This document shows positions 1 to 64,000 of a stretch of 64,000 nt of DNA, one piece after another. The stretch is from an uncultured Prochlorococcus sp. GTDB lineage: Bacteria > Cyanobacteriota > Cyanobacteriia > PCC-6307 > Cyanobiaceae. The DNA lies in the NCBI GenBank assembly GCA_902565305.1, contig CACFEJ010000005.1, forward strand, positions 1-64,000, written 5' to 3'. Under the pieces are notes generated by a model. The model was not told the DNA's origin, ran no database searches, and saw only the letters and a list, made by a program, of their open reading frames with translations. The first letter of the stretch is position 1. Each line of letters starts with the position of its first letter. A program made the position numbers and the translations under genes.

Positions 1-1
1 T

Positions 2-568
2 TTGAATTGGGTTAGATTGAAAAATTGGAGGGAATCATTGGCAATGATTTTTGATCCGCCTTCGAGGAGAACTATTTTAGATCATATTACGGATATTGAC
101 ATTGATATCGCAGGAGATCATATGATTCAAGCTTTGTTTTTGATTTCATGGATTAGCGATAAACTTGGTTGGTCTTTTCTAAGAGTTGAAAGTGATACAG
201 AATCAACAAAAATAGAGTTTGAAAGAATTAATGGCGAAATAATTTCTGCATCAATTAATCCCTTATCTTTGGGAAATCCAAGTATTCATTTAGGACAAGT
301 TATTGGATTGAGGCTGATTTCAAAAATTAGTGAGGTTCAAAAAAATAACACTTGTGTAATACTTGGCTGTGAATCAGTGGAATGTATGAGACTTGAAGCA
401 GGGGGAATGGCTAATATGGAATTAATAGAACAAGTTGTTCCGAATTCTTTTTCTACATCAGAGTACGATGTTAGTAAATTATTGGGGAGTAGTAGAGGTA
501 ATACCAGTCCTCTTTTTGAAAATTCTATTAAAATAGCTCTACAAATATTTAATGGTTTTAATAACTAA
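2..568 (+). CDS. opcA: OpcA, glucose-6-phosphate dehydrogenase assembly protein (C-terminal part)
   Basis: This is the C-terminal part of OpcA, the cyanobacterial protein that helps assemble and redox-activate glucose-6-phosphate dehydrogenase, the entry enzyme of the oxidative pentose phosphate pathway. The reading frame is open to the window edge, so the TTG at the start is an internal Leu codon and not a start. About 188 residues are present, less than half of a usual OpcA of about 430. The assignment rests on overall resemblance of the tail (LGCESVECMRLEAGG region) and on the gene that follows; in Prochlorococcus opcA sits between zwf and the cobyrinate amidase gene. The next gene starts 3 nt after the stop, so the two are probably cotranscribed. 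Confidence 0.82.
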   Translation: MNWVRLKNWRESLAMIFDPPSRRTILDHITDIDIDIAGDHMIQALFLISWISDKLGWSFLRVESDTESTKIEFERINGEIISASINPLSLGNPSIHLGQVIGLRLISKISEVQKNNTCVILGCESVECMRLEAGGMANMELIEQVVPNSFSTSEYDVSKLLGSSRGNTSPLFENSIKIALQIFNGFNN

Positions 569-571
569 TAG

Positions 572-1963
572 ATGCCTTGTGTAATATCTTCTCCTTCAAC
601 TGATAGTGGGAAAACTACATTATCTCTTTTGCTATCTTGTTGGGCGTTCTCAAAAGGTATAAAGATACAAACTTTCAAGGTTGGTCCAGATTATCTTGAT
701 CAACAACAACTTAGCTCAATTGGCCAACCTATTTGTAGGAATTTAGATATTTTTTTAAGTGGTGAGGAATGGGTTAAAGAAAGTTTTTTTAAATATTCTT
801 TGAGATATGAATTCTCATTAATTGAAGGGGCAATGGGTCTGTTTGATGGATTAGGGCCAACAACCTATTCCAGCACAGCTAATATCTCTAAACTTCTCAA
901 TGCTCCAATAATTTTTATTGTTAATGCTAGAGGTCAAGTAGCTTCTCTTTTGGCGACTATTCGAGGTTTTAGAGATTTCGATAGTGAGTTGACAATAGCA
1001 GGAATTATATTTAACAACGTTAATTCAGATAGACATAAAAAATTAATCAAAGAAGTTTTTAAAAATGAAGATATCGAAATTCTTGGTTTTTTACCATCTG
1101 ATTCAAAAATAACTTTAAATAAAGCTAATTTAGGTTTGATATCTCCAATGGATAATGAAAAAAAAATTGATGTTGAATATTTTGCAAATTTCGCCGAAAA
1201 AAATCTTGATGTATTTTCTCTTATTAAATTTTTGAAATCTCCTCAAAAGAAAATATTTAATTCTGTCAATTTTAAAGATTTCACAATAGACAAAAGTAAA
1301 CCTATCGCAATTGCAGAAGATAAAATCTTTCATTTTCAATACCCTGAAACTAAGGAGTTTTTAAGTGAAATAGGTATACCCTTGATTTCATGGAGTATTT
1401 ATGATGATGAAGAAATACCTAATGAGGCTTCTTCTTTAATTATTCCTGGGGGGTTCCCTGAAAAATATGCTGATCATATAAGTAACTCTACAAAAAGCTT
1501 AAATTCGTTAAGGGAATTCCGCAAAAATGGATTTATATATGCTGAATGCGGAGGGTTGATGATTTTAGGAGACTTCATAAAAGATGAAAATGGTAATAAT
1601 CATAAAATGAGTGGCGTCCTACCTTTTAGATCAAAAAAAAGTAAACTTTCAGTAGGTTATAGATACATTAAGGGTTTAAAAGATACTCCGATTATTAAAC
1701 AAAATCAATTAATTAGAGGTCATGAATTTCATTATTGGGAAATTGAAAATAATTTTTCTGAACTCGATTTTGGAAATGTTGATCATCAGAAGAAACTTTC
1801 TTCCCCATGGAAAATTAAATCTTGGAAAACTGAATACAAAAATGAAGGCTTTTTTGATGAAAAATTACATGCAAGTTGGATTCACTTACATCTACCAAGT
1901 TCTCCAGAAGTCGCAAAAAACTTTATAAATACCACCCAAATTACTTTTTCAAAGCATTCTTAA
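572..1963 (+). CDS. cbiA: Cobyrinic acid a,c-diamide synthase (CbiA/CobB)
   Basis: This enzyme amidates the a and c side chains of cobyrinic acid with glutamine and ATP in adenosylcobalamin (pseudocobalamin in this group) synthesis in the cytosol. The N-terminal half is a dethiobiotin-synthetase-like ATPase with the P-loop-like STDSGKTT at residues 9-16. The C-terminal half is a class I glutamine amidotransferase: the nucleophile region YAECGGLMILG has Cys326, and the catalytic His lies in the terminal SWIHLHLPSSP segment. The length of 463 aa is normal. It follows opcA by 3 nt and converges on the DUF212 gene, overlapping its stop by 4 nt. Confidence 0.95.
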   Translation: MPCVISSPSTDSGKTTLSLLLSCWAFSKGIKIQTFKVGPDYLDQQQLSSIGQPICRNLDIFLSGEEWVKESFFKYSLRYEFSLIEGAMGLFDGLGPTTYSSTANISKLLNAPIIFIVNARGQVASLLATIRGFRDFDSELTIAGIIFNNVNSDRHKKLIKEVFKNEDIEILGFLPSDSKITLNKANLGLISPMDNEKKIDVEYFANFAEKNLDVFSLIKFLKSPQKKIFNSVNFKDFTIDKSKPIAIAEDKIFHFQYPETKEFLSEIGIPLISWSIYDDEEIPNEASSLIIPGGFPEKYADHISNSTKSLNSLREFRKNGFIYAECGGLMILGDFIKDENGNNHKMSGVLPFRSKKSKLSVGYRYIKGLKDTPIIKQNQLIRGHEFHYWEIENNFSELDFGNVDHQKKLSSPWKIKSWKTEYKNEGFFDEKLHASWIHLHLPSSPEVAKNFINTTQITFSKHS

Positions 1964-2439
1964 TTTATTATCAAATCAAATATTTTGAGAGGAGAACCTA
2001 AAAAAAACATTCCAGGCAAAGTGATTAATGGTCCTAAAAAACTCCCTACCATGACCTCAATTTTTGTATGTCCCAGGGTTTCTTTTAATAGTAATTCAGA
2101 CTGAGGGTCTAGTTTTTTTGATAATTTATTAATTTCTGCAGCTTGAATCCCAGCTGATTTTCGAACACCACTAGCGTCATACATAACTATTAGCGCTACC
2201 GCAACTGATAATGCAAATATTGAGCTATCAAACCCTAATTCATAACCGATACCAGATGCTGCACCAGCTATTAAGGCGGAATGACTTGAGGGCATACCAC
2301 CTGTTTCGAACATAATTCCAAATCTTATCTCTCCAGTTGAAAAGAAATTGAATACAATCTTAAAAAATTGAGCTAGTAAACAGGATAATAGACTCCAGAA
2401 AAGAACTGAATTATTAAAAAAGGAAAAAAACTCAGACAT
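1960..2439 (-). CDS. DUF212 / PAP2-related membrane protein
   Basis: A 159-residue membrane protein of the DUF212 (YuiD-like) family, described as related to acid phosphatase / vanadium haloperoxidase. The family signature GGMPSSHSA is at residues 47-55, followed by hydrophobic segments and a VMYDASGVRKSAG motif. The lipid-phosphatase-like core is retained, but the substrate is unknown. In cyanobacteria this gene commonly neighbours crtE, as here (13 nt downstream of it on the same strand), so a link to isoprenoid diphosphates is plausible but not shown. Confidence 0.85.
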   Translation of the reverse strand: MSEFFSFFNNSVLFWSLLSCLLAQFFKIVFNFFSTGEIRFGIMFETGGMPSSHSALIAGAASGIGYELGFDSSIFALSVAVALIVMYDASGVRKSAGIQAAEINKLSKKLDPQSELLLKETLGHTKIEVMVGSFLGPLITLPGMFFLGSPLKIFDLIIN

Positions 2440-2452
2440 AAATTAAAAATAA

Positions 2453-3355
2453 TTATCTGTCTCTATTCGTAATAAAGTCGGCTAACGATATTAAATACTT
2501 TGCATCTGCACCCCAAGGTTCTATTGCTTCTTTTGCTTTTTCAACTAAATCAAATGCTCTTTTCTTTGACTCCTCCATTCCAAGTAACTTAGGGTAAGTA
2601 GTTTTGTCAGCTAAAAGATCTTTGCCTGCAGTTTTACCAAGCTTTTCACTGCTGGAAGTTAAGTCAAGAATATCATCTATTATTTGGAAGGCTAAACCAA
2701 TTCCCTCTGCATATGTTGTAAGAGCTTGTAATAGTTTTTCGTTAGCTCCTGCGATCATAGCGCCTGTTCTTACACATGCCTTTAATAAAGCCCCAGTCTT
2801 GTGAAGATGAATATATTCGAGAGTTTCTAGGTCGACTTCTTTGCCTTCGCATTCCAAATCAACAACTTGTCCCCCTACTAGGCCTGGTGCACCAGCAACT
2901 AGGGATAATTCGCCAACTACATTTAATAATCTAATTGCATCGACTCCAGGGCTCCTTAAAGAGACCATTTCAAAGGCCCTTGTTAATAAAGCATCGCCAG
3001 CAAGAATAGCTATTGCATCTCCATATACTTTATGATTTGTCGGCCTACCTCTCCTCAAGTCATCATTATCCATGGCGGGCAGATCATCATGAATCAATGA
3101 CATTGTATGGATCATTTCTATTGCTACCGCAGTAGGAACTGCAAGAGATGGTTCTCCTCCAGCGAGTGAGCAAGATGCTAAACATAAAATTGGACGTATT
3201 CTTTTCCCTCCAGCTAAGAGGGAATATCTCATTGACTCTCTTAATATTTCTGGATTCTCAGGGCCTAAAGAAAAATCAAGTGCTTCCTCGACAACCTTTT
3301 TTGTTTTTTTAAGATATTTTTCAAAATCAGAAATACTATTTATTAATTCAGTCAT
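2453..3355 (-). CDS. crtE: Geranylgeranyl diphosphate synthase
   Basis: A trans-prenyltransferase that condenses IPP with allylic diphosphates to give GGPP for carotenoids, the chlorophyll phytyl tail and quinones. It has the first Asp-rich motif [10 protein letters not shown] at residues 90-99 and the second, DDILD, at residues 227-231, which bind Mg-diphosphate. A length of 300 aa is typical. It is transcribed from folD towards the DUF212 gene, 36 nt after folD, so the three probably form one operon. Confidence 0.96.
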
Positions 3356-3391
3356 CTTATACCTTTAGTAAAAAAAATTTTCATCTTGGAT

Positions 3392-4288
3392 TTATGGCAA
3401 AAGGTCATTAAGAGTTGATGATAAACCAAATTGTTTTTGCCAGCTAAAAATAGTATTTACAAGTAACATTGTTACTGTCATTGGTCCAACACCTCCTGGT
3501 ACAGGTGTGTAAGCAAATACTTTAGAAATGACATCTTCTAATAATACATCGCCACATAATCTGGTTTGATTTTTATCGGAACTTTTTAATCTATGTATTC
3601 CAACATCAATAATTACTGCGCCTTCTTTCACAAAACTCGAATCTATAAGATTGGGTTTTCCTGCAGCCGCAATTAGAATGTCGGCTTCTCTACAAACTTT
3701 ATTCAAATTTAATGTTTTAGAGTGAGTAATTGTTACCGTGCCATTTAGATTCAACAACATAAGTGATAGGGGTTTCCCAACAAGCAAACTCCTTCCTATG
3801 ACAACAATTTTCTTACCTTCAATTGTAATATTTTGGGATCTTAATAAATTAATAATTCCTGCTGGTGTGCATGATCTCATCGCAGGCTCATTTTTCACTA
3901 GTTTGCCGATGTTTATCTCATTTAGTCCATCTACATCTTTGCTTGGATTAATATAGCTGATCAGTTTTTGCTCGTCAAACTTCTTTGGGATCGGAAGTTG
4001 TAGTAACATTCCATCAATATCATTATCAGAATTAAGTTTCATTATTAATTGTTCAACTTCTTTTTGCTCTACACTATCTTTTAGATGAAAGATAAAGCTT
4101 TTAATTCCAATTCTTGAACATGCTTTTTCCTTGTTATTAACATAAACACCACTTGCGGGGTCCTCACCTATTCTTATTACAGCTAAACCAGGAGCTCTTT
4201 TTGCAATTTTCTTATTATTAGAGATATAATCGGTTAATCTTTCTTCAATTTCAAGAGATAATTTTTTACCGTCTAATTTTAATGACAT
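3392..4288 (-). CDS. folD: FolD bifunctional methylenetetrahydrofolate dehydrogenase / cyclohydrolase
   Basis: This enzyme interconverts 5,10-methylene-, methenyl- and 10-formyl-tetrahydrofolate with NADP, supplying one-carbon units for purines and formyl-Met. It has the substrate-binding segment [12 protein letters not shown] with the likely catalytic Lys53, the dinucleotide site [12 protein letters not shown], and the family signature PGGVGPMT. A length of 298 aa is normal. It is the first gene of the minus-strand folD-crtE-DUF212 group and is divergent from the HD gene, with 74 nt between them. Confidence 0.96.
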
Positions 4289-4362
4289 TTAGAAAAACAT
4301 CTCCTTTTTACACCAAGCATGCCTATAATTTTAAATTATTCAAATAGAATTATCTATATTCT

Positions 4363-5835
4363 GTGCAAAACATCACAACTACTTTAAAGAGATTGTTTTA
4401 TCTGTGGAGGAGAAGTCAAGTCCCAGTAAAACAACCAATTAAAATTTCAAGAATAGATAATCTCATAATTTTTTTAGTATGCATTTTAATTTCAATAATT
4501 TCTTCTTATAAATTACTTGTTATCTCACCTTTAAATATCGAAGATATTTTTTCTTGGTTTTTGACCTTTACTGAAATACTTATTAGTTCCGGAGTTTTGA
4601 TATTAGTTTCAAAAAAAGAGAATCCCACAATTTCTTCAAGACAGATCTTCTTGATCATTATTCTTCTCTTAGCAGTACAAGTTACGAAATTAGCCTTAGC
4701 TTCAACCATAAGTCCATTATCTATGATAATACCACCGGCATTAATAATATCTCAGGGAATGGGAAGCATAACAGCTTTAGCTTGGGTATCAATAGCGAGT
4801 CTTATTTGGCCTGACCCAGAAATTGTTATCAATAGCAATTTATTTTTTATTTTATTAGTTTGTGCCTCAATAGTATCTCTTCTTGGAGGAAGAATAAGAA
4901 GTAGAGCGCAGTTACTTCAACTATCAATTTTTATCCCGATAGGATCGTACTTTAGTCAATTGATATTGATAGGTAAAGATAAAATCTCTCTTATTGATAA
5001 GCAAGATTTTGTTTTAGCTAATGGGAATATATTCTCTGATTCATTGCTATTGGCAATTGTTATGCTTTTTACAATTTTATTTATTCCCATTTTTGAATCG
5101 ATATTCGGATTATTAACTAAAGCAAGATTACTCGAATTAGCTGATAAGGAGAAACCTCTAATTAGAAGATTGTCTCTAGAAGCTCCCGGTACTTTTGAAC
5201 ATACTTTACTTATATGTGGTTTAGCAGAGGAAGCAACAAGAATGATTGGTGGCGATATTGATCTAATTAAAACCGGAGCTTTATATCATGATGTTGGCAA
5301 ATTACACGCACCCAATTGGTTTATTGAAAATCAGGATGGTTCAAAAAATCCGCATGACGAATTAGATGATCCGATTAAAAGTGCAGAAGTATTACAGGCT
5401 CACGTTGATGAAGGATTGAAATTTGCAAGAAAAAATAGACTACCTAAACTGATAGCAAATTTTATTCCTGAACATCAAGGTACCCTTAAAATGGGATATT
5501 TTTTTCAAAAAGCTAAAGAAAAAAATCTCGACATTAATGAATATTATTTTAGATACAAAGGGCCTATTCCACAGTCTAAAGAAACAGCTATTTTAATGCT
5601 TGCCGATGGATGTGAAGCAGCACTAAGAGCTATGAATATTAATGCATCTGATAATGAAGCTTTGAAAACAATTTCTAATATTATCTACTCGCGTAAAAAA
5701 GATGGGCAATTAGATAATAGTAATTTATCAAAAGGAGAAATTTTTCTAATAAAAAGGGCATTCTTGAATGTTTGGAAAAGAATTAGACATAGAAGAATTC
5801 AGTATCCAACTAGCAAGAATAATACTTTTTCTTGA
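4363..5835 (+). CDS. Membrane HD-domain phosphohydrolase (7TM-HD-like)
   Basis: A 490-residue membrane protein. The N-terminal half is a set of about seven to eight hydrophobic helices. The C-terminal half is an HD metal-dependent phosphohydrolase with the metal ligands His280 (FEHTLL) and His309-Asp310 (YHDVGK). Proteins with this layout (PgpH-type) degrade cyclic di-AMP in other bacteria, so c-di-AMP hydrolysis is the likely but unproven role. It lacks the large extracytoplasmic 7TMR-HDED domain of the longer family members; there is only a short basic N-terminus before the first helix. Confidence 0.88.
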   Translation: MQNITTTLKRLFYLWRRSQVPVKQPIKISRIDNLIIFLVCILISIISSYKLLVISPLNIEDIFSWFLTFTEILISSGVLILVSKKENPTISSRQIFLIIILLLAVQVTKLALASTISPLSMIIPPALIISQGMGSITALAWVSIASLIWPDPEIVINSNLFFILLVCASIVSLLGGRIRSRAQLLQLSIFIPIGSYFSQLILIGKDKISLIDKQDFVLANGNIFSDSLLLAIVMLFTILFIPIFESIFGLLTKARLLELADKEKPLIRRLSLEAPGTFEHTLLICGLAEEATRMIGGDIDLIKTGALYHDVGKLHAPNWFIENQDGSKNPHDELDDPIKSAEVLQAHVDEGLKFARKNRLPKLIANFIPEHQGTLKMGYFFQKAKEKNLDINEYYFRYKGPIPQSKETAILMLADGCEAALRAMNINASDNEALKTISNIIYSRKKDGQLDNSNLSKGEIFLIKRAFLNVWKRIRHRRIQYPTSKNNTFS

Positions 5836-5844
5836 TTTTCAATT

Positions 5845-6237
5845 TTATAACCTAATACTTCTTCGATGTTTTGGATTACACCAATAAAGAAGAGCTAAAG
5901 TACTTAATAATGTTGTTAAAAGTGTAAACCCACCAACTCCATAAATGTCTTGAAGAGTTATGAGCCTTACAACTGAATAAGGGCCCATACCAGAAATTAC
6001 CATTGATAGAGATACCAAAGTTAAAGTTACTCCCCATTTTCTCTCTGCTAAAAGAGCTGCTGAAGAAACTATTCCAACAATTGCAGCAGGCCATCCAAGA
6101 CTTATGGCAAGAGTAATATTGGCAACTTTTAGTGGAGGCCCATAACTTATTATTAATGCGATTATTGGAAGTGCAATTATGTTGCCGATTAAGCCAACCC
6201 ATGAAAGTGCCCAGTAACCAAGTACCCTTTCTCTCAT
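5845..6237 (-). CDS. Conserved cyanobacterial four-helix membrane protein
   Basis: A 130-residue hydrophobic protein with about four predicted transmembrane segments, a short basic tail (PKHRRSIRL) and no catalytic motif that I recognise. It converges on the HD gene with 9 nt between the stops. I cannot assign a function. Confidence 0.75.
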   Translation of the reverse strand: MRERVLGYWALSWVGLIGNIIALPIIALIISYGPPLKVANITLAISLGWPAAIVGIVSSAALLAERKWGVTLTLVSLSMVISGMGPYSVVRLITLQDIYGVGGFTLLTTLLSTLALLYWCNPKHRRSIRL

Positions 6238-6320
6238 TATTTACTGCTTTAACTATTAATTTAATCTACATTATTAAGAGACTACTTTTTAATGCTCCTT
6301 AATAATCCTAAGAAAATAAT

Positions 6321-7961
6321 TTAATTTGCTGGATTAGATAGAAATTTATTATCAGAATTCTCTAAATTATCAAATTGTGGATGAATTGAATTTTTTTTCT
6401 CAGAAAATACAAGTCTATTTAAAGCATTAACATAAGCATTAGCTGCAGCAACTACAACGTCTGTATCAGCAGAATGGCCAGAATATATTTTATTATCCCT
6501 TCTTATTCTTATTGTTACTTCGCCCAAAGCATCAATTCCTTCTGTTACCGACTTAACAGAAAATTCAATTAATTCATTAGGAACTTTAGCTAATTTATTT
6601 AATGCCTCGCATACAGCATCAACGGGCCCAGTCCCTATTGATACAGCAGTATTCTCACTATTATCTTCCGTATTTAGAAGCGAAATGGTGGCAGTAGGTT
6701 TAGAGGCGTTTCCGCAACTTACTTGTACAAGACTTAATTGAAATTTAGCTTCTGGGAGCTGGACTTGTTCACTAACAATTGCTTCTAAGTCTCTATCAGT
6801 AATTTCTCTTTTCCTGTCAGCTAAATCTTTAAAACGAGCAAAAGCATCATTTAAATCTTCTCGGCTCAAGTCATATCCCATCTCTTCTAATCTAGCTCTT
6901 ACCGCACTTCTTCCACTAAGTTTCCCTAAAGATATTTTGTTGTCACTCAAACCAACAGTTTTTGCATCGATAATTTCGTAAGTTAGTCTATTTTTTAAAA
7001 CACCATCCTGATGAATACCTGACTCATGTGCAAAAGCGTTAGCTCCCACAATTGCTTTATTAGGTTGTACAGTCATTCCAGTTAGGTTAGAAACAAGTCT
7101 AGAGGTTTTTGTTATCTCTTCTGTTCTTATAGCCGTAAGAGGGGTTGGGGAATCCGGATTTCTTTTGAAAAAGCTATTAAAAAAACTTTTCCTAACATGA
7201 AGTGCCATTACTAATTCTTCTAAAGAGGCATTCCCGGCTCTTTCCCCAATTCCATTAATAGTACATTCTAGTTGCCTTGCTCCATTTTTTACTGCCTCAA
7301 GAAAATTGGCTACTGCTAAACCTAAATCATTATGACCATGAACCGAGATTACCGCTTCATCAATATTTGGAACATTTTTATTTATATCGGCTATTAGGTT
7401 GCCAAATTCACTAGGAGTTGTAAACCCAACAGTGTCAGGGATATTTATTGTTGTCGCACCTGCAGTAATTGCTAGCTGAATTACTTCGTATAAAAATTCA
7501 GGATCACTCCTTGAGGCATCTTCACAAGAAAACTCAACATCATCTACAAAGGATTTTGCATAATTAACCATTTCTGGAACTATATCAAGAACATCTTTTC
7601 TGGATTTTTTAAGTTTGTGTTTGAGATGGATATCACTTGTCGCTATAAAAGTATGTATTCTTTTCTTGGGAGCTGGATTTACTGCTTCATAACATGCTTT
7701 TATATCTCCTTTAGACGCTCTAGCTAAACCGCATATTATAGGGCCATTTTCTTTCCCTACAGCATTAGCAATTTTATTAACAGCTTTAAAATCTCCTGGA
7801 CTTGCGAAAGGGAATCCAGCTTCAATAACATCTACTCCTAATCTTGCTAATTGATGGGCGATAGCAAGTTTTTCTTCGAGATTTAGACTTGCACCAGGAG
7901 ATTGCTCCCCATCTCGAAGAGTTGTATCAAATATCAAAATTCTTCCAGGATCTTTTGACAT
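6321..7961 (-). CDS. leuA: 2-isopropylmalate synthase
   Basis: The first committed step of leucine synthesis: it condenses acetyl-CoA with 2-oxoisovalerate. The DRE-TIM barrel signature [12 protein letters not shown] is at residues 12-23, the metal-binding HGHNDLG follows, and there is a full-length C-terminal LeuA regulatory domain (leucine feedback). The length of 546 aa matches the long bacterial form. It is followed by 222 nt of A+T-rich non-coding DNA before the divergent GH57 gene. Confidence 0.97.
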
Positions 7962-8183
7962 CAGATGAAATAACCTGCACTTATATTAAGCTAATTAAAA
8001 AAATTTGACTAGATTTAGTTCAATAAAAATTTGCTGAAAGTTTATAACTTAAATAAAATTGGTTAAAATTCTGAAAAAAAAAATCAAATACTTAAATTTT
8101 TAAAGTATTGTTTTAAGATTAAAACCTTCTTTTTATAAAAAAATTTTGATTTTTATAGAACTACAGGCATAAATTATAAAAGT

Positions 8184-9767
8184 ATGAATGGGCAATACTC
8201 TAAAAATAATGTTTTAGGCCAGTTAGCAATAGTTTTACATGCTCATCTACCTTATGTCAGAAAAAATGAAAAAAACTCCTTAGAAGAGGATTGGTTATTT
8301 CAGGCGATTTTGGAATGTTATATACCATTACTTCAATCAATAGAATCTTCCAAAAATGAAAATCCTTTAAATACCAAACTTACTATTAGTTTGTCTCCAA
8401 CATTATTAACACTTCTAAATAATAAAAAAATTCAAGAAACATTCCCAAGTTGGATTAAAACAAGAAATGATTTCTTAAACGAACTACCAAAAGAAGAAAA
8501 AAATGCCTCTCGATTTTTAATTAATAACATTAATGACAAGTACTTGTATTGGCAAAAATGTTCTGGAAATTTAATTGAGAAGTTTAGAGCTTTAAATAGC
8601 TCTGGAAATTTGGATATTCTTACTTGTGCTGCCACGCACGGTTATTTGCCAATTTTAAGGGAGAATCCAGAAACTGTTAAAGGACAAATCAATACAGCCA
8701 TTAGGAGCCATGAAAATATTTTTGGAACTAAGCCTTTAGGTATTTGGTTACCTGAATGTGCATATTATGAGAATTTAGATGAAATGCTATTTAATTCCGG
8801 AATTAGATATGCAGTCTTAGACGGTCATGGTATTCTAAACGCTACACCAAGGCCTAGGTATGGAGTGTACGCTCCAATATGCTCGAAAAAAGGCGTTGCC
8901 TTCTTTGGTAGAGATAGTGAGTCAACTTTACCGGTTTGGTCTGCAAAAGACGGGTTCCCGGGAGACAAAGTTTATAGGGAATTTCATAAAGATTTGGGAT
9001 GGGAATTACCTATCTCCAAACTCCAAAAGAAAGGTATCTCAACTAAAAGACCTTTGGGCTTAAAGTTTCATAAGATTACAGATGATAAGGTCCCATTAGG
9101 GGAAAAGGGGTTTTACTTAGAAAGTGAAGCTAAGAAGAAGGTTGCAGAACATGTTGATTCTTATCTTCTAGCGAGATCCAAACAATTAGAAAAATTAACA
9201 TTATCCTCTTCCTTTAAGCCCTTATTGGTAGCTCCATTTGATGCAGAGTTATTTGGTCATTGGTGGTATGAAGGTCCTTTTTTTATTGAAAATATTTTAA
9301 AAAATTCTAGTAAATATTCAATTAAGCTTACAAATTTAAAAGAATTCTTAATTCAAAAGCCAAATCTTCAGATATGCGATCCATCACCATCAAGCTGGGG
9401 ACAAGGAGGTTACCATAACTACTGGATTAATGATGCAAATGCGTGGATTGTTCCCGAAATCACTAAAGCAGGATCAACTTTTGTTGATTTATGCTCTAAA
9501 AATTATAATAATGACTTATCTCCAAGACTTTTCAAGCAAGCAGCAAGAGAATTACTTCTTTCCGAGTCCTCTGATTGGAGTTTTATACTAAGAGCTGGAA
9601 CTACAACAGAGCTTGCAAAAGAGAGGATAGAAAGGCATTTGTTCAGGTTCTGGAAAATAGTTGAAATGATTAAAAATCATTCCAATATTAATTTAAAATT
9701 TCTTGAAGATATTGAGGAAGAAGATAAAGTTTTCCCAGATATTAATATTGATGATTGGCGAAAATAA
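8184..9767 (+). CDS. GH57 glycoside hydrolase / 1,4-alpha-glucan branching enzyme type
   Basis: A family 57 enzyme of 527 aa. The first conserved block is AIVLHAHLPYVR near residue 12, the nucleophile block IWLPECAYY carries Glu191, and the acid/base block APFDAELFGHWW carries Asp353. A DUF1957-like C-terminal helical region follows. The best guess is glycogen branching or a related alpha-glucan transferase in storage carbohydrate metabolism. GH57 also includes amylases and 4-alpha-glucanotransferases, so the exact reaction is not settled by the sequence. Confidence 0.88.
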   Translation: MNGQYSKNNVLGQLAIVLHAHLPYVRKNEKNSLEEDWLFQAILECYIPLLQSIESSKNENPLNTKLTISLSPTLLTLLNNKKIQETFPSWIKTRNDFLNELPKEEKNASRFLINNINDKYLYWQKCSGNLIEKFRALNSSGNLDILTCAATHGYLPILRENPETVKGQINTAIRSHENIFGTKPLGIWLPECAYYENLDEMLFNSGIRYAVLDGHGILNATPRPRYGVYAPICSKKGVAFFGRDSESTLPVWSAKDGFPGDKVYREFHKDLGWELPISKLQKKGISTKRPLGLKFHKITDDKVPLGEKGFYLESEAKKKVAEHVDSYLLARSKQLEKLTLSSSFKPLLVAPFDAELFGHWWYEGPFFIENILKNSSKYSIKLTNLKEFLIQKPNLQICDPSPSSWGQGGYHNYWINDANAWIVPEITKAGSTFVDLCSKNYNNDLSPRLFKQAARELLLSESSDWSFILRAGTTTELAKERIERHLFRFWKIVEMIKNHSNINLKFLEDIEEEDKVFPDINIDDWRK

Positions 9768-9774
9768 AAAAATA

Positions 9775-10986
9775 CTAATTTAACTTAAGCATTCCTAGTT
9801 TTACTTTTAAAGGTGAATTTATAAACATCTTACTCATCACGTAAATTAGTTTTGGAAGTGGAAGTGTATTAGTAAGAAAACCTACCCATTCATTGGTCGA
9901 TAATCTAAAGAAATTTGAGAAAAAGCTTCTTAATCTACTTTCGTCAAAACTCATCAGTCTTCTTAAACCATATTGATAAAGTTTATGCCTTTGTATTAAC
10001 TCGTAAGGCCATAGTATTTCCCAACCTTTTGTTGCTAGCTCAAGAGAACTGTGATTAGGTTCTTTTAAAAAGATTGCTAATTTTTTTGCAAGGAGTGGGG
10101 CTCTTCTTAATAATGATCCGATCATGTATCCTGATGCAGGATGTACCATGCTTGCAGACCCTCCAAAACCAAGTACAAATTGTTTTTTAAATGGGAGGGG
10201 TAAATTCATTGGGAAAAGGCAATTTTCTTCATGAAAAACTTCACTTACCTGAATACCCTTGCTATTCAATCTTTTCAAAAGTCTTTTTTTGAGATTCTCT
10301 CGGGATAATGCAGGATAACTAGCTAATGATGTTTCTTCAACAAAAAAAGTTTCATTTCCAAGATCCATTGCATAAAGAAAGGATGGAGATGATAACTTTT
10401 CTTCATTGTTTAAATGATTTGGACGAAAATCCATTAAAACAAACTGATCCTTATTTACTGGTGGCGATGAAAATTTACCGACAATCCCGTACGCAGCTTG
10501 TTGAGCGATTTCATTTTGGATTGGTCTTTTTATGAAATTACTTTTATGACCACTTGCGTCAATAACTAACCTCGCCTTTATTTTTAGACCTGAAAAACAA
10601 ATCACTTCAGATAGTTTATTTTTCTCTTTAATATCTTTTGCTGTTTCATTCAACCATTCAATCCCTTGACAATTTTTTAAAAGTTCATTTTGAAAAGCTT
10701 CTCGATTTATTAAACCATAATCGTAATTATGGTTTGTAGGAATATCTCCCCTTTTATTTTCGCCATTTCCAAAAAAACTAACTGTTTTGCACCACCGATG
10801 AGATAACAAAGACTCTAATCCTAATTCCTCTAATTCAGAAGCCCAAATACCATATGTATTTTCCCATTTTTCATTTGGAGATTTAGTTGATATTCCCTTA
10901 ATATTTAGATCTTGCTTGGCTAACTCTGAAGCTAAGCATAGTGCTGCAGGCCCGGAACCTAAAATTAGAATATCAAGAATTTCCAT
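9775..10986 (-). CDS. crtL: Lycopene beta-cyclase (CrtL type)
   Basis: A FAD/NAD(P)-dependent cyclase that closes the beta-ionone rings of lycopene to make beta-carotene, the precursor of zeaxanthin, at the membrane. The N-terminal nucleotide-binding motif ILGSGPAALCLASEL starts at residue 8. A second conserved block, GFGGSASMVHPASGYM, is typical of plant-type CrtL-b/CrtL-e. Prochlorococcus has two CrtL paralogues (beta and epsilon); I favour the beta form because of its position next to gyrA, but I cannot exclude the other from motifs alone. Confidence 0.9.
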   Translation of the reverse strand: MEILDILILGSGPAALCLASELAKQDLNIKGISTKSPNEKWENTYGIWASELEELGLESLLSHRWCKTVSFFGNGENKRGDIPTNHNYDYGLINREAFQNELLKNCQGIEWLNETAKDIKEKNKLSEVICFSGLKIKARLVIDASGHKSNFIKRPIQNEIAQQAAYGIVGKFSSPPVNKDQFVLMDFRPNHLNNEEKLSSPSFLYAMDLGNETFFVEETSLASYPALSRENLKKRLLKRLNSKGIQVSEVFHEENCLFPMNLPLPFKKQFVLGFGGSASMVHPASGYMIGSLLRRAPLLAKKLAIFLKEPNHSSLELATKGWEILWPYELIQRHKLYQYGLRRLMSFDESRLRSFFSNFFRLSTNEWVGFLTNTLPLPKLIYVMSKMFINSPLKVKLGMLKLN

Positions 10987-11009
10987 ATTATCTTATAAAC
11001 AATTTTCTT

Positions 11010-13607
11010 TTAATTTTCTTTGCCTTGGTTGAATTGGTCTGTTTCTTCTGTTTGTTCATGAGGAACTAATACAACCTCTGATAAATGATCACCCTCATCT
11101 AATCTTTGTAATTTTACTCCAGTAGCGGCTCTAGATTGCTGGGATATTTTATCTGCGTTTGTTCTAACTATGACGCCTTTTTCGGTCACAAAAAGTAGTT
11201 CTTCCCCTTCTCCAAGGACCTTCAAACAAACTAATACGTCATCTTTAATTCTGAATTTTATCGCTCTCAAGCCCATGCCTGCTCTTTTTTGTAATCTAAA
11301 TTGAGTTACAGGTACTCTTTTACCTAGCCCAAATGCACTGGCTATTAGTACCCAAGGCCCTTCTGAAGAGTCCTCTTCAAGATTTTCATCAGACTCTTTC
11401 GTTAGATCTTCACTTTTTGCTAATTGATCAACTAAATCAGATGTTAAAACATCCATAGATACAAGATTGTCTCCTTTCCTAAGGTTCATAGATTTAACCC
11501 CCCTCGCCGTCCTGCCTAGTGGCCTTAATTCGTTAATATCTAGTCTGAAATGAATCGCCATTCCTGTTCTTGATCCAATTAAAACACTATCTCCTTCTTT
11601 TGATAATCTAACCCAAGTTAAGGCATCTCCATCCTCAAGATTTATTGCGATTAAACCATTTGATCGAATTTTTGAGAAAGCAGAAAGTGAAGTTCTTTTT
11701 ATAAATCCAGCCTTGGTTAGCATTAATAGATAACAATCGTTATTAAAGGAATCTACTGCAACTAGCGAGGTTATCTTTTCTTCTCTTGGTATTGGGAGAA
11801 GTTGAACTGATGGAGTACCTTTAGCTGTTCTGCTACTCATAGGAACTCTATATGCTGGCAGAGCATAAGATACCCCTCTATCACTAAAAAGCAAAAGAGT
11901 ATCATGATCATTACAGCTTATAAACAGTTTTACTTCATCATCTTCTTGTGTCTTTGTTCCAGCTTTACCTCTAGATCCACGGCTTGTAGATTCGAATTCA
12001 TTAACAGGCATTCTTTTTAAATAACCTGTTTCAGTTAATAAAACTACAGATCTGTCATTAGCGATAAGATCAATATCATCTAGACCACCGCCTAAATCAA
12101 GTATTTCTGTTTTTCTTGGAGAGGAAAATCTTTCATCGATTTTATTAAGTTCTTCAAGAATTATTTCAAAAATTCTTTCTTTACTATTTAATATTTGCTG
12201 AAAAAAGTTGATTTTTCTTGTTAACTCATCATGTTCCCCTTTGATTTTATCTGCTTCTAGTGCTGTTAACCTTCTTAATTGCATTTGTAAAATAGCTTCT
12301 GCCTGTGTGGCAGATAGCTTATGGTCAGTTTGTAATTTTTCTCTGGCTGAAACTGTATCTTTTGCTGATCTTATTAGATTAATAATCTCATCCATAGCAG
12401 CCAATGCTAATAAAAGACCTTTTACAATGTGATCCCTCTCTTCAGCCTTTTTTAGTAAAAATCCTGTTCTTCGCCTTATTGTCTCCACTCTGAATTCTAG
12501 AAATACATCTAACATTTTCCTGAGTGAAAGTGTTGTAGGCTCTCCTTTTACTAAAGCCAAGATATTTGCACTGAAGTTATTTTGTAGAGGCGTTAACTTA
12601 AATAAATTATTTAAAACTACTTGTGGGTAGGCATCCCTTTTTAGTTCAATAACAATCCTCATTCCGTCTCGATCACTTTCATCTCTAATATCAGAAATAC
12701 CTTCTAATTTTTTTTCGTTAACCAAGTCAGCAATTCTTTCTATCAATGCCGCTTTATTAGTTTGATATGGGAGCTCTGTAATTATTACTGCATCTTTTTC
12801 TGCTCTACCACTGGATTTAATTTGCTCAATATTTGCTACCCCTCTCATGGTTATTGAACCCCTACCTGTTTTGAAAGTTTCTCTGATTCCATCTCTTCCT
12901 AAGATTTGACCACCTGTGGGGAAATCAGGACCCTTGATTATTTCAAAAAGTTCTCTATCTTCAATCGAAGCGTTATTGATGATTGATTTAAGACCATTAA
13001 TTAATTCCCCTAAGTTATGAGGTGGAATATTAGTTGCCATACCTACTGCTATTCCAGATGAACCATTTAGTAGTAGTTGAGGAATTCTTGCAGGTAAAAC
13101 TGTTGGTTCTTGCTGAGAGCCGTCAAAATTATCGGCGAAATCTACAGTTTCAGATTCAATATCCTCTAATAAACTTTCATCTGTAAGAGACTGTAAACGA
13201 GATTCTGTATATCTCATTGCTGCTGGAGGGTCGTTATCAACAGAACCAAAGTTTCCATGTCCATCTATGAGCGGCATCCTCATAGAGAAATCCTGAGCCA
13301 TCCTAACCAAAGCATCATAAACAGCAGTATCGCCATGAGGGTGATATTTACCTAGTACTTCTCCAACAACTCTTGCACATTTTCTATATGGTCTACCGCT
13401 GGTCAAACCCAGTTCATACATTGCATAAAGAATTCTTCTATGAACGGGTTTTAATCCATCTCTTGCATCTGGAAGTGCACGACCGACTATAACGCTCATT
13501 GCATACTCAAGATATGAGCGAGACATCTCGTTTCTTAGGTCAGTCTGAATAATTCTGTCGTTATCTTCGCTTAATCCTGAGTTATCAGAATCTAAAATAT
13601 CAGACAT
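11010..13607 (-). CDS. gyrA: DNA gyrase subunit A
   Basis: A type IIA topoisomerase subunit that breaks and rejoins DNA to introduce negative supercoils. The conserved block [19 protein letters not shown] begins at residue 43, the catalytic Tyr133 is in AMRYTES, and six C-terminal beta-propeller blades follow. A GyrA-box-like QRRAGM/QKRAGMG motif is present near residue 770. The length is 865 aa. Since Prochlorococcus has one GyrA/ParC-type gene of this kind, gyrase is preferred over topoisomerase IV. It is divergent from guaB, with 180 nt between them. Confidence 0.95.
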
Positions 13608-13787
13608 ATAAAAATCCTTTTTTTAATAATAATCGCTGATTGTCATAATGAATAAAAAAAAATATTTATTTAATTCCCAAATACTCACATTCACACACAA
13701 ATCAAAATAAAACCTATTGTTTTTGAATAAACCTTGGCTTATTACCCCTTTAGTTGTTAATTTAATCAGAATAATGAGAAAAATCTC

Positions 13788-14951
13788 GTGAATATTGAAC
13801 TTGGTTTAAACAAAAAAGTCAGAAGGGCTTATGGTATTGATGAAATAGCTTTAGTCCCTGGTAAAAGAACACTTGATTACGATTTGACTGATCCTTCTTG
13901 GTCAATAGGTGATATCAAAAGAGAAGTTCCGATAGTAGCAAGTGCCATGGACAGTGTTGTCGATGTCAATACGGCTGTAGAACTAACAAAATTAGGTTCC
14001 ATAGGGGTTATTAATATGGAGGGTATACAAACAAGATATGAAAATCCTGATGAAATATTGAACGAAATAGCATCAGTTGGGAAGAATGAATTTGTTCCGT
14101 TAATGCAGAAGATATATAGTGAACCCGTCAAGGAGGGATTGATTTTACAAAGAATAAATGAGGTTAAAGAAGGAGGAGGTATCGCTGCTTTTAGTGGGAC
14201 TCCTCAAGCTGCTATTAAGTTTAAAGAAACACTCAATAATTCCAAAATAGATTTATTTTTTCTTCAAGGAACAGTTGTTTCAACTGAACATCTTGGTATG
14301 GAAGGTAAGCAAACCTTAAATATTAAAGATCTCTGCCAATCTATGAATGTCCCAGTTATAGCGGGAAATTGTGTTACTTACGAAGTTGCAAAACTTCTCA
14401 TGGATGCTGGAGTTGCAGGATTAATGGTTGGGATAGGCCCTGGAGCGGCATGTACATCTAGAGGAGTATTGGGAATTGGAATCCCTCAAGCAACTGCAAT
14501 TGCTGATTGTAGTACGGCAAGAAATAATTACTATGAAGAAAGTGGTCGTTATATTCCTATTATTGGTGATGGAGGAATTGTAACGGGCGGAGATATCTGT
14601 AAATGTTTAGCATGTGGAGCAGATGCTGTAATGATTGGATCCCCAATAGCTAAATCCTCAAACGCTCCAGGTAAAGGCTTTCACTGGGGTATGGCTACTC
14701 CAAGTCCAGTATTACCAAGGGGCACAAGAATTGAAGTAGGTTCTACAGGATCCTTAGAAAGAATAATTAAAGGCCCTGCCTTACTTGATGATGGGACACA
14801 TAACTTATTAGGAGCCATTAGAACCTCAATGAGTACTCTTGGGGCAAAAAATATTAAAGAAATGCAAGAAGTTGAAATAGTTATCGCACCATCGCTTCTT
14901 ACAGAGGGTAAGGTTTATCAAAAAGCTCAGCAGCTTGGGATGGGTAAGTAG
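13788..14951 (+). CDS. guaB: IMP dehydrogenase family protein (GuaB3-like, no CBS domains)
   Basis: A TIM-barrel IMP dehydrogenase / GMP reductase family protein. The catalytic loop GPGAACTSRGV has Cys222. At 387 aa it lacks the two CBS domains of classical IMPDH (about 490 aa) and matches the short actinobacterial/cyanobacterial GuaB form that is the sole IMPDH candidate in this group. The start is GTG at 13788; the first residues MNIELGLNKKVRRAYG fit this subfamily. The small RNA Yfr1 lies immediately downstream. Confidence 0.92.
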   Translation: MNIELGLNKKVRRAYGIDEIALVPGKRTLDYDLTDPSWSIGDIKREVPIVASAMDSVVDVNTAVELTKLGSIGVINMEGIQTRYENPDEILNEIASVGKNEFVPLMQKIYSEPVKEGLILQRINEVKEGGGIAAFSGTPQAAIKFKETLNNSKIDLFFLQGTVVSTEHLGMEGKQTLNIKDLCQSMNVPVIAGNCVTYEVAKLLMDAGVAGLMVGIGPGAACTSRGVLGIGIPQATAIADCSTARNNYYEESGRYIPIIGDGGIVTGGDICKCLACGADAVMIGSPIAKSSNAPGKGFHWGMATPSPVLPRGTRIEVGSTGSLERIIKGPALLDDGTHNLLGAIRTSMSTLGAKNIKEMQEVEIVIAPSLLTEGKVYQKAQQLGMGK

Positions 14952-15032
14952 TTCATTTAGAGAAAGTTATAAAACCTTAGTGAATTAGGCATTGAATTGA
15001 ACAATTATGTAATTAGGAGTTATTATTAAATG

Positions 15033-15090
15033 ATGGGGGAAACCCCATACTCCTCACACACTAAATCGCCCGATCAATCGGGCTTTTTTA
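15033..15090 (+). ncRNA. yfr1: Yfr1 regulatory small RNA
   Basis: The RNA has a 5' hairpin (stem ATGGGG 15033-15038 with CCCCAT 15043-15048, loop GAAA), then an unpaired stretch with the ultraconserved ACTCCTCACAC at 15049-15059. It ends in a Rho-independent terminator (GCCCGA/TCGGGC at 15068-15083 followed by six T). A TATTAT -10 element at 15021-15026 is correctly spaced. Structure, motif and position between guaB and trxA match cyanobacterial Yfr1, which is known to repress outer-membrane porin mRNAs by pairing through the CU-rich core. Confidence 0.95.
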
Positions 15091-15180
15091 GATATTTTAT
15101 TACTTATGTTATTTTATCTGTAATGAAATCATCACTTAAAAGAAATGCCTGCTAAATTTTCAACAAGGAATACTTAAATT

Positions 15181-15504
15181 ATGTCATCAGCTCCAGCCGT
15201 AACTGATTCTTCATTTGACAAAGATGTACTGCAAAGTGATCTTCCAGTATTGGTTGATTTTTGGGCACCATGGTGTGGCCCATGTAGGATGGTTGCACCA
15301 GTTGTAGAAGAAATCTCAAAAGACTTTGAAGGGAAAATTAAGGTTTTTAAATTAAACACAGATGAGAATCCAAATGTGGCAAGTCAATACGGAATTAGAA
15401 GTATTCCGACATTAATGATCTTTAAAGGAGGTCAAAAGGTTGATACCGTTGTTGGTGCTGTGCCAAAAGCAACTCTTTCGAGCACTTTAACTAAGCATTT
15501 ATAA
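15181..15504 (+). CDS. trxA: Thioredoxin (m-type)
   Basis: A 107-residue thioredoxin with the redox motif WCGPC (Cys32, Cys35) and the cis-Pro segment RSIPTLMIF. It reduces cytosolic disulfides, including light-regulated Calvin-cycle targets. It is transcribed downstream of the Yfr1 terminator, so it has its own promoter in the 15091-15180 gap. hisH follows 11 nt after its stop. Confidence 0.97.
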
Positions 15505-15515
15505 ATTTAAAAGCT

Positions 15516-16133
15516 TTGCATAAAATTGGACTAATAGATTATGGAATGGGTAATATTCATTCCGTAACAAAATCTCTAGAAAGTCTTGGAGAAGAAATTA
15601 TATTAATTAAAAACTTTAACGATTCTAAGTTTTGTAAGGCGATAATACTTCCTGGGGTTGGAGCCTTTGATCCAGCCATGAATAATCTCATAAATACTGA
15701 TTTAATAACCGATTTGAAAAATTGGATTAAAAGTGGGAAGTCATTTTTTGGAATATGTTTAGGCCTCCAACTCCTTTTTGAATCTAGTGATGAAGGAAAA
15801 GTTCAAGGGCTTGGAATTTTAAAAGGAAAAATACAAAAAATACCTAATATTGTTAACCAAAGAATTCCACACATGGGTTGGTGCAAACTTATACCTACAA
15901 AAAAAAATAATTTATTTGGGTTTGAAGAATTAAATAATTGGGTCTATTTTGTGCATTCCTATCATGCAATACCAGATGACTTAAATATTATTGCAGCTCA
16001 GGTTGATTATGGTTCTGAAAAATTAACTGCAATGATTGAGAATGATAATTTATTGGCCTGTCAATTTCATCCTGAAAAATCTGGAAAAACCGGTGAAAAA
16101 TTTTTGAGAAGATGGCTGAGTAATATTCAATAA
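15516..16133 (+). CDS. hisH: Imidazole glycerol phosphate synthase, glutaminase subunit
   Basis: The class I glutaminase partner of HisF, supplying ammonia for the fifth step of histidine synthesis. The nucleophile elbow GICLGLQ has Cys81, and the His185/Glu187 pair sits in CQFHPEKSG. A length of 205 aa is normal. The start is TTG at 15516, 11 nt after trxA; the N-terminus IGLIDYGMGN immediately after it leaves no room for a better start. Confidence 0.96.
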   Translation: MHKIGLIDYGMGNIHSVTKSLESLGEEIILIKNFNDSKFCKAIILPGVGAFDPAMNNLINTDLITDLKNWIKSGKSFFGICLGLQLLFESSDEGKVQGLGILKGKIQKIPNIVNQRIPHMGWCKLIPTKKNNLFGFEELNNWVYFVHSYHAIPDDLNIIAAQVDYGSEKLTAMIENDNLLACQFHPEKSGKTGEKFLRRWLSNIQ

Positions 16134-16146
16134 TAGACTCTTTGGG

Positions 16147-16737
16147 ATGAAGACTAATTTAAGGTTAATAGGTGGTAAAAAACTCCAAAGTCCAAATAAT
16201 TCTTATACCAGACCTACAACTTTGAGAGTGAGAGAGGCCATATTTAATATATTGAACAATAGGGTTGAAAATAGTAACTGGTTAGATTTATTTAGTGGAA
16301 CTGGGGCCATATCTTGTGAAGCTTATAATCACGGGGCAAGCAAAATACTTGCAATTGAAAAAAACAAAATTAACTCACAAATTTGCTTTGAAAATTTACT
16401 CTCGTTGGAGAACATCGAGAATAGGAGAAATGATATCGAAGTTATTTGTAAAGACGTTTTGAAATGGACAAAACCAAATTATGAGAGAAACTTATCATCT
16501 AGAAATATGGATTTAAATAAATTAAAATTTGATTTTGTTTATCTCGATCCTCCCTACGGTGTGAATTTCCATGAATTAGTTTTAAATCAATTATTTAAAT
16601 GTAATTTTTTAAAAAAAGATTCAACAGTTATTTATGAACATTCCCCAAACCTATCTATTAAAAAAAGTACTTTGTGGGAAACTATAGATGTAAGAAATTA
16701 TGGGCAATCAAGATTAACATTTTTAATCAATGTCTAG
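16147..16737 (+). CDS. rsmD: 16S rRNA (guanine966-N2)-methyltransferase
   Basis: A SAM-dependent methyltransferase that methylates G966 of 16S rRNA. It has the SAM motif DLFSGTGA at residues 47-54 and the catalytic DPPYG at 134-138. The 196 aa are slightly longer than usual because of an insertion of about 15 residues before the DPPY block. Its 3' end overlaps the convergent petG gene by 15 nt. Confidence 0.93.
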
Positions 16738-16842
16738 CATCCCTGAACCTCTTCTGTATTGATTCCATGCACTTACGAATAATCCAAGAAGAGTTATTGG
16801 AACTAAACCTAAAACAATTCCACATAGAAGAGGCTCGATCAT
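16723..16842 (-). CDS. petG: Cytochrome b6f complex subunit V (PetG)
   Basis: A 39-residue single-helix subunit of the thylakoid cytochrome b6f complex. The start [20 protein letters not shown] and the tail WNQYRRGS are the PetG hallmarks. Its stop codon lies inside the end of the convergent rsmD gene (15-nt overlap). Confidence 0.95.
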
Positions 16843-16897
16843 TTTTTTGCCTTTTTTAAATTTCTTATTCACAATTGTTACATAGAGATTATTTTTT

Positions 16898-17284
16898 GTG
16901 TCAACATCTTCATCAACTGCAGCAGAAAGAAACTTTAAAAGAGAATTCTTAAAAATTTCTTTAATTGTATTTGGAGTTTTATTGATTTGTTTTTCAATAT
17001 TTTTCTTAAATCATCATGAAAATAATAAATATATTATTGCAACCCTTGAGCTTAATGGTTCAGCTGAGGAAGGAGATGCTCTTTTTAAGATGAATTGTGT
17101 TGGATGCCATGGAATTACAGCAAGAGGATTAGTGGGGCCAGACTTACACTCAATAACTAAACGTTTGAATGATAAACAGATAATTAAACAAGTTACTGGA
17201 GGCCTAACTCCTCCTATGCCAAGTTTTGAAATTGATCCCGTAAATATGTCCAATTTATTAAAATATCTACATACCCTTGAATGA
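16898..17284 (+). CDS. cytM: Cytochrome cM
   Basis: A membrane-anchored c-type cytochrome of 128 aa. An N-terminal helix (about residues 18-37) is followed by the haem-binding CVGCH at 67-71, with Met107 of PPMPSF as the likely distal ligand. CytM is a low-potential cytochrome linked to stress and dark metabolism in cyanobacteria. The start is GTG. The stop overlaps the next start as ATGA, so translation of the methyltransferase downstream is probably coupled. Confidence 0.9.
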
Positions 17285-18030
17285 TTTTGGGAAAAAATTT
17301 TTCTAATTTAAAGGTAATATTAGTTGAACCAAATGGCCCTTTAAATGTAGGGAGCGTTGCCAGATTATGCTCTAACTTTGAAGTTGATGAATTAAGAATT
17401 GTTTCTCCGAAATGCGATATATTTTCTTTAGAAGCAAAAAAAATGGCCCTTAAAGGTAATAAATTTCTTCAAAATTGTAAGATTTTTGATGATCTCCAAA
17501 AAGCAATTGCTGATTGTGATTTAGTTCTAGCATCTTGTGGAAGGATTGATGTAAATAAAAATTCATTTTTTGGATCTTCTGAAGATATATTTGAATGGAC
17601 TTTATCCTTTAATAAGATAAATAATTTAGCAATTTTATTTGGAAGAGAAGATAGAGGTTTAACTAACAGTGAATTGCTCATGGCAAATAAAACTTTTAAT
17701 ATCTCAACTTCTCAGAATAATCCTTCATTAAATCTTTCTCACGCAGTTTCAATAGCTTTGTATGAGTTAAATAAGTGTTCAAAAAGAAACTTTGATCAAG
17801 AACTAAAAGTTTTTAACTTAGCATCATCTAGAGAGGTACATGATACATTTCTGGAGATAGAGGAAATGCTTTTGCGAGTTGGATATCTTTTAAAACATAC
17901 TTCCAAGGTAAAAATCAGTAAATTTAAACATTTTATTTTTAGGGCGAATACATCAATGCATGAAATAAATGTATTAAGAGGAATTGTCCATCAAATAAAC
18001 TGGTTTTTGAACAATTCAAAAAGAAACTAG
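17281..18030 (+). CDS. TrmJ-like SPOUT RNA methyltransferase (SpoU family)
   Basis: An alpha/beta-knot RNA 2'-O-ribose methyltransferase of 249 aa. The three SpoU motifs are visible: EPNGPLNVGSVARLC near residue 16, LFGREDRGLTNSEL near 119, and NLSHAVSIALYEL near 149. Closest in style to TrmJ, which methylates nucleotide 32 of tRNA; the target here is inferred. It overlaps the cytM stop by 4 nt. Confidence 0.88.
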   Translation: MILGKNFSNLKVILVEPNGPLNVGSVARLCSNFEVDELRIVSPKCDIFSLEAKKMALKGNKFLQNCKIFDDLQKAIADCDLVLASCGRIDVNKNSFFGSSEDIFEWTLSFNKINNLAILFGREDRGLTNSELLMANKTFNISTSQNNPSLNLSHAVSIALYELNKCSKRNFDQELKVFNLASSREVHDTFLEIEEMLLRVGYLLKHTSKVKISKFKHFIFRANTSMHEINVLRGIVHQINWFLNNSKRN

Positions 18031-18152
18031 CTACATAATTAATTACATTAGATTTTATATATTTGTAGTTTTAATTTAATAGGGATATTTACTAAAAACA
18101 TTTTCTGAAGTAACATCTATTGATTATTTGAATATTTAAGAAAACTAAAACT

Positions 18153-19241
18153 GTGCCTACAACAAAGAAAAGAAGAGTTTTCCCCTTTACAGCTGTAATT
18201 GGCCAAGAAGAAATGAAGTTGGCTCTATTGTTAAATGTTATTGATCCAAGAATTGGAGGCGTGATGATAATGGGTGATAGAGGGACTGGAAAGTCCACTA
18301 CAATCAGAGCCTTAGCTGATTTGTTGCCTGCAATCGATGTTGTTAAAGACGATCCATATAATAGTTCTCTAGTCGATCCTGATTTACAAAGTAAAGAAGT
18401 GTTGGAAAAAATTACTCAAGGAGAAAATCTAGAGAGTATTCAAAAACAAGTACCTATGGTTGACTTACCTTTAGGGGCTACTGAAGACAGACTTTGTGGC
18501 ACTATTGATATAGAGAAGGCTTTGAGTGAAGGTGTTAAGGCATTTGAACCAGGATTATTAGCAAAAGCTAATAGGGGTTTATTATATGTTGATGAAGTGA
18601 ATTTACTTGATGATCATTTAGTCGACGTACTTTTAGATTCGGCTGCTTCAGGATGGAATACTGTTGAAAGGGAGGGAGTATCAGTTAGACACCCTGCTAG
18701 ATTTGTCCTTATTGGTTCAGGCAATCCAGAAGAAGGTGAATTAAGGCCTCAACTATTAGATAGGTTTGGAATGAGTGTTGAGGTTAAGACAGTTAGAGAT
18801 GCTGAATTAAGAGTTCAGGTTGTAGATCAAAGAACTTCATTTGACGATAATCCTGATGAGTTTTCATTGAGCGTTGAGAAACAACAGGATGAACTTCAAC
18901 AAAAGGTTGTTAAAGCACAAGAAATATTAAATTCTGTTCAAATGGACGATGACCTAAGATTGAATATTTCTGCAATCTGCGGAGAACTAGATGTTGATGG
19001 TTTACGTGGAGATATTGTTACAAATCGATCGGCAAGGGCAATTGCAGCCTTTGAGGGCAGAACTGAAGTGCAAGAAGATGACATAGCAAGGGTTATTTCT
19101 TGCTCTTTGAGGCACAGACTAAGAAAAGATCCCTTAGAACAAGTTGATTCAGGTGAAAGAGTTATTCAAGCTTTTTGTAAAGTATTTGATTTAGATGAAA
19201 AAGAAAATCTTTCAAAATTTCAATTGTCTGCAGAAGCTTAA
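18153..19241 (+). CDS. chlI: Magnesium chelatase ATPase subunit I
   Basis: An AAA+ subunit that drives insertion of Mg into protoporphyrin IX, the first committed step of chlorophyll synthesis. It has the Walker A motif GDRGTGKST at residues 41-49, the Walker B region [10 protein letters not shown], and sensor and lid regions; 362 aa is normal. The start is GTG at 18153. ruvC follows after 5 nt. Confidence 0.97.
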
Positions 19242-19246
19242 TTAAA

Positions 19247-19720
19247 GTGAGAATAATTGGGATTGACCCTGGATTGGCTAGAGTTGGTTATGGAATTATT
19301 GAAATAGAAAATGAAAAAAAGATATTATTAGATTGTGGCGTCATTGAGACAGGTAAAGATAAAAAAGAAGAAGATAGACTTTATGAGATATTCAAAGATC
19401 TTAATGAATTAATAAATCATTGGAATCCAACATCAGCGGCGGTAGAAAAATTTTTCTTTTATAGATCTAGCACTACCATTAGTGTAGTTCAGGCTAGAGG
19501 CGTAATTATGATGGTATTGGCCTCAAAAAAAATTCTTGTTAGCGAATATTCTCCTGCCCAGATAAAATTAACCATTGCCGGGTCTGGAAAAGCATCTAAG
19601 AAAGAAGTTCTTGATGCTGTTATGTATAGCTTAGAACTTAAAAAACCTCCAAAACCCGATGATTCAGCAGATGCCTTGGCCATTGCTCTCACAAAACTAA
19701 ATGAAGATGGCATCAACTGA
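19247..19720 (+). CDS. ruvC: Crossover junction endodeoxyribonuclease RuvC
   Basis: A Holliday-junction resolvase. The acidic metal-binding residues are visible as Asp7 ([12 protein letters not shown]), Glu67 (AVEKFFF) and the terminal [11 protein letters not shown] pair. A length of 157 aa is standard. The start is GTG, 5 nt after chlI. Confidence 0.95.
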
Positions 19721-19729
19721 AGATTAATT

Positions 19730-20287
19730 ATGACTATTTCTGAAAAAAAGAAATTGGAGAGGCGTGCCTTTAGAAAACTTAGAGATGAGATTTCTCTAAA
19801 TCAAAGACAAAATGTAGAAAAGAATATAAAAATATATATTGATTCATTTATTAATGAATATAAAAATATTGGTTACATAGCAATATATTGGCCTCTAAGA
19901 AATGAAGTAGATATTAGAAGTCTTAAGGAAAAATTTTCTTTAGCTTTGCCCAGATGTAAAGATAAAAATGAATTATTATTTTATCCATGGGATGAAGAAC
20001 CTCTCACAAAAGATTCTGAGGGGATACTAAGTCCAAATAACTCTTTTTCATTAAGTTATAACCAGATAAGTATGATTTTTGTCCCATGTCTTTCTATAGA
20101 TAAAAATTTAACAAGATTAGGTTATGGAGGAGGTTATTTTGATAAATTGAGGACTGATAATAATTGGAGAAATGTTCCATGCATTGGAGTATTGACTTCC
20201 AATTGTGTAAGTACGATTCCATTAACTAGAGCTGATTGGGATATCCCTTTATCAGGATTTATCACAGAAAAAGAAATATTTGTATAA
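19730..20287 (+). CDS. 5-formyltetrahydrofolate cyclo-ligase
   Basis: A MTHFS family protein of 185 aa that converts 5-formyl-THF to 5,10-methenyl-THF with ATP, recycling a storage or inhibitory folate. The signature GYGGGYFDKL is near residue 128, and an N-terminal basic ATP-binding helix is present. It sits 9 nt after ruvC in the same run of genes. Confidence 0.93.
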   Translation: MTISEKKKLERRAFRKLRDEISLNQRQNVEKNIKIYIDSFINEYKNIGYIAIYWPLRNEVDIRSLKEKFSLALPRCKDKNELLFYPWDEEPLTKDSEGILSPNNSFSLSYNQISMIFVPCLSIDKNLTRLGYGGGYFDKLRTDNNWRNVPCIGVLTSNCVSTIPLTRADWDIPLSGFITEKEIFV

Positions 20288-20326
20288 TAGGAAATTTATA
20301 AAGAGATTAATTTATAGTTTTAAAAA

Positions 20327-20746
20327 ATGGAAAACCAGGAAAATTACAATAATTTATCAAAATTAGTAGAAAAGTTGAAGAAATCAGAAGATCCAAAAAG
20401 GAAATATGAATACATTTTGTGGTTAGGGAAAAAATTGAAAGAACCAGATAATGAAATCCTTGTTGAAGAAAATAAAGTTAAGGGATGCGTTTCAGAAGTT
20501 TTTGTTAAGGCAAATATTAAAGGCGGTAAATTATTTTGGGAAGGATATTCTGATGCACTAATAACAAAGGGTTTATTAGCATTTTTAATTACTGGGTTAA
20601 ATGAATTAACACCAAATGAGGTTGTTAAAATAGATAAGAAATTTATTGAAGATACTGGTTTGAGATCAAGTCTAACTCCTTCTCGGTCAAATGGTTTTTT
20701 AAATATATTGTTGAAAATGCAGTATCAAGCAAATGAATTTTTGTAA
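20327..20746 (+). CDS. sufE: SufE-family cysteine desulfurase activator
   Basis: A 139-residue SufE/CsdE protein that takes persulfide sulfur from SufS for iron-sulfur cluster assembly. The active Cys54 is in the canonical VKGCVSEV motif, and the C-terminal helical half is intact. It lies 39 nt after the folate ligase. Confidence 0.94.
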   Translation: MENQENYNNLSKLVEKLKKSEDPKRKYEYILWLGKKLKEPDNEILVEENKVKGCVSEVFVKANIKGGKLFWEGYSDALITKGLLAFLITGLNELTPNEVVKIDKKFIEDTGLRSSLTPSRSNGFLNILLKMQYQANEFL

Positions 20747-20790
20747 GCCTAATAATATAAAATTAAACTCAAAGTTAAAAGAAATAAAAA

Positions 20791-22092
20791 ATGAGAAAAT
20801 GCAAAATTGGGATTGTAGGTTTTGGAACTGTAGGTTCAGGGATTTATAAAATATTAAGTTCTGAAGTTGATTCACATCCAATTCTAAAAGAAATAGAAGT
20901 TGTAAAAATAGCAGTTAAAGATCTTAATAAAAAAAGGGATATTGAGCTAGATAATAATTTATTAACTGATGACCCATTTAAATTAATTAATGACCCCTCT
21001 ATAGATGTAATCGTTGAAGTAATGGGTGGGGTTGATTTGGCGAAAGATATTATTCTGCAATCATTAAAATTAGGTAAATCTGTTGTTACAGCAAATAAAG
21101 CAGTTATCGCAAGATATGGAGAAGAAATATATAAAACTGCATCTAAAGAAGGAGTTTATATATTGTCAGAGGCGGCAGTTTGCGGGGGGATTCCTATAAT
21201 TGAACCCTTAAAAAGATCATTAAAAAGTAACAGCATAAAAAAAATGGTTGGAATAATAAATGGGACAACAAATTTTATTCTTTCAAAGATGACAAATGAA
21301 AAAGCTGATTACAAGGAGACCTTAAAATTGGCACAAAGCCTCGGGTATGCAGAATTTGATCCAACTGCAGATGTTGATGGCCATGATGCGGCAGATAAGA
21401 TTTCAATTCTTAGTGAACTTGCATTTGGAGGGAAAATCAAAAGAGAGGAGATTCATTCTGAGGGAATTAGTAAAATTAATCTTAAGGATATCGAATACGC
21501 CAATAAATTAGGGTTTGAAATAAAACTTTTAGCGCTCTCCGAAAGGGGACAAATTAATAGTAATGATTCACTCGCTCTGAATATTTGGGTAGGACCTTCT
21601 TTGATTCCAAAATCACATCCATTGGCAACAGTTAAGGGAGTTAATAATGCCTTATTGATAGAGGCTGATCCTCTTGGAGAGATAATGTTATATGGTCCAG
21701 GTGCAGGCAGCGGCCCAACTGCTGCATCAGTAGTATCAGATATATTAAACCTGCATGCCTCCTCAGTAAAAAATAATAATTCAATCGATCCATTATTATC
21801 TTTTGATTTCTGGAGAAACTGCCATATAATATGTTCTTCACAAATAAATAAAAAAAATTACCTTAGAATTATTTGCCTTGATAGTCCAGGTGTCATAGGA
21901 AAGATTGGAGATATTTTTGGAAAGAATAATGTGTCAATCGAATCAATTGTTCAACTTGATGCTAGTGAGGACAAAGCTGAAATTGTTGTTATTACTCATG
22001 AGGTGAATAATGGAGATTTTGAGAGGTCGAAAGATGAAATAAATTCGCTAAATGAAGTCAAAATTATTGCAAGTCAATTAAGTTGTATTTAA
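20791..22092 (+). CDS. hom: Homoserine dehydrogenase
   Basis: An NAD(P)-dependent reductase of aspartate semialdehyde to homoserine, feeding threonine and methionine. It has the N-terminal Rossmann motif GIVGFGTVGSGI, the catalytic-domain block GTTNFILSKM, and a C-terminal ACT domain starting near residue 355 (LDSPGVIGKIGDIFG). A length of 433 aa is normal. It is followed by a 69-nt gap with a small CTTGGT/ACCAAG hairpin but no T-run. Confidence 0.96.
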   Translation: MRKCKIGIVGFGTVGSGIYKILSSEVDSHPILKEIEVVKIAVKDLNKKRDIELDNNLLTDDPFKLINDPSIDVIVEVMGGVDLAKDIILQSLKLGKSVVTANKAVIARYGEEIYKTASKEGVYILSEAAVCGGIPIIEPLKRSLKSNSIKKMVGIINGTTNFILSKMTNEKADYKETLKLAQSLGYAEFDPTADVDGHDAADKISILSELAFGGKIKREEIHSEGISKINLKDIEYANKLGFEIKLLALSERGQINSNDSLALNIWVGPSLIPKSHPLATVKGVNNALLIEADPLGEIMLYGPGAGSGPTAASVVSDILNLHASSVKNNNSIDPLLSFDFWRNCHIICSSQINKKNYLRIICLDSPGVIGKIGDIFGKNNVSIESIVQLDASEDKAEIVVITHEVNNGDFERSKDEINSLNEVKIIASQLSCI

Positions 22093-22161
22093 AAAAATAG
22101 TTTGCAAATTTCTTTATAGCTTGGTAAACCAAAGAGAGTATGTGTTTGTTTTAGCACCTTA

Positions 22162-22434
22162 ATGTTTCATTCAAAACTATTAGATAAAAATAATGAAAAT
22201 AATAATTTAATTTTTTCTGAAAACCTTTATAAAGGTGCTTGTGTAAAAATTAAAAATAGCAATAAGACTTTTCAAGTAATTGGTTTAAATATAGGTAAAG
22301 AAATTTGTTGGGTGAGAGAGTGGCCTTTTGCTTGTAATTCAAAAAAAACATTTGCTTTAGAAATAAGTCAAATAACCTTACAAATTTTCTGCTCAAATAA
22401 TTCTGCAGAAAAATTAAGTAATTATGAAATATGA
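22162..22434 (+). CDS. Conserved hypothetical small protein
   Basis: A 90-residue soluble protein, not recognised beyond being conserved in character with picocyanobacterial hypotheticals. The central part (YKGACVKIKNSNKTFQVIG, then VREWPF) looks like a small beta-barrel of the type that binds nucleic acid or a ligand. Its stop overlaps the start of the ABC binding-protein gene as ATGA, so it is translationally coupled to it. Confidence 0.7.
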   Translation: MFHSKLLDKNNENNNLIFSENLYKGACVKIKNSNKTFQVIGLNIGKEICWVREWPFACNSKKTFALEISQITLQIFCSNNSAEKLSNYEI

Positions 22435-24002
22435 AACAAAAAATTGTTTTATCAATATTTATTATTTTAATTTCTTTTTTACAAAATTCTTGCGGCTCAA
22501 AAAGAATATCTAAAAAAATCATAGTTGCAAGTTCTGGAAAAATTGAATCTTTAGATCCAGCTAGAGCAAATACTCTTAAAGCAATTCAATTAATAAGTTC
22601 TCTTGGAGACACATTATATGAATTAAATTCTGATGGAGAATTAATCCCTGAATTGGCCTCGGGGATGCCAATTATTTCAAAGGATAGACTTCAAATAACT
22701 ATCAATTTAAAAAAGAATGTTTTTTTTCACGATGGTACCGCATTTAACTCAAATGCTATGAAGTTTACCTTTGATAGATTTAAAAGAATTGGAACGATGA
22801 ACTATATTTTGGGAAATAAGATTAAATCAATAGAAACGCCAAGTGAGTATTCAGTCATAATAAATTTGAATAAACCATCAAGTTCTTTAAATGGTTTACT
22901 CACATCAGTAAATTTAACTCCAATATCTCCTACATTTTACAAAAAATATTCTGATAAGTTTCTAAATGAAAAATTTGTTGGTACTGGCAAGTATGTGCTG
23001 ACCAGTTTTTCTAATGAAGTTCAATCAATTGATCCATATTTGAATTATTGGGGTGAAAAGCCCTTAAATAACGGTGTTAATTTTGTGGGATATTCAAATT
23101 CATCATCTCTTTTTGGGGCTTTAAAAAGTAAACAAATTGACGTGCTTTTATCAAATTCAATTGATGATAGTCAAAGAAAAAGTTTAAATAATTTAAGCAA
23201 AAATAAACTGCTTAATGAAGGTAATAGCCCTTTCACTGAATTAAGTTTTATAAGCCTTAAAACTAGTTCTTATCCCTTGAGTAATCTTAATTTAAGACTG
23301 GCTTTGGCAAAAAGTCTTAATAGAAAATTGATTAGTGAGAAAGTAAGTTATGGATTAAGGAAGCCATCTAGATCAATTATTCCTCCGATATTAAAAAAAG
23401 ATGATCAAGAACTGTGGCCTAAATATGATTATTTAGAGGCGAGAAGGTTATTGAAAAAAGAAAATTATTGCAACGGAAATATTCTAAAAATACCCCTTAC
23501 TTATAGATCGAATGTACCAGCTGACAAGCTTATTGCTCTGACATGGCAAGAAGAAATTAAAAGTTCTTTGAAAGATTGTCTTGATATTGAACTCAATGGG
23601 GTTGAATCTACAACAGTTTATAAGAATCTAAGTTTAGGAATTTATTCGGCAGTTCTTCTCGATTGGACTGGGGCTTATTCAGATCCAGAGGCCTATCTCA
23701 CCCCTCTTTTAAGTTGTGATGAAATAGTTGATGGCATATGTAAAAAAGGAGAATCAGTTTACAGCGGTAGTTTTTGGGGATCTAATAAAGTGGAAAGTTT
23801 ATTTCTTGAGAGTGAAAAAATAAGTGGAATGAAAAGATTAGAAAAACTTGTTGAAATTGAAAAAATAGCAGCAAGTTCAATACCTTATATTCCTATTTGG
23901 ATATCCTCTCAAAAAGCATGGTCACAAAATAAAATATCAAAACCTATATTCAATGGTGCAGGAATAATTTCATTGAGTGATCTTGAGTTAATTAATGAGT
24001 AG
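22431..24002 (+). CDS. ABC transporter substrate-binding lipoprotein (family 5, peptide type)
   Basis: A periplasmic solute-binding protein of 523 aa in the oligopeptide/dipeptide/nickel family 5. It has a hydrophobic N-terminus ending in the lipobox-like LQNSC at residues 17-21, and the SBP_5 blocks DGTAFNSNAMKFTFDR and VGTGKYVL. The likely substrates are short peptides or a related compound. It overlaps the permease gene by 8 nt. Confidence 0.9.
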   Translation: MKQKIVLSIFIILISFLQNSCGSKRISKKIIVASSGKIESLDPARANTLKAIQLISSLGDTLYELNSDGELIPELASGMPIISKDRLQITINLKKNVFFHDGTAFNSNAMKFTFDRFKRIGTMNYILGNKIKSIETPSEYSVIINLNKPSSSLNGLLTSVNLTPISPTFYKKYSDKFLNEKFVGTGKYVLTSFSNEVQSIDPYLNYWGEKPLNNGVNFVGYSNSSSLFGALKSKQIDVLLSNSIDDSQRKSLNNLSKNKLLNEGNSPFTELSFISLKTSSYPLSNLNLRLALAKSLNRKLISEKVSYGLRKPSRSIIPPILKKDDQELWPKYDYLEARRLLKKENYCNGNILKIPLTYRSNVPADKLIALTWQEEIKSSLKDCLDIELNGVESTTVYKNLSLGIYSAVLLDWTGAYSDPEAYLTPLLSCDEIVDGICKKGESVYSGSFWGSNKVESLFLESEKISGMKRLEKLVEIEKIAASSIPYIPIWISSQKAWSQNKISKPIFNGAGIISLSDLELINE

Positions 24003-25017
24003 AAATTTAAATAGACTACTAAATTATTCCTTATTAAAAATTTCATTAATACCGATAATGTTATGGATAATTTCTTCATTAGTTTTTATTTTATTAAGAA
24101 TTGCTCCCGGTGATCCTGTCGATGCCATACTGGGATCTGGCGCAGATGAGGTTTCTAGGGAATTCCTAAGAAATAAATTGGGACTAAATGAACCTTTAAT
24201 AAATCAATATTTTTCATACATTAAAAATATATTGCACTTAGATTTTGGGGAATCTCTTAGTACCCAAGAGCCAGTCCTCAATATTATTATTAAGTCATTT
24301 CCTGCAAGTCTTGAGCTTGGATTCTTTTCAATATTAAGTGCCACACTAATAGGATTCCCATTGGGACTAGTTGGCTTAAGAAATAGAGGGAAAAAGACTG
24401 ATTATATTGCGAGAATATTAGGAATTGCTACATATGCGATTCCTCCTTTTTGGGGTGCAATGTTAGCGCAATTATTATTTTCTGTATTTTTTAATATTTC
24501 CCCAATTGGAGGAAGATTTCCAATATTTCAGCAACAACCTCAAATTACAGGTTTTCTAGTTTTAGATAGTATTCTTTCAAATAATATTATTGCCTTGAAA
24601 GATAGTCTTTATCATCTCGCACTTCCTTCAATTACCCTTGGCTTTTTATTAAGTGGTATATTCAGTCGCTCATTAAGAGTAAATTTGGATAAGACATTAA
24701 AAAGTGATTATGTAAATGCTGCTATATGTAGAGGAATATCAAGGAAAAAAATATTTTTAAATCATGCATTGCCTAATGCTCTATTGCCAATTGTCACTAT
24801 TTCTGGCTTGACTATGGCCTCATTAGCAGGAGGTGCTCTACTGTTCGAGGTGACTTTTTCATGGCCTGGTATAGCTTTAAGATTACATGAAGCTATTTCT
24901 CAAAGAGATTATACCTTGGTTCAAGGAATTGTAATATTTACCTCTATGCTTATAGTCTCTTTAAATCTCTTCGTTGATATTTTAATCTCATATTTAGATC
25001 CACGAATAGAGTACTAA
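23995..25017 (+). CDS. ABC transporter permease (DppB/OppB type)
   Basis: An inner-membrane permease of 340 aa with six hydrophobic helices. The characteristic N-terminal helix SSLVFILLRIAPGDP begins near residue 23, and the ATPase-coupling EAA loop is near residues 235-270. It makes the pore together with a DppC-type partner. No second permease or ATPase gene is found in this window, so the rest of the transporter must be encoded elsewhere. Confidence 0.92.
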   Translation: MSRNLNRLLNYSLLKISLIPIMLWIISSLVFILLRIAPGDPVDAILGSGADEVSREFLRNKLGLNEPLINQYFSYIKNILHLDFGESLSTQEPVLNIIIKSFPASLELGFFSILSATLIGFPLGLVGLRNRGKKTDYIARILGIATYAIPPFWGAMLAQLLFSVFFNISPIGGRFPIFQQQPQITGFLVLDSILSNNIIALKDSLYHLALPSITLGFLLSGIFSRSLRVNLDKTLKSDYVNAAICRGISRKKIFLNHALPNALLPIVTISGLTMASLAGGALLFEVTFSWPGIALRLHEAISQRDYTLVQGIVIFTSMLIVSLNLFVDILISYLDPRIEY

Positions 25018-26564
25018 TTTTCGGAAATTTCTTTTATCGTTTCAAGATCTAAAAAATGGAAATCAAGTCCTAAATCTCTTTGGTTTTTAACTACAATAGG
25101 AATCTTTTTGTCTTTAATATTTTTTAAAAATTCAATTATAAATTTAGTAGATAAATCTTGTACTAATTTTGGCTCTGAACCAATAAAAGATTCACTTATT
25201 TTGAAAACGTCATTATTTTCTTCATAGCTTTTATTAATTCTTATAGGAGAGAAATGACTTGCACCTTCAATAATTAGAAATCTATTTGATGGATTATTTA
25301 AAGCAGAAAAAACTTTAAATTGTTCATTGATTAAAGGTGTAATAAGGTCATAAGTACCACCTATTAGAAGAGTTGGCGTTTTAATGCCTGTACTATTTTC
25401 TTTTGGCCATACTAAACTGCCAAATGAATTAAAACCTATTATCGCACTGGCCTTATTAGGGTTATTTTTCTTAGGAAATGGTATTTCGCTCAACTGACAT
25501 TGAAGCAATTTTGATAAATTTGTTACCGCAAAGTCTTTTAATGCCGAATTACATTTTTCCTCTAGTTGATCAAAAGGTTTCTTCCCTTCATATAAAAGTG
25601 CTATTAAAGCACCAAGTGAATGCCCCATTAAAATATAAGAATTATTAGGTAAACCAAATTCTCCATTTTCATGAGCTTTCAGTACGGCATCTAAATCTTT
25701 AATTCTATTTAAGAAAAAGTCTGCACTTCCTGGTATTGTTTCTTTACCTTCGAGTACTTTTATGAATGATTCTAAATTACTACCTCTATGATCTATAAAT
25801 AATATTGGCCAACCTCTTTTAGCTAATTCGTTTCCTATCCATTTGAAATTATTAATTTCGCCTCCAAGTCCAGGCATAAAAATTATCAATTCTTTATAAT
25901 CATTTGTTTTATTGCTTTTCCATATTTCAACTTCAAAAGGTTTCACTCGGTAAGGAGCATAAATTTTTTTATTAATATTTATTAGGTCTTTAGTTGATTT
26001 TTTTTCAGTATTTTTAAAGGCATTTTGTTTCGTTCTTTCAAGTTTATTTAATCTTGACAATAGTTCTTGTTGCATTGATAATTCACTTTTCCAAGATGAA
26101 ATTATTAAAATTAGATTATCAATATCTAGTGAAATTTCATCTGATGGTAATCCCTTTATGATGTCTAAAGTTGAAACTTCTTTTTTTTGATCTAATAAAT
26201 TTTCTATAGTGTTATATATTTCTGTCCCATTATTGTCATTTGGAACTTTAATGCTTTTGCTTAATTCAGTGAGAATTTTACGCCCTATCCAACTTCTTAA
26301 TATTTCTCTACTTAATCCTTCTTCTTTGAAAACTGGAAATTCTAAAAATTTTGATAATTCAAAAACTCTTATAAATCCATTTTTTTTTAACCAATCTATT
26401 AATTCTGTTGAATCATCTTTGTATTTTTCTAATTTTGTTAATTGTTCTATAGTAAGAGGGATTTCCATCTCTTCAAATCTAATTTTTATCTTTTCAGCAG
26501 CCTTTAAACCATTATTAAAAAATAAACCACAAAAACTAAAAAAAATTATAAAAAAGTATTTCAC
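25014..26564 (-). CDS. Secreted alpha/beta hydrolase with N-terminal DUF1400
   Basis: A 516-residue protein with a clear signal peptide (hydrophobic residues 4-22, cleavage after GLKA-A). A DUF1400-like N-terminal domain covers about residues 23-110, and an alpha/beta hydrolase domain starts near residue 195. The nucleophile elbow GHSLGALIAL is near residue 316 and the catalytic His near FLIIEGASHF. The likely activity is an esterase or lipase in the periplasm. Its start codon is only 2 bp from that of the divergent MFS gene, and its stop overlaps the permease stop by 4 nt. Confidence 0.85.
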   Translation of the reverse strand: MKYFFIIFFSFCGLFFNNGLKAAEKIKIRFEEMEIPLTIEQLTKLEKYKDDSTELIDWLKKNGFIRVFELSKFLEFPVFKEEGLSREILRSWIGRKILTELSKSIKVPNDNNGTEIYNTIENLLDQKKEVSTLDIIKGLPSDEISLDIDNLILIISSWKSELSMQQELLSRLNKLERTKQNAFKNTEKKSTKDLININKKIYAPYRVKPFEVEIWKSNKTNDYKELIIFMPGLGGEINNFKWIGNELAKRGWPILFIDHRGSNLESFIKVLEGKETIPGSADFFLNRIKDLDAVLKAHENGEFGLPNNSYILMGHSLGALIALLYEGKKPFDQLEEKCNSALKDFAVTNLSKLLQCQLSEIPFPKKNNPNKASAIIGFNSFGSLVWPKENSTGIKTPTLLIGGTYDLITPLINEQFKVFSALNNPSNRFLIIEGASHFSPIRINKSYEENNDVFKISESFIGSEPKLVQDLSTKFIIEFLKNIKDKKIPIVVKNQRDLGLDFHFLDLETIKEISEN

Positions 26565-26566
26565 TA

Positions 26567-27796
26567 GTGATTAGTCCAAATAGTTTACAAATTAGCAAAA
26601 ATTGGTGGATTCAATTTCCTTATCATTTGAGGTTAATAACCAAGATAAGATTTTTCGCTGCATTTGGAGCAGGAGGTGTTATTTATTTAACATCACTTAT
26701 TTTTAATAACCTAGGATTATCGGCAACATATATTGGCTTGGGATTTACTATCTCAGCAATAATTGGAACCGTAACAAGACTCTTTACAGGTAATTATCTT
26801 AATAAAACAGGAAAAATACAATTTCCAATAATAACTTCTTCAATACTAAGTATTGCTGCTAGTTTATGCTTCATTTTTTCAAGAGATACTTTTTTGTACA
26901 TAATTGGACAATCACTTGTTGGAGCTGCTGCAGGAATATATTGGCCGGCTGCCGAGTTTGGGGTACCATATTTTTGCCATCCTATCGAGACACGAAAAGC
27001 GTATGCTCTTGTAAGAAGCTCGGAGGCATTAGGGATATTTTTAGGGGTGTTCTTAGGGGGTTATATGACGAATTTTTTGTATGCTAAATCAATTTTTATT
27101 AATGATATATTATGCATGTTAGTTATCACATATTTAATATCTAGAAATAGTTCTTCTATTAAAAGAAACATAGAAAATTTCCAAAAAAAATTTTTAGATC
27201 CAATTAATCAGGGACAATTGAAATGGAATAAAAATTCAACAATAATAATTTTATCTATTTTATTGATAACTACCTCTTTAGCTCTGATTCAAGTAACTTT
27301 GCCTCTGGATCTTGTTAAAGGTGGAGTATATCGCAATGCATTAAGCAAAGAAATTATTAGTCTTATAATTTCTATTCAGTTAATTTTATTGTTGTTTTTA
27401 CAATGGCCTATTGGATCTTGGATATCAAAAAAAGGGAGATTATTTGGGCTGAAATTTAGTTTAATAAATTTCTCTTTCGCTTCATTTTTATTATTTATTT
27501 CTAGTTATTTAAATATCCCAGCGTTTTATTTAATTTCTTTGGCATTGATTTTAGTAAGTTTAGGGACTGCTTCATTTCTTCCAACATCAACAGATATCGT
27601 TTTCAGAATAGCTCCTTCAAATAAAAAAGGTTTTGCACTTGCTCTACTATCACAATGTTTCGCTATGGGTTATTTTTTTGGACCATTTATTTCAGGTCGC
27701 ATATTAGATCTATTTGGTTATGCTTCAATAATATGGCTTTCAATTTCTTGTTGTTGCTTTATTGCATTTACAATTCTATTTAAGAGATTATTTTAA
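26567..27796 (+). CDS. Major facilitator superfamily transporter
   Basis: A 409-residue MFS protein with about 12 hydrophobic helices. The loop 2-3 motif region NYLNKTGKIQFP and its counterpart SWISKKGRLFGL are present. The substrate is unknown. The start is taken as GTG at 26567, giving a cytosolic N-terminus of about 25 residues before helix 1; it leaves just 2 bp to the divergent hydrolase start, so a slightly later start is possible. It overlaps the convergent DUF2834 gene by 4 nt. Confidence 0.87.
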   Translation: MISPNSLQISKNWWIQFPYHLRLITKIRFFAAFGAGGVIYLTSLIFNNLGLSATYIGLGFTISAIIGTVTRLFTGNYLNKTGKIQFPIITSSILSIAASLCFIFSRDTFLYIIGQSLVGAAAGIYWPAAEFGVPYFCHPIETRKAYALVRSSEALGIFLGVFLGGYMTNFLYAKSIFINDILCMLVITYLISRNSSSIKRNIENFQKKFLDPINQGQLKWNKNSTIIILSILLITTSLALIQVTLPLDLVKGGVYRNALSKEIISLIISIQLILLLFLQWPIGSWISKKGRLFGLKFSLINFSFASFLLFISSYLNIPAFYLISLALILVSLGTASFLPTSTDIVFRIAPSNKKGFALALLSQCFAMGYFFGPFISGRILDLFGYASIIWLSISCCCFIAFTILFKRLF

Positions 27797-28164
27797 TTAA
27801 TCTTTTCTAATTCAATAATTCTTCTTTCTCTTAGAAATAAGAAAAAAGGTGCAGAGAATGCGAAGGCTATAAGAAAAGTTCCAATGTATACAACCCACAT
27901 ATTTTTCATGTTTAGTTTTTTTGATTCATTTACTATCCATATAAAAATAGCGCTTGCACCTACTAATAAGTCTCTAGAAATTGACTGAGATGCAGGGTTT
28001 GCATTCGCTAAAGAAATGAAGTTATTTATATCAAAGCTGTTTCCATATTCCCTAGCAAATTCGAAATTTGCCAACATTGGCAGAACAGCTCCCAAAATTG
28101 ATAGAAAAAGGTAAAGAAAAGATAGTATCTGTTTATTTTCTTTTAAAATGTTAAATGAATTCAC
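27793..28164 (-). CDS. DUF2834 membrane protein
   Basis: A 123-residue protein with three hydrophobic segments and the conserved VGASAIFIWIVNESKKLNM middle block typical of DUF2834. An inner- or thylakoid-membrane location is likely. Function unknown. It is divergent from the PfkB kinase gene, with 41 nt between them. Confidence 0.8.
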   Translation of the reverse strand: MNSFNILKENKQILSFLYLFLSILGAVLPMLANFEFAREYGNSFDINNFISLANANPASQSISRDLLVGASAIFIWIVNESKKLNMKNMWVVYIGTFLIAFAFSAPFFLFLRERRIIELEKIN

Positions 28165-28205
28165 TTGTCAAAAATATTTCTTTTAATAATAGTATTTAAA
28201 AGCTT

Positions 28206-29075
28206 ATGGTTGTTGAAAAGAATAATAAAGTTGAAGACTATGAATTTAAAAAAGGAAATTTAAATTTTGCCGTTGTTGGTCATGTTGAATGGATAAATTT
28301 TTTAAAGGTTGATCAATTACCAAAACCCGGAATCATTTCTCATTCTGAAAAGTCCCTTGAGTATCCAGCTGGTGGTGGATCTATTATCGCGAAAATACTT
28401 TCTGATTTAACTTTAAACCAAATTCATTTTTTTACGTCATTAGGTAATGATGATTATGGAGATAAGTGTTTCAAGATTCTCTCAAATATGGGAATTAAGT
28501 TGCATGTAGCTTGGCGTGATAAACCAACTAGAAGAGGATTTAGTTTAATTGACTCTCAAGGTGAAAGAGCAATAACAGTTATTGGAGAAAGGTTAGCTCC
28601 AACTCATAAAGACAATTTAGAATGGAACATTTTAAAAAAAATGGACGGAATTTTTATTACTGCATCTGATTCAGAGATTTTTAAAATGGCTAGATCAGCT
28701 TCAATACTTTGTACAACCCCAAGGGTAGGATTAAATACAATTAATAATTCAAATGTTCTTTTAGATGGATTAATAGGCAGTAATCTTGATCCTGGAGAAG
28801 TTTTTTCTTTTTCTGAATTATCGTTAAAACCCAAATATACTTTTAAAACCGAGGGAGAGAAAGGAGGCATAATATTCCCAGGAGGAAGATATAAGGCTCT
28901 TAAAAACAAAAAATTAAAGGTTGATTCTTATGGATGTGGTGATTCTTTTGCTGCGGGTATTCTTTATGGAATGGCATCTAAATGGGATATAGATAAAAGT
29001 CTAAATCTTGCTAAAGTAATGGGAAGAGACGCTAGTGAATTTTTCGGACCATATGCAAATAATGATGAAAAATAA
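28206..29075 (+). CDS. PfkB-family carbohydrate / nucleoside kinase
   Basis: A ribokinase-like sugar or nucleoside kinase of 289 aa. The N-terminal sugar-binding GG motif (AGGGSIIAKIL) is near residue 57, and the C-terminal signature GCGDSFAAG has the catalytic Asp246. No neighbour indicates the substrate. The two tiny genes downstream follow with 16- and 3-nt gaps and may be cotranscribed. Confidence 0.88.
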   Translation: MVVEKNNKVEDYEFKKGNLNFAVVGHVEWINFLKVDQLPKPGIISHSEKSLEYPAGGGSIIAKILSDLTLNQIHFFTSLGNDDYGDKCFKILSNMGIKLHVAWRDKPTRRGFSLIDSQGERAITVIGERLAPTHKDNLEWNILKKMDGIFITASDSEIFKMARSASILCTTPRVGLNTINNSNVLLDGLIGSNLDPGEVFSFSELSLKPKYTFKTEGEKGGIIFPGGRYKALKNKKLKVDSYGCGDSFAAGILYGMASKWDIDKSLNLAKVMGRDASEFFGPYANNDEK

Positions 29076-29091
29076 TTGAATTAACACTTTC

Positions 29092-29283
29092 ATGAGCAAT
29101 CTAGAAAATAAAAATAAAAATATTCTTGTAGAAAACATTATTGTTTTCTTTTTATTTACTGTTTTTTTGGTTTTTAAATCTTTGAAAACTTTATCTAGAA
29201 TTTTTACTTATGGAATCTTAAGAAAAGAAATATTAACTACTAAAAGTAACTTAGGCGTAGATATTAAAATAAAAATTAAATAG
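29092..29283 (+). CDS. Small membrane protein, hypothetical
   Basis: A 63-residue protein with one hydrophobic helix (about residues 15-30) and a basic C-terminus. Not recognised. Support comes from tight spacing in the same direction (16 nt after the kinase, 3 nt before the next gene) and absence of a better frame. Confidence 0.55.
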   Translation: MSNLENKNKNILVENIIVFFLFTVFLVFKSLKTLSRIFTYGILRKEILTTKSNLGVDIKIKIK

Positions 29284-29286
29284 TTA

Positions 29287-29640
29287 ATGAATATATTTTT
29301 ATTTTTTCTAATTTTAGGAATTATTTTTTTGGTCTACAAAAAAATTAAATCTAAAAAGCCAAAGAACTTAAAATTAAACAAATTTAAAAATAAACTTCAA
29401 AGCACGCAAACAAATATTGAAAGAATTTTTTTAAGAGAGGAAGAAAAAACCTTTTCTAACCCTAATATAAATATCTATATTGGGAGTTATGATAACGAAG
29501 AAAATATTAATAGGAAATCTAATATTCACAGAGCAAGGCTCTCAAAATTTAAGAAATCTAAATTAAATGGTGAAATGATATTTCAAGATGATGAACAAAG
29601 GATTTATAAATTTAATAATGGAAAAAAAGTTTACTTATAA
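29287..29640 (+). CDS. Membrane-anchored basic protein, hypothetical
   Basis: A 117-residue protein with an N-terminal helix (residues 2-17), then a long Lys-rich stretch and a polar tail with IYIGSYDNEE and FQDDEQRIYKFNNGKK. No family recognised. It is convergent with the pentapeptide-repeat gene, with 9 nt between stops. Confidence 0.6.
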   Translation: MNIFLFFLILGIIFLVYKKIKSKKPKNLKLNKFKNKLQSTQTNIERIFLREEEKTFSNPNINIYIGSYDNEENINRKSNIHRARLSKFKKSKLNGEMIFQDDEQRIYKFNNGKKVYL

Positions 29641-29649
29641 TTTTAATTC

Positions 29650-30168
29650 CTAACTACATTCAAGACTTTCTCTTGTTGAAACACCCGTTGTTGGATTGAT
29701 CCCATCAGCAATTTCGCAAAGATTTCTTTGATCTTCGCTGTCAAGAATAGCGTAAGAAAAATCTGCTCCTTCTATTTGAGCTCCTGCAAAACTGCTACCC
29801 GATGCGATCATATTTATTAGAACAGCATTTCTAAGATCTGTTTTTTGGAAATTAACTCGATCAGAAAGAGTATCGGTCAGGTCGATTCCATTTAAATTAG
29901 AACCTTTTAAATCAGATAGGGTTAAGGTTGTCCCATGTAAATCAACATCACTAAAATCTGCGTCTCTTGCAACTGCTCCAGCTATAGATGATAAATGAAG
30001 ATCCTCTCCATGGAAATCAAACCCTGTAATATTAGATCTTACATAACTTGGAACTTCATCTCCCTCGCCTTTAACAGCTACATTTGCCCCAGCAAAAACT
30101 GGAGAGGATAAAACTAAGAAAGAAAAAGTTATGCAAAAAAGATATTTTAAAAAACTAAAAAATTTCAT
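29650..30168 (-). CDS. Secreted / lumenal pentapeptide-repeat protein
   Basis: A 172-residue protein with a signal peptide (hydrophobic residues 5-22, cleavage after VFA-G). It then has a run of A(D/N)LXX pentapeptides from about residue 60 to 145 (ADFSD, GSNLNG, TDLRNA, GADFSY), which fold as a right-handed quadrilateral beta-helix. Two Cys near the C-terminus (NLCEIAD and LECS) could form a disulfide. It resembles thylakoid-lumen pentapeptide proteins of cyanobacteria and plants. Confidence 0.88.
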
Positions 30169-30251
30169 ACTAGATAATCAGAATATTATTATTTTATAAC
30201 AATTAGATAATTTTTAAAATTGATATATAAATTTGGAACTCCTTTTTAAGA

Positions 30252-30773
30252 TTATTTAACACTAAAAATTTTGAATCTAGGTTCAAAATTAGTTATACAA
30301 TCTAGAAGTTTTTTATTATCTTTGCTATTAGTTACCTTGAATTCAGATTCAACTGTACCGCCTTCATCTCTAATGGCTTGATTTAAAACTATGGAACCGT
30401 TTTCGTCAGATACGGATCTGTGAAAAGTTCCTCTAGGTATCCTTAAAATATATCCGCAAGATTCTAATCTAACTTTATAAAAAGGATAATCCCAACCAAA
30501 ATTTACAAGGAAAAATGTTCTACCACCAGAGATAGCTAATAGATTATCCTCTTGATTGTGATGTATGTAAAATTGCCAATTATTAAAATCTTCATCATTT
30601 GGAGGACTAACTGCAGGCCCACTATGAATCACTAGATCTCTATAGTTTGATTCATTAACACTAATATCAAAAAATCTTACATCTTTTGTATCGCGAAATT
30701 TTTCATAACTTATCAATTCAAACATTTTCGATTTGTTTGATTTGATAACTGGAATTTCTAAACTTGAGTTCAA
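30252..30773 (-). CDS. Cupin-like protein, hypothetical
   Basis: A 173-residue soluble protein. The middle looks like a single cupin barrel: FYIHHNQEDNLLAISGGRTFFLV, then a second motif YILRIPRGTFHRSVSD with Pro-x-Gly-x-x-His. Possible metal ligands are His and Glu/Asp of the first block and His of the second. The ligand is unknown. It stands alone between two A+T-rich gaps. Confidence 0.65.
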   Translation of the reverse strand: MNSSLEIPVIKSNKSKMFELISYEKFRDTKDVRFFDISVNESNYRDLVIHSGPAVSPPNDEDFNNWQFYIHHNQEDNLLAISGGRTFFLVNFGWDYPFYKVRLESCGYILRIPRGTFHRSVSDENGSIVLNQAIRDEGGTVESEFKVTNSKDNKKLLDCITNFEPRFKIFSVK

Positions 30774-30898
30774 TTTTCTTTAAAGATTACACAAATGAAA
30801 ACAGATATATATATCAAGGAACGTATCAATGAACACTAAAAAAGAAACATATTATTATTTATGTTCTTTTGTTTTTTAAAAGATTGAAAATTTAGTGT

Positions 30899-31756
30899 TT
30901 ATTTAATTTCTAGGGGTTTGATTTCCCAGGATAAAGTATTTTCTAAATTATTTTTCCCTATAAAGTTCCCTGTAATTACAGAAGTTAAATTAGATTTTGA
31001 AGAAGATACCAATGTTAAATATCTATCATCTATTAATCCTTTTCCGCTGGGATCAAAACCTCTCCAACCAGCACCTGGAATATATAGTTCGGCCCAAGCG
31101 TGTAAATCCAATTCAGATGGTAAGGGATCTTCAAAATGATAACCACTTACAAACCTACTTGGGATACCTATAGACCTGCAAGCTTCAACCATCAGCATTG
31201 CTAAATCTCTGCATGAACCTATACGTTCTCTAAGTGTTCTGCTGGCCGGCCATGCTGGACCTGTATGTCTTTTGGTATATTTAACCCGATCTTGAATAAT
31301 TTCTATTAGCTGGTAGGTAAATGATAATGCGTTATTAATGCTTCCTGCTAAGGCTTCTTGGGCAAGTTCTACGGCAGAGGGATCGTGTTGTCCATTAGGC
31401 ATCCATCCCTCTAATGCTCCCTGTAAATCTCTGTTGATAATGCTTCTACAAAAAGGTAATGTTAAATCTCTATTTTTAACTCCATCAATAATGTTTGGAT
31501 GTTTAATAGTTTCAACTTCGCTGATTGATTCAATAATTAAATTATCTGTTAATCCATTGAATCTGATTCTATTAATCTCTTCTCCGCTGGCAGCAAGTAA
31601 TGGATAAATAATTTCTGGTTCTGGGGTTATTTTTAATTCAAAATTCTTTAGCCTTTGGAATCCATTTGACCTTGGCTTTATACATAATCTATGCTCGCCT
31701 AATTGAACAGGGTCTTCATATTTATATTCAAGTTTGTGAATGTATTTAATTCTCAT
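30899..31756 (-). CDS. Transglutaminase-like cysteine peptidase
   Basis: A 285-residue protein with the transglutaminase-core triad Cys182 (IGSCRDL), His219 (DLHAWAE) and Asp235 (RGFDPSG). An N-terminal immunoglobulin-like domain precedes it. Proteins of this type are nearly always encoded with alpha-E and circularly permuted ATP-grasp proteins, as here, and comparative genomics predicts a peptide-synthesis or peptide-modification role. It is the last gene of a three-gene minus-strand operon, 11 nt after the alpha-E gene. Confidence 0.9.
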   Translation of the reverse strand: MRIKYIHKLEYKYEDPVQLGEHRLCIKPRSNGFQRLKNFELKITPEPEIIYPLLAASGEEINRIRFNGLTDNLIIESISEVETIKHPNIIDGVKNRDLTLPFCRSIINRDLQGALEGWMPNGQHDPSAVELAQEALAGSINNALSFTYQLIEIIQDRVKYTKRHTGPAWPASRTLRERIGSCRDLAMLMVEACRSIGIPSRFVSGYHFEDPLPSELDLHAWAELYIPGAGWRGFDPSGKGLIDDRYLTLVSSSKSNLTSVITGNFIGKNNLENTLSWEIKPLEIK

Positions 31757-31767
31757 TGATAAACTTA

Positions 31768-32718
31768 TTAATTAATAAAATATTTTTCTTGAATGAGATC
31801 ATTTAATTTATTTAAATCCATTTGCAATGAATCGATTGCCTCATGTAAACCATCATTTATTATATCTTCAATTCTGATATAACTCCACTTTGCTTTAAGC
31901 AAACCTCTCATGCATTCTAATTCTGAAGGATTTTCAGTAGATGGAGAGGTATCTATTGTTTTAAGAGTATTGCTTATCCCATCAAGACAGTATCTTACTG
32001 ATCTAGGAAAAATTGGATCAAGTAAAAGAAATCTCGCAACTGAATTAGGCTTTATAGAATTTTGCACTGCTTTCCTAAACATTTGATAAGCTCCAGCTGA
32101 ACGTAAAAGTGCTATCCATTGCAGCTCATCAAGAACTCCTCCAAGTTCATCTAAGCTGGGTAGGAGTAAATAATATTTAACATCTAAAATTCTTGATGTT
32201 TTGTCAGCTCTTTCGATCAATCTTCCAAGAATGCTAAATCTCCAAGCGAGGTCTTTGCTTAGAGTCGCATCTGTAATTCCATAAAAAAGCTGACATTCCC
32301 TCCTTATCTCACTTAATTGTTCTTGTCTTGGTTTATTCCATATTGCTTCTCCTTCTTGCATATTCCAATATAAAATATTTATCTGTTCCCACATTTCGGT
32401 GGTCATGACATCTCTGATTTGTCGTGCATTTTCTCTTGCCATTTGAATGCAAGAAATTATACTGTTTGGGTTTAAACGATCTCTTATTAAAAAATTAATA
32501 ACGTCATCAGGTTTTTTCTCTGGGAATCTTTTATCAAAAGATTCTCTATCACTTGAAGCATCAATTAAGGGGAGCCAAGGCTCTGCACTTCCTGGCGGAC
32601 AATCTAATGACATTGCTTCACTTACTTCCACAAAACGAGATATGTTTTCTGCACGTTCTAAATAACGATTGATCCAATAAAGAGATTCTGCTACACGACT
32701 TAAAAGCATATTATTCAC
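31768..32718 (-). CDS. Alpha-E domain protein
   Basis: A 316-residue all-helical protein of the DUF403/alpha-E family. The N-terminal LLSRVAESLYWINRYLERAE is diagnostic. The biochemical role is unknown; it probably scaffolds the ATP-grasp ligase and transglutaminase. It overlaps the upstream ATP-grasp gene by 8 nt. Confidence 0.92.
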   Translation of the reverse strand: MNNMLLSRVAESLYWINRYLERAENISRFVEVSEAMSLDCPPGSAEPWLPLIDASSDRESFDKRFPEKKPDDVINFLIRDRLNPNSIISCIQMARENARQIRDVMTTEMWEQINILYWNMQEGEAIWNKPRQEQLSEIRRECQLFYGITDATLSKDLAWRFSILGRLIERADKTSRILDVKYYLLLPSLDELGGVLDELQWIALLRSAGAYQMFRKAVQNSIKPNSVARFLLLDPIFPRSVRYCLDGISNTLKTIDTSPSTENPSELECMRGLLKAKWSYIRIEDIINDGLHEAIDSLQMDLNKLNDLIQEKYFIN

Positions 32719-34153
32719 CTACAACCCATGTATCTTTGCATCCTCCACCTTGAGAAGAATTAACGACTAGTGATCCTTTTTTTAATGCTACCCGCGTAAG
32801 CCCGCCTGGGCTAACCCATGAATCTTTTCCTCTTAAGATATATGGTCTTAAATCAACATGACATGGATATAGTTCTCCTTCACATAACGATGGCACAGTA
32901 GATAATTCTAATGTTGGTTGTGCTATGAAATTTCTAGGATTTTTTTTAATTTTATTAGCGAATTCTTCTATCTCACTCGTTGTTGAGTGAGGGCCAATTA
33001 ACATTCCATACCCCCCAGCTTCTGCGACAGACTTAACAACAAGTTTTGATAAATTTTCTAGAACATATTCTCGATCCTTTTGATAATGACAAATATACGT
33101 TTCTACATTTTTAATAATAATTTCTTCATCAAGATAATATTTAATCATTTTTGGAACAAAAGAATAAATCATTTTGTCATCTGCTATGCCAGTCCCAGGA
33201 GCATTTGCTAAAGCAACATGACCTGCCTTAAAAACATCAAGTAATCCGCTAACACCAAGGCAAGAATCTTTTCTGAAATTAAGAGGATCTAAGAAATCAT
33301 CATCAATTCGCCTGTAAATGACATCTACTCTTTTTAATCCTGAGGTAGTTTTTAAATATACATAATCATCATTACAAACTAAGTCATGACCCTGAACTAA
33401 TTGAATGCCCATTTCTTGAGCTAAATAACTATGCTCAAAATAAGCACTATTAAAAATTCCTGGAGTTAGCAGCACTATCTTGGGAGTGTCAGTCCAAACA
33501 GCAAGTTCTTGAAGAGTTTTTAAAAGATATGATGGATATTCGTCAATTGGTTTTACTATTCTTCCTGAGAAAAGATTAGGAAAAATATTTTTCATAACTA
33601 ATCTATTTTCTAAAAAATAAGCAACCCCAGAAGGGCACCTTAAATTATCTTCTAAAACATGCCAATCTCCTCTTCTATCCCTTATTAAATCAAGTCCCGA
33701 AATTTGACACCATTTATTTAGTGGAGGTTTGAAACCTATCATCTGAGGTCTCCAACCTTCTGAACTCTCTATTAATTCTCTTGGAATTATTCCATCATTT
33801 ATTATTTTTTGAGAATTATAAATATCATCTAGGAATAAATCAATCGCCTCAAGCCTTTGTTTTAGGCCTTTTTCTAACGTTACCCAATCATCTTTACTAA
33901 TTATTCTGGGAAGTGGATCAAAAGGTAATATTCTCTCAGTACCTTTTAAACCAGTATCGTTTAATCTAAAAGTTGCACCATGTCTTAGTAATAATTTTTT
34001 TGCGGCAGAGTGATTCCTGTTTAATTCTTCAAGTCCCATATTATTTAAAGATGAAAGAAGAGGAATCAATATTTCTCTAGCAGAGTTAACATTGTCCTTA
34101 AAATATTCATCAAAGCTATTTTTAGGCTGATAACTTGAAAACATATATTTCAT
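32711..34153 (-). CDS. Circularly permuted type 2 ATP-grasp protein
   Basis: A 480-residue ATP-grasp ligase of the circularly permuted class (DUF404/DUF407 type), with blocks GWRPQMIGFKPPLNKWCQ, LVQGHDLVCND, VLEDNLRCPSGVAY and a C-terminal HVDLRPYILRG. It probably forms amide bonds between a peptide or amino acid and a carboxylate. It is first in the operon with alpha-E and transglutaminase, and is 128 nt from the divergent 78-aa gene. Confidence 0.92.
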   Translation of the reverse strand: MKYMFSSYQPKNSFDEYFKDNVNSAREILIPLLSSLNNMGLEELNRNHSAAKKLLLRHGATFRLNDTGLKGTERILPFDPLPRIISKDDWVTLEKGLKQRLEAIDLFLDDIYNSQKIINDGIIPRELIESSEGWRPQMIGFKPPLNKWCQISGLDLIRDRRGDWHVLEDNLRCPSGVAYFLENRLVMKNIFPNLFSGRIVKPIDEYPSYLLKTLQELAVWTDTPKIVLLTPGIFNSAYFEHSYLAQEMGIQLVQGHDLVCNDDYVYLKTTSGLKRVDVIYRRIDDDFLDPLNFRKDSCLGVSGLLDVFKAGHVALANAPGTGIADDKMIYSFVPKMIKYYLDEEIIIKNVETYICHYQKDREYVLENLSKLVVKSVAEAGGYGMLIGPHSTTSEIEEFANKIKKNPRNFIAQPTLELSTVPSLCEGELYPCHVDLRPYILRGKDSWVSPGGLTRVALKKGSLVVNSSQGGGCKDTWVVGE

Positions 34154-34281
34154 CGTTTAGTAACTTTTACTTTAGCTTTATATCTTTATTCGTATTTATG
34201 GCTACCAAAAAAAATATCTCTTGATTAGATCTATATCATTATTTTGATCATTGAAGTATATTTCTTAAAAATCTAAAAAGC

Positions 34282-34518
34282 ATGAGTTCTAGTAATTGGC
34301 AATTTGTTTTTTTTAGATATTTCGCAAGCTTTCTTTTTATCCTCTCTCATAGTTTGCTGGTTCTTGATCATCTACCAGTAGGGGCGGCACTTCACGGACT
34401 TGGGGAAGTTTTTATTGCGCCTTGGGCTTTTAGGGAAAGAGCATGGGATCTTGTTGTTATTGCAGTTTTATTTTTCTTCTTCGATATCTGGGGACTTATA
34501 AACACTCCTTGGAATTAA
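34282..34518 (+). CDS. Conserved small membrane protein
   Basis: A 78-residue protein with two to three hydrophobic segments separated by the conserved-looking DHLPVGAALHGLGEVFIAPW loop and ending WGLINTPWN. Aromatic residues flank each helix. It looks like a conserved picocyanobacterial membrane protein, but I cannot name a function. Confidence 0.72.
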   Translation: MSSSNWQFVFFRYFASFLFILSHSLLVLDHLPVGAALHGLGEVFIAPWAFRERAWDLVVIAVLFFFFDIWGLINTPWN

Positions 34519-34562
34519 CTGATATTATTTATTTACTAATTCTGGGAAAATCATATTAAAAA

Positions 34563-34784
34563 ATGAATTCTTATTTTAATCAAATTTATAAAATAATTTT
34601 TCTTTTATTACTTACGAATAGTTCCAGTTTATATGCGCATAATTTATTTAATGGTGGTTGCAATGAACATTGTGGGCAAAAAGTTAAAGTAATAAGTAAT
34701 AAAAACAAATTAAAAAAAATTAATGATCAAATAAATATTGAAAGTAAAAATTCTTGTTTAAATAAATCACTTTGTAGAGGTTGA
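34563..34784 (+). CDS. Small secreted Cys/His protein
   Basis: A 73-residue protein with a signal peptide (cleavage near LYA-HN). The mature part starts HNLFNGGCNEHCGQ, is Lys-rich, and ends with a C-x5-C pair (SCLNKSLC). The layout of signal peptide, GGC-x2-H and a terminal Cys pair is shared with the small protein at 48448-48633, so the two may be paralogues that bind metal or form disulfides in the periplasm. Confidence 0.65.
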   Translation: MNSYFNQIYKIIFLLLLTNSSSLYAHNLFNGGCNEHCGQKVKVISNKNKLKKINDQINIESKNSCLNKSLCRG

Positions 34785-34808
34785 CCTCTTTAGATTTTTT
34801 TAATTGTT

Positions 34809-35084
34809 TTATGAAGTTTGTTCTTTGATAATTATCATTAAATTACCATTTGCTTGATAATTTTTATTAGGAGGATTTATTTGATTTTTAATTAAAAAAA
34901 TAAAAGTATAAATCAACGGTAGAAGTAATGATGAAGCAGCAACTAAAGCGATTATCTGGTTTAACCTAATATATGGTTTTTTTACGAGATCCTCTCCGCA
35001 TAATCCACAAATCAAATTACCTTTTAAGGATTGTTTTTGAAATTGATATTTAGGATTGCAATATGGGCAATAATATCGAACCAT
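34809..35084 (-). CDS. Zinc-ribbon membrane protein
   Basis: A 91-residue protein with an N-terminal zinc ribbon (CPYC at residues 6-9 and CGLC at 31-34 or so) and one transmembrane helix near residues 48-68. The ribbon probably faces the cytosol. No function known. It has its own start just left of the 35.15-kb terminator. Confidence 0.7.
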   Translation of the reverse strand: MVRYYCPYCNPKYQFQKQSLKGNLICGLCGEDLVKKPYIRLNQIIALVAASSLLLPLIYTFIFLIKNQINPPNKNYQANGNLMIIIKEQTS

Positions 35085-35141
35085 TTTTAAATTTTATTGT
35101 TTTAATCATTATCTATAAAACTAGAAGAAAGTCACCTTATT

Positions 35142-35174
35142 AAAAAAAGAGGGCTAATTTAAGCCCTCTTTTAT
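35142..35174 (-). terminator. Rho-independent terminator (symmetric)
   Basis: An 11-bp stem AAAAGAGGGCT / AGCCCTCTTTT with a 6-nt loop, flanked by A and T runs, so it can act on either strand. No plus-strand gene ends near it, and the minus-strand zinc-ribbon gene starts to its left. It therefore most likely ends a minus-strand transcript coming from about 35.45 kb. Confidence 0.85.
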
Positions 35175-35267
35175 CTCTTACTTATATTTTTTACTGAAGT
35201 TATTAACGCACCTAAATCATGGATCCTTGTTGCTAACTTCTTTTAAGCTAATGCTCACCAAAATTAA

Positions 35268-35357
35268 CTAATTGTCTTTAACTGGGGCAAAAACTCTAGA
35301 ATTAAGCTTGTTTCTTAAAGGGCACCTAAACGATGCAGAAGAAGGAAGCTTAGACAT
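35268..35357 (-). CDS. Candidate 29-residue peptide gene
   Basis: An ATG-initiated ORF of 29 codons encoding a basic peptide beginning MSKLPSSASFRCPLRNK and ending VFAPVKDN. It lies between a promoter-like element and a strong terminator on the same strand. There is no clear Shine-Dalgarno site directly before it. It may instead be part of a non-coding RNA. Weakly supported as coding. Confidence 0.3.
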   Translation of the reverse strand: MSKLPSSASFRCPLRNKLNSRVFAPVKDN

Positions 35358-35398
35358 TAATAAAAAATAATTGGAGCAGTTAATTAAATTAGTTCGGT

Positions 35399-35431
35399 TT
35401 ATTCCGAAATTTCAGGCAGGCTATCGATCAT
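35399..35431 (-). CDS. Candidate 10-residue leader peptide with perfect Shine-Dalgarno
   Basis: The ATG at 35431 is preceded by AGGAGG (35441-35446) with a 9-nt spacer and opens a ten-codon ORF, MIDSLPEISE. Perfect Shine-Dalgarno sites are uncommon in this genome, which makes the arrangement noteworthy. It may be a leader peptide for the 29-codon ORF downstream. Confidence 0.3.
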   Translation of the reverse strand: MIDSLPEISE

Positions 35432-35643
35432 TTTGAAAGACCTCCTAGAACTCAACAATATAAAATTAGGAAAATATTTCTCTAAAGACAATCCGTTTTT
35501 ATACGCATTGCTTTTTAATTAAAAATGTCCGAGAGTAGTAATCAATCGTGCTAATTTTTTGAGATATTTTTAGTAAGTTTTGCTTATTTCTTTTGATATT
35601 TAATTCGTCTATCTTAATTTTAAATAATTGAGGAAATCTTTTA

Positions 35644-35799
35644 TGAATCATTCGAAAGAAGTTAGTAAAACTGATAAATCAAATCCCATAGACGAATATT
35701 TCCAATGTCTCTCATATTGCGATATTCACCCAAAAGGGATAGACAATGACTGTGAGGTCATTTGTATGGAAAGACATTTAAAAGCAAACTATTGGTAAT
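35644..35799 (+). CDS. Small Cys-rich conserved hypothetical protein
   Basis: A 51-residue ORF with ATG at 35644 preceded by GAGGAA. The protein carries four Cys and one His in the pattern CLSYC-DIHPKG-DCEVIC, which suggests metal binding or a disulfide-rich fold. It is convergent with the WD40 gene at the edge of the zinc locus. Not recognised further. Confidence 0.6.
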
Positions 35800-35816
35800 T
35801 AATAAATTTCTACTTT

Positions 35817-36890
35817 TTACTTAAATCCCTTTGAAAAAAGGTTAGTACGAACTTTAAATTTCCATACATTTACAATACCTTTTGCATTAACTGCTGCAAG
35901 TGCACAATCATCAGGTCTCCATGATATTGCCCCTACCAAATCTCCGGCGAATGCAGCCCCAACTGGGTCTCCATTGCCGTCATTTTTTAAGAAACTTGCG
36001 ACAACAGAACCATCCCTAGATCCTGAGGCTACAAGCATACCTTTATTTGAAAAGGCTAAGCTCGAAATAGGTTCTGTATGGTGACATAGCTCTCCTGGCA
36101 TAGTCCCTTCTGGACCATTGCCAATAAAGCTCCATACTGTAATTCTTTCACTCCCGCTAGTCGCTAATAATTTTCCGCTGTCATCAAAAGAAAGGTGACT
36201 TGGTTTCCCAGGGTATCCAGTCATTTCAGCATCCATTCCTGTTGAACGTCTCCAAAAATGAACTGAATTGTCTTGACTCCCACAGGCGACTATATCTCCA
36301 TCAGGGCTTAATTCCATAGAAACCAATGATCCTTGCCACTCGAGTTTTTGATTCGTTTTGTTATTTACTATGTCAAAGAATGTCACTCTGCCATAGCATG
36401 CAGTTGCTAGCTCATTTTTATTTGACCATGTTATTGCACTTACTGTACTTGGATGATCTTCTGAGATCCATTTCTCTTCACCAATTTCATTAAAAACATA
36501 TACTTTTTTTGAGGAAGCTATCGCTAGAAATAAACCGTCATTAGACCACTTGAGATGTTCTACCCAACCCTTACCAAGATCAAGTGTTTTAATAACTTTA
36601 CCTTCGTGGCAATTACAAATTTGAACATTTCCATCCTGACCTGATGTTGCAAAAATTTCACCCTCTGGATGAATGGCCATTGCTAATAGACCACCGGAGT
36701 GTGTATTTTCTTTTTTCCAAATAATTTTTCCAGTATCTCCTTCGAACGAAAAAAGACCTCCTGCCACGTCGCCAACAATAAATTGTTTTCCTTTAAGAGC
36801 CCAGCCACATGCTATGGCGTAATCGTTAACTTCAGCAGTCCATCCTTCATGGAACATGCCTCTTGGGCTAAATGGTTCTATATCAGGCAT
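35817..36890 (-). CDS. WD40-repeat protein of the zinc locus
   Basis: A 357-residue beta-propeller of about seven WD40 repeats (for example HPEGEIFATSGQDGNVQIC and SNKGMLVASGSRDGSV). There is no signal peptide, so it is cytosolic. It overlaps the upstream cobW-type gene by 13 nt, so the two are translated from one mRNA, and a role in zinc handling or a scaffold for the CobW GTPase is inferred. No catalytic domain is attached. Confidence 0.88.
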   Translation of the reverse strand: MPDIEPFSPRGMFHEGWTAEVNDYAIACGWALKGKQFIVGDVAGGLFSFEGDTGKIIWKKENTHSGGLLAMAIHPEGEIFATSGQDGNVQICNCHEGKVIKTLDLGKGWVEHLKWSNDGLFLAIASSKKVYVFNEIGEEKWISEDHPSTVSAITWSNKNELATACYGRVTFFDIVNNKTNQKLEWQGSLVSMELSPDGDIVACGSQDNSVHFWRRSTGMDAEMTGYPGKPSHLSFDDSGKLLATSGSERITVWSFIGNGPEGTMPGELCHHTEPISSLAFSNKGMLVASGSRDGSVVASFLKNDGNGDPVGAAFAGDLVGAISWRPDDCALAAVNAKGIVNVWKFKVRTNLFSKGFK

Positions 36891-38227
36891 TTATCAAAGC
36901 CTTCTTGCATTTCTTTTTCATTTAAATTTCTACCTATAAAAACAAGTTGATTTCTACGAGGTTCGTTACCCCATTCTTTATCAGGTTGTGCAGTAAATAA
37001 CATGTGAACTCCCTGGAAAACTATTCTCCTTGGGTTACCTGAGTAACTTATGAAACCTTTAGTTCTGAATATATCAACTCCTTTTTCTGATAGAAGTCTT
37101 CCCATCCAAGTATTTAGTTTTTCTGGGTCAACATCTCCAAAACGCTCTATAGCAATTGAGCTTACTTCATCATCATGTTCGTGCTCTGCTTGCCAGAATC
37201 TTTCAGTATTAAAAGGAATCTCTTTATTTTCGTCACTTTTAATAACTTTCATATTGAATTCTTCAGCGGTGTGCTGTGTAAACAAACCTATTTTTGTTGG
37301 TTTTTCTATGTTCAGGATGAAGGATTTATTTCCTTTATCCTCCAATTTGAGATTTATATGTTCTCCATATTGGATGGTATTTCCAGGATCTAAACTATTA
37401 GCTTTTTCTGCATAAAGTCTCACGGAGGATTCAGCACCATCTTTAAGTTCCTCTTCACTCTCTCCTTGGTTAGAGAGGGCTACAAGAGACATTTCTGGAT
37501 CGGGTCCTTCTTCTAGCATTAATTCATATTTACCTGCATCAAGATCGTAAACACCTGTCCATTCAAAAGGATATTCTGGTTCAAGGAATGTTGGCCTGCG
37601 TTTAAGGATCTGATCAAGATCAAATGCACTTAGATTTAAGACTGTTTCAATTGGTACTTTGGCATTCTCGGCTCTAATAATTCGGGTCATTCGGTTCATA
37701 TCTCTCAATCTTGATTCAAGAGTATCTAGTGCATCATCAGAGACTAAATCAGTTTTATTAAGGACAAGAACATCTGCAAATGCCACTTGTTCTGAACTTT
37801 CATCACTCCTGCCTAACTGTTGATCAATGTGGGCAGCATCAACTAAAGTCACAATTCCATCAAGAGTGAATTCAGAACTAATCTCTTCATCCATGAAAAA
37901 TGTCTGAGCAACTGGGCCTGGATCTGCTAATCCTGTAGTTTCTACTAAAACATAGTCGAACTTATCTCTTCTTTTCATAAGGTTGCCTAGGACTCTTATT
38001 AAATCGCCGCGAACAGTACAACAAATGCACCCGTTTGACATCTCAAAAACTTCTTCATCGGCATTAATTACGAGCCCTTGATCTATACCCACTTCACCGT
38101 ATTCATTTTCAATTACTGCTATTCTTTTCCCGTGCTCTTCACTCAATATTCTATTAAGCAAAGTAGTCTTCCCTGAACCTAAAAATCCAGTGAGAATTGT
38201 AACGGGAACTTTATCTTGGATGCTCAT
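36878..38227 (-). CDS. CobW-family GTPase (zinc metallochaperone type) with inserted domain
   Basis: A G3E GTPase of 449 aa. The Walker A motif GFLGSGKTT is at residues 14-22, the metal-binding CICC motif (NGCICCTVRG) has Cys67, Cys69 and Cys70, the G3 region includes ETTGLADPGP, and NKTD is at 157-160. The CobW C-terminal domain occupies about residues 365-449. Between the GTPase and the C-terminal domain lies an extra segment of about 105 residues (221-325) running from FEWTG to FTQHTAEEF, then a HEHDD cluster at 349-353. This segment matches one in ZnuA. It probably loads Zn into client proteins under zinc limitation. A Zur-box candidate lies about 50 nt upstream. Confidence 0.92.
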   Translation of the reverse strand: MSIQDKVPVTILTGFLGSGKTTLLNRILSEEHGKRIAVIENEYGEVGIDQGLVINADEEVFEMSNGCICCTVRGDLIRVLGNLMKRRDKFDYVLVETTGLADPGPVAQTFFMDEEISSEFTLDGIVTLVDAAHIDQQLGRSDESSEQVAFADVLVLNKTDLVSDDALDTLESRLRDMNRMTRIIRAENAKVPIETVLNLSAFDLDQILKRRPTFLEPEYPFEWTGVYDLDAGKYELMLEEGPDPEMSLVALSNQGESEEELKDGAESSVRLYAEKANSLDPGNTIQYGEHINLKLEDKGNKSFILNIEKPTKIGLFTQHTAEEFNMKVIKSDENKEIPFNTERFWQAEHEHDDEVSSIAIERFGDVDPEKLNTWMGRLLSEKGVDIFRTKGFISYSGNPRRIVFQGVHMLFTAQPDKEWGNEPRRNQLVFIGRNLNEKEMQEGFDKCLI

Positions 38228-38277
38228 TTACTGATTTTTACTAAATAAACAATAGTTTAATAATAGTAATAATTAGA

Positions 38278-38296
38278 AATGAAAACCGTTTTTATT
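38278..38296. promoter_or_regulatory. Candidate Zur box upstream of the cobW gene
   Basis: The 19-bp sequence AATGAAAACCGTTTTTATT matches the znuA/znuC intergenic element at 39869-39887 at 15 of 19 positions. It lies 51 nt before the cobW start. Zur binding is inferred from this similarity and from the locus. Confidence 0.5.
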
Positions 38297-38304
38297 AGAA
38301 AAAT

Positions 38305-39846
38305 TTAATCTGAAAGTTTGTACCATTCAGACTCAAGATTGGAGCCAGATTCTTTATCGCAGCTTCCACCTAATGAATCAACAATTGTACAAGTGTTGTG
38401 AACGGCTACTGAAACCGTATTACCATCCATCATCAATCCATCAACGAATATTTGATTAGAAGCTAAAGGAACTGAACTTTGTCTACTTAAGTTCCTTAAT
38501 AACTTGGATGCTGGAATTTGTTCAGGAAATATTGCCTGAACATTCTCTTCATCTAACATTTTTAAAGTAGAACTTATATTGTCTGGCCTTAAGCTTGAGG
38601 AGTCTCCAAGAAAGTCAAGTAAACTAATGGTTTCAAAACCAAATGCATCCCCATAGTATTCAACTGCTTTGTGTTTAGAGACAATTACTCTGTTTTCCTC
38701 AGGAATAGAGCTTACTTGTTCGACGATCCAACTATCTAAGCCTTCTAAGAGAGAATCAACTTTTTCGAATCTTTCAGTAATTAGTTTTCTGTCACCTCTA
38801 TTAAAAACTGAAATATCTTGCTTTAAGCCTTTGCTTATAAGATCTCCCATTTTTATGATGTTATGTGGATCATGCCAAACATGAGGATCTAGTCCTCCAT
38901 GGTCATGATGATGATGCCCCTCTCCTTCGTCTGGTACTTGTGCTATGGGTTCTACATCACTATTTGAAACGTCTTTAAAAAAGTGTTGAGTTGCTTCAAA
39001 CTCAAAAGGCATGTGTTCAGTAAAAAATATATACTGACCATCTTCTTTGATATCCACGTTAAAAACAGTACTTTCTTTTCTTTGATCAAAGTTAAGAACA
39101 AAAGCTTTATTACTGGCTATCAAAGTACCATCATTTTTTCTGCTTATTGAGTCTTTAGATCCCAATAGTTCTTTAGCTAAATCTTCGGATCCTTCTATGT
39201 CATTAGATTTGAGAATCACCATCTTCATTGCAGGATCTGCATATTCTCCATCGACTTTTTCAAATGACCATTTGTAAGAACCCTTAGAAAGTTGGAATTT
39301 GCCTGCCCATTCGAAAGCACCCTCAGCGTGATCATCATGTCCACCATGATCTGAGTGATCGTCGTGACCTCCATGATCAGAATGGTCATCTACCTTAGCT
39401 GAATGTTGAGCATGATCGTCATGTCCATCATGGTCTGAGTGATCATCATGACCTCCATGATCAGAATGATCATCTACGTCTATTGCACTAACACCTACAA
39501 CAACAGTATTCTTTTTATTTTCCCAATTTCTCATACTTGGAGTCATTTCTTTACCAAGAGTAAATACTTTGTCTGCGCTATTAAGTAATTGAGCTTGCCT
39601 TGGATTGATCTTTAAGTCATGAACATCTTGTTTTCTATCTACTAAGCATGTAACTTCGTCAGATGGTAATGCAATTGATTTAACTAAATCACAAACTAGT
39701 GGTTCTACTGCTACGTATGATTTTCCTTTAGCCATAACATCCTGCCCAAAACCAGAAAATATAATCGTTCCAGCGATTAGGGAATTTTTAATAATTGACT
39801 TACTCGAACTTGTTCTATTTGTTAAAAGTCTTTTAAAAATTGACAT
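38305..39846 (-). CDS. znuA: Zinc ABC transporter substrate-binding protein with His-rich loops and an extra domain
   Basis: The periplasmic ZnuA, binding Zn for ZnuBC. The N-terminal secretion segment is hydrophobic at about residues 20-38. The first metal-site His is in QDVHDLKINP (His76), and a second group is in LDPHVWHDPHN (residues 319-329). At 513 aa it is far longer than the usual 300. The extra part is a His/Asp-rich loop at 125-173 (two copies of a 28-residue unit), then a domain of about 107 residues at 178-284 (FEWAG to FTEHMPFEF), then a HHHHDH cluster at 311-316. It is divergent from znuC with a Zur-box candidate in the gap. Confidence 0.93.
   Translation of the reverse strand: MSIFKRLLTNRTSSSKSIIKNSLIAGTIIFSGFGQDVMAKGKSYVAVEPLVCDLVKSIALPSDEVTCLVDRKQDVHDLKINPRQAQLLNSADKVFTLGKEMTPSMRNWENKKNTVVVGVSAIDVDDHSDHGGHDDHSDHDGHDDHAQHSAKVDDHSDHGGHDDHSDHGGHDDHAEGAFEWAGKFQLSKGSYKWSFEKVDGEYADPAMKMVILKSNDIEGSEDLAKELLGSKDSISRKNDGTLIASNKAFVLNFDQRKESTVFNVDIKEDGQYIFFTEHMPFEFEATQHFFKDVSNSDVEPIAQVPDEGEGHHHHDHGGLDPHVWHDPHNIIKMGDLISKGLKQDISVFNRGDRKLITERFEKVDSLLEGLDSWIVEQVSSIPEENRVIVSKHKAVEYYGDAFGFETISLLDFLGDSSSLRPDNISSTLKMLDEENVQAIFPEQIPASKLLRNLSRQSSVPLASNQIFVDGLMMDGNTVSVAVHNTCTIVDSLGGSCDKESGSNLESEWYKLSD
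39328..39477 (-). repeat. 84-bp direct repeat encoding His/Asp-rich loop
   Basis: Two adjacent copies of an 84-bp unit inside znuA encode VDDHSDHGGHDDHSDH-type segments starting at residues 124 and 152. Each copy is itself built from shorter DHSDHGGH/DDH units. Such repeats can change copy number by slippage and set the zinc-buffering capacity of the loop. Confidence 0.85.
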
Positions 39847-39868
39847 GAAAAATAATTAAACTTTTAAA

Positions 39869-39887
39869 AATGATAATCATTTTCATT
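39869..39887. promoter_or_regulatory. Zur box between znuA and znuC
   Basis: AATGATAATCATTTTCATT is an imperfect palindrome of the Fur/Zur operator type (TGATAAT core). It is located 23 nt before the znuA start and 96 nt before the divergent znuC start, so one repressor dimer could control both directions. A zur gene lies 1 kb away. Confidence 0.75.
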
Positions 39888-39982
39888 ATACCTGACAAGC
39901 AAGGGTATCAAATGTTATGAAAATAATACGCAATTTGAATTATTGGTAAGCTTGTAAAGTGACTTTTTTAAAAGATTAATTA

Positions 39983-40753
39983 ATGGCTACTTTAGTCGCT
40001 GAAAATTTAACCTTTGCATACACAAAAAAAAGTAAGCCAGCTTTGAATAAGGTATCTGTTGAGATTAAACCTGGAACTCTAACAGCGTTAGTTGGCCCAA
40101 ACGGCGCTGGTAAATCAACTCTTTTGAGAATATTGCAAGGACAAAATACTCCAGATAAAGGCGAAATAAAAATTGACGGTGAAAATTTATATAGATCTAG
40201 AGCTCTTGTGGCACTTATGCCTCAAAGAAGTTCTATGAATTGGAAGTTCCCCATCACAGTTGAAAAATTGGTATCTCTTGGTCAAATAAAGTATTCAAAA
40301 TCAAGAAGTAATAACCCCTTTCAAATTAAGACTCTTCTAGCATATCCTAATTCTTGGATTAATAGATGTTGTGAATTAGAGGCGACAATGCAAAGAGTAG
40401 GCATTGCAAATTTGGCTAATAGAAGACTCGATTCTCTTTCAGGAGGACAGCAGCAAAGAGCTCTATTAGCAAAAACTCTTATGTCCCCTGCAAAAATATT
40501 TCTTTTAGATGAACCTTGTGCAGCTTTGGACCCACCTGCAAAGGAAGATTTTCTAAAAATTGTTCGTCAACTTGCGGATACGGGACTTTCTTTGCTCGTA
40601 AGTAGCCATGATTGGGGCGAGTCTTTAAATAACTATGATCAAGTAATTGTTCTTGATAAAAGTGTTTTGGCAGTTGGTAGTCCTGACCAAATAAAAGATA
40701 AATTAGAGGCTATAAATATTAGCTCTATAAACGAAAATAATTTCTGTGATTAG
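39983..40753 (+). CDS. znuC: Zinc ABC transporter ATP-binding protein
   Basis: The ATPase of the ZnuABC importer, 256 aa. It has Walker A GPNGAGKST near residue 38, the Q-loop MPQRS, the ABC signature LSGGQQQRALLAKTL, and Walker B KIFLLDEPCAALD. It works with ZnuB (41219) and ZnuA (38305). It converges on zur, with 13 nt between them. Confidence 0.95.
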   Translation: MATLVAENLTFAYTKKSKPALNKVSVEIKPGTLTALVGPNGAGKSTLLRILQGQNTPDKGEIKIDGENLYRSRALVALMPQRSSMNWKFPITVEKLVSLGQIKYSKSRSNNPFQIKTLLAYPNSWINRCCELEATMQRVGIANLANRRLDSLSGGQQQRALLAKTLMSPAKIFLLDEPCAALDPPAKEDFLKIVRQLADTGLSLLVSSHDWGESLNNYDQVIVLDKSVLAVGSPDQIKDKLEAINISSINENNFCD

Positions 40754-40766
40754 AAAATGTTCCTTT

Positions 40767-41201
40767 TTAATTCTGAGCTTGATAACAGTTTTGGCAAAGC
40801 CCGAAATACTCGAGGGTATGAAACAACAATTGGAATTTCTTTGGATTTGTTTTGGGTGTATGAATATCTTTTACCGGGCATCCTTCCATTTTTGATGTCT
40901 CACCACATTGAACACAGGTCAAATGATGAATATCTCTATCTACGGGAGTGTAAAGAACCTCTCCTGTTGGGAGATGTCTAGAACGTATTAAACCATGCTT
41001 TATCAGAACTTGAAGATTCCTGTAAACAGTCGTCAGTCCCATAGCCTTTCCTCTTTCTATCAATTGTCTATGCAACTCTTGACCAGTCAATTCATCATCA
41101 CATTTATTAAGTTCTTCAAGAAGTTGTTCTTGTCTTTTGGTAATGTCAGACTTAGTTACCATTGTTTCCGAAATCATTTTTTGTCCCGTATTTTTGATCA
41201 T
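40767..41201 (-). CDS. zur: Fur-family transcriptional repressor, probably Zur
   Basis: A Fur-family metalloregulator with a winged-helix N-terminal domain (recognition region AMGLTTVYRNLQVL) and a C-terminal dimer domain containing HHLTCVQCGE and LCQNCY, the two Cys pairs of the structural zinc site. Its position inside the znuABC cluster makes Zur the best call. The frame opens at 41201 (144 aa), but the Fur-like sequence starts about residue 17; ATG at 41177 (MISETMVTKSD) is a better start and leaves 41 bp to znuB. Confidence 0.92.
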   Translation of the reverse strand: MIKNTGQKMISETMVTKSDITKRQEQLLEELNKCDDELTGQELHRQLIERGKAMGLTTVYRNLQVLIKHGLIRSRHLPTGEVLYTPVDRDIHHLTCVQCGETSKMEGCPVKDIHTPKTNPKKFQLLFHTLEYFGLCQNCYQAQN

Positions 41202-41218
41202 ACCGAATCTTTCGAATA

Positions 41219-42004
41219 ATGTCTTTTATTAATAACAACTGGTGGTTGGTTCCATTAATAATAACTATATTCTCCGGGATCTTATGCCCAGCTATGGGAA
41301 CTGTATTAATCACTCATAAGAGATTATTACAAGTTAATTTAATCTCTCATTGTGTGTTGCCTGGACTTGCTCTCGCATTAGCGCTCGGAATTCATCCCTC
41401 AATTGGTGGCGTTATTAGTGGTCTTCTGGGCTCAGTAATTGCGGAAAGTTTAACTAATAGAAAAAGTGAAAATTATGAAGCAGTTATGAATACTATACTT
41501 GCTGGAATGCTTGGGTTTGGAGTCCTTATAATCCCTCTACTCGGGATAAGGATTGATTTGGAGGCAGTATTATTTGGCGATTTATTGACAGCAAATTTTG
41601 GAGATTTACTTAGAACAATAATAGCTTTTTTAGTATTTATACTTTTAATGACTTTTGGATATGAAAAGGTTGTTTATGTTGGATTAGATCCAGAAGGTGC
41701 ATCCGCGAGTGGTATAAACGTTTCTTTATTAAATCTTGCTTTGAGTTTTACAACGGCATTAGTAATTGTTAGTTCAATGTCAGCAGTGGGAGTAATTCTT
41801 GTAATTGCTCTTCTTTCTACGCCAACTTTGTTAGGGCTAAATAAGGCTCATAGTTTAAAAATTGCAATGATGAGGTCTTCATTTTTTGGATTATGTATCT
41901 CACTTCTTGGATTTATTCTCTCTATAGTCTTTAATCTTTCGCCTGGACCTGCAATTAGTGTTATTTGTGTCGCATCTCTTTTGATTCCTAAGCTTCGCAA
42001 ATAA
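41219..42004 (+). CDS. znuB: Zinc ABC transporter permease
   Basis: A metal permease of the ABC-3 family, 261 aa with about eight hydrophobic helices. It forms the channel for ZnuA-delivered zinc. It is divergent from zur, with a very short shared upstream region. The stop is directly followed by the stop of a convergent 48-residue gene. Confidence 0.93.
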   Translation: MSFINNNWWLVPLIITIFSGILCPAMGTVLITHKRLLQVNLISHCVLPGLALALALGIHPSIGGVISGLLGSVIAESLTNRKSENYEAVMNTILAGMLGFGVLIIPLLGIRIDLEAVLFGDLLTANFGDLLRTIIAFLVFILLMTFGYEKVVYVGLDPEGASASGINVSLLNLALSFTTALVIVSSMSAVGVILVIALLSTPTLLGLNKAHSLKIAMMRSSFFGLCISLLGFILSIVFNLSPGPAISVICVASLLIPKLRK

Positions 42005-42151
42005 TTAAATCTTAAATGTCCAATCAGAATTTAATGCTTGTGCTTCTGGATTGTTTTTTAAAGCTACTTCCATAGCTTCTTTTTTATTATTAGCTATAAC
42101 AACTTCATAAAATTCCTTTTCATTTTTTTTGAGACTTACTTTGAAACGCAT
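42005..42151 (-). CDS. Small conserved hypothetical protein
   Basis: A 48-residue ORF (ATG at 42151) with a beta-alpha-beta-like pattern: KVSLKKNEKEFYEVVIANN, then an acidic/basic helix NKKEAMEVALKNNPEAQAL and an ending NSDWTFKI. This looks like a real small folded domain, similar in style to cyanobacterial proteins of unknown function. It abuts the znuB stop with no gap. Confidence 0.65.
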   Translation of the reverse strand: MRFKVSLKKNEKEFYEVVIANNKKEAMEVALKNNPEAQALNSDWTFKI

Positions 42152-42234
42152 AAAAATTATTTAATTAATCAAAAGTTAACCACTAAGCAACTAGATTTAA
42201 ATACTTTTAAAAGTTAATTGATGAAATAGAAACT

Positions 42235-42483
42235 TTAGTTATTTTGAAGTTTTTCTACTACAGATTCTTTCTCAATTTTCGCTACATCCTGTAATCCATT
42301 AGCATCAAACCAAGGAGCGTTTTCCCAATTAAATCCTTCACCAAAAGTATTATCGGGAGCAGCTACGTACCAGTGACATGACGAATCGGGAACATCTACA
42401 GCACATTTTGACCAGTCAGCTTCCCACTGTGGAACTTGTACCCACATTACAGATGCTAATAAAAAAGAAAAAATAAAATTCAT
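42235..42483 (-). CDS. Small secreted protein, hypothetical
   Basis: An 82-residue protein with a short N-terminal hydrophobic signal (residues 2-14), then a Trp-rich, two-Cys mature part (WSKCAVDVPDSSCHWYVAAP). The two Cys could pair in the periplasm. Not recognised. Confidence 0.65.
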   Translation of the reverse strand: MNFIFSFLLASVMWVQVPQWEADWSKCAVDVPDSSCHWYVAAPDNTFGEGFNWENAPWFDANGLQDVAKIEKESVVEKLQNN

Positions 42484-42492
42484 AATTATCGG

Positions 42493-42636
42493 TTAGCAAA
42501 ATTTTGAAAGATTTTTTTCACATTCTTTCTTTCTTCTCTTCCAGGAATTCTCAAGTATTTGATATTTATGCTTATTTTTGAATTGACTTAAATGAATATT
42601 ATTCTGATTAAGAACTGTAGTATTTTTGATTTTCAT
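42493..42636 (-). CDS. Small basic protein, hypothetical
   Basis: A 47-residue ORF with ATG at 42636; the protein is polar and very basic in its second half (SWKRRKKECEKNLSKFC). No family recognised. The frame is clean and it fits head-to-tail with its neighbours, but coding is only moderately supported. Confidence 0.45.
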   Translation of the reverse strand: MKIKNTTVLNQNNIHLSQFKNKHKYQILENSWKRRKKECEKNLSKFC

Positions 42637-42713
42637 GACTCAAGCTGTCTATGTACGACATATTTAAGACACTTTATAGATTTTTTGAAGTGAATTTATA
42701 CTTAATTTTTGTT

Positions 42714-42848
42714 TTACTGGTGTGTAGGTAAGTATTTTTCGGGATTATTTTCAATATAAGTAAGTGAATATTTGACAACACCCACTATTACTGAAAAAAG
42801 AGCAAATGCCGAAATAATAAAAATGATTTTTTTGTAAATGATTTTCAT
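42714..42848 (-). CDS. Small single-helix membrane protein
   Basis: A 44-residue ORF with ATG at 42848: a basic start MKIIYKKI, one hydrophobic helix (about residues 8-26) and a short polar tail ENNPEKYLPTHQ. Not recognised; one of many tiny membrane proteins in this region. Confidence 0.5.
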   Translation of the reverse strand: MKIIYKKIIFIISAFALFSVIVGVVKYSLTYIENNPEKYLPTHQ

Positions 42849-42934
42849 AAATTTTTTATGTTTTTGATTATTTTTATCATCAACGTCCAATTTTTTCTGA
42901 AAGATTTAAATAATTAGTAATTTATACTGTAGCC

Positions 42935-43045
42935 TCTTAAATTACCTACGGAGTAGATTAAATACATCAGAAACTCCTCACACACTTTTTTCTGATAACT
43001 TTAAAAGTACTCGGCCGCAAAGTTTGAGTACTTTTTGTATTTTTT
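42935..43045 (+). ncRNA. Yfr2/Yfr10-like small RNA
   Basis: A hairpin with stem ATCAGAAA (42966-42973) and TTTCTGAT (42989-42996) presents the core CTCCTCACACAC (42974-42985) in its loop. It is followed by a terminator with stem AAAAGTACTC (43003-43012) and GAGTACTTTT (43026-43035) and a T-run. A TATACT -10 element is at 42923-42928. Shared core, loop presentation and terminator fit the cyanobacterial Yfr2-type family; the exact member name is uncertain. The 5' end is estimated. Confidence 0.8.
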
Positions 43046-43077
43046 TGAGATGTGACAGTTAAAATAGAGGTCTATTA

Positions 43078-43211
43078 AGCATTACAAATTTTGAATTTAA
43101 GTGTGATATTTAATTTGTGTGTAGGAGGAATTGATTTATTTCAGTGGAAACAAGGAAACACTTGATATAAATCAATTTTAAAAGATCTCTCTTTGAGGGG
43201 TCTTTTTTTTT
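43078..43211 (+). ncRNA. Candidate small RNA / dwarf mRNA next to the Yfr2-like RNA
   Basis: Bounded by a TAAAAT -10 candidate at about 43066-43071 and a terminator (AGATCTC...GAGGGGTCT, 43183-43203, then T8). It contains GTGTGTAGGAG at 43117-43127, which can pair with the Yfr core CTCCTCACACAC with one bulge. It overlaps a perfect AGGAGG (43123-43128) followed by a 16-codon frame starting TTG at 43131. Ends are estimated; both RNA and peptide readings are open. Confidence 0.4.
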
Positions 43212-43341
43212 GGGGATTATTAGAAATAAATATTAAATTCTGAATATAAAAACAAAAATGCTTTCTTCCAAAATGATTAGGTCGTCATTACAAATTAGTA
43301 ATTTAATTCGTTAGATTATGATTCGTTAAATTCTTCTGTTA

Positions 43342-43725
43342 ATGAAAATACTTTTTTTAACAATTTTAATTTGTTCAAGCTTTTTATTCCCTTCTTCATC
43401 ATTTGCCTCACATGTAGAACTAAAACCTTGTGTAGAGATTGCACATTGTGTACGAGAAGAATGGGAGGTTAACAATATTGAGAAACCTTTTGAAGAGATT
43501 AAAACATTTATCGAAAACACTCCAAGAACTGAGATTGTAGAAATTGATGGCGATTATCTTCATGCTGAGGCTACCAGTAAATGGATGAAGTATGTAGACG
43601 ACTTAGAGGTATCCTTTTTACCTGAATCAAAAATTTTATCTATAAGATCAGAATCAAGAGTTGGAGAAAGTGATTTGGGAGTGAATCAAAAAAGAGTTGA
43701 TTTATTAAAATCGAAAATGTTTTAA
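43342..43725 (+). CDS. DUF1499 secreted protein
   Basis: A 127-residue protein with a signal peptide (cleavage near SSFA-SH), then a DUF1499 domain with the typical DGDYLHAEATSKWMKYVDD and a later IRSESRVGESDLGVNQKR block. Two Cys near the N-terminus (KPCVEIAHC) could form a disulfide. The family function is unknown; members occur in cyanobacteria and plastids. Confidence 0.88.
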   Translation: MKILFLTILICSSFLFPSSSFASHVELKPCVEIAHCVREEWEVNNIEKPFEEIKTFIENTPRTEIVEIDGDYLHAEATSKWMKYVDDLEVSFLPESKILSIRSESRVGESDLGVNQKRVDLLKSKMF

Positions 43726-43863
43726 GGTAAAAAGGAAAAAAATAATTTGTTTTTATTGTTTTTTGTATAACTTTTCCATATTTAAAAAAAATTAGCAGAT
43801 AAAAAAGTGATAATTGTCATCATGCCTTGATATTGGCAAATTTATTAGATTTTCTCTGAAAAG

Positions 43864-44148
43864 ATGATCATAAATTTTATATATTTATTGTTATCTAGTT
43901 TTATTTTTTTATGGTTTTATATAAACATTAAAAAAAATGGACTTAAATGGATAATCAAAGGTCTTTTTCAAATGGGAATATTGGTATTATTCATTGGAGG
44001 TTTTTTCAAAATATTTTTCACCTTACCCCCTAGTTTATTTATAAAAATAGTTTTTCTTTTTATTTATACATGGTGCACTGTTGGAATAAATGTAAATTTC
44101 ATGATCCCTTTGATTAGTTTGATTGACCAAAAAATAGTGAAAAAATAA
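43864..44148 (+). CDS. Three-helix membrane protein, hypothetical
   Basis: A 94-residue very hydrophobic protein with about three transmembrane helices and a short basic loop (NIKKNGLKWIIKG). Unknown family. Confidence 0.6.
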   Translation: MIINFIYLLLSSFIFLWFYINIKKNGLKWIIKGLFQMGILVLFIGGFFKIFFTLPPSLFIKIVFLFIYTWCTVGINVNFMIPLISLIDQKIVKK

Positions 44149-44223
44149 AACTAAAATATTCCTTAATTTTCAGTACAAAAATAAATCTATTTCCTTAATC
44201 TGCAATATTAAAATTTATAAGAT

Positions 44224-44334
44224 TTATTTTTTTCCTTTTGAAAGTCTTTTTCTTGTATACCTAGTCTTTAATGCCAAGTCTGTCATTATGTATATTCCAA
44301 ATAAAAGAATGACTATTCCAATAAAGTATTTCAT
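44224..44334 (-). CDS. Tiny membrane protein
   Basis: A 36-residue ORF, ATG at 44334: one N-terminal helix (MKYFIGIVILLFGIYIM) followed by a basic tail (KTRYTRKRLSKGKK). The positive-inside pattern suggests N-out orientation. Typical of picocyanobacterial micro-membrane proteins; function unknown. Confidence 0.55.
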   Translation of the reverse strand: MKYFIGIVILLFGIYIMTDLALKTRYTRKRLSKGKK

Positions 44335-44364
44335 TATTTTTTATGTCATTACTATGTTAGAGAT

Positions 44365-44772
44365 TTATTCATTATGCCAACTAATTTTAATATCTATTTC
44401 TTGAGATAAATTTCTTGTAACTGGACATTCTTTGGAAGCTTTTTTCAAAAAATCAATAGTTTCATAAGAAGTGATCTCTGGTATAAAAATATCAATTATT
44501 AGTTCTTTTATTTTCCTCTCGCTATTTTGTGTCATTACTTTTTCAATATTTAAATATATACCTTTCAAATCAAATCCTTTCGATTTAGCTTTGATTGCCA
44601 TAATGGTTAGCAGGCAAGTACCTAGAGATGTTGCTAATAAATCAGTTGGGGAAAAACTTTCACCTTTACCGCAGTGATCTAAAGGTGCATCAGTTCTAAT
44701 AAGACTTCCAGATTGTATGTGAATAGCCTCACAGTTTAAATTTCCTAAATAAGAACATTTAACTTTAGTCAT
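44365..44772 (-). CDS. OsmC/Ohr-family peroxidase
   Basis: A 135-residue OsmC-family protein. It has the two expected redox Cys, one in ATSLGTCLLTIMAI near residue 54 and one in SKECPVTRNL near residue 116, and a conserved Glu-like acid near GKGESFSPTD. It probably reduces organic hydroperoxides in the cytosol with a thiol donor. Confidence 0.9.
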   Translation of the reverse strand: MTKVKCSYLGNLNCEAIHIQSGSLIRTDAPLDHCGKGESFSPTDLLATSLGTCLLTIMAIKAKSKGFDLKGIYLNIEKVMTQNSERKIKELIIDIFIPEITSYETIDFLKKASKECPVTRNLSQEIDIKISWHNE

Positions 44773-44899
44773 TTTAAAAAATTAAATTAGGAAAATATTA
44801 TTAGTAAAAAATTTTGGAACATAACAAGATTATTGATGAGAAATTTTTTATTTGCATATTAGTGGAGTATTAAGGAAATTCATCATTCAAGTTTTGAAA

Positions 44900-45142
44900 T
44901 CAGTTTTTATATCCATATTCCTCTAAGCAATACTCAATTAATTCAATTGATTTATTAAGAGTTCTTTTATTTTTATTTTCTAGATCGAAGCATTCATTTA
45001 AAACACGTATAGATTCATTTAAGAATTTTTCTTCTTTAATTTTTAAATCTTTAACTTGATTTATATAAATTTATTTTTTAATCCCAATAAGGGAAAATAT
45101 GATTATTGATATTGTGAAAATTGCTATTTTGAATTTATTCAT
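44900..45142 (-). pseudogene. Small membrane/coiled-coil protein gene broken by an in-frame TAA
   Basis: One continuous frame of 81 codons is interrupted only by TAA at 45071-45073. The first part (23 aa from ATG at 45142) is an N-terminal helix MNKFKIAIFTISIIIFSLIG. The second (56 aa) is a charged helical region (LKIKEEKFLNESIRVLNE) ending YCLEEYGYKN and has no ATG, GTG or TTG of its own. Together they look like a normal anchored coiled-coil protein with a recent nonsense change. A sequencing error or stop readthrough are alternatives. Confidence 0.55.
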
Positions 45143-45206
45143 ACAATTAGTTATTACAAATATTTTAATTTATTTAATATCTAAAAACTTTACATAGCTT
45201 ATAGAA

Positions 45207-45308
45207 CTAAGTAATTACATATGTAGCTGCTGAAATTGCTATAGCAGTAATTGAAATGAAGATGTATGGAACAACCTTTAAAGGTATATATAGATTATTT
45301 TTAGACAT
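45207..45308 (-). CDS. Tiny membrane protein
   Basis: A 33-residue ORF, ATG at 45308: a short polar start (MSKNNLYIPLK) followed by one hydrophobic helix to the C-terminus. Not recognised. Weak to moderate support from pattern only. Confidence 0.45.
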   Translation of the reverse strand: MSKNNLYIPLKVVPYIFISITAIAISAATYVIT

Positions 45309-45423
45309 AACTAGAACCTTTATAAAAATTTTTACATTCTCTTTAAAATTTATAAGTCTTCAAATATACAAATTAATTTTCTTTGCAAAAATTCAATTCT
45401 TTTAAAAGATTAAAAATTTATAT

Positions 45424-45630
45424 TCATTGAATTTTCATTAAATAAAGTAATTCTAAATCCTGTCTTGAGTCTGATATTTTTCTTTTTAAGAAGATTAATT
45501 CTTCTTGGCTCATTTTTGATTCTTTTATCATCAATTCTGCTTGTTCAATAGCATGTTCTATATTTCTAATTTTGATTTCTCTTATTGAGGGATCATCTTT
45601 ACATGCTTTTTTAGTATTCGCATCTAACAT
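45424..45630 (-). CDS. Small helical protein, hypothetical
   Basis: A 68-residue soluble protein, predicted almost entirely helical with a heptad-like pattern (IREIKIRNIEHAIEQAELMI, then EELIFLKRKI), so it is probably a small coiled coil or helical hairpin. No family assigned. Confidence 0.6.
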   Translation of the reverse strand: MLDANTKKACKDDPSIREIKIRNIEHAIEQAELMIKESKMSQEELIFLKRKISDSRQDLELLYLMKIQ

Positions 45631-45721
45631 ATGTACAAAAAAATTACTTTGAATTTAATCTAAATTAAAACTTCATTACGTTACAACCGCAAATTTAATT
45701 AAAATAAATTATTATCTATTC

Positions 45722-45775
45722 AAGAACTTTAACCTTAGCTTACCCTCTCTGCAATTGATCGAGTGGGTTTTTTTT
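45722..45775 (+). ncRNA. Candidate small RNA ending in a strong terminator
   Basis: A terminator hairpin, ACCCTCTC (45742-45749) with GAGTGGGT (45761-45768) and one mismatch, runs directly into eight T. No plus-strand gene ends upstream for over 1.5 kb, so it must close a short transcript. A TATTAT-like -10 is near 45709. The gene at 45810 begins only 35 nt later with its own TAATAT box, so an attenuated leader is also possible. Confidence 0.4.
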
Positions 45776-45809
45776 ATGGTGTAATATACTCCTAGCATTT
45801 AATACTAAT

Positions 45810-46184
45810 TTGGAAGATTCAAAACTTAATCCTGAGGAAAATAATTCAATCGAATCGTCCCCCAATTTGGATGAAGACAATAAAGATTTTAATGAGGGGA
45901 CTAAAAAAGAAGAAAATGTTAAAGCATTTACAGAATTTCTAGAGAAAGCAAGTAGTCAAGATTCTTCAGAAGAAAAAGTAAAACTTGATTCTGAGCAACA
46001 AAAACCAAAAATTGACAAATCACTTTTTAAAAGATTTCTTAACAATGGATTTGATGGAATTTCAACTAATCCAAACTATAAAATGTTGGCATTATTAATA
46101 ATCCTTTTAATTAATTTGTCTCTATTTTTTGTAATTGGCAATATGGGTAAAGCGTTTTTAAGAAATGCAGGAATTATGGGTTAG
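45810..46184 (+). CDS. Acidic protein with C-terminal membrane anchor
   Basis: A 124-residue protein with a TTG start. An acidic, low-complexity N-terminal half (EENNSIESSPNLDEDN) is followed by a C-terminal helix (residues 93-112). The C-tail orientation suggests a soluble domain on the cytosolic side. The next tiny gene has a similar C-terminal anchor. Unknown function. Confidence 0.6.
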   Translation: MEDSKLNPEENNSIESSPNLDEDNKDFNEGTKKEENVKAFTEFLEKASSQDSSEEKVKLDSEQQKPKIDKSLFKRFLNNGFDGISTNPNYKMLALLIILLINLSLFFVIGNMGKAFLRNAGIMG

Positions 46185-46280
46185 AAATTATTTATTTCTT
46201 TTTGGATAATCATCTTTACAATTTTGATTCTTCAAATGAAACTGTGATATTTTCTTGTCAAATTAATATTTAAATAAAAT

Positions 46281-46442
46281 TTGGATAAAAAAGAGCCAGA
46301 AAATCCAGTCGTTTATCTTTCTAATTTAGTCAAGAAATTAGATGTAAAAAACAGAAATGGTTTAGTAGCTTTAGCAATAGTAAACCTTTTAGTAATTCTT
46401 TTATTTAAATTTTATTTGAAAGGATCTGGATTATTATCTTGA
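46281..46442 (+). CDS. Tiny membrane protein
   Basis: A 53-residue ORF with a TTG start at 46281. A polar N-terminus (MDKKEPENPVVYLSNLVKKL) is followed by one helix near residues 29-45. The arrangement resembles the C-terminal end of the gene before it. Not recognised. Confidence 0.55.
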   Translation: MDKKEPENPVVYLSNLVKKLDVKNRNGLVALAIVNLLVILLFKFYLKGSGLLS

Positions 46443-46460
46443 AATTGCCTGCTGGTATTA

Positions 46461-46775
46461 TTATTCAGCATTCTCAAATTGCTTTGCTAATCTAAATGCC
46501 TTCTTAATTATTAGAAAGCCGCCATATGCTCCTGCCAGTAAAGGTAATACTATTAAAGGGTTAGGGGAATAATCTGAATAATTTTTCACACCCTCAACAT
46601 ATTCATAACTTGAACATTTAAGAAAGATAAAGCTAAAAAATGTGATACTCCAACCAATGATTGATAAAAAGCCACCTTTTTTATCTCCTTCGTAGAATCT
46701 GTCTAGACCTAAACCCCAGCCTCCTAATAGAAATATTCCTCTAACAACTGAATTTTTTTCTTGTTTTCTAAGCAT
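46461..46775 (-). CDS. TM2-domain protein
   Basis: A 104-residue protein with the TM2 signature GGWGLGLDRFYEGDKKGG near residues 18-35 and a second helix, then a third hydrophobic segment near residue 76. TM2 proteins are small two-helix membrane proteins of unknown function. A perfect 15-bp palindrome lies 11 nt upstream of the start. Confidence 0.8.
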   Translation of the reverse strand: MLRKQEKNSVVRGIFLLGGWGLGLDRFYEGDKKGGFLSIIGWSITFFSFIFLKCSSYEYVEGVKNYSDYSPNPLIVLPLLAGAYGGFLIIKKAFRLAKQFENAE

Positions 46776-46785
46776 AATTAAAAAA

Positions 46786-46800
46786 TGTTCATTATGAACA
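46786..46800. promoter_or_regulatory. Perfect 15-bp palindrome upstream of the TM2 gene
   Basis: TGTTCATTATGAACA is a perfect inverted repeat with a single central base. Position just upstream of the TM2-gene start fits an operator. It is not a terminator (no T-run) and does not match the cyanobacterial LexA box that I know. Confidence 0.35.
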
Positions 46801-46906
46801 TAACCTATTTGTATTTAAGATGTGAGATGTTTTTATAAATTAATCTTTAAAATAAATTTTTAATGGATTTAATCTATAAATTGTAAAAATATTTTCAGTG
46901 TTTTAA

Positions 46907-47677
46907 TTAATCACTAGAGATTGAATTTGAATTCAACAAGGAAATTGAAGGCCTTATATAAATAAAAATAGACCCATACATATCCTGCATAATTCTCATT
47001 TCATCGTCTAAATATACAATTGAAACCTGGCAATTTGGCGATTCTTTATTCCAAGGTAACTTATTCCATACCTCTTTAACTGGATACCATCTATCCATAA
47101 GTAGTTTGCTAAATAATGGAATCTTATTAAGTCCATCAACTTTGGAAACTTTTGTCTTTTGTAAGTTCATATCAAGTAAATTATTTCTTAAAACCAAATC
47201 ACTTGCTAGGGTTATTACTCTTCCACCAAAAGTAGGCAATAGTTTGAACCAACCTAAGATAGGAATTGTTGTGAGCCCAAATATTGTAGTGTCGAAAGTA
47301 GATATAAATTCTTTTTTGTCAAAATCAATCTTTTGAGCAATTCTGCCAATAGTTGATATGCCAAAGGATCCTACTTGCAATTGATGTAGTTTAAAAAAAA
47401 GATTACTTTTAAATTCATCATTTAATGCCTTTTCAATAGCAAGGAAGAAAGGAGAACTTCGAAATAATTCAACATTAGAAAAAATCAATTCCCACTCTCC
47501 GGACAATAATTTTTCTGATATCTCAAAACTAAAGTCTTTAAGAGCATCAATCAATTCATCCATTTCATTATCTTTTTCCTCATACATAGGAGAAATTAAT
47601 TTATTTAATCTTTGCCCTCTATCTGTAACAGCAGCTATTTTATATATATTTGACTTTATCTCTCCAATTGCTTTCAT
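46907..47677 (-). CDS. PAP/fibrillin-family protein
   Basis: A 256-residue plastid-lipid-associated (fibrillin) protein. These bind lipids or carotenoids on thylakoids and plastoglobule-like bodies. It has the N-terminal LSGEWELIFSN motif near residue 58 and the C-terminal YLDDEMRIMQDMYGSIFIY block typical of the family. A second, shorter member is at 50114. Confidence 0.88.
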   Translation of the reverse strand: MKAIGEIKSNIYKIAAVTDRGQRLNKLISPMYEEKDNEMDELIDALKDFSFEISEKLLSGEWELIFSNVELFRSSPFFLAIEKALNDEFKSNLFFKLHQLQVGSFGISTIGRIAQKIDFDKKEFISTFDTTIFGLTTIPILGWFKLLPTFGGRVITLASDLVLRNNLLDMNLQKTKVSKVDGLNKIPLFSKLLMDRWYPVKEVWNKLPWNKESPNCQVSIVYLDDEMRIMQDMYGSIFIYIRPSISLLNSNSISSD

Positions 47678-47762
47678 AACTCCAATACAAGAAATACTAA
47701 TTAATCTTAGGAATTTAATTTGATGTTGATGGCAATTTTAATAATGCTGGTAATAAAATCAA

Positions 47763-47945
47763 TTAATATTCTCCCCACCTTTTACCAATATCAAAACCCC
47801 ATTCAGTGGTTAATTTAATTACTTCATCATGATTCTTGCATTTTGAAAGGGATAACTTTTTACTAGGATTATTTTTTATTAGCTCAGCAATTTGCTTCAG
47901 TTGCTCAATTTTTTTTAGAAAATTAGTTAGATCTTTATCTGACAT
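47763..47945 (-). CDS. Nif11-domain protein
   Basis: A 60-residue Nif11-family protein: an N-terminal helix with LKKIEQLKQIAELIKN, then the C-terminal half with VIKLTTEWGFDIGKRWGEY. In other Prochlorococcus, Nif11 domains form leaders of lanthipeptide precursors. Here there is no double-Gly cleavage site and no Cys/Ser/Thr-rich core, so it is a stand-alone Nif11 protein rather than a precursor. Confidence 0.82.
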   Translation of the reverse strand: MSDKDLTNFLKKIEQLKQIAELIKNNPSKKLSLSKCKNHDEVIKLTTEWGFDIGKRWGEY

Positions 47946-47949
47946 TTAT

Positions 47950-48057
47950 CTAGGAAGTAAATTTTTGATCATAAGTAAATATGTAATAAAGAACCCAGCC
48001 AACACCAATAATAAGAATTGCAATCATTATATTTACTGACCAAACTACTTCTATCAT
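47950..48057 (-). CDS. Tiny membrane protein
   Basis: A 35-residue ORF, ATG at 48057: a single helix through most of its length (MIEVVWSVNIMIAILIIGVG), then a short tail TYDQKFTS. Its stop is 4 nt from the Nif11 start, so the two are probably cotranscribed. Unknown function. Confidence 0.55.
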   Translation of the reverse strand: MIEVVWSVNIMIAILIIGVGWVLYYIFTYDQKFTS

Positions 48058-48182
48058 GTAATTTTTTTATATATTTTTAATATATCCAAAATTTAAATTA
48101 AATTAACCGTTAATAATTTAAATCTAGAACAATACACTACTACTACTAGGTATATAGAATAGTCATAAATAGTTTAAAAATT

Positions 48183-48362
48183 ATGGGAGAAGCTAAGAGA
48201 AGGGAAGAGTTAGGCTTACCACCAAGAGAAAAGAAAAAGGAAAAGCAAACATCGAAAAATCAACTAAACAAAATTTTAAATAAATATCCTTATTTACCTT
48301 TCATTTTAGGTTTTTCATTACTAGCAATATTAATTATCGATTTACTTAATTACTACAAATAG
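48183..48362 (+). CDS. DUF2839 membrane protein
   Basis: A 59-residue protein with the MGEAKRREELGLPPR start that identifies DUF2839, a cyanobacterial family. A very basic linker and one C-terminal helix (about residues 38-55) follow. Function unknown. Confidence 0.82.
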   Translation: MGEAKRREELGLPPREKKKEKQTSKNQLNKILNKYPYLPFILGFSLLAILIIDLLNYYK

Positions 48363-48447
48363 ATATATAAAAAGGGGATAGTTTTAGCAGAAGAGAAGAT
48401 TATCTTCGCAATTGCGAAATTATTTTTCCATAATAAAAATAAAACTC

Positions 48448-48633
48448 ATGAAACCGATTAACACCTCATGCTCCTTAATTTTAGGGGTACTAACTTTGTT
48501 TTCAATATCTAATGCAAATGCAGGTGGCTGCAGTTCTCATAGTGAGAAGATGGCAGAAATTGAATGCTTGTCTGATGATAAAAAATGTATAGAAGCGAAA
48601 GAAAAAGAATCACTATACAAAGTTGAGGCCTAA
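48448..48633 (+). CDS. Small secreted Cys/His protein
   Basis: A 61-residue protein with a signal peptide (cleavage after NANA) and a mature part GGCSSHSEKMAEIECLSDDKKC. The ATG at 48448 is chosen over an upstream in-frame TTG (48412) because it starts a normal signal peptide. Pattern GGC-x2-H and a later Cys pair match the 34563 protein. The next gene starts right after its stop. Confidence 0.7.
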   Translation: MKPINTSCSLILGVLTLFSISNANAGGCSSHSEKMAEIECLSDDKKCIEAKEKESLYKVEA

Positions 48634-48933
48634 ATGTTTGATAATCTTGGAACTGCTCTAGTACAGGCATTAGGCTTCTTTGCTGTTTTTGGTTTTTTTG
48701 TATATCAAACTTTATTCGCAGATAGCAAACCCAAAAATTCAAACTCAAATCCTAAAAAAACAAAGATTTCCGACAAAAAAGAATCAATTAAAAAAGAACC
48801 TAAAAAAGGCTTATTTAACAGAAAATCTAAACCTGTTGAAGAGAATTTAACAGTCAAAAAGAGATTATTTGGGAGAAAAAAAGAAGTTAGTAAAGAAGAG
48901 ATTAAACCTAAGAAAAAAGGTTGGTTTAAATAG
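48634..48933 (+). CDS. Membrane-anchored Lys-rich protein
   Basis: A 99-residue protein with an N-terminal helix (about residues 8-30) and a very basic tail with three copies of a K(K/R)xLFxRK-like motif (KGLFNRKSK, KRLFGRKKE, KGWFK). It starts immediately after the preceding stop. It may bind nucleic acid or anionic lipid at the membrane; that is inference. Confidence 0.6.
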   Translation: MFDNLGTALVQALGFFAVFGFFVYQTLFADSKPKNSNSNPKKTKISDKKESIKKEPKKGLFNRKSKPVEENLTVKKRLFGRKKEVSKEEIKPKKKGWFK

Positions 48934-49019
48934 GTAAAGGTATTAAAACTCTTTTTTGATATCTTTTATACAAAAACTTTTTTTAGTAACTTTATAATTT
49001 ATAGTATATAAAATTCAAA

Positions 49020-49154
49020 ATGAACCATAGAGAAATCACAAAAAAATATAGCGATTTACTTAACAAGGCTGAGTTTGCTACTGGACGTAAGGAAGTTGTT
49101 GGTCTTTTAAAAAAAGCTGCCAAATTGAAATCTCAGATTGAAATCAATTATTAA
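49020..49154 (+). CDS. Small basic helical protein
   Basis: A 44-residue ORF, ATG at 49020: MNHREITKKYSDLLNKAE, then RKEVVGLLKKAAKLKSQIEINY. Predicted amphipathic helices. The codon pattern is coding-like. Not recognised, though small conserved proteins with this look are common in the genus. Confidence 0.55.
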   Translation: MNHREITKKYSDLLNKAEFATGRKEVVGLLKKAAKLKSQIEINY

Positions 49155-49239
49155 ATCTTAAAATTAGTTTAATTCTAAATGTAAAAAATTTTTTTAAATA
49201 AGTTTTTACATGAGATAATCTGCATAGATTATTTTTCTT

Positions 49240-49419
49240 ATGAATAAAAAAGGTTATACGACTGAAAGCGGTGGTAGACAAAATGGTTTTGCAATTGAAC
49301 CAGAAATTAACCCTATATCAGAAGGCGAATCAAAGAAATCCATATTTTTATTTATTGGAATATTATTACCTTTTCTAATAGGAGGTTTTTATTATTTAAG
49401 GACTCTGAATATATTCTGA
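49240..49419 (+). CDS. Tiny membrane protein
   Basis: A 59-residue ORF, ATG at 49240. The polar N-terminus contains ESGGRQNGFAIEPE, reminiscent of HLIP N-termini, and is followed by one C-terminal helix (about residues 34-52). It lacks the HLIP ExxNGRxAM chlorophyll-binding motif, so it is not a high-light-inducible protein. Confidence 0.55.
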   Translation: MNKKGYTTESGGRQNGFAIEPEINPISEGESKKSIFLFIGILLPFLIGGFYYLRTLNIF

Positions 49420-49423
49420 TATT

Positions 49424-49603
49424 TTATAAGCCATTTTTAGCAATATATTCTTCTGAGCTAACTATATCTTGCATTAGGCTCTCTGATGAAGGATTAAATC
49501 CATTTTGCTCTAAAAAAGATTTAACCTTTTCAAATTTTTGCTGAATTTTTTTTGTATATGGAGTTGTCATCAAATAATCATCTTTTTCTGTTGAATAGTT
49601 CAT
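49424..49603 (-). CDS. Small soluble protein, hypothetical
   Basis: A 59-residue ORF, ATG at 49603: MNYSTEKDDYLMTTPYTKKI, then a helical region KFEKVKSFLEQNGF and ESLMQDIVSSEEYI. Looks like a small helical domain. It is convergent with the 49240 gene, with 4 nt between stops. Unknown. Confidence 0.55.
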   Translation of the reverse strand: MNYSTEKDDYLMTTPYTKKIQQKFEKVKSFLEQNGFNPSSESLMQDIVSSEEYIAKNGL

Positions 49604-49750
49604 TTGATTAACGGATTACTTTTACAATTAAATTTTGCAAAATATGCTATTGCTAGTGAAGTTATAAATATTACATAAATAATTAAATAGTAATAAATAC
49701 TTATAATTACTTATAAATTGTTTGTGTGAGATCGCTATTAGTTGATTTTT

Positions 49751-50038
49751 TTAAAGAGTACTTATAGTAACTAGTTCCATTAAATCTCTGGACTGCAGAT
49801 ATTTTTGAAATACTTCAGAATAAAATGCTTTTTTAGCAGCAAATTTTGATTCGAATTCTATTACTAATCCAAGCTGCCCTCCGTCCCATTCATTTGAGGT
49901 TGATTCTTGTACTAAATCTCTTTTTACTATTACTCCTCCGACAGATTTAATCCAAGGTAATACTGTCCTTATATATTCCAGAAATAAATCAGCATTTGGA
50001 ATTGAAATTTTCTTTAGCCAATAACTCTTTGTCATCAA
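49751..50038 (-). CDS. DUF1330 dimeric alpha-beta barrel protein
   Basis: A 95-residue ferredoxin-like protein of the DUF1330 / dimeric alpha-beta-barrel group. It has the conserved blocks YWLKKISIPNADLFLEY, GGVIVKRDL and VIEFESKFAAKKAFYSEVFQ. Function unknown; related folds include monooxygenase-like and stress proteins. Start is MM; either Met is possible. Confidence 0.78.
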   Translation of the reverse strand: MMTKSYWLKKISIPNADLFLEYIRTVLPWIKSVGGVIVKRDLVQESTSNEWDGGQLGLVIEFESKFAAKKAFYSEVFQKYLQSRDLMELVTISTL

Positions 50039-50113
50039 ATCAACATATTCTGGGTAGAATATAGCACATGGAGGTAAGTATTTATCCTTATCTATATACT
50101 CAGCGGTTATTAA

Positions 50114-50656
50114 ATGGAATCCGAAGATGATTTATTAAATTTACTTCTTAAATCTCCAAATTCAGAGAGTATACAGACTATTGCCGAACAACTTGAAATT
50201 GACCATAATTTTTCCTTTAGCAAAGATAGAAATGATTTACAAGGTGTTTGGGAGCTTAGGTGGAGTAGTTCTAATAGTCCCTTTTTAAAATATTCTCCTT
50301 TTATTGATAATCTTCAAATTCTTGATCCCTTAAATTTAACTGGTCTTAATTTACTTAAGCCTAGAGGAATAAAATCAATTATTGGTACTGGTATTTTAAT
50401 AAGACTTAATTACATAAATGAAAAAAAAATTGGGGTCAAATTTACACATGCTGGTGTTATAGGTCCTAAATTCGGAAGAAAAAATATAAAGGCTATGAAA
50501 GAAATAAATAATGAACAATTAGGGTGGTTAGAGATAACTTATTTAAGTAATAATCTTAGAATCTGCAGGGGTGATAAAGGAACATTATTTGTTCTAAGAA
50601 AAATAAATTCACCGACTTTATTCGAGAATTTTAAGGAATTTATTAAAATCTATTAA
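50114..50656 (+). CDS. PAP/fibrillin-family protein (short)
   Basis: A 180-residue fibrillin-type protein. The motif LQGVWELRWSSSNSPFLKY is near residue 41 and a C-terminal block is near LRICRGDKGTLFVLRK. It is a lipid or carotenoid binder of the thylakoid membrane by family. Shorter than the 46907 paralogue and missing its N-terminal extension. Confidence 0.85.
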   Translation: MESEDDLLNLLLKSPNSESIQTIAEQLEIDHNFSFSKDRNDLQGVWELRWSSSNSPFLKYSPFIDNLQILDPLNLTGLNLLKPRGIKSIIGTGILIRLNYINEKKIGVKFTHAGVIGPKFGRKNIKAMKEINNEQLGWLEITYLSNNLRICRGDKGTLFVLRKINSPTLFENFKEFIKIY

Positions 50657-50665
50657 AAATAGAAA

Positions 50666-50959
50666 TTAATTCTTTATCCAAATAGACTTTAATACGAAAT
50701 AAATTGGTAAATATTTAAAAGATTCTTTAGGTATTTCATAACTTAAGAATTTTAGTGCTTCTTCTAACCAGTAACCAATATCAAATCCTAAAAGAATTTT
50801 TTCTACAACAAACCAAAATTCTTTATCAAAAATAATTCTGAAGTTTAAGTAAATATATTCCCAATGAAAGGTATTCCAGTATTGAGTTAAAAATGAGGAC
50901 AAAATAAGCCAAAGTGATATAAATATAAAACTTTTAAGAAATTTATAAAATTTTTTCAT
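50666..50959 (-). CDS. Membrane protein, hypothetical
   Basis: A 97-residue protein with an N-terminal helix (residues 8-25) and an aromatic-rich second half (FWFVVEKILLGFDIGYWLEEAL). A tiny 23-codon ORF upstream ends in TGA overlapping this start as ATGA. No family recognised. Confidence 0.55.
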   Translation of the reverse strand: MKKFYKFLKSFIFISLWLILSSFLTQYWNTFHWEYIYLNFRIIFDKEFWFVVEKILLGFDIGYWLEEALKFLSYEIPKESFKYLPIYFVLKSIWIKN

Positions 50960-51027
50960 ATACCAGCAACTTTATTATTGAATTTCAAATATCCTTTATT
51001 ATTATTAGGATCAAATTTTATTTCCAT
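50956..51027 (-). CDS. Candidate 23-codon upstream ORF
   Basis: ATG at 51027 opens MEIKFDPNNNKGYLKFNNKV and the stop TGA overlaps the ATG of the 97-aa gene by the ATGA arrangement seen at other coupled genes here. It could be a leader ORF or chance; its length makes this weak. Confidence 0.2.
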   Translation of the reverse strand: MEIKFDPNNNKGYLKFNNKVAGI

Positions 51028-51090
51028 GAAATATATCCAAAAAGATATAAAAATATTGAGAAAATAGTAAATTTTCGTTGAATTAATAAT

Positions 51091-51216
51091 CTATTCTTCT
51101 TTTTTTAGATTCTGTGCCTTTAGATTTTTATTTTTAAGAAAAAATCCTAAAAACAGAAAAGCAAAATATATTATTAAACTTATGCCAAAAATTAAAACTA
51201 TCTTTGAAATATCCAT
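51091..51216 (-). CDS. Tiny membrane protein
   Basis: A 41-residue ORF, ATG at 51216: one helix (MDISKIVLIFGISLIIYFAF) followed by a basic tail (KNKNLKAQNLKKEE). Unknown; typical micro-membrane protein. Confidence 0.5.
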   Translation of the reverse strand: MDISKIVLIFGISLIIYFAFLFLGFFLKNKNLKAQNLKKEE

Positions 51217-51334
51217 GAATGATTTTTTAACATAAATTACAGCATTTTTTGAAATGTTTTATCTATGGTAATGATTTTTCATTTATCACGATAACGAGCT
51301 TCAATTATTAAGCTAATAATATTATTTAAATTAT

Positions 51335-51739
51335 ATGCAAGTAGCTTTTGCCTGGAGCCTTTGTCTATCAGTTGGTGTTGTTTTATTATCAATTATTCCA
51401 TTAACTTTAGGGCGAGTTAAAGCGGGATATTCTGTTGAAAATATGTCTGCTCCGAGGGCTTTATTCGATGAATTACCTTCTTTTGGAAAAAGAGCAGTTT
51501 GGTGTCATCAAAATTGTTGGGAAAGTATTTCCCTACATGCACCTGCATGTCTTCTTTGTTTGATTACTTTAACTGACTCTAATATTGCAATAATTGCAGC
51601 TTTGATTCATCCTATTTTTCGTTTTTTATATATTGGTGCATATGTATTTAATATCCCAATAGCTAGAGGTTTAATGTGGGCCTCAGGAATTTTTACCACA
51701 CTTTTGCTTTACAAAGAAGGCTTAACACAATTGATATAA
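51335..51739 (+). CDS. MAPEG-family membrane protein
   Basis: A 134-residue four-helix protein of the MAPEG group (microsomal glutathione transferase / FLAP type). Conserved features are the NMSAPRALFDELP loop, AVWCHQNCWESISLHAPACLL, and the HPIFRFLYIGAYVFNIPIAR block. It may conjugate glutathione to lipophilic substrates, but the bacterial members are poorly characterised. Confidence 0.88.
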   Translation: MQVAFAWSLCLSVGVVLLSIIPLTLGRVKAGYSVENMSAPRALFDELPSFGKRAVWCHQNCWESISLHAPACLLCLITLTDSNIAIIAALIHPIFRFLYIGAYVFNIPIARGLMWASGIFTTLLLYKEGLTQLI

Positions 51740-51744
51740 ACTAT

Positions 51745-52614
51745 TTAAACAATAAACTTTTCTAAATCTTTTAATTGATATTCATTGATTAGTTCCACTT
51801 TATTTGATTTTGCTAGTTGATAAGCAGACTTTGTAAAGCCAGATTTTGAGACTATTATTGCATGTGTGCCTTTCCAAAATATTTTACCAGCTGAAATCTC
51901 CTGTACTGCTTTATTTCCAATGGCTTTTTTATGATCTTTGCATTGAATACATATTCTCAAATCATTTATTGACGCAATTAAGTCAACCCCTTGATCTCCT
52001 GTATTAGGGGTTTCTTTTACTTCCCAGCCATTTTGTTTGAGAATTTCCATACAATGATTCTCAAATCTAATACCTTTTTTGTAGTTTTCATTGTTTTTAC
52101 TTGAGTAGTTTTTTTCTATTAGGTTTAAGCATGATTTCTCTATTTGACTTGCTATGAATACAAACCAATCTTCAGTCTCGAGCTTTCTAATAGATCCAAT
52201 TATCTCATCATCAATAGTAGGATTTTCATTACAGTATGATCTCCACTTTTCGAAAAATAATTCCATACTGCCAAATTTTTTTAAAATTACTTTTTCCCAG
52301 AAGTATGGTATACCCTCTTTAAATCGCTTGGATCCATTTAATATATTATTCTCAATAGCTTTTTCATCAAGAGGCGGATTGCCAATCCATTTTTTATAAT
52401 CCTCGTTACCGTAGGCATCTATTTCCCTTAATCTGATCCTCTCCTCTAACAAATTGTATCTGTTTTCTTCTATCAAATTATTAATTGTTTGAATAAAGAA
52501 ATTGGAATTTAAGGCATTATTTAATTTAAACTTTTTCTTTTTAATCTGATAATCCCTTGCAATTATAAAAATTAAAAAAATGATAAAAATAATTAAAATA
52601 AAAAAAATTTTCAT
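51745..52614 (-). CDS. Membrane-anchored Mrr-type endonuclease
   Basis: A 289-residue protein with an N-terminal hydrophobic anchor (residues 3-18), a helical middle, and a C-terminal PD-(D/E)XK nuclease of the Mrr_cat type. The active site shows Asp211 in GDQGVDL and Gln224-x-Lys226 in CIQCKDH. The family cleaves DNA, some members only methylated DNA. No methyltransferase gene is near. It could also act on foreign DNA entering at the membrane. Confidence 0.85.
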   Translation of the reverse strand: MKIFFILIIFIIFLIFIIARDYQIKKKKFKLNNALNSNFFIQTINNLIEENRYNLLEERIRLREIDAYGNEDYKKWIGNPPLDEKAIENNILNGSKRFKEGIPYFWEKVILKKFGSMELFFEKWRSYCNENPTIDDEIIGSIRKLETEDWFVFIASQIEKSCLNLIEKNYSSKNNENYKKGIRFENHCMEILKQNGWEVKETPNTGDQGVDLIASINDLRICIQCKDHKKAIGNKAVQEISAGKIFWKGTHAIIVSKSGFTKSAYQLAKSNKVELINEYQLKDLEKFIV

Positions 52615-52633
52615 CTAAGATTTTATTTTCGAT

Positions 52634-52885
52634 CTAAAAAGTTTTTGTTTTTCTAATAACAAAATTATTTTTTGTTATTACTGAAGATTCATTTACTTCA
52701 AACCCATTAATTGCTGATATTTCTCCTTTTATCCCTTCTAATGTTAATTGCTCGATAATGCCTTTTATTACTTCATCCTCGACCAATTTTCTATCAATTC
52801 TTTCAGGTGTAATATCTGTAAGCCATTTTGAGGTCTTTTTTTTTACAACTTCTGTAGGGTTAGTTATTTTTAAGTAGATAGCCAT
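52634..52885 (-). CDS. Small hypothetical protein
   Basis: An 83-residue soluble protein with a mixed alpha/beta pattern: ITNPTEVVKKKTSKWL, then VEDEVIKGIIEQLTLEG and a final beta strand NNFVIRKTKTF. Not recognised. It lies 18 nt upstream of the Mrr gene on the same strand and might be cotranscribed with it. Confidence 0.55.
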   Translation of the reverse strand: MAIYLKITNPTEVVKKKTSKWLTDITPERIDRKLVEDEVIKGIIEQLTLEGIKGEISAINGFEVNESSVITKNNFVIRKTKTF

Positions 52886-52925
52886 TTTTTAAGTCATTCA
52901 GTTGAATTATAAGCATTAAATCTTC

Positions 52926-53123
52926 TTAACTTTTATTATTGTCATTACTTTCCCACTCAAGAAATTGAAAAACAAAAATTGCAAAGATAGAGAAAAATAC
53001 TATGAACAACCCTAACCATCCTATAAATTTGTGCTCTGTAAACAGATTTGTAAGCATTGATTTTTCTTGATATCTTGATTCCATTTCATATTGATAAGAA
53101 TCAATAACTTGAAATATATTCAT
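52926..53123 (-). CDS. Small membrane protein, hypothetical
   Basis: A 65-residue protein with one helix (about residues 34-54), a polar N-terminus and the tail EWESNDNNKS. Unknown. Confidence 0.5.
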   Translation of the reverse strand: MNIFQVIDSYQYEMESRYQEKSMLTNLFTEHKFIGWLGLFIVFFSIFAIFVFQFLEWESNDNNKS

Positions 53124-53165
53124 AATTAATAATTTAATAAATCATTCAATTGGCGAATAATAATT

Positions 53166-53585
53166 TCAACCGTTTAACTTAGTAAAGGCTTCCGATAGGA
53201 ATTCTGGCCTTTTCCTTATTATAGAAAAATTCAGTTTATTTATTAAGACTAAATTGACTTCTGCAACCGTTAAGATTTCATTTTTCTTGTTAAGAAATTT
53301 TGAAATTATATTAATCCTAGGACTTTTATCAATGTTGAATTCACTCTCGATTATTATTTTTTCACCAAGAAATAAAGGAGATTTATATTTTATTGAAGTA
53401 TTAATTAAAGGTAAATCTAAGCCATTTTTAGTTAGTTCGAAATAACTTATACCTACTTCTGAAAGTGCATTTATTCGGCTTTCTTCAAGCCAATTAAAAT
53501 AATTACCGTGCCACATTACGCCTGCATGATCTGCATGTTGAGGTAAAACAATTTTTTCTATTTTCCAAACTGGTTTTGAGTTCAT
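53166..53585 (-). CDS. 4HBT hot-dog thioesterase (DHNA-CoA hydrolase type)
   Basis: A 139-residue acyl-CoA thioesterase of the 4-hydroxybenzoyl-CoA family. The active-site block HADHAGVMWHGNYFNWLEES includes Asp19 and Glu34-Glu35. In cyanobacteria this subfamily hydrolyses 1,4-dihydroxy-2-naphthoyl-CoA for phylloquinone, the photosystem I cofactor, which is the most likely role. Confidence 0.85.
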   Translation of the reverse strand: MNSKPVWKIEKIVLPQHADHAGVMWHGNYFNWLEESRINALSEVGISYFELTKNGLDLPLINTSIKYKSPLFLGEKIIIESEFNIDKSPRINIISKFLNKKNEILTVAEVNLVLINKLNFSIIRKRPEFLSEAFTKLNG

Positions 53586-53691
53586 CTTTTATCTAAAAAA
53601 TATTTTTATTCAATGAAAAAAACTTATTTTGATATTGTAGATTAATTTTCTTTATTAACATAAGAATCACCAAAACTATATTTATAAAGTT

Positions 53692-53928
53692 ATGTTTAAT
53701 CGTAAAAATAGAAGTAGAAAAATGAAGAAGATTTTTCAATGGGAAGAATATTTAAATTGGAAAAATATGTCAAAGGAACAAAAATTAAATTTCAAGAGGG
53801 CTTGCTTATTCCCATTTTTCGTCTATATAGTTTATGTTTTTCTTAATCAGTACTCCTTGGCAATTCTTTTGTTACTAGCTCTTTATTTTTTAATTAGATT
53901 TAAAAATAGAAATAAGTTGGGAAGATGA
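53692..53928 (+). CDS. Small membrane protein, hypothetical
   Basis: A 78-residue protein. A very basic N-terminus (RKNRSRKMKKIFQWEEYLNW) is followed by two adjacent hydrophobic stretches near residues 40-70. An internal Met (residue 11, 53722) could be an alternative start. Unknown. Confidence 0.55.
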   Translation: MFNRKNRSRKMKKIFQWEEYLNWKNMSKEQKLNFKRACLFPFFVYIVYVFLNQYSLAILLLLALYFLIRFKNRNKLGR

Positions 53929-54030
53929 ATATTTTTTTATTTTTATTTATTTAGATTTGTTTTAAAGTTATCTATTTTCTCTAAATAACCTTATTGGCAT
54001 ATGACAATAGTATTAGATAAAATTATTTTT

Positions 54031-54267
54031 ATGAAAAGAATTATTTTGTTTTTTTGTGTATTAGTTTTTTCAATATTTTCTAATACGAATAATTTATTAG
54101 CAAAAGAAATTGAAAATAATATTAAAGAGAATATTTCTACTGAAATTGAAGAAGTTAAGCCTGATAATAAAAAAAATAATATTTCTAATTCTTCAGCAGA
54201 AGATATTTTTGGAGATGAACAAACTTTTCCATTCGTAGCAGGTTTAGGGAAAAATGCTGCCCATTGA
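54031..54267 (+). CDS. Small secreted acidic protein
   Basis: A 78-residue protein with a signal peptide (cleavage near LLA-KE). It is then polar and acidic, ending DEQTFPFVAGLGKNAAH. The frame extends to an ATG at 54001, but the ATG at 54031 directly begins the KR + hydrophobic signal and is preferred. Function unknown; the FPFVAGLGKNAAH end looks like a conserved picocyanobacterial tail. Confidence 0.65.
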   Translation: MKRIILFFCVLVFSIFSNTNNLLAKEIENNIKENISTEIEEVKPDNKKNNISNSSAEDIFGDEQTFPFVAGLGKNAAH

Positions 54268-54305
54268 TTTTAAGGTTCTTGATAATTTAGAAAAAGATTT
54301 TTTTA

Positions 54306-54476
54306 ATGCTAATGAATGGTCTTAGGGTCCTAGAACTTTCTGAAGCACTTGATGTTGATAGCTCCGACTTACTAGCTGTTTGTGCAATTCTAAAAATAAA
54401 AGCCACATCTAGATTAAGCATGCTTTCATTTGACGAATGTAAAAAGATAACTGATTACTATGAAAATAAAAATTAG
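54306..54476 (+). CDS. Stand-alone IF2 N-terminal-like mini-protein
   Basis: A 56-residue ORF, ATG at 54306 or 54312. The sequence GLRVLELSEALDVDSSDLLA, then ATSRLSMLSFDECKKI resembles the IF2_N helical domain (RVxELAKEL..S..LI.....), which in initiation factor IF-2 sits at the N-terminus. Only one such domain is present, with no G domain. It might bind RNA or a ribosome site. Confidence 0.55.
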   Translation: MLMNGLRVLELSEALDVDSSDLLAVCAILKIKATSRLSMLSFDECKKITDYYENKN

Positions 54477-54495
54477 AATTTTTTTTTAAAGTATT

Positions 54496-54753
54496 TTATT
54501 TTTTAATGTTTTTAATCATTGATACTAAAGTTGAATGAATCTCTTCTTCAGATATTTCATTTTTAAAATTGATAATTGCTGATTGACCATCGTAATTGAT
54601 TTTTATATAACTATTATTAATTTCTTCCATATAAGCATTCTCAAATCTTGATATCTTCCCATAATGAATAAGATATTTGTGCACTGAATCTATGTGATCA
54701 TTGTTCATGTGATCACAAACTCTTTTACTTGTTTCTTTACTAATAATTTTCAT
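54496..54753 (-). CDS. DUF2470 protein
   Basis: An 85-residue protein with the DUF2470 motif VCDHMNNDHIDSVHKYLIHYG, as found at the C-terminus of haem-utilisation HugZ/pyridoxamine-oxidase-like proteins. Here it stands alone. Haem or tetrapyrrole binding is possible by family, not shown. Confidence 0.8.
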   Translation of the reverse strand: MKIISKETSKRVCDHMNNDHIDSVHKYLIHYGKISRFENAYMEEINNSYIKINYDGQSAIINFKNEISEEEIHSTLVSMIKNIKK

Positions 54754-54777
54754 TTAAAAAATAAATTTGTTTTAAGC

Positions 54778-55779
54778 TTATCTATTTTTTTCATTATTCA
54801 AAGTTTTAATCATTTTAATTATTAAATTTTTAACTTCATTTTTATCAACAGCTCTTACCAAGTTATTTCTCAAATTTGATGCTCCTTTAAAGTCTTTGCA
54901 TGTCCATGAGATATGTTTCCTTGCAATTAGCAATCCATGATCTCCTTTTTCTTTTATTAATTCATCAAGATGATCAATAATTAAATATAGCTTTTCTTCT
55001 GTGTTTGGTTCTTTAAAATTTTTATTTTCTCTAAGGGCATAATCTATTTCTCCTATTTTCCATGGAGATCCTAAAATTCCTCGTCCAATCATTACACCAT
55101 CAGCATTTGTTTTTTTTAAACAATTAAGAGCGTCATCTGAATTTTTGATATCTCCATTAGCAATTACTGGAATTTCCAACAACTTTTTAAGTCTCCCGAT
55201 CATTTCCCAATCTGACTTGCCTGAAAAACCCTGTTTTCTAGTTCTCCCATGAAGTGTGATCATCGTTGCTCCCGCATCTTGAAGTTTAAATAAGAAATCC
55301 TCTATATTTTCTTCTTTACTATCCCATCCGAGTCGTGTCTTTACTGTTACTGGAACCCTAACAGCTTTTACGACATTTTTAACTAATTCTATAGCAAGTT
55401 TTCGGTCTTTAATTAAGGCACTGCCTCCACCTTTTTTTGCAATTTTTTTTACTGGACATCCCATATTTATATCAATTAAGAAAGCTCCAGAGTCCTCAGC
55501 TTGTTTTGCAGCTTCAGAAACAGCATATGGTCTATTATCAAATATTTGTACTCCAACTGGACCTTCTTCTCTATCTATTTGATTGATTTTTTGTGTGCCA
55601 TATCCTTTTTTAAGACTTGTGGCATTTATCATTTCTGTAAAAAGTAAAGAGTTTGGAGCCCATTTACGTACAATTCGTCTAAAAATATTATCTGTAACTC
55701 CTGCTAATGGCGATAGCATTACCTTACTCGTAATTATCCTGTTAACTCCCCTTCCTTTTAGCCTTATATTTGAAGACAT
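54778..55779 (-). CDS. dus: tRNA-dihydrouridine synthase (DusB type)
   Basis: A FMN-dependent reductase of uridines in tRNA, 333 aa. It has the N-terminal VMLSPLAGVTDNIFRRI, the catalytic Cys108 in DINMGCPVKKI, and the phosphate-binding VIANGDIKNSDDA and DGVMIGRGILGSPW. Full length for the family. Confidence 0.94.
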   Translation of the reverse strand: MSSNIRLKGRGVNRIITSKVMLSPLAGVTDNIFRRIVRKWAPNSLLFTEMINATSLKKGYGTQKINQIDREEGPVGVQIFDNRPYAVSEAAKQAEDSGAFLIDINMGCPVKKIAKKGGGSALIKDRKLAIELVKNVVKAVRVPVTVKTRLGWDSKEENIEDFLFKLQDAGATMITLHGRTRKQGFSGKSDWEMIGRLKKLLEIPVIANGDIKNSDDALNCLKKTNADGVMIGRGILGSPWKIGEIDYALRENKNFKEPNTEEKLYLIIDHLDELIKEKGDHGLLIARKHISWTCKDFKGASNLRNNLVRAVDKNEVKNLIIKMIKTLNNEKNR

Positions 55780-55950
55780 ATAATTTTAAATTTATTTAAT
55801 CTTTCTTTATTATAAATTCAGATATGGAGCTATTTTTATATTTTCTATCTATTTCTTAATTTATAAGGAGTGCTTTTACTTAAATAGGCCTAATTGATTA
55901 CTTTATTTGCTAGTTTATGATGAGTTGAAATTTAAAAAAGGAAATTTTTC

Positions 55951-56343
55951 TTGTTTATATTAGTATCTATTTTTCTTCCAATAATTATTTTTATTGCACC
56001 AATAAATGTAAATGCTGTGCAAGGCAATTTAGATTTATCAAGTGCTCAAACTTCAGTAGGCAAAAGATTTGCTAAAGTTTTTTGTGATGCTAAGAGGGAA
56101 GGTTTAGATTCTGATTTTGCTAGTGAATATGCTTTGAATAATACATATTTGAAATTTGTAGCATTTCCAGATGATGACGAATATTTGGCTGATTTATGGA
56201 ATTTCACCCATAATAATATATTAGATAATTGTGGTGAATTTGTAGATTTAAATGATCTAAAAGACCTAGAGATTTTTTTTAAAGAAGAAGGTTTAATTGC
56301 ATCAAATAGGGAACTCTACTTGCCAACTTTTGAGAATAATTAG
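55951..56343 (+). CDS. Secreted conserved hypothetical protein
   Basis: A 130-residue protein with a TTG start and a signal peptide (cleavage after NVNA). The mature part has SSAQTSVGKRFAKVFCDAKREGLDSD and a second Cys near NCGEFVDL, which suggests a disulfide. It has the look of a conserved lumenal or periplasmic picocyanobacterial protein, function unknown. Confidence 0.7.
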   Translation: MFILVSIFLPIIIFIAPINVNAVQGNLDLSSAQTSVGKRFAKVFCDAKREGLDSDFASEYALNNTYLKFVAFPDDDEYLADLWNFTHNNILDNCGEFVDLNDLKDLEIFFKEEGLIASNRELYLPTFENN

Positions 56344-56390
56344 ATTAAATTTTTAGCATGTACTAAAATACAAATAGAATATGAAATTTT

Positions 56391-56858
56391 ATGAAACTAT
56401 TAGGTTTAAATTCACCTGAAATATTCATAATATTAATAATTTTGCTTTCAATTTTAGGTCCAAAAAGAGTTGAAAAAGGTTTCTTATTATTCAAAAAACT
56501 ATTAAAGTTCCTCTTAAGTAAAGATGAAGATCTAAGCTCAGCAAATTCAAAAGTAAAACTAGAGGAACCAGAAGAAAATGAAGTTAAAGAAGAAACAATA
56601 GAGTCAGAAATAAAATCAGAGGAACCAGAAGAAAGTGAAGTTAAAGAAGAAACAATAGATTCAGAATTAAAATCAGAGGAACCAGAAGAAAGTGAAGTTA
56701 AAGAAGAAACAGTAGATTCAGAATTAAAATCAGAGGAACCAGAAGAAAGTGCAGTTAAAGGAGAGACAATAGAGCCAGAGGTAAAATCAATTAAACCTAA
56801 AAAAAGAACTGTTAAAGATAAAATAATTGACGTAGAAGTTGATTCTGATAAAAAATAA
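56391..56858 (+). CDS. TatA/B-like protein with acidic tandem-repeat tail
   Basis: A 155-residue protein. The N-terminal 45 residues match the Tat translocase TatA/TatB pattern (SPEIFIILIILLSILGPKRV followed by an amphipathic helix). The rest is a low-complexity acidic tail made of four 19-residue repeats of the type EEPEESEVKEETIDSELKS (residues 58-133), ending in a basic stretch. It could be a TatB-like subunit or a Tat-derived membrane anchor. Confidence 0.75.
   Translation: MKLLGLNSPEIFIILIILLSILGPKRVEKGFLLFKKLLKFLLSKDEDLSSANSKVKLEEPEENEVKEETIESEIKSEEPEESEVKEETIDSELKSEEPEESEVKEETVDSELKSEEPEESAVKGETIEPEVKSIKPKKRTVKDKIIDVEVDSDKK
56562..56789 (+). repeat. Four 57-bp direct repeats within the TatA/B-like gene
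   Basis: Four consecutive 57-bp units encode EEPEE(N/S)(E/A)VK(E/G)ET(I/V)(E/D)(S/P)E(I/L/V)KS. Copies two and three are nearly identical, which points to recent duplication and probable copy-number variation between strains. Confidence 0.9.
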
Positions 56859-56995
56859 TATTTAAAATAAATAAAAGAATACTAGACAAGCCTGAATCCT
56901 AAAAAAAAAGAAAATTTTAAAATAATTTGCTTATTTTTTAATAAATATGAAAAGTCTTTATTTTTAATATTTTAATTTGAATTAAAAGAAGGTTT

Positions 56996-57475
56996 TTATG
57001 AATCTAAAGCTACTTCAATAGCTGCTATTAAGTTTTCGTCAAAAGGTTTAACACCTGGCTTGAATCTTGCAATTACTTTACTATCTTTCCCTATTAGAAA
57101 CTTCTCGAAATTCCATTCAACATCTCCTTCAGGTTCAACTTTGTTAAGGGTTGTGTATGGTTCTGTGGTGTTGCCTTTGGCATGAACTTTTTCATAGATT
57201 TCAAACTTAACTCCATATTTTGTTGTGCAAAAATCTTTTATTTCTGAAAGAGAGTCGGGTTCTTGTTTTCCAAAATCATTACAAGGGAATGCAAGTATTC
57301 TTAGGCCTTTACTTGAATATAAATCATGTAGTTTTTGAAGATCCTCATACTGAGCAGTATTTCCGCAATAACTAGCTACATTAACAACTAAAATTACTTC
57401 CCCTGAATATTCACCTAGTTTTATTGATGATCCGTCTGCTGAAAGAACAGTAGTATTTTGTACGTCAACTTGCAT
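56996..57475 (-). CDS. Glutathione peroxidase
   Basis: A 159-residue GPx-family peroxidase with Cys rather than selenocysteine at the active site (VNVASYCGNT, Cys37). It also has the family blocks LAFPCNDFGKQEP and WNFEKFLIGKDSKVIARF. It probably reduces lipid hydroperoxides using thioredoxin or NADPH. Confidence 0.94.
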   Translation of the reverse strand: MQVDVQNTTVLSADGSSIKLGEYSGEVILVVNVASYCGNTAQYEDLQKLHDLYSSKGLRILAFPCNDFGKQEPDSLSEIKDFCTTKYGVKFEIYEKVHAKGNTTEPYTTLNKVEPEGDVEWNFEKFLIGKDSKVIARFKPGVKPFDENLIAAIEVALDS

Positions 57476-57604
57476 GTCTAAAAAAATTCACCCTTTGAAG
57501 ATAGCATTGTATAGACTTTATTGTGTTTAATTTATATGGTGGTTTTGGTTATTTCTTTTATAAGTTTTAATTTTTCATTTATTTAACCCTTTATAATAAT
57601 ATTA

Positions 57605-57862
57605 TTGATTAGTTTAAATTTGGACCCTTTAGACCCTCTTACTGAAATTATTAAATCCGGTCAAGGTTTTTCACCTGCAATTGCTTTAGAAAGAATTATT
57701 TGGGCAATGATTGGAATCTTTTTTTTAGGAGCAATTTCAAGATCAATAACCAATAGCATGCGAAGTCAAAATTGGTTTGGTAGAAATTTTTTATTTAGTT
57801 ATTCTAAAGATAAAAAAATTACAGATGATAAATCTTCACAACCTTCTGTTGATGACGAATAA
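57605..57862 (+). CDS. Conserved small membrane protein
   Basis: An 85-residue protein with a TTG start, one central helix (IIWAMIGIFFLGAI near residues 32-45) and a polar tail ending PSVDDE. It is 11 nt before purT on the same strand. Not recognised. Confidence 0.65.
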   Translation: MISLNLDPLDPLTEIIKSGQGFSPAIALERIIWAMIGIFFLGAISRSITNSMRSQNWFGRNFLFSYSKDKKITDDKSSQPSVDDE

Positions 57863-57873
57863 GTTTTACATAT

Positions 57874-59049
57874 ATGAAAGAATCAATTTTTTCTAAAAAG
57901 AGAATTTTATTGCTTGGTAGTGGCGAGCTTGGAAAAGAATTAGTAATAGAATCCAAAAGATTAGGATTAGAAGTTATTGCAATCGATCGATATGAAAAAG
58001 CTCCTGCAATGCAAGTAGCTGATTATTCAAGAGTAATTGATATGAGAGACAAAAATATTTTAAAAAATGTTATAAAAGAATTTAAGCCTGACTATGTTGT
58101 CCCAGAAATAGAGGCACTTTCAATTGAAGCCTTAAAAGAACTCGAGGATGAAGGATTCAATATTGTTCCAAACGCCAGAACTGTAGAAATTACAATGAAT
58201 AGAGATAAAATTAGAGACTTAGCTTCTAAAGATTTAAAAATTAAAACTGCAAATTTTGATTATATTTTTGAATTTGATGATTTAGAAAATAAAGCAGATG
58301 AAATTGGATTTCCACTTTTACTTAAGCCTTTAATGAGTTCTTCAGGAAAAGGGCAGAGTTTGGTTGAAACAAAAAATGATTTACAAAATGCTTGGAAACA
58401 GGCACAAGCAAATTCAAGAGGAAAGGTTAAAGGCGTAATTATTGAAGAATTTATTAATTTTGATTTTGAGTTTACTCTTCTATCTGTAAGAAAAGAAAAT
58501 GGTGAAAATATTTTTTGTTTACCAATTGGACATCTTCAATCTAATGGAGACTATCAATGTAGTTGGCAACCTTTAGAGATTAAGGAGTCCTTAATTATTG
58601 AAGCTAAGAAAATGACAAGTAGGATATTAAATAACCTTGATGGAGCTGGATTATACGGAGTAGAGTTTTTTATAAGAGGAAGTGAGGTTATATTTTCAGA
58701 ATTATCTCCAAGACCACATGACACTGGAATGGTTACATTAGTTAGTCAAAATATTAATGAATTTGAATTACATTTAAGGGCTTTTTTAAATTTACCAATA
58801 CCTCATATAGATCTAATTGAACCCTCTGCAACCAGAGTTATACTATCTAACCAAGAGTATCTAAATCCTATTTATGAGGGTCTTAATGAAGCATTAGAAT
58901 TTGAAAAGACTAAAGTGCTCATATTTGGTAAGCCAGTTTCCAGAAAAGGCAGAAGAATGGGCGTTGTTCTCTCATCAAATTCTGACATTAATTTGGCTAG
59001 AAAAAATGCAGATGAAGCTGCTCGTAAAATAAAAGTCAGTACTATATAA
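57874..59049 (+). CDS. purT: Formate-dependent GAR transformylase (PurT)
   Basis: An ATP-grasp enzyme that makes formyl-GAR from GAR, formate and ATP in purine synthesis. The N-terminal LLGSGELGKELVIE starts near residue 13, the ATP-grasp core has PLLLKPLMSSSGKGQS near residue 147, and the metal-binding EFFIRGSEVIFSELSPRPHD is near residue 265. A length of 391 aa is normal. Confidence 0.96.
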   Translation: MKESIFSKKRILLLGSGELGKELVIESKRLGLEVIAIDRYEKAPAMQVADYSRVIDMRDKNILKNVIKEFKPDYVVPEIEALSIEALKELEDEGFNIVPNARTVEITMNRDKIRDLASKDLKIKTANFDYIFEFDDLENKADEIGFPLLLKPLMSSSGKGQSLVETKNDLQNAWKQAQANSRGKVKGVIIEEFINFDFEFTLLSVRKENGENIFCLPIGHLQSNGDYQCSWQPLEIKESLIIEAKKMTSRILNNLDGAGLYGVEFFIRGSEVIFSELSPRPHDTGMVTLVSQNINEFELHLRAFLNLPIPHIDLIEPSATRVILSNQEYLNPIYEGLNEALEFEKTKVLIFGKPVSRKGRRMGVVLSSNSDINLARKNADEAARKIKVSTI

Positions 59050-59142
59050 ATATTAAATAAAAATAACGAAAAAAATACTTATTTCCTTTGTTTTTGTTCT
59101 ATGCCGCTCTGGGTATTATTTGAGTATGTTCTTTATTTCATA

Positions 59143-59343
59143 ATGATAGAAAATTATAAAGGTTGGGATATTACTTTAAATTGGGATAATAAAGACTATC
59201 TCGAGAGGGGTACTAATAAAAGTAATTTTTTTAATCAAAAGGAAAAATGGATTGGTGTTCACTTAAATGGTGAAAAAATCTTTGGTTCTTCTCTTAAAGA
59301 AATTAGGCATATTATTGATTATCCTAGTTTGCATGAAAAGTAG
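59143..59343 (+). CDS. Small hypothetical protein
   Basis: A 66-residue ORF taken from ATG at 59143 (the frame opens at 59101 but the added residues are hydrophobic and A+T-driven). It looks like a small beta-rich domain: MIENYKGWDITLNWDNKDYL, then KWIGVHLNGEKIFGSSLKEI. Not recognised. Confidence 0.55.
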   Translation: MIENYKGWDITLNWDNKDYLERGTNKSNFFNQKEKWIGVHLNGEKIFGSSLKEIRHIIDYPSLHEK

Positions 59344-59357
59344 GTTAAAAGATTTTT

Positions 59358-59519
59358 TTAATTATCCTGATTATTTTCATTATCTTCAATAAGTTCATTA
59401 GCAAGTTTTCTTAAATCCCCCTTAATCGAGACCCACGTAAAGGCGATTATAAAAATTGAAGCAGATATTGCAACAGTGATTTTTTCGACAGGGGACATTC
59501 CAAGTGCAATAGCAAACAT
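59358..59519 (-). CDS. Tiny membrane protein
   Basis: A 53-residue ORF, ATG at 59519: one helix (about residues 14-31) followed by IKGDLRKLANELIEDNENNQDN. It appears to be a conserved-type micro-membrane protein; function unknown. Confidence 0.6.
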   Translation of the reverse strand: MFAIALGMSPVEKITVAISASIFIIAFTWVSIKGDLRKLANELIEDNENNQDN

Positions 59520-59678
59520 TTCAAACTAAATACTAATTTTTCATTATATTGGATTTTTTTAATTAGTTAGAATCAATTTTTTTTTTGCAATGATATTTAA
59601 TTATTCAAAATATAAAAATTAAAATTACTTATTTTATTTATTGTTTCTGATTTCAATTTTATTCAGTAAGATTAAATT

Positions 59679-59900
59679 ATGGAAAAAAAAAAGTGCCCCC
59701 AATGTAAAAATTTAATTTTAAAAACTTCCCCAACATGTTTATATTGTGGTAGACCTAATAAATTTATAACTAAGGAATACGTAAATAAAAAGTGGAATAA
59801 AGATAATAATAAAAATGTATTTGATTCTATTTTTATTAATAAGTATCTTGTATTTATTTTATTTTTAATATTTACAATTACTTTTATTATATTTAGATAA
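59679..59900 (+). CDS. Zinc-ribbon membrane protein
   Basis: A 73-residue protein with an N-terminal zinc ribbon (CPQC at residues 6-9 and CLYC at 20-23) and a C-terminal helix (residues 53-72). Same architecture as the 34809 protein though shorter, suggesting a small group of membrane zinc-ribbon proteins in this genome. Confidence 0.72.
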   Translation: MEKKKCPQCKNLILKTSPTCLYCGRPNKFITKEYVNKKWNKDNNKNVFDSIFINKYLVFILFLIFTITFIIFR

Positions 59901-59914
59901 ATAACATAAATTAA

Positions 59915-62521
59915 TTACTCTATTATTGCATCTAATACTTCTGTAGTATTTGTTGATAGTTTATTTTTTTTAATCTGTTTTATTGTTTCTACCATATTAC
60001 TTTTGTAAGGGTCTGAATAATAATTGTATCTACTAAATACTTTCACAAAACGGGAAATTACGATTGGATTTAATTTATCAAAGTCAATTATCTTTTTTGC
60101 AATATATTTATAACCAGAACCATCCATTGCATGAAAAGTACTATTTCTTGTTACGAAATTATTTAATATAGCTCTTAAAGTGTTTGGTGATTTTGAATCA
60201 AAAAACTTATTTTCAAATAATTTTTCAATGCTGTTTGTTTTTTCATCAATTTCTATAGATGCATTGAATGAGAACCAACTATCCAAAACGACACTATTAT
60301 TTTTCCATTTATTGAAGAATATATTTGAAATAATTTTTCTTTCAGGACAATTAATTCTACTGAAAGAATTCAATGCAGCTTTTGCTAGCGTCATCGAATT
60401 ACTGTCGACATAATCAATTATTTTGCATTTAATTTCCTGATCATTACTGTGCAAGAGTAGTTTCCAAATAGTTTCGATTAGTTTTCTTTCATTTTTACCT
60501 TCTGGCCAAACTCTATATAGATTTTTCTCTATTTCTTGGAGCTTAAAATATAATTCTTCTTTTAATTTGGTACCGAATAAATGATTTAGTTCGTCAATAG
60601 TTTTATATATCTTTAAAGGGTCTATATTTTCCATCTCTGATTCAATTTCAGCAAATGTCGGAATACTTAGTAATTCTGATAAAAGAGACAAATTTATATC
60701 TTTATTTTTTATAAATGATATAAAAGTGCTTATTAATTTATTTTCAACTTTGTGATCTGGCTTTTCATCTAATCTGCACAAAATGATTTTTTTAAATAAT
60801 TCTCTAACTGTATTTGATAGTGTAAAAAAATCTTTTTCATATTTTAAGATTAAAAATTTTTCATCCAAGGTAGTGTCAGATTCCCACTCAACTGGTGAGG
60901 AGAATTCGCGAAAATAAGTAACTATAGGGATTTGGAGGTGAGATCTTAAATTCTTAAAAATAAATTCTTGTTTTTTTGTTTTTAAAACAACTGTTTTTTC
61001 TATTCTTTTATTGTCTCCAAAAAATATAGCCAGATTTATAGGAATTATTAGAGGTAAATCATTATATGGGTTCTTCTTTATTGGATTACTTTGAGAGGCT
61101 TGAATTGTGAGTTTTTCGTCTTTTTGATCCCAGATTCTCTTGAATTTAACTTTTGGTGTGCCATTTTGCTTGTACCAGACTTTAAATTCTTCAGGATCAA
61201 TTTCCTTATTATGTTCTAAAATTTTTTCGACAAATTGGTCTATTGTTGCTGCCTTTCCATCAAATGTTGAGATGTAATTACTAAATCCTTTATAGAAATT
61301 TTCATCTTTTACAAGCTTGTTAATCATTCTAATTATTTCTGCTCCTTTTTCGTAAATCGTAGTTGTGTAGAAATTGTCTATTTCTTGGTATCTTTCTGGC
61401 ATTACAGGATGTGATGTTGGACCAGAATCCTCTCTAAATTGATTTCTTCTAAGAAATTTTGCATCCTCAAGTCTCTTGATTTCATGATTATGAAGGTCTG
61501 CTGTGAACTGTTGATCTCTGAAAACTGTTAAACCCTCTTTAAGAGATAATTGAAACCAATCCCTACAAGTCACTCTATTACCAGTCCAATTATGGAAGTA
61601 TTCATGGGCGATGACACCCTCTATTCTCTCTAATTCCTCATCAGTTGTTGTTTCAGAATTAGCGAGTATTAGTTTTGAGTTGAAAATATTGAGACTTTTA
61701 TTTTCCATTGCTCCCATATTAAAGTGCCTTATTGCAACTATATTGAACAATGACAAATCGTATTCAAGGTTAAATTTATCTTCGTCCCATCTCATGGATT
61801 TCTGTAAGGAACTTATTGCATGTTGGACATATTTTTCATCACCATATTCAACATAAATATTTATTTTTACTTTTTTATTCGATTTTGTTATGAAATTATC
61901 TTTTACACAATTAAGTTTACCCGCTACTAATGCAAATAGATATGAGGGTTTTGGATATGGGTCTTCCCAAATTATTTCATGTCGGTTATTTGTAAGATCA
62001 TTTTCTTTTAAGATATTACCATTTGAAAGTAAAACGGGATAATCATTCTTGTCGGCCTCTATTCTCACAGTGTATTTGCTTAGAATATCAGGTCTATCAG
62101 AGTGAAAACTTATTCTTCTAAATCCCTCTGCCTCGCATTGTGTAGTTATAATTCCATTACTCTCATACATTCCTAAAAGGGATGTATTTTCCTTTGGTTT
62201 AATTATTCCTTCTATTTTTAATAAAAAATTATCTTTATTTATATTTTTAATTTTTAAGTTATTTTTTTGTTGTTTGTAGTATTCCTCTTCTAGTAATAAA
62301 TCATCTATAAATATTTTTTTTATTAATATATCCGTACCATCTAGAATTAGATTTCTGACATTCTTATTTTTTTTTACCAATTTTAGTTTGGTCGTAACAT
62401 TCACGGCATTTTTCTTAATTACGAAGTCCAAAAAGATTTCTGGAATCTCATAATCAAAAACTTTGTAATCTTTAAGTTTTACATATCTTGAAATACTTTT
62501 TTGGCCTACTGGATTGTTCAT
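59915..62521 (-). CDS. pepN: Aminopeptidase N
   Basis: An M1-family zinc aminopeptidase, 868 aa. The exopeptidase motif GAMENKS sits shortly before the zinc site HEYFH at residues 306-310, with the third ligand Glu329 (LKEG). DUF3458-type C-terminal domains complete the chain. It trims N-terminal residues of cytosolic peptides. Full length for the bacterial PepN form. Confidence 0.96.
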   Translation of the reverse strand: MNNPVGQKSISRYVKLKDYKVFDYEIPEIFLDFVIKKNAVNVTTKLKLVKKNKNVRNLILDGTDILIKKIFIDDLLLEEEYYKQQKNNLKIKNINKDNFLLKIEGIIKPKENTSLLGMYESNGIITTQCEAEGFRRISFHSDRPDILSKYTVRIEADKNDYPVLLSNGNILKENDLTNNRHEIIWEDPYPKPSYLFALVAGKLNCVKDNFITKSNKKVKINIYVEYGDEKYVQHAISSLQKSMRWDEDKFNLEYDLSLFNIVAIRHFNMGAMENKSLNIFNSKLILANSETTTDEELERIEGVIAHEYFHNWTGNRVTCRDWFQLSLKEGLTVFRDQQFTADLHNHEIKRLEDAKFLRRNQFREDSGPTSHPVMPERYQEIDNFYTTTIYEKGAEIIRMINKLVKDENFYKGFSNYISTFDGKAATIDQFVEKILEHNKEIDPEEFKVWYKQNGTPKVKFKRIWDQKDEKLTIQASQSNPIKKNPYNDLPLIIPINLAIFFGDNKRIEKTVVLKTKKQEFIFKNLRSHLQIPIVTYFREFSSPVEWESDTTLDEKFLILKYEKDFFTLSNTVRELFKKIILCRLDEKPDHKVENKLISTFISFIKNKDINLSLLSELLSIPTFAEIESEMENIDPLKIYKTIDELNHLFGTKLKEELYFKLQEIEKNLYRVWPEGKNERKLIETIWKLLLHSNDQEIKCKIIDYVDSNSMTLAKAALNSFSRINCPERKIISNIFFNKWKNNSVVLDSWFSFNASIEIDEKTNSIEKLFENKFFDSKSPNTLRAILNNFVTRNSTFHAMDGSGYKYIAKKIIDFDKLNPIVISRFVKVFSRYNYYSDPYKSNMVETIKQIKKNKLSTNTTEVLDAIIE

Positions 62522-62570
62522 CTTTAAAAAGAATTTCGGAAGTTAAAAAATCTAGAATATTTATTTGAAA

Positions 62571-62936
62571 TTATAAGTTAGAACTTTGATCTTCTGATTG
62601 ACAGTAATGTGCTTTAACTTTCCCTGAAGGAAGTATTTCGTATAAAGAAGGATTATTAATATCAGGCGATCCGTCCTTATTAAATTGGTATCTCCAGTCC
62701 CATTTTTTATCTGTAAAGGAAATATAATCTTTTCTTAGAGAATATGGAAGCATAAGCTTTTTTTTATTCCAATTAATATTTATAAATGCTCCTGGCTTTA
62801 ACTCAGATATCTCTTCTACTATTGAAAAGTCACCATTAATATTATTTCTCATCACAAGATTAAGCTTTGAATTTTCACATACATAGCAACTATTTAAAGC
62901 TAATAAAAGTATTGAGGTAGTAAAAAATGAATGAAT
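62571..62936 (-). CDS. Lipoprotein, hypothetical, with probable ATT start
   Basis: An ordinary start search gives a 94-aa protein from GTG 62855. However, the same frame is open upstream and encodes a lipoprotein signal: HSFFTTSILLLALNSC, with lipobox LNSC. An AAGGAG site (62945-62950) is 8 nt before an ATT codon (62934-62936) that opens this segment, while no ATG, GTG or TTG exists there. I therefore extend the gene to ATT at 62936 (121 aa). The mature part has ITW-like beta strands and is not recognised. Alternatively the true start was lost by mutation. Confidence 0.55.
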   Translation of the reverse strand: MHSFFTTSILLLALNSCYVCENSKLNLVMRNNINGDFSIVEEISELKPGAFININWNKKKLMLPYSLRKDYISFTDKKWDWRYQFNKDGSPDINNPSLYEILPSGKVKAHYCQSEDQSSNL

Positions 62937-63007
62937 TTTTTTAGCTCCTTTTAAAATAGATTTACTTTCAAGTTAAATGACTTAATTAAAAATCTTTTTG
63001 GATCGAT

Positions 63008-63724
63008 TTATATCATAATAGATTGCATACTTTTTAGATCTACAAGATTACAATCTAATTCCTCTTCAATATCCTGAACTGAAATAAAATTATTTAAAAA
63101 ACCTGAATATTTTGCATCTCCGCCTATGGTACTTGAAAGTATATATTTTGGATTGAATTTGTTTATCAATTTTGGGATTACATCAGCACCTTTTACAAAA
63201 GAACCAACTAGGGGTAATTCTAAATTTTTTGTAGGTGTAATGACTGCATCAAGACGTTGCTTGTTTAAATTTTCATCAAGATATCCATGGGGTTCTATAT
63301 AAAACCCATTATCTTGATCGTCTTTAACAATATATCCGTTTTCTATTTGTGGCACTGGAGCCCCAGCAGTTGCTTCAAAACTTAAATAAAAAAGATTTGT
63401 CTTTTCAGTCGGCTTAAGTACTTTAATTGAACTAAAACCAATTTTTTTTAATGTTTCAACAGCACTTTTAGGGCAAATTATAGGAATATCCTTTCTGAAC
63501 ATTTCTAATGTTGGAACATGACAGTGGTCAGGTAATCCTTGGGTTAACAAAATAATATCTATTTTTTTATCTATTGGAATTTCTTCTTCTAATGATCCTT
63601 TAAAAAACCACTCACCTGGAGGAAATATTAAATCTCCTTTGAGCCAAGGATCAATAATTAAATTGGTTTTTTTAAATTTTATAAGCCAACCATTCGAACC
63701 AAGGTAGGTAGCTTCAAAAGTCAT
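63008..63724 (-). CDS. MBL-fold hydrolase-like protein with altered metal site
   Basis: A 238-residue metallo-beta-lactamase-fold protein. The usual THxHxDH motif reads TQGLPDHCH at residues 61-69: the first two His are Gln and Leu, while Asp66 and His67 remain. The rest of the fold is intact (LGSNGWLIKF start, IDPWLKGDL strand, YIEPHGYLDE). Either a different metal arrangement or a non-catalytic role. Similar variants occur in plant and cyanobacterial homologues to my knowledge. Confidence 0.82.
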   Translation of the reverse strand: MTFEATYLGSNGWLIKFKKTNLIIDPWLKGDLIFPPGEWFFKGSLEEEIPIDKKIDIILLTQGLPDHCHVPTLEMFRKDIPIICPKSAVETLKKIGFSSIKVLKPTEKTNLFYLSFEATAGAPVPQIENGYIVKDDQDNGFYIEPHGYLDENLNKQRLDAVITPTKNLELPLVGSFVKGADVIPKLINKFNPKYILSSTIGGDAKYSGFLNNFISVQDIEEELDCNLVDLKSMQSIMI

Positions 63725-63790
63725 TAATCATTAATTGTTTAATTAGACTATAAGGTAATTTTGGCTTTATCGAGAAGTTACTAATTTAGA

Positions 63791-64000
63791 TTAGTTTGTC
63801 TCATTTAAGATTTGAAATGACTTGCTTTTTAGATTAAATATTAAAACTTGATTATCTTTATAACTAATTTCAAAGTTTTCTTTTTCTAGCATTTGTATTG
63901 GTATTAGAGCTAATCCTCCTGTTCTTGAAAATATAATTGGGATGGTACTATTTTTAGTCCCATTCATTTTTTGTAAGTCAATAGCTTGAGAAACTATTTT
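63791..64000 (-). CDS. C-terminal end of a gene cut by the window edge
   Basis: An open frame of 69 codons reaches the right edge, ending in KSFQILNETN before TAA at 63791. The visible part is beta-rich (STIPIIFSRTGGLALIPIQM). An internal ATG exists, but the frame runs upstream to the edge. The product is not recognised. Confidence 0.5.
   Translation of the reverse strand, partial: KIVSQAIDLQKMNGTKNSTIPIIFSRTGGLALIPIQMLEKENFEISYKDNQVLIFNLKSKSFQILNETN

Follow-up and report, generated by a model that had tools for sequence, protein, structure and literature searches.

Two neighbouring genes of an uncultured Prochlorococcus sp., encoding a CobW/COG0523 GTPase and the zinc ABC transporter binding protein ZnuA, share a homologous domain of ~105–115 residues, predicted to be beta-rich, which we propose (probability about 0.5) to be an undescribed accessory domain for metal capture or relay that acts with neighbouring His-rich stretches. 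Both genes lie in the window, the whole 64,000-nucleotide stretch of DNA that was analysed. The GTPase (36878..38227, minus strand; 449 aa) comprises a GTPase domain (Pfam PF02492 at residues 8–184, E 1.9e-61) with the Walker A motif GFLGSGKTT and the CxCC metal motif, present as CICC at residue 67, and a C-terminal part matching CobW_C (PF07683 at 355–448, E 9e-25), the shared domain being located between the two. In ZnuA (38305..39846, minus strand; 513 aa) it lies within the His-rich loop, and the family match (PF01297, E 3e-42) is split around it into two stretches (profile positions 6–105 and 56–260). By eye, ZnuA has an apparent signal peptide and the GTPase none. The cobW end overlaps by 13 bases with a WD40-repeat (beta-propeller) gene (35817..36890, minus strand; Pfam WD40), and on the other side of znuA lie znuC (ABC transporter ATPase; 39983..40753, plus strand; Pfam ABC_tran), a FUR-family regulator gene, probably zur, so named because of its locus (40767..41201, minus strand; Pfam FUR), and znuB (ABC-3 permease; 41219..42004, plus strand; Pfam ABC-3). 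Zinc is the probable ZnuA substrate, judging from its His loop and the FUR-family gene nearby.

At the sequence level, CobW residues 218–328 (37244..37576, minus strand) and ZnuA residues 175–286 (38989..39324, minus strand), delimited by profile matches and BLASTP, are homologous. The full-length alignment of the two inserts claimed in the original prediction was recovered by BLASTP (E 1e-5, 28% identity over 113 columns), with its motifs at the positions given there: FEW begins at residue 221 of CobW and 178 of ZnuA, and the final motif ends at 324 and 283 respectively. That the resemblance is due to chance or to convergent low-complexity similarity is something we regard as very improbable, even though one-to-one identity is just 28% and the window CobW domain, as sole query, missed the ZnuA copy from the same genome at E 0.001. 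The real Smith-Waterman score of 83 was equalled by none of 20,000 shuffles, the best of which reached 62, and family profiles match each other, with best E-values near 1e-12 in small sets. Thus, a profile of CobW domains matched 12/12 true ZnuA domains (E 7.6e-13 to 3e-11) and one of ZnuA domains matched all 17 full CobW domains (E 2.2e-12 to 1.5e-8), these E-values referring to test sets of 14 and 18 sequences. Two WD40 pieces (L019 and L020), wrongly placed by motif in the ZnuA-domain set and profile, came out as non-members when scored with the CobW-domain profile. In whole-genome searches with the window CobW domain as single query, a ZnuA copy was matched in 11 of 61 genomes (E 1.5e-6 to 2e-4). 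Moreover, two queries retrieved one and the same set of 11 plasmid records, 10 and 8 of which were also found by two others (E limits 0.01, and 1 for one query).

Searching for other carriers, as had been proposed, revealed that the domain extends beyond the CobW/ZnuA pair: to CobW of Pantoea and of Paraburkholderia, to four haloarchaeal ZnuA genes, to three His-rich stand-alone haloarchaeal proteins, and to an Alicyclobacillus membrane protein with adjoining metal genes. Carriers outside Cyanobacteriota all come from plasmid records, and chromosomes of other phyla were covered solely by one genome-contig profile scan built on picocyanobacterial rows, for which 80 of 482 confirmed stretches were listed, all titled Prochlorococcus or Synechococcaceae. 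As to phages, one query yielded zero matches in the phage collection and none was confirmed in the scanned viral contigs. The host part, wherever identifiable, is a COG0523 GTPase or ZnuA, which supports metal capture. Neither half of the Alicyclobacillus host rose above a Pfam cut-off (best Mntp, E 0.0045), and on sequence we take it, as a guess, to be a nickel/cobalt transporter. The Natrinema carrier gene is positioned after urease genes, which suggests nickel as its metal. An annotated metal gene is lacking next to the Paraburkholderia gene and to two of the three stand-alone ones, and such carriers weaken the case for metal capture.

Alignment of 16 diverse rows revealed six invariant columns (16/16): the E of FEW, the D of DP, the H and E of HxxxEF, one G and one F. 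Four of these six are of metal-ligand type, compared with 21% in composition (p about 0.02), which supports metal capture. The four are kept in bacteria and archaea even in the rows other than picocyanobacterial CobW, which are 25–38% identical to the CobW copy of the window. Among the ligand candidates originally put forward, His, Glu and Asp thus retain that status by their invariance, while the Met of DPxM varies across the family and does not. His-rich flanks or an HxH motif around the domain likewise argue for metal capture: among the 15 hosts examined, the flanks are rich in His in all carriers other than CobW, and in CobW an HxH comes after the domain. In the window CobW, this is the predicted HEHDD cluster, found at residue 349 directly ahead of CobW_C (355), and an HxH motif follows the domain also in the other CobW carriers checked. 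In ZnuA, a His/Asp-repeat arm (39325..39474, minus strand; 10 His in 35 residues), whose length differs among loci, directly precedes the domain, and the HHHHDH cluster already noted from the sequence follows it (residues 311–316; 38899..38916, minus strand). CobW carriers have merely 0–1 His within the 35 residues preceding the domain, which weakens the case.

ZnuA genes carry zero, one or two copies of the domain. It is missing in 13 of the 78 ZnuA genes among the loci listed and is therefore dispensable in ZnuA, a point against metal capture. In its favour, the second domain accompanies loss of His in the arm: 10/10 two-copy forms are without His in the arm ahead of the first domain, compared with a median of 15 His in forms with one copy and 16 in those without the domain, which looks as though a second domain could replace the His arm. 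This exchange is consistent with one evolutionary event, and we therefore count it as one observation, not ten (ZnuA-core tree of 82 rows; L081 and L063 dropped, L143, with a run of N, excluded). Local shuffling, in which the ZnuA domain would have been taken from the adjacent cobW, was rejected: constraining all picocyanobacterial copies to one clade lowered lnL by 15.8 (AU p 0.003), so the ZnuA copy does not simply derive from the neighbouring gene. The idea of one module used in two compartments consequently stands as homology, with the two copies coming from different old lineages. A single clade for the seven ZnuA copies was neither shown nor rejected (p 0.248) in the domain tree, which has 115 columns and long branches and whose deeper order is unsure.

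Zur-box candidates had been proposed before both genes. The one ahead of znuA, a candidate Zur-like palindrome in the interval that separates znuA from the divergently oriented znuC (39871..39885, unstranded), is the sole 0-mismatch match in the window of a pattern composed after the site was seen, and is present in 64 of 68 loci among the matches listed; of six further loci with both znuA and znuC, L144 and L152 have the box and L143, L148, L151 and L153 do not. That the znuABC/FUR-family locus has this conserved box supports metal capture. For cobW the pattern gave the proposal no support, with no match within three mismatches between 37251 and 39210, so the putative promoter element ahead of cobW (38277..38292, minus strand) is supported by its conservation alone (73 strict and five looser matches in the 78 loci listed). 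In Synechococcus WH8102, Zur represses a znuABC cluster with the identical divergent znuA/znuC layout, according to the part of PMC9337993 available to us, and by analogy with that layout the module may be zinc-responsive.

Searches of Pfam, NCBIfam, PHROGs and PDB sequences yielded nothing credible for the domain (Pfam, single members: E 0.014 or worse; PDB: E 0.19 or worse), nor did the 16 diverse members credibly match known zinc-domain families, including the ZinT/AdcA C-terminal domain, in Pfam/NCBIfam. NCBIfam NF005913 was hit by two of the 16 (best E 2.6e-4, 19.7 bits versus a cut-off of 382), which we read as chance. AlphaFold2 models of the two copies, compared as originally suggested, agree in the order of the main strands and helix, with a modest confidence (pLDDT 63 and 74) that weakens the case for metal capture. 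Both weakly resemble beta sandwiches (GOLD, jelly-roll capsid proteins, Eph ligand-binding domains and carbohydrate-binding modules; Z < 6), and we claim no fold family. Among the top structural look-alikes of both are GOLD domains (p24, SEC14L4, supernatant protein factor), again weakly (best Foldseek E 6e-3; TM 0.38–0.48 for p24; VIA Z 4.5–5.7 for SEC14-like and p24 entries). GOLD domains are interaction domains of eukaryotic trafficking and have, to our knowledge, no metal role.

This weak GOLD resemblance fits docking equally well, and the domain might be a protein-docking module, binding the WD40 propeller in the case of CobW and another component in that of ZnuA, or another copy of itself, with the His stretches alone handling metal. 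We hold this possible but rather doubtful. The WD40 gene is constantly downstream of the domain-bearing CobW: in 80/80 loci of the genome-contig scan, in L145 and L146 (two more genomes from the same family as the window), in L139, L141 and L142 (three from a different order), as well as in Pantoea and Paraburkholderia. The ends of the two genes overlap in the window and also in Pantoea agglomerans and Paraburkholderia. Moreover, a strong WD40 homologue (E < 1e-100) occurs in exactly the 17 of 61 family genomes that have the CobW domain. Against docking, the flanks retrieved for the four haloarchaeal ZnuA genes, the three stand-alone genes and the Alicyclobacillus gene contained no WD40 homologue (E 1e-10), and the fold matches that suggest it score poorly (Foldseek E 6e-3 at best, Z <= 5.7). 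Still less probable is that the domain is a structural spacer keeping His-rich stretches off the host protein, with invariant residues serving folding only. Its location in loops or linkers, and its loss or duplication in ZnuA with the remainder of the protein retained, would suit a spacer; invariant E, D, H and E at such low identity across bacteria and archaea would be unusual for one, and the CobW copy is present in every locus collected, the loci having been collected via that copy.

Several described systems resemble parts of this arrangement. AdcA, a ZnuA-type binding protein fused to a lipocalin-like ZinT domain, likewise gives the zinc-binding component of an ABC importer an additional zinc-capturing domain; ZinT is at the C terminus of AdcA, whereas the window domain sits within the His-rich loop of ZnuA and occurs in GTPases too. 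The ZnuA His-rich loop is a flexible His stretch. That of Synechocystis, which is said to increase zinc near the cleft (available part of PMC8786288), occupies the same protein position, where the ZnuA proteins described here have a predicted folded domain in the His stretch or, in two-copy forms, replacing part of it. According to the accessible portions of the respective sources, WD40 and znuABC genes are found clustered with those of prokaryotic COG0523 subfamily 5 members (Haas et al., 2009; PMC2770081), as in the window and most loci, a likeness of neighbourhood alone and one from which Pantoea and Paraburkholderia CobW, not beside znuABC, depart; no inserted domain is mentioned there for the subfamily. 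AztD, a beta-propeller zinc chaperone encoded in neighbourhoods that also contain genes for ZnuA-type, FUR-family and CobW proteins, offers a precedent, by description only, for a propeller partner, but is periplasmic or at the cell surface and passes zinc to AztC (PMC6689063, in part), whereas the window WD40 protein has no obvious signal peptide by eye. The diatom proteins ZCRP-A (COG0523) and ZCRP-B (exported, binding-type) both rise in abundance when Zn or Co is low; in the part of PMC9010474 available, ZCRP-B is compared with the Nik nickel system, and a shared domain goes unmentioned. ZepA is a zinc protein of cyanobacteria that is exported, under Zur control and in part folded as a beta sandwich; set beside our domain by description rather than sequence, it differs in its PEP-CTERM tail (PMC10957091, in part).

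Under the metal-capture reading, the domain and adjacent His-rich stretches would take up a transition metal ion in short supply (zinc in this case, perhaps nickel or cobalt in others). The ZnuA copy would pass it to the cleft of ZnuA, on the outer side of the inner membrane, and the CobW copy to the CxCC site or a CobW client inside the cell. More tentatively, this may be a mobile transition-metal capture domain of bacteria and archaea that is able to replace His arms, works on both membrane sides, handles more than a single metal (Zn, Ni, Co), and is tuned by copy number in Prochlorococcus ZnuA. It gives a label for several hypothetical haloarchaeal proteins and for the CobW-WD40 gene pair, and the natural ZnuA forms with zero, one or two copies make a direct comparison of metal capture possible. 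The abstract of PMC9337993 asks how marine picocyanobacteria manage to grow with ultra-low zinc, and a domain common to an importer binding protein and a putative metallochaperone would provide a testable handle on such growth.

We found the domain inserted in the CobW GTPase (36878..38227, minus strand; residues 218–328) and in the zinc-binding protein ZnuA (38305..39846, minus strand; residues 175–286) to be truly shared, as the original prediction had claimed: the two inserts align with 28% identity over 113 columns (E 1e-5), and their alignment score is 83 versus a maximum of 62 in 20,000 shuffles. Moreover, the CobW-domain and ZnuA-domain family profiles match each other, best near 1e-12, in small test sets of 14 and 18 sequences, with two WD40 rows picked by mistake in one of the profiles. 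In whole-genome searches with the window CobW domain as sole query, ZnuA copies were detected in 11 of 61 genomes (E 1.5e-6 to 2e-4), the ZnuA copy of its own genome being missed. A joint profile matched the CobW and ZnuA copies and no others within the incomplete source assembly (1.16 Mb, 70% complete), where a ZnuA paralogue and a CobW paralogue gave no match. In CobW, Pfam recognised the GTPase domain and the C-terminal domain; it matched ZnuA in two separate stretches, with neither insert covered by any family.

AlphaFold2 models were obtained for the CobW domain (mixed alignment, 53 rows; pLDDT 63, pTM 0.50) and the ZnuA domain (35 ZnuA rows; pLDDT 74, pTM 0.63). The former has predicted strands at 7–14, 17–23 and 32–38, a helix at 43–57, and strands at 75–79, 87–92, 96–102 and 111–114; the latter, strands at 7–14, 17–24 and 34–41, a helix at 45–57, and strands at 62–65, 69–71, 75–80, 87–94, 98–104 and 111–115. 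Given these positions, the predicted order of elements agrees except for two additional short strands in the ZnuA-domain model, although the models are not fully independent because the CobW-domain alignment contained ZnuA rows. Comparison of the models with the PDB yielded weak beta-sandwich matches and nothing stronger.

The domain is more broadly distributed than originally noted. It matched in 85 of 300 genomes of the window's family, where open frames among the matches listed were mostly of CobW length (about 445–478 aa) or ZnuA length (about 450–545 aa), and relatives' copies were up to 98% identical to the window's (80 loci listed). Across the phylum sample, 31 of 386 genomes matched, 27 within this family and four from another order (4/10 genomes of that order). 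Among 72,556 plasmid records, tblastn gave 11 matches, the same 11 with a second query and 10 and 8 of these with two others. They include CobW hosts in Pantoea agglomerans, Paraburkholderia and, broken, Pantoea soli, and ZnuA hosts in Halorientalis, Haloarcula (two records) and Halorubrum, three of these four assigned by Pfam and the fourth through similarity to window ZnuA. Halomontanus, Halosolutus and Natrinema have stand-alone domain proteins with His tails and, by eye, an apparent lipobox. The Natrinema gene (locus L162, 3875–4426) follows urease genes and lies directly 3′ of the urease accessory gene ureF, a position hinting at a link to nickel; no annotated metal gene neighbours those of Halomontanus and Halosolutus. 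In Alicyclobacillus, the domain occurs in a polytopic-looking membrane protein whose gene neighbourhood includes a metal-sensitive regulator and cation transporters. In Haloarcula halophila, the plasmid record has a second, interrupted copy close to its end (locus L184, about 6288–6628), preceded by a repeat of a block with GTP-binding, Fe-S and cobalt-factor genes.

Among 78 ZnuA genes, 55 have one domain copy, 10 have two and 13 none. Both ends of the loop could be recognised in 75 of these genes (54, 10 and 11 respectively); the arm leading up to the first domain has a median of 15 His with one copy and 0 with two, and the whole loop a median of 16 with none. On a ZnuA core tree (82 rows, loop removed, quick method), these states need three changes: two-copy ZnuA form one clade (11 rows, SH-aLRT 100), and domain-less ZnuA one clade of 13 plus a lone loss at locus L116. 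Two tandem copies with no His arm before the first were seen in L144 (genome G216) as well as in 10 loci, L132 and L105 among them. The L116 ZnuA, nested in a one-copy clade, retains its His repeats; it either lost the domain recently or lacks it through an assembly problem. The 873-aa ZnuA open frame of L143 (genome G274; 4727–7345) carries two identical domain regions, one on either side of a stretch of N, and appears to be an assembly artefact. In a domain tree of 22 rows, CobW copies fall on one side of a not fully supported branch (93/89), with ZnuA, stand-alone and membrane copies on the other. A single group of all nine picocyanobacterial copies was rejected (AU p 0.003).

Gene order at 35.8–42.0 kb is WD40 (−), cobW (−), znuA (−), znuC (+), FUR-family gene (−) and znuB (+). 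The WD40-repeat gene (35817–36890, minus strand) overlaps cobW by 13 bases; the corresponding overlaps are 13 bases in Pantoea agglomerans and 4 in Paraburkholderia. Domain-bearing CobW is followed by WD40 in 80/80 loci among the matches listed, every one collected via the domain, and 78 of them have ZnuA. The pair also occurs in L145 and L146 (window's family), in loci L139, L141 and L142, and in Paraburkholderia and Pantoea; in L140 the sequence stops before the WD40 position could be judged. WD40 matches were found in 21 of 61 family genomes. The 17 genomes with a strong match (E below 1e-100) coincide exactly with those that carry the CobW domain; in the remaining four, E is 2.5e-30 or weaker. 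Nearby, 34809–35084 encodes a small protein of 91 aa that combines a hydrophobic stretch with two CxxC pairs resembling a zinc ribbon, and 42005–57800, possibly a genomic island, is sparse in ORFs of at least 150 aa relative to the remaining window.

Of the Zur-box candidates predicted before each gene, that of znuA remains a candidate at the sequence level. The Zur-like box TGATAATCATTTTCA (39871–39885), between znuA and znuC, is the sole perfect match in the window to a pattern modelled on that site, and recurs in 64 of 68 related loci and in two of six further loci holding znuA and znuC. The element before cobW (38277–38292, minus strand) is conserved across loci but does not match the box pattern. 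In Synechococcus WH8102, the cluster synw0968–0973 has divergent znuC/znuA with one predicted Zur box between them and is Zur-repressed (PMC9337993). PMC8786288 gives ZnuA cluster CK_2462 as almost absent from Prochlorococcus, and CK_1600 as annotated for Zn or Mn.

In 15 hosts, His residues were counted over the 35 residues preceding the domain and over the stretch after it. They number 5–10 before and 4–6 after in ZnuA hosts, 3 and 4–7 in stand-alone proteins, and 5 and 3 in the Alicyclobacillus membrane protein; in six CobW hosts, 0–1 His precede the domain and an HxH motif follows it, as HxHD in five of them. Invariant in 16 diverse rows are the E of FEW, a G, a D, and the H and E-F of HxxxEF. 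We found no description of the domain in the open-access literature covered (parts of texts, main text only), weak evidence that it is undescribed. The domain is tied to metal handling. A docking role is a tentative second choice; the likeliest reading, with a probability of about 0.5, is a metal-capture or relay module with putative metal binding.
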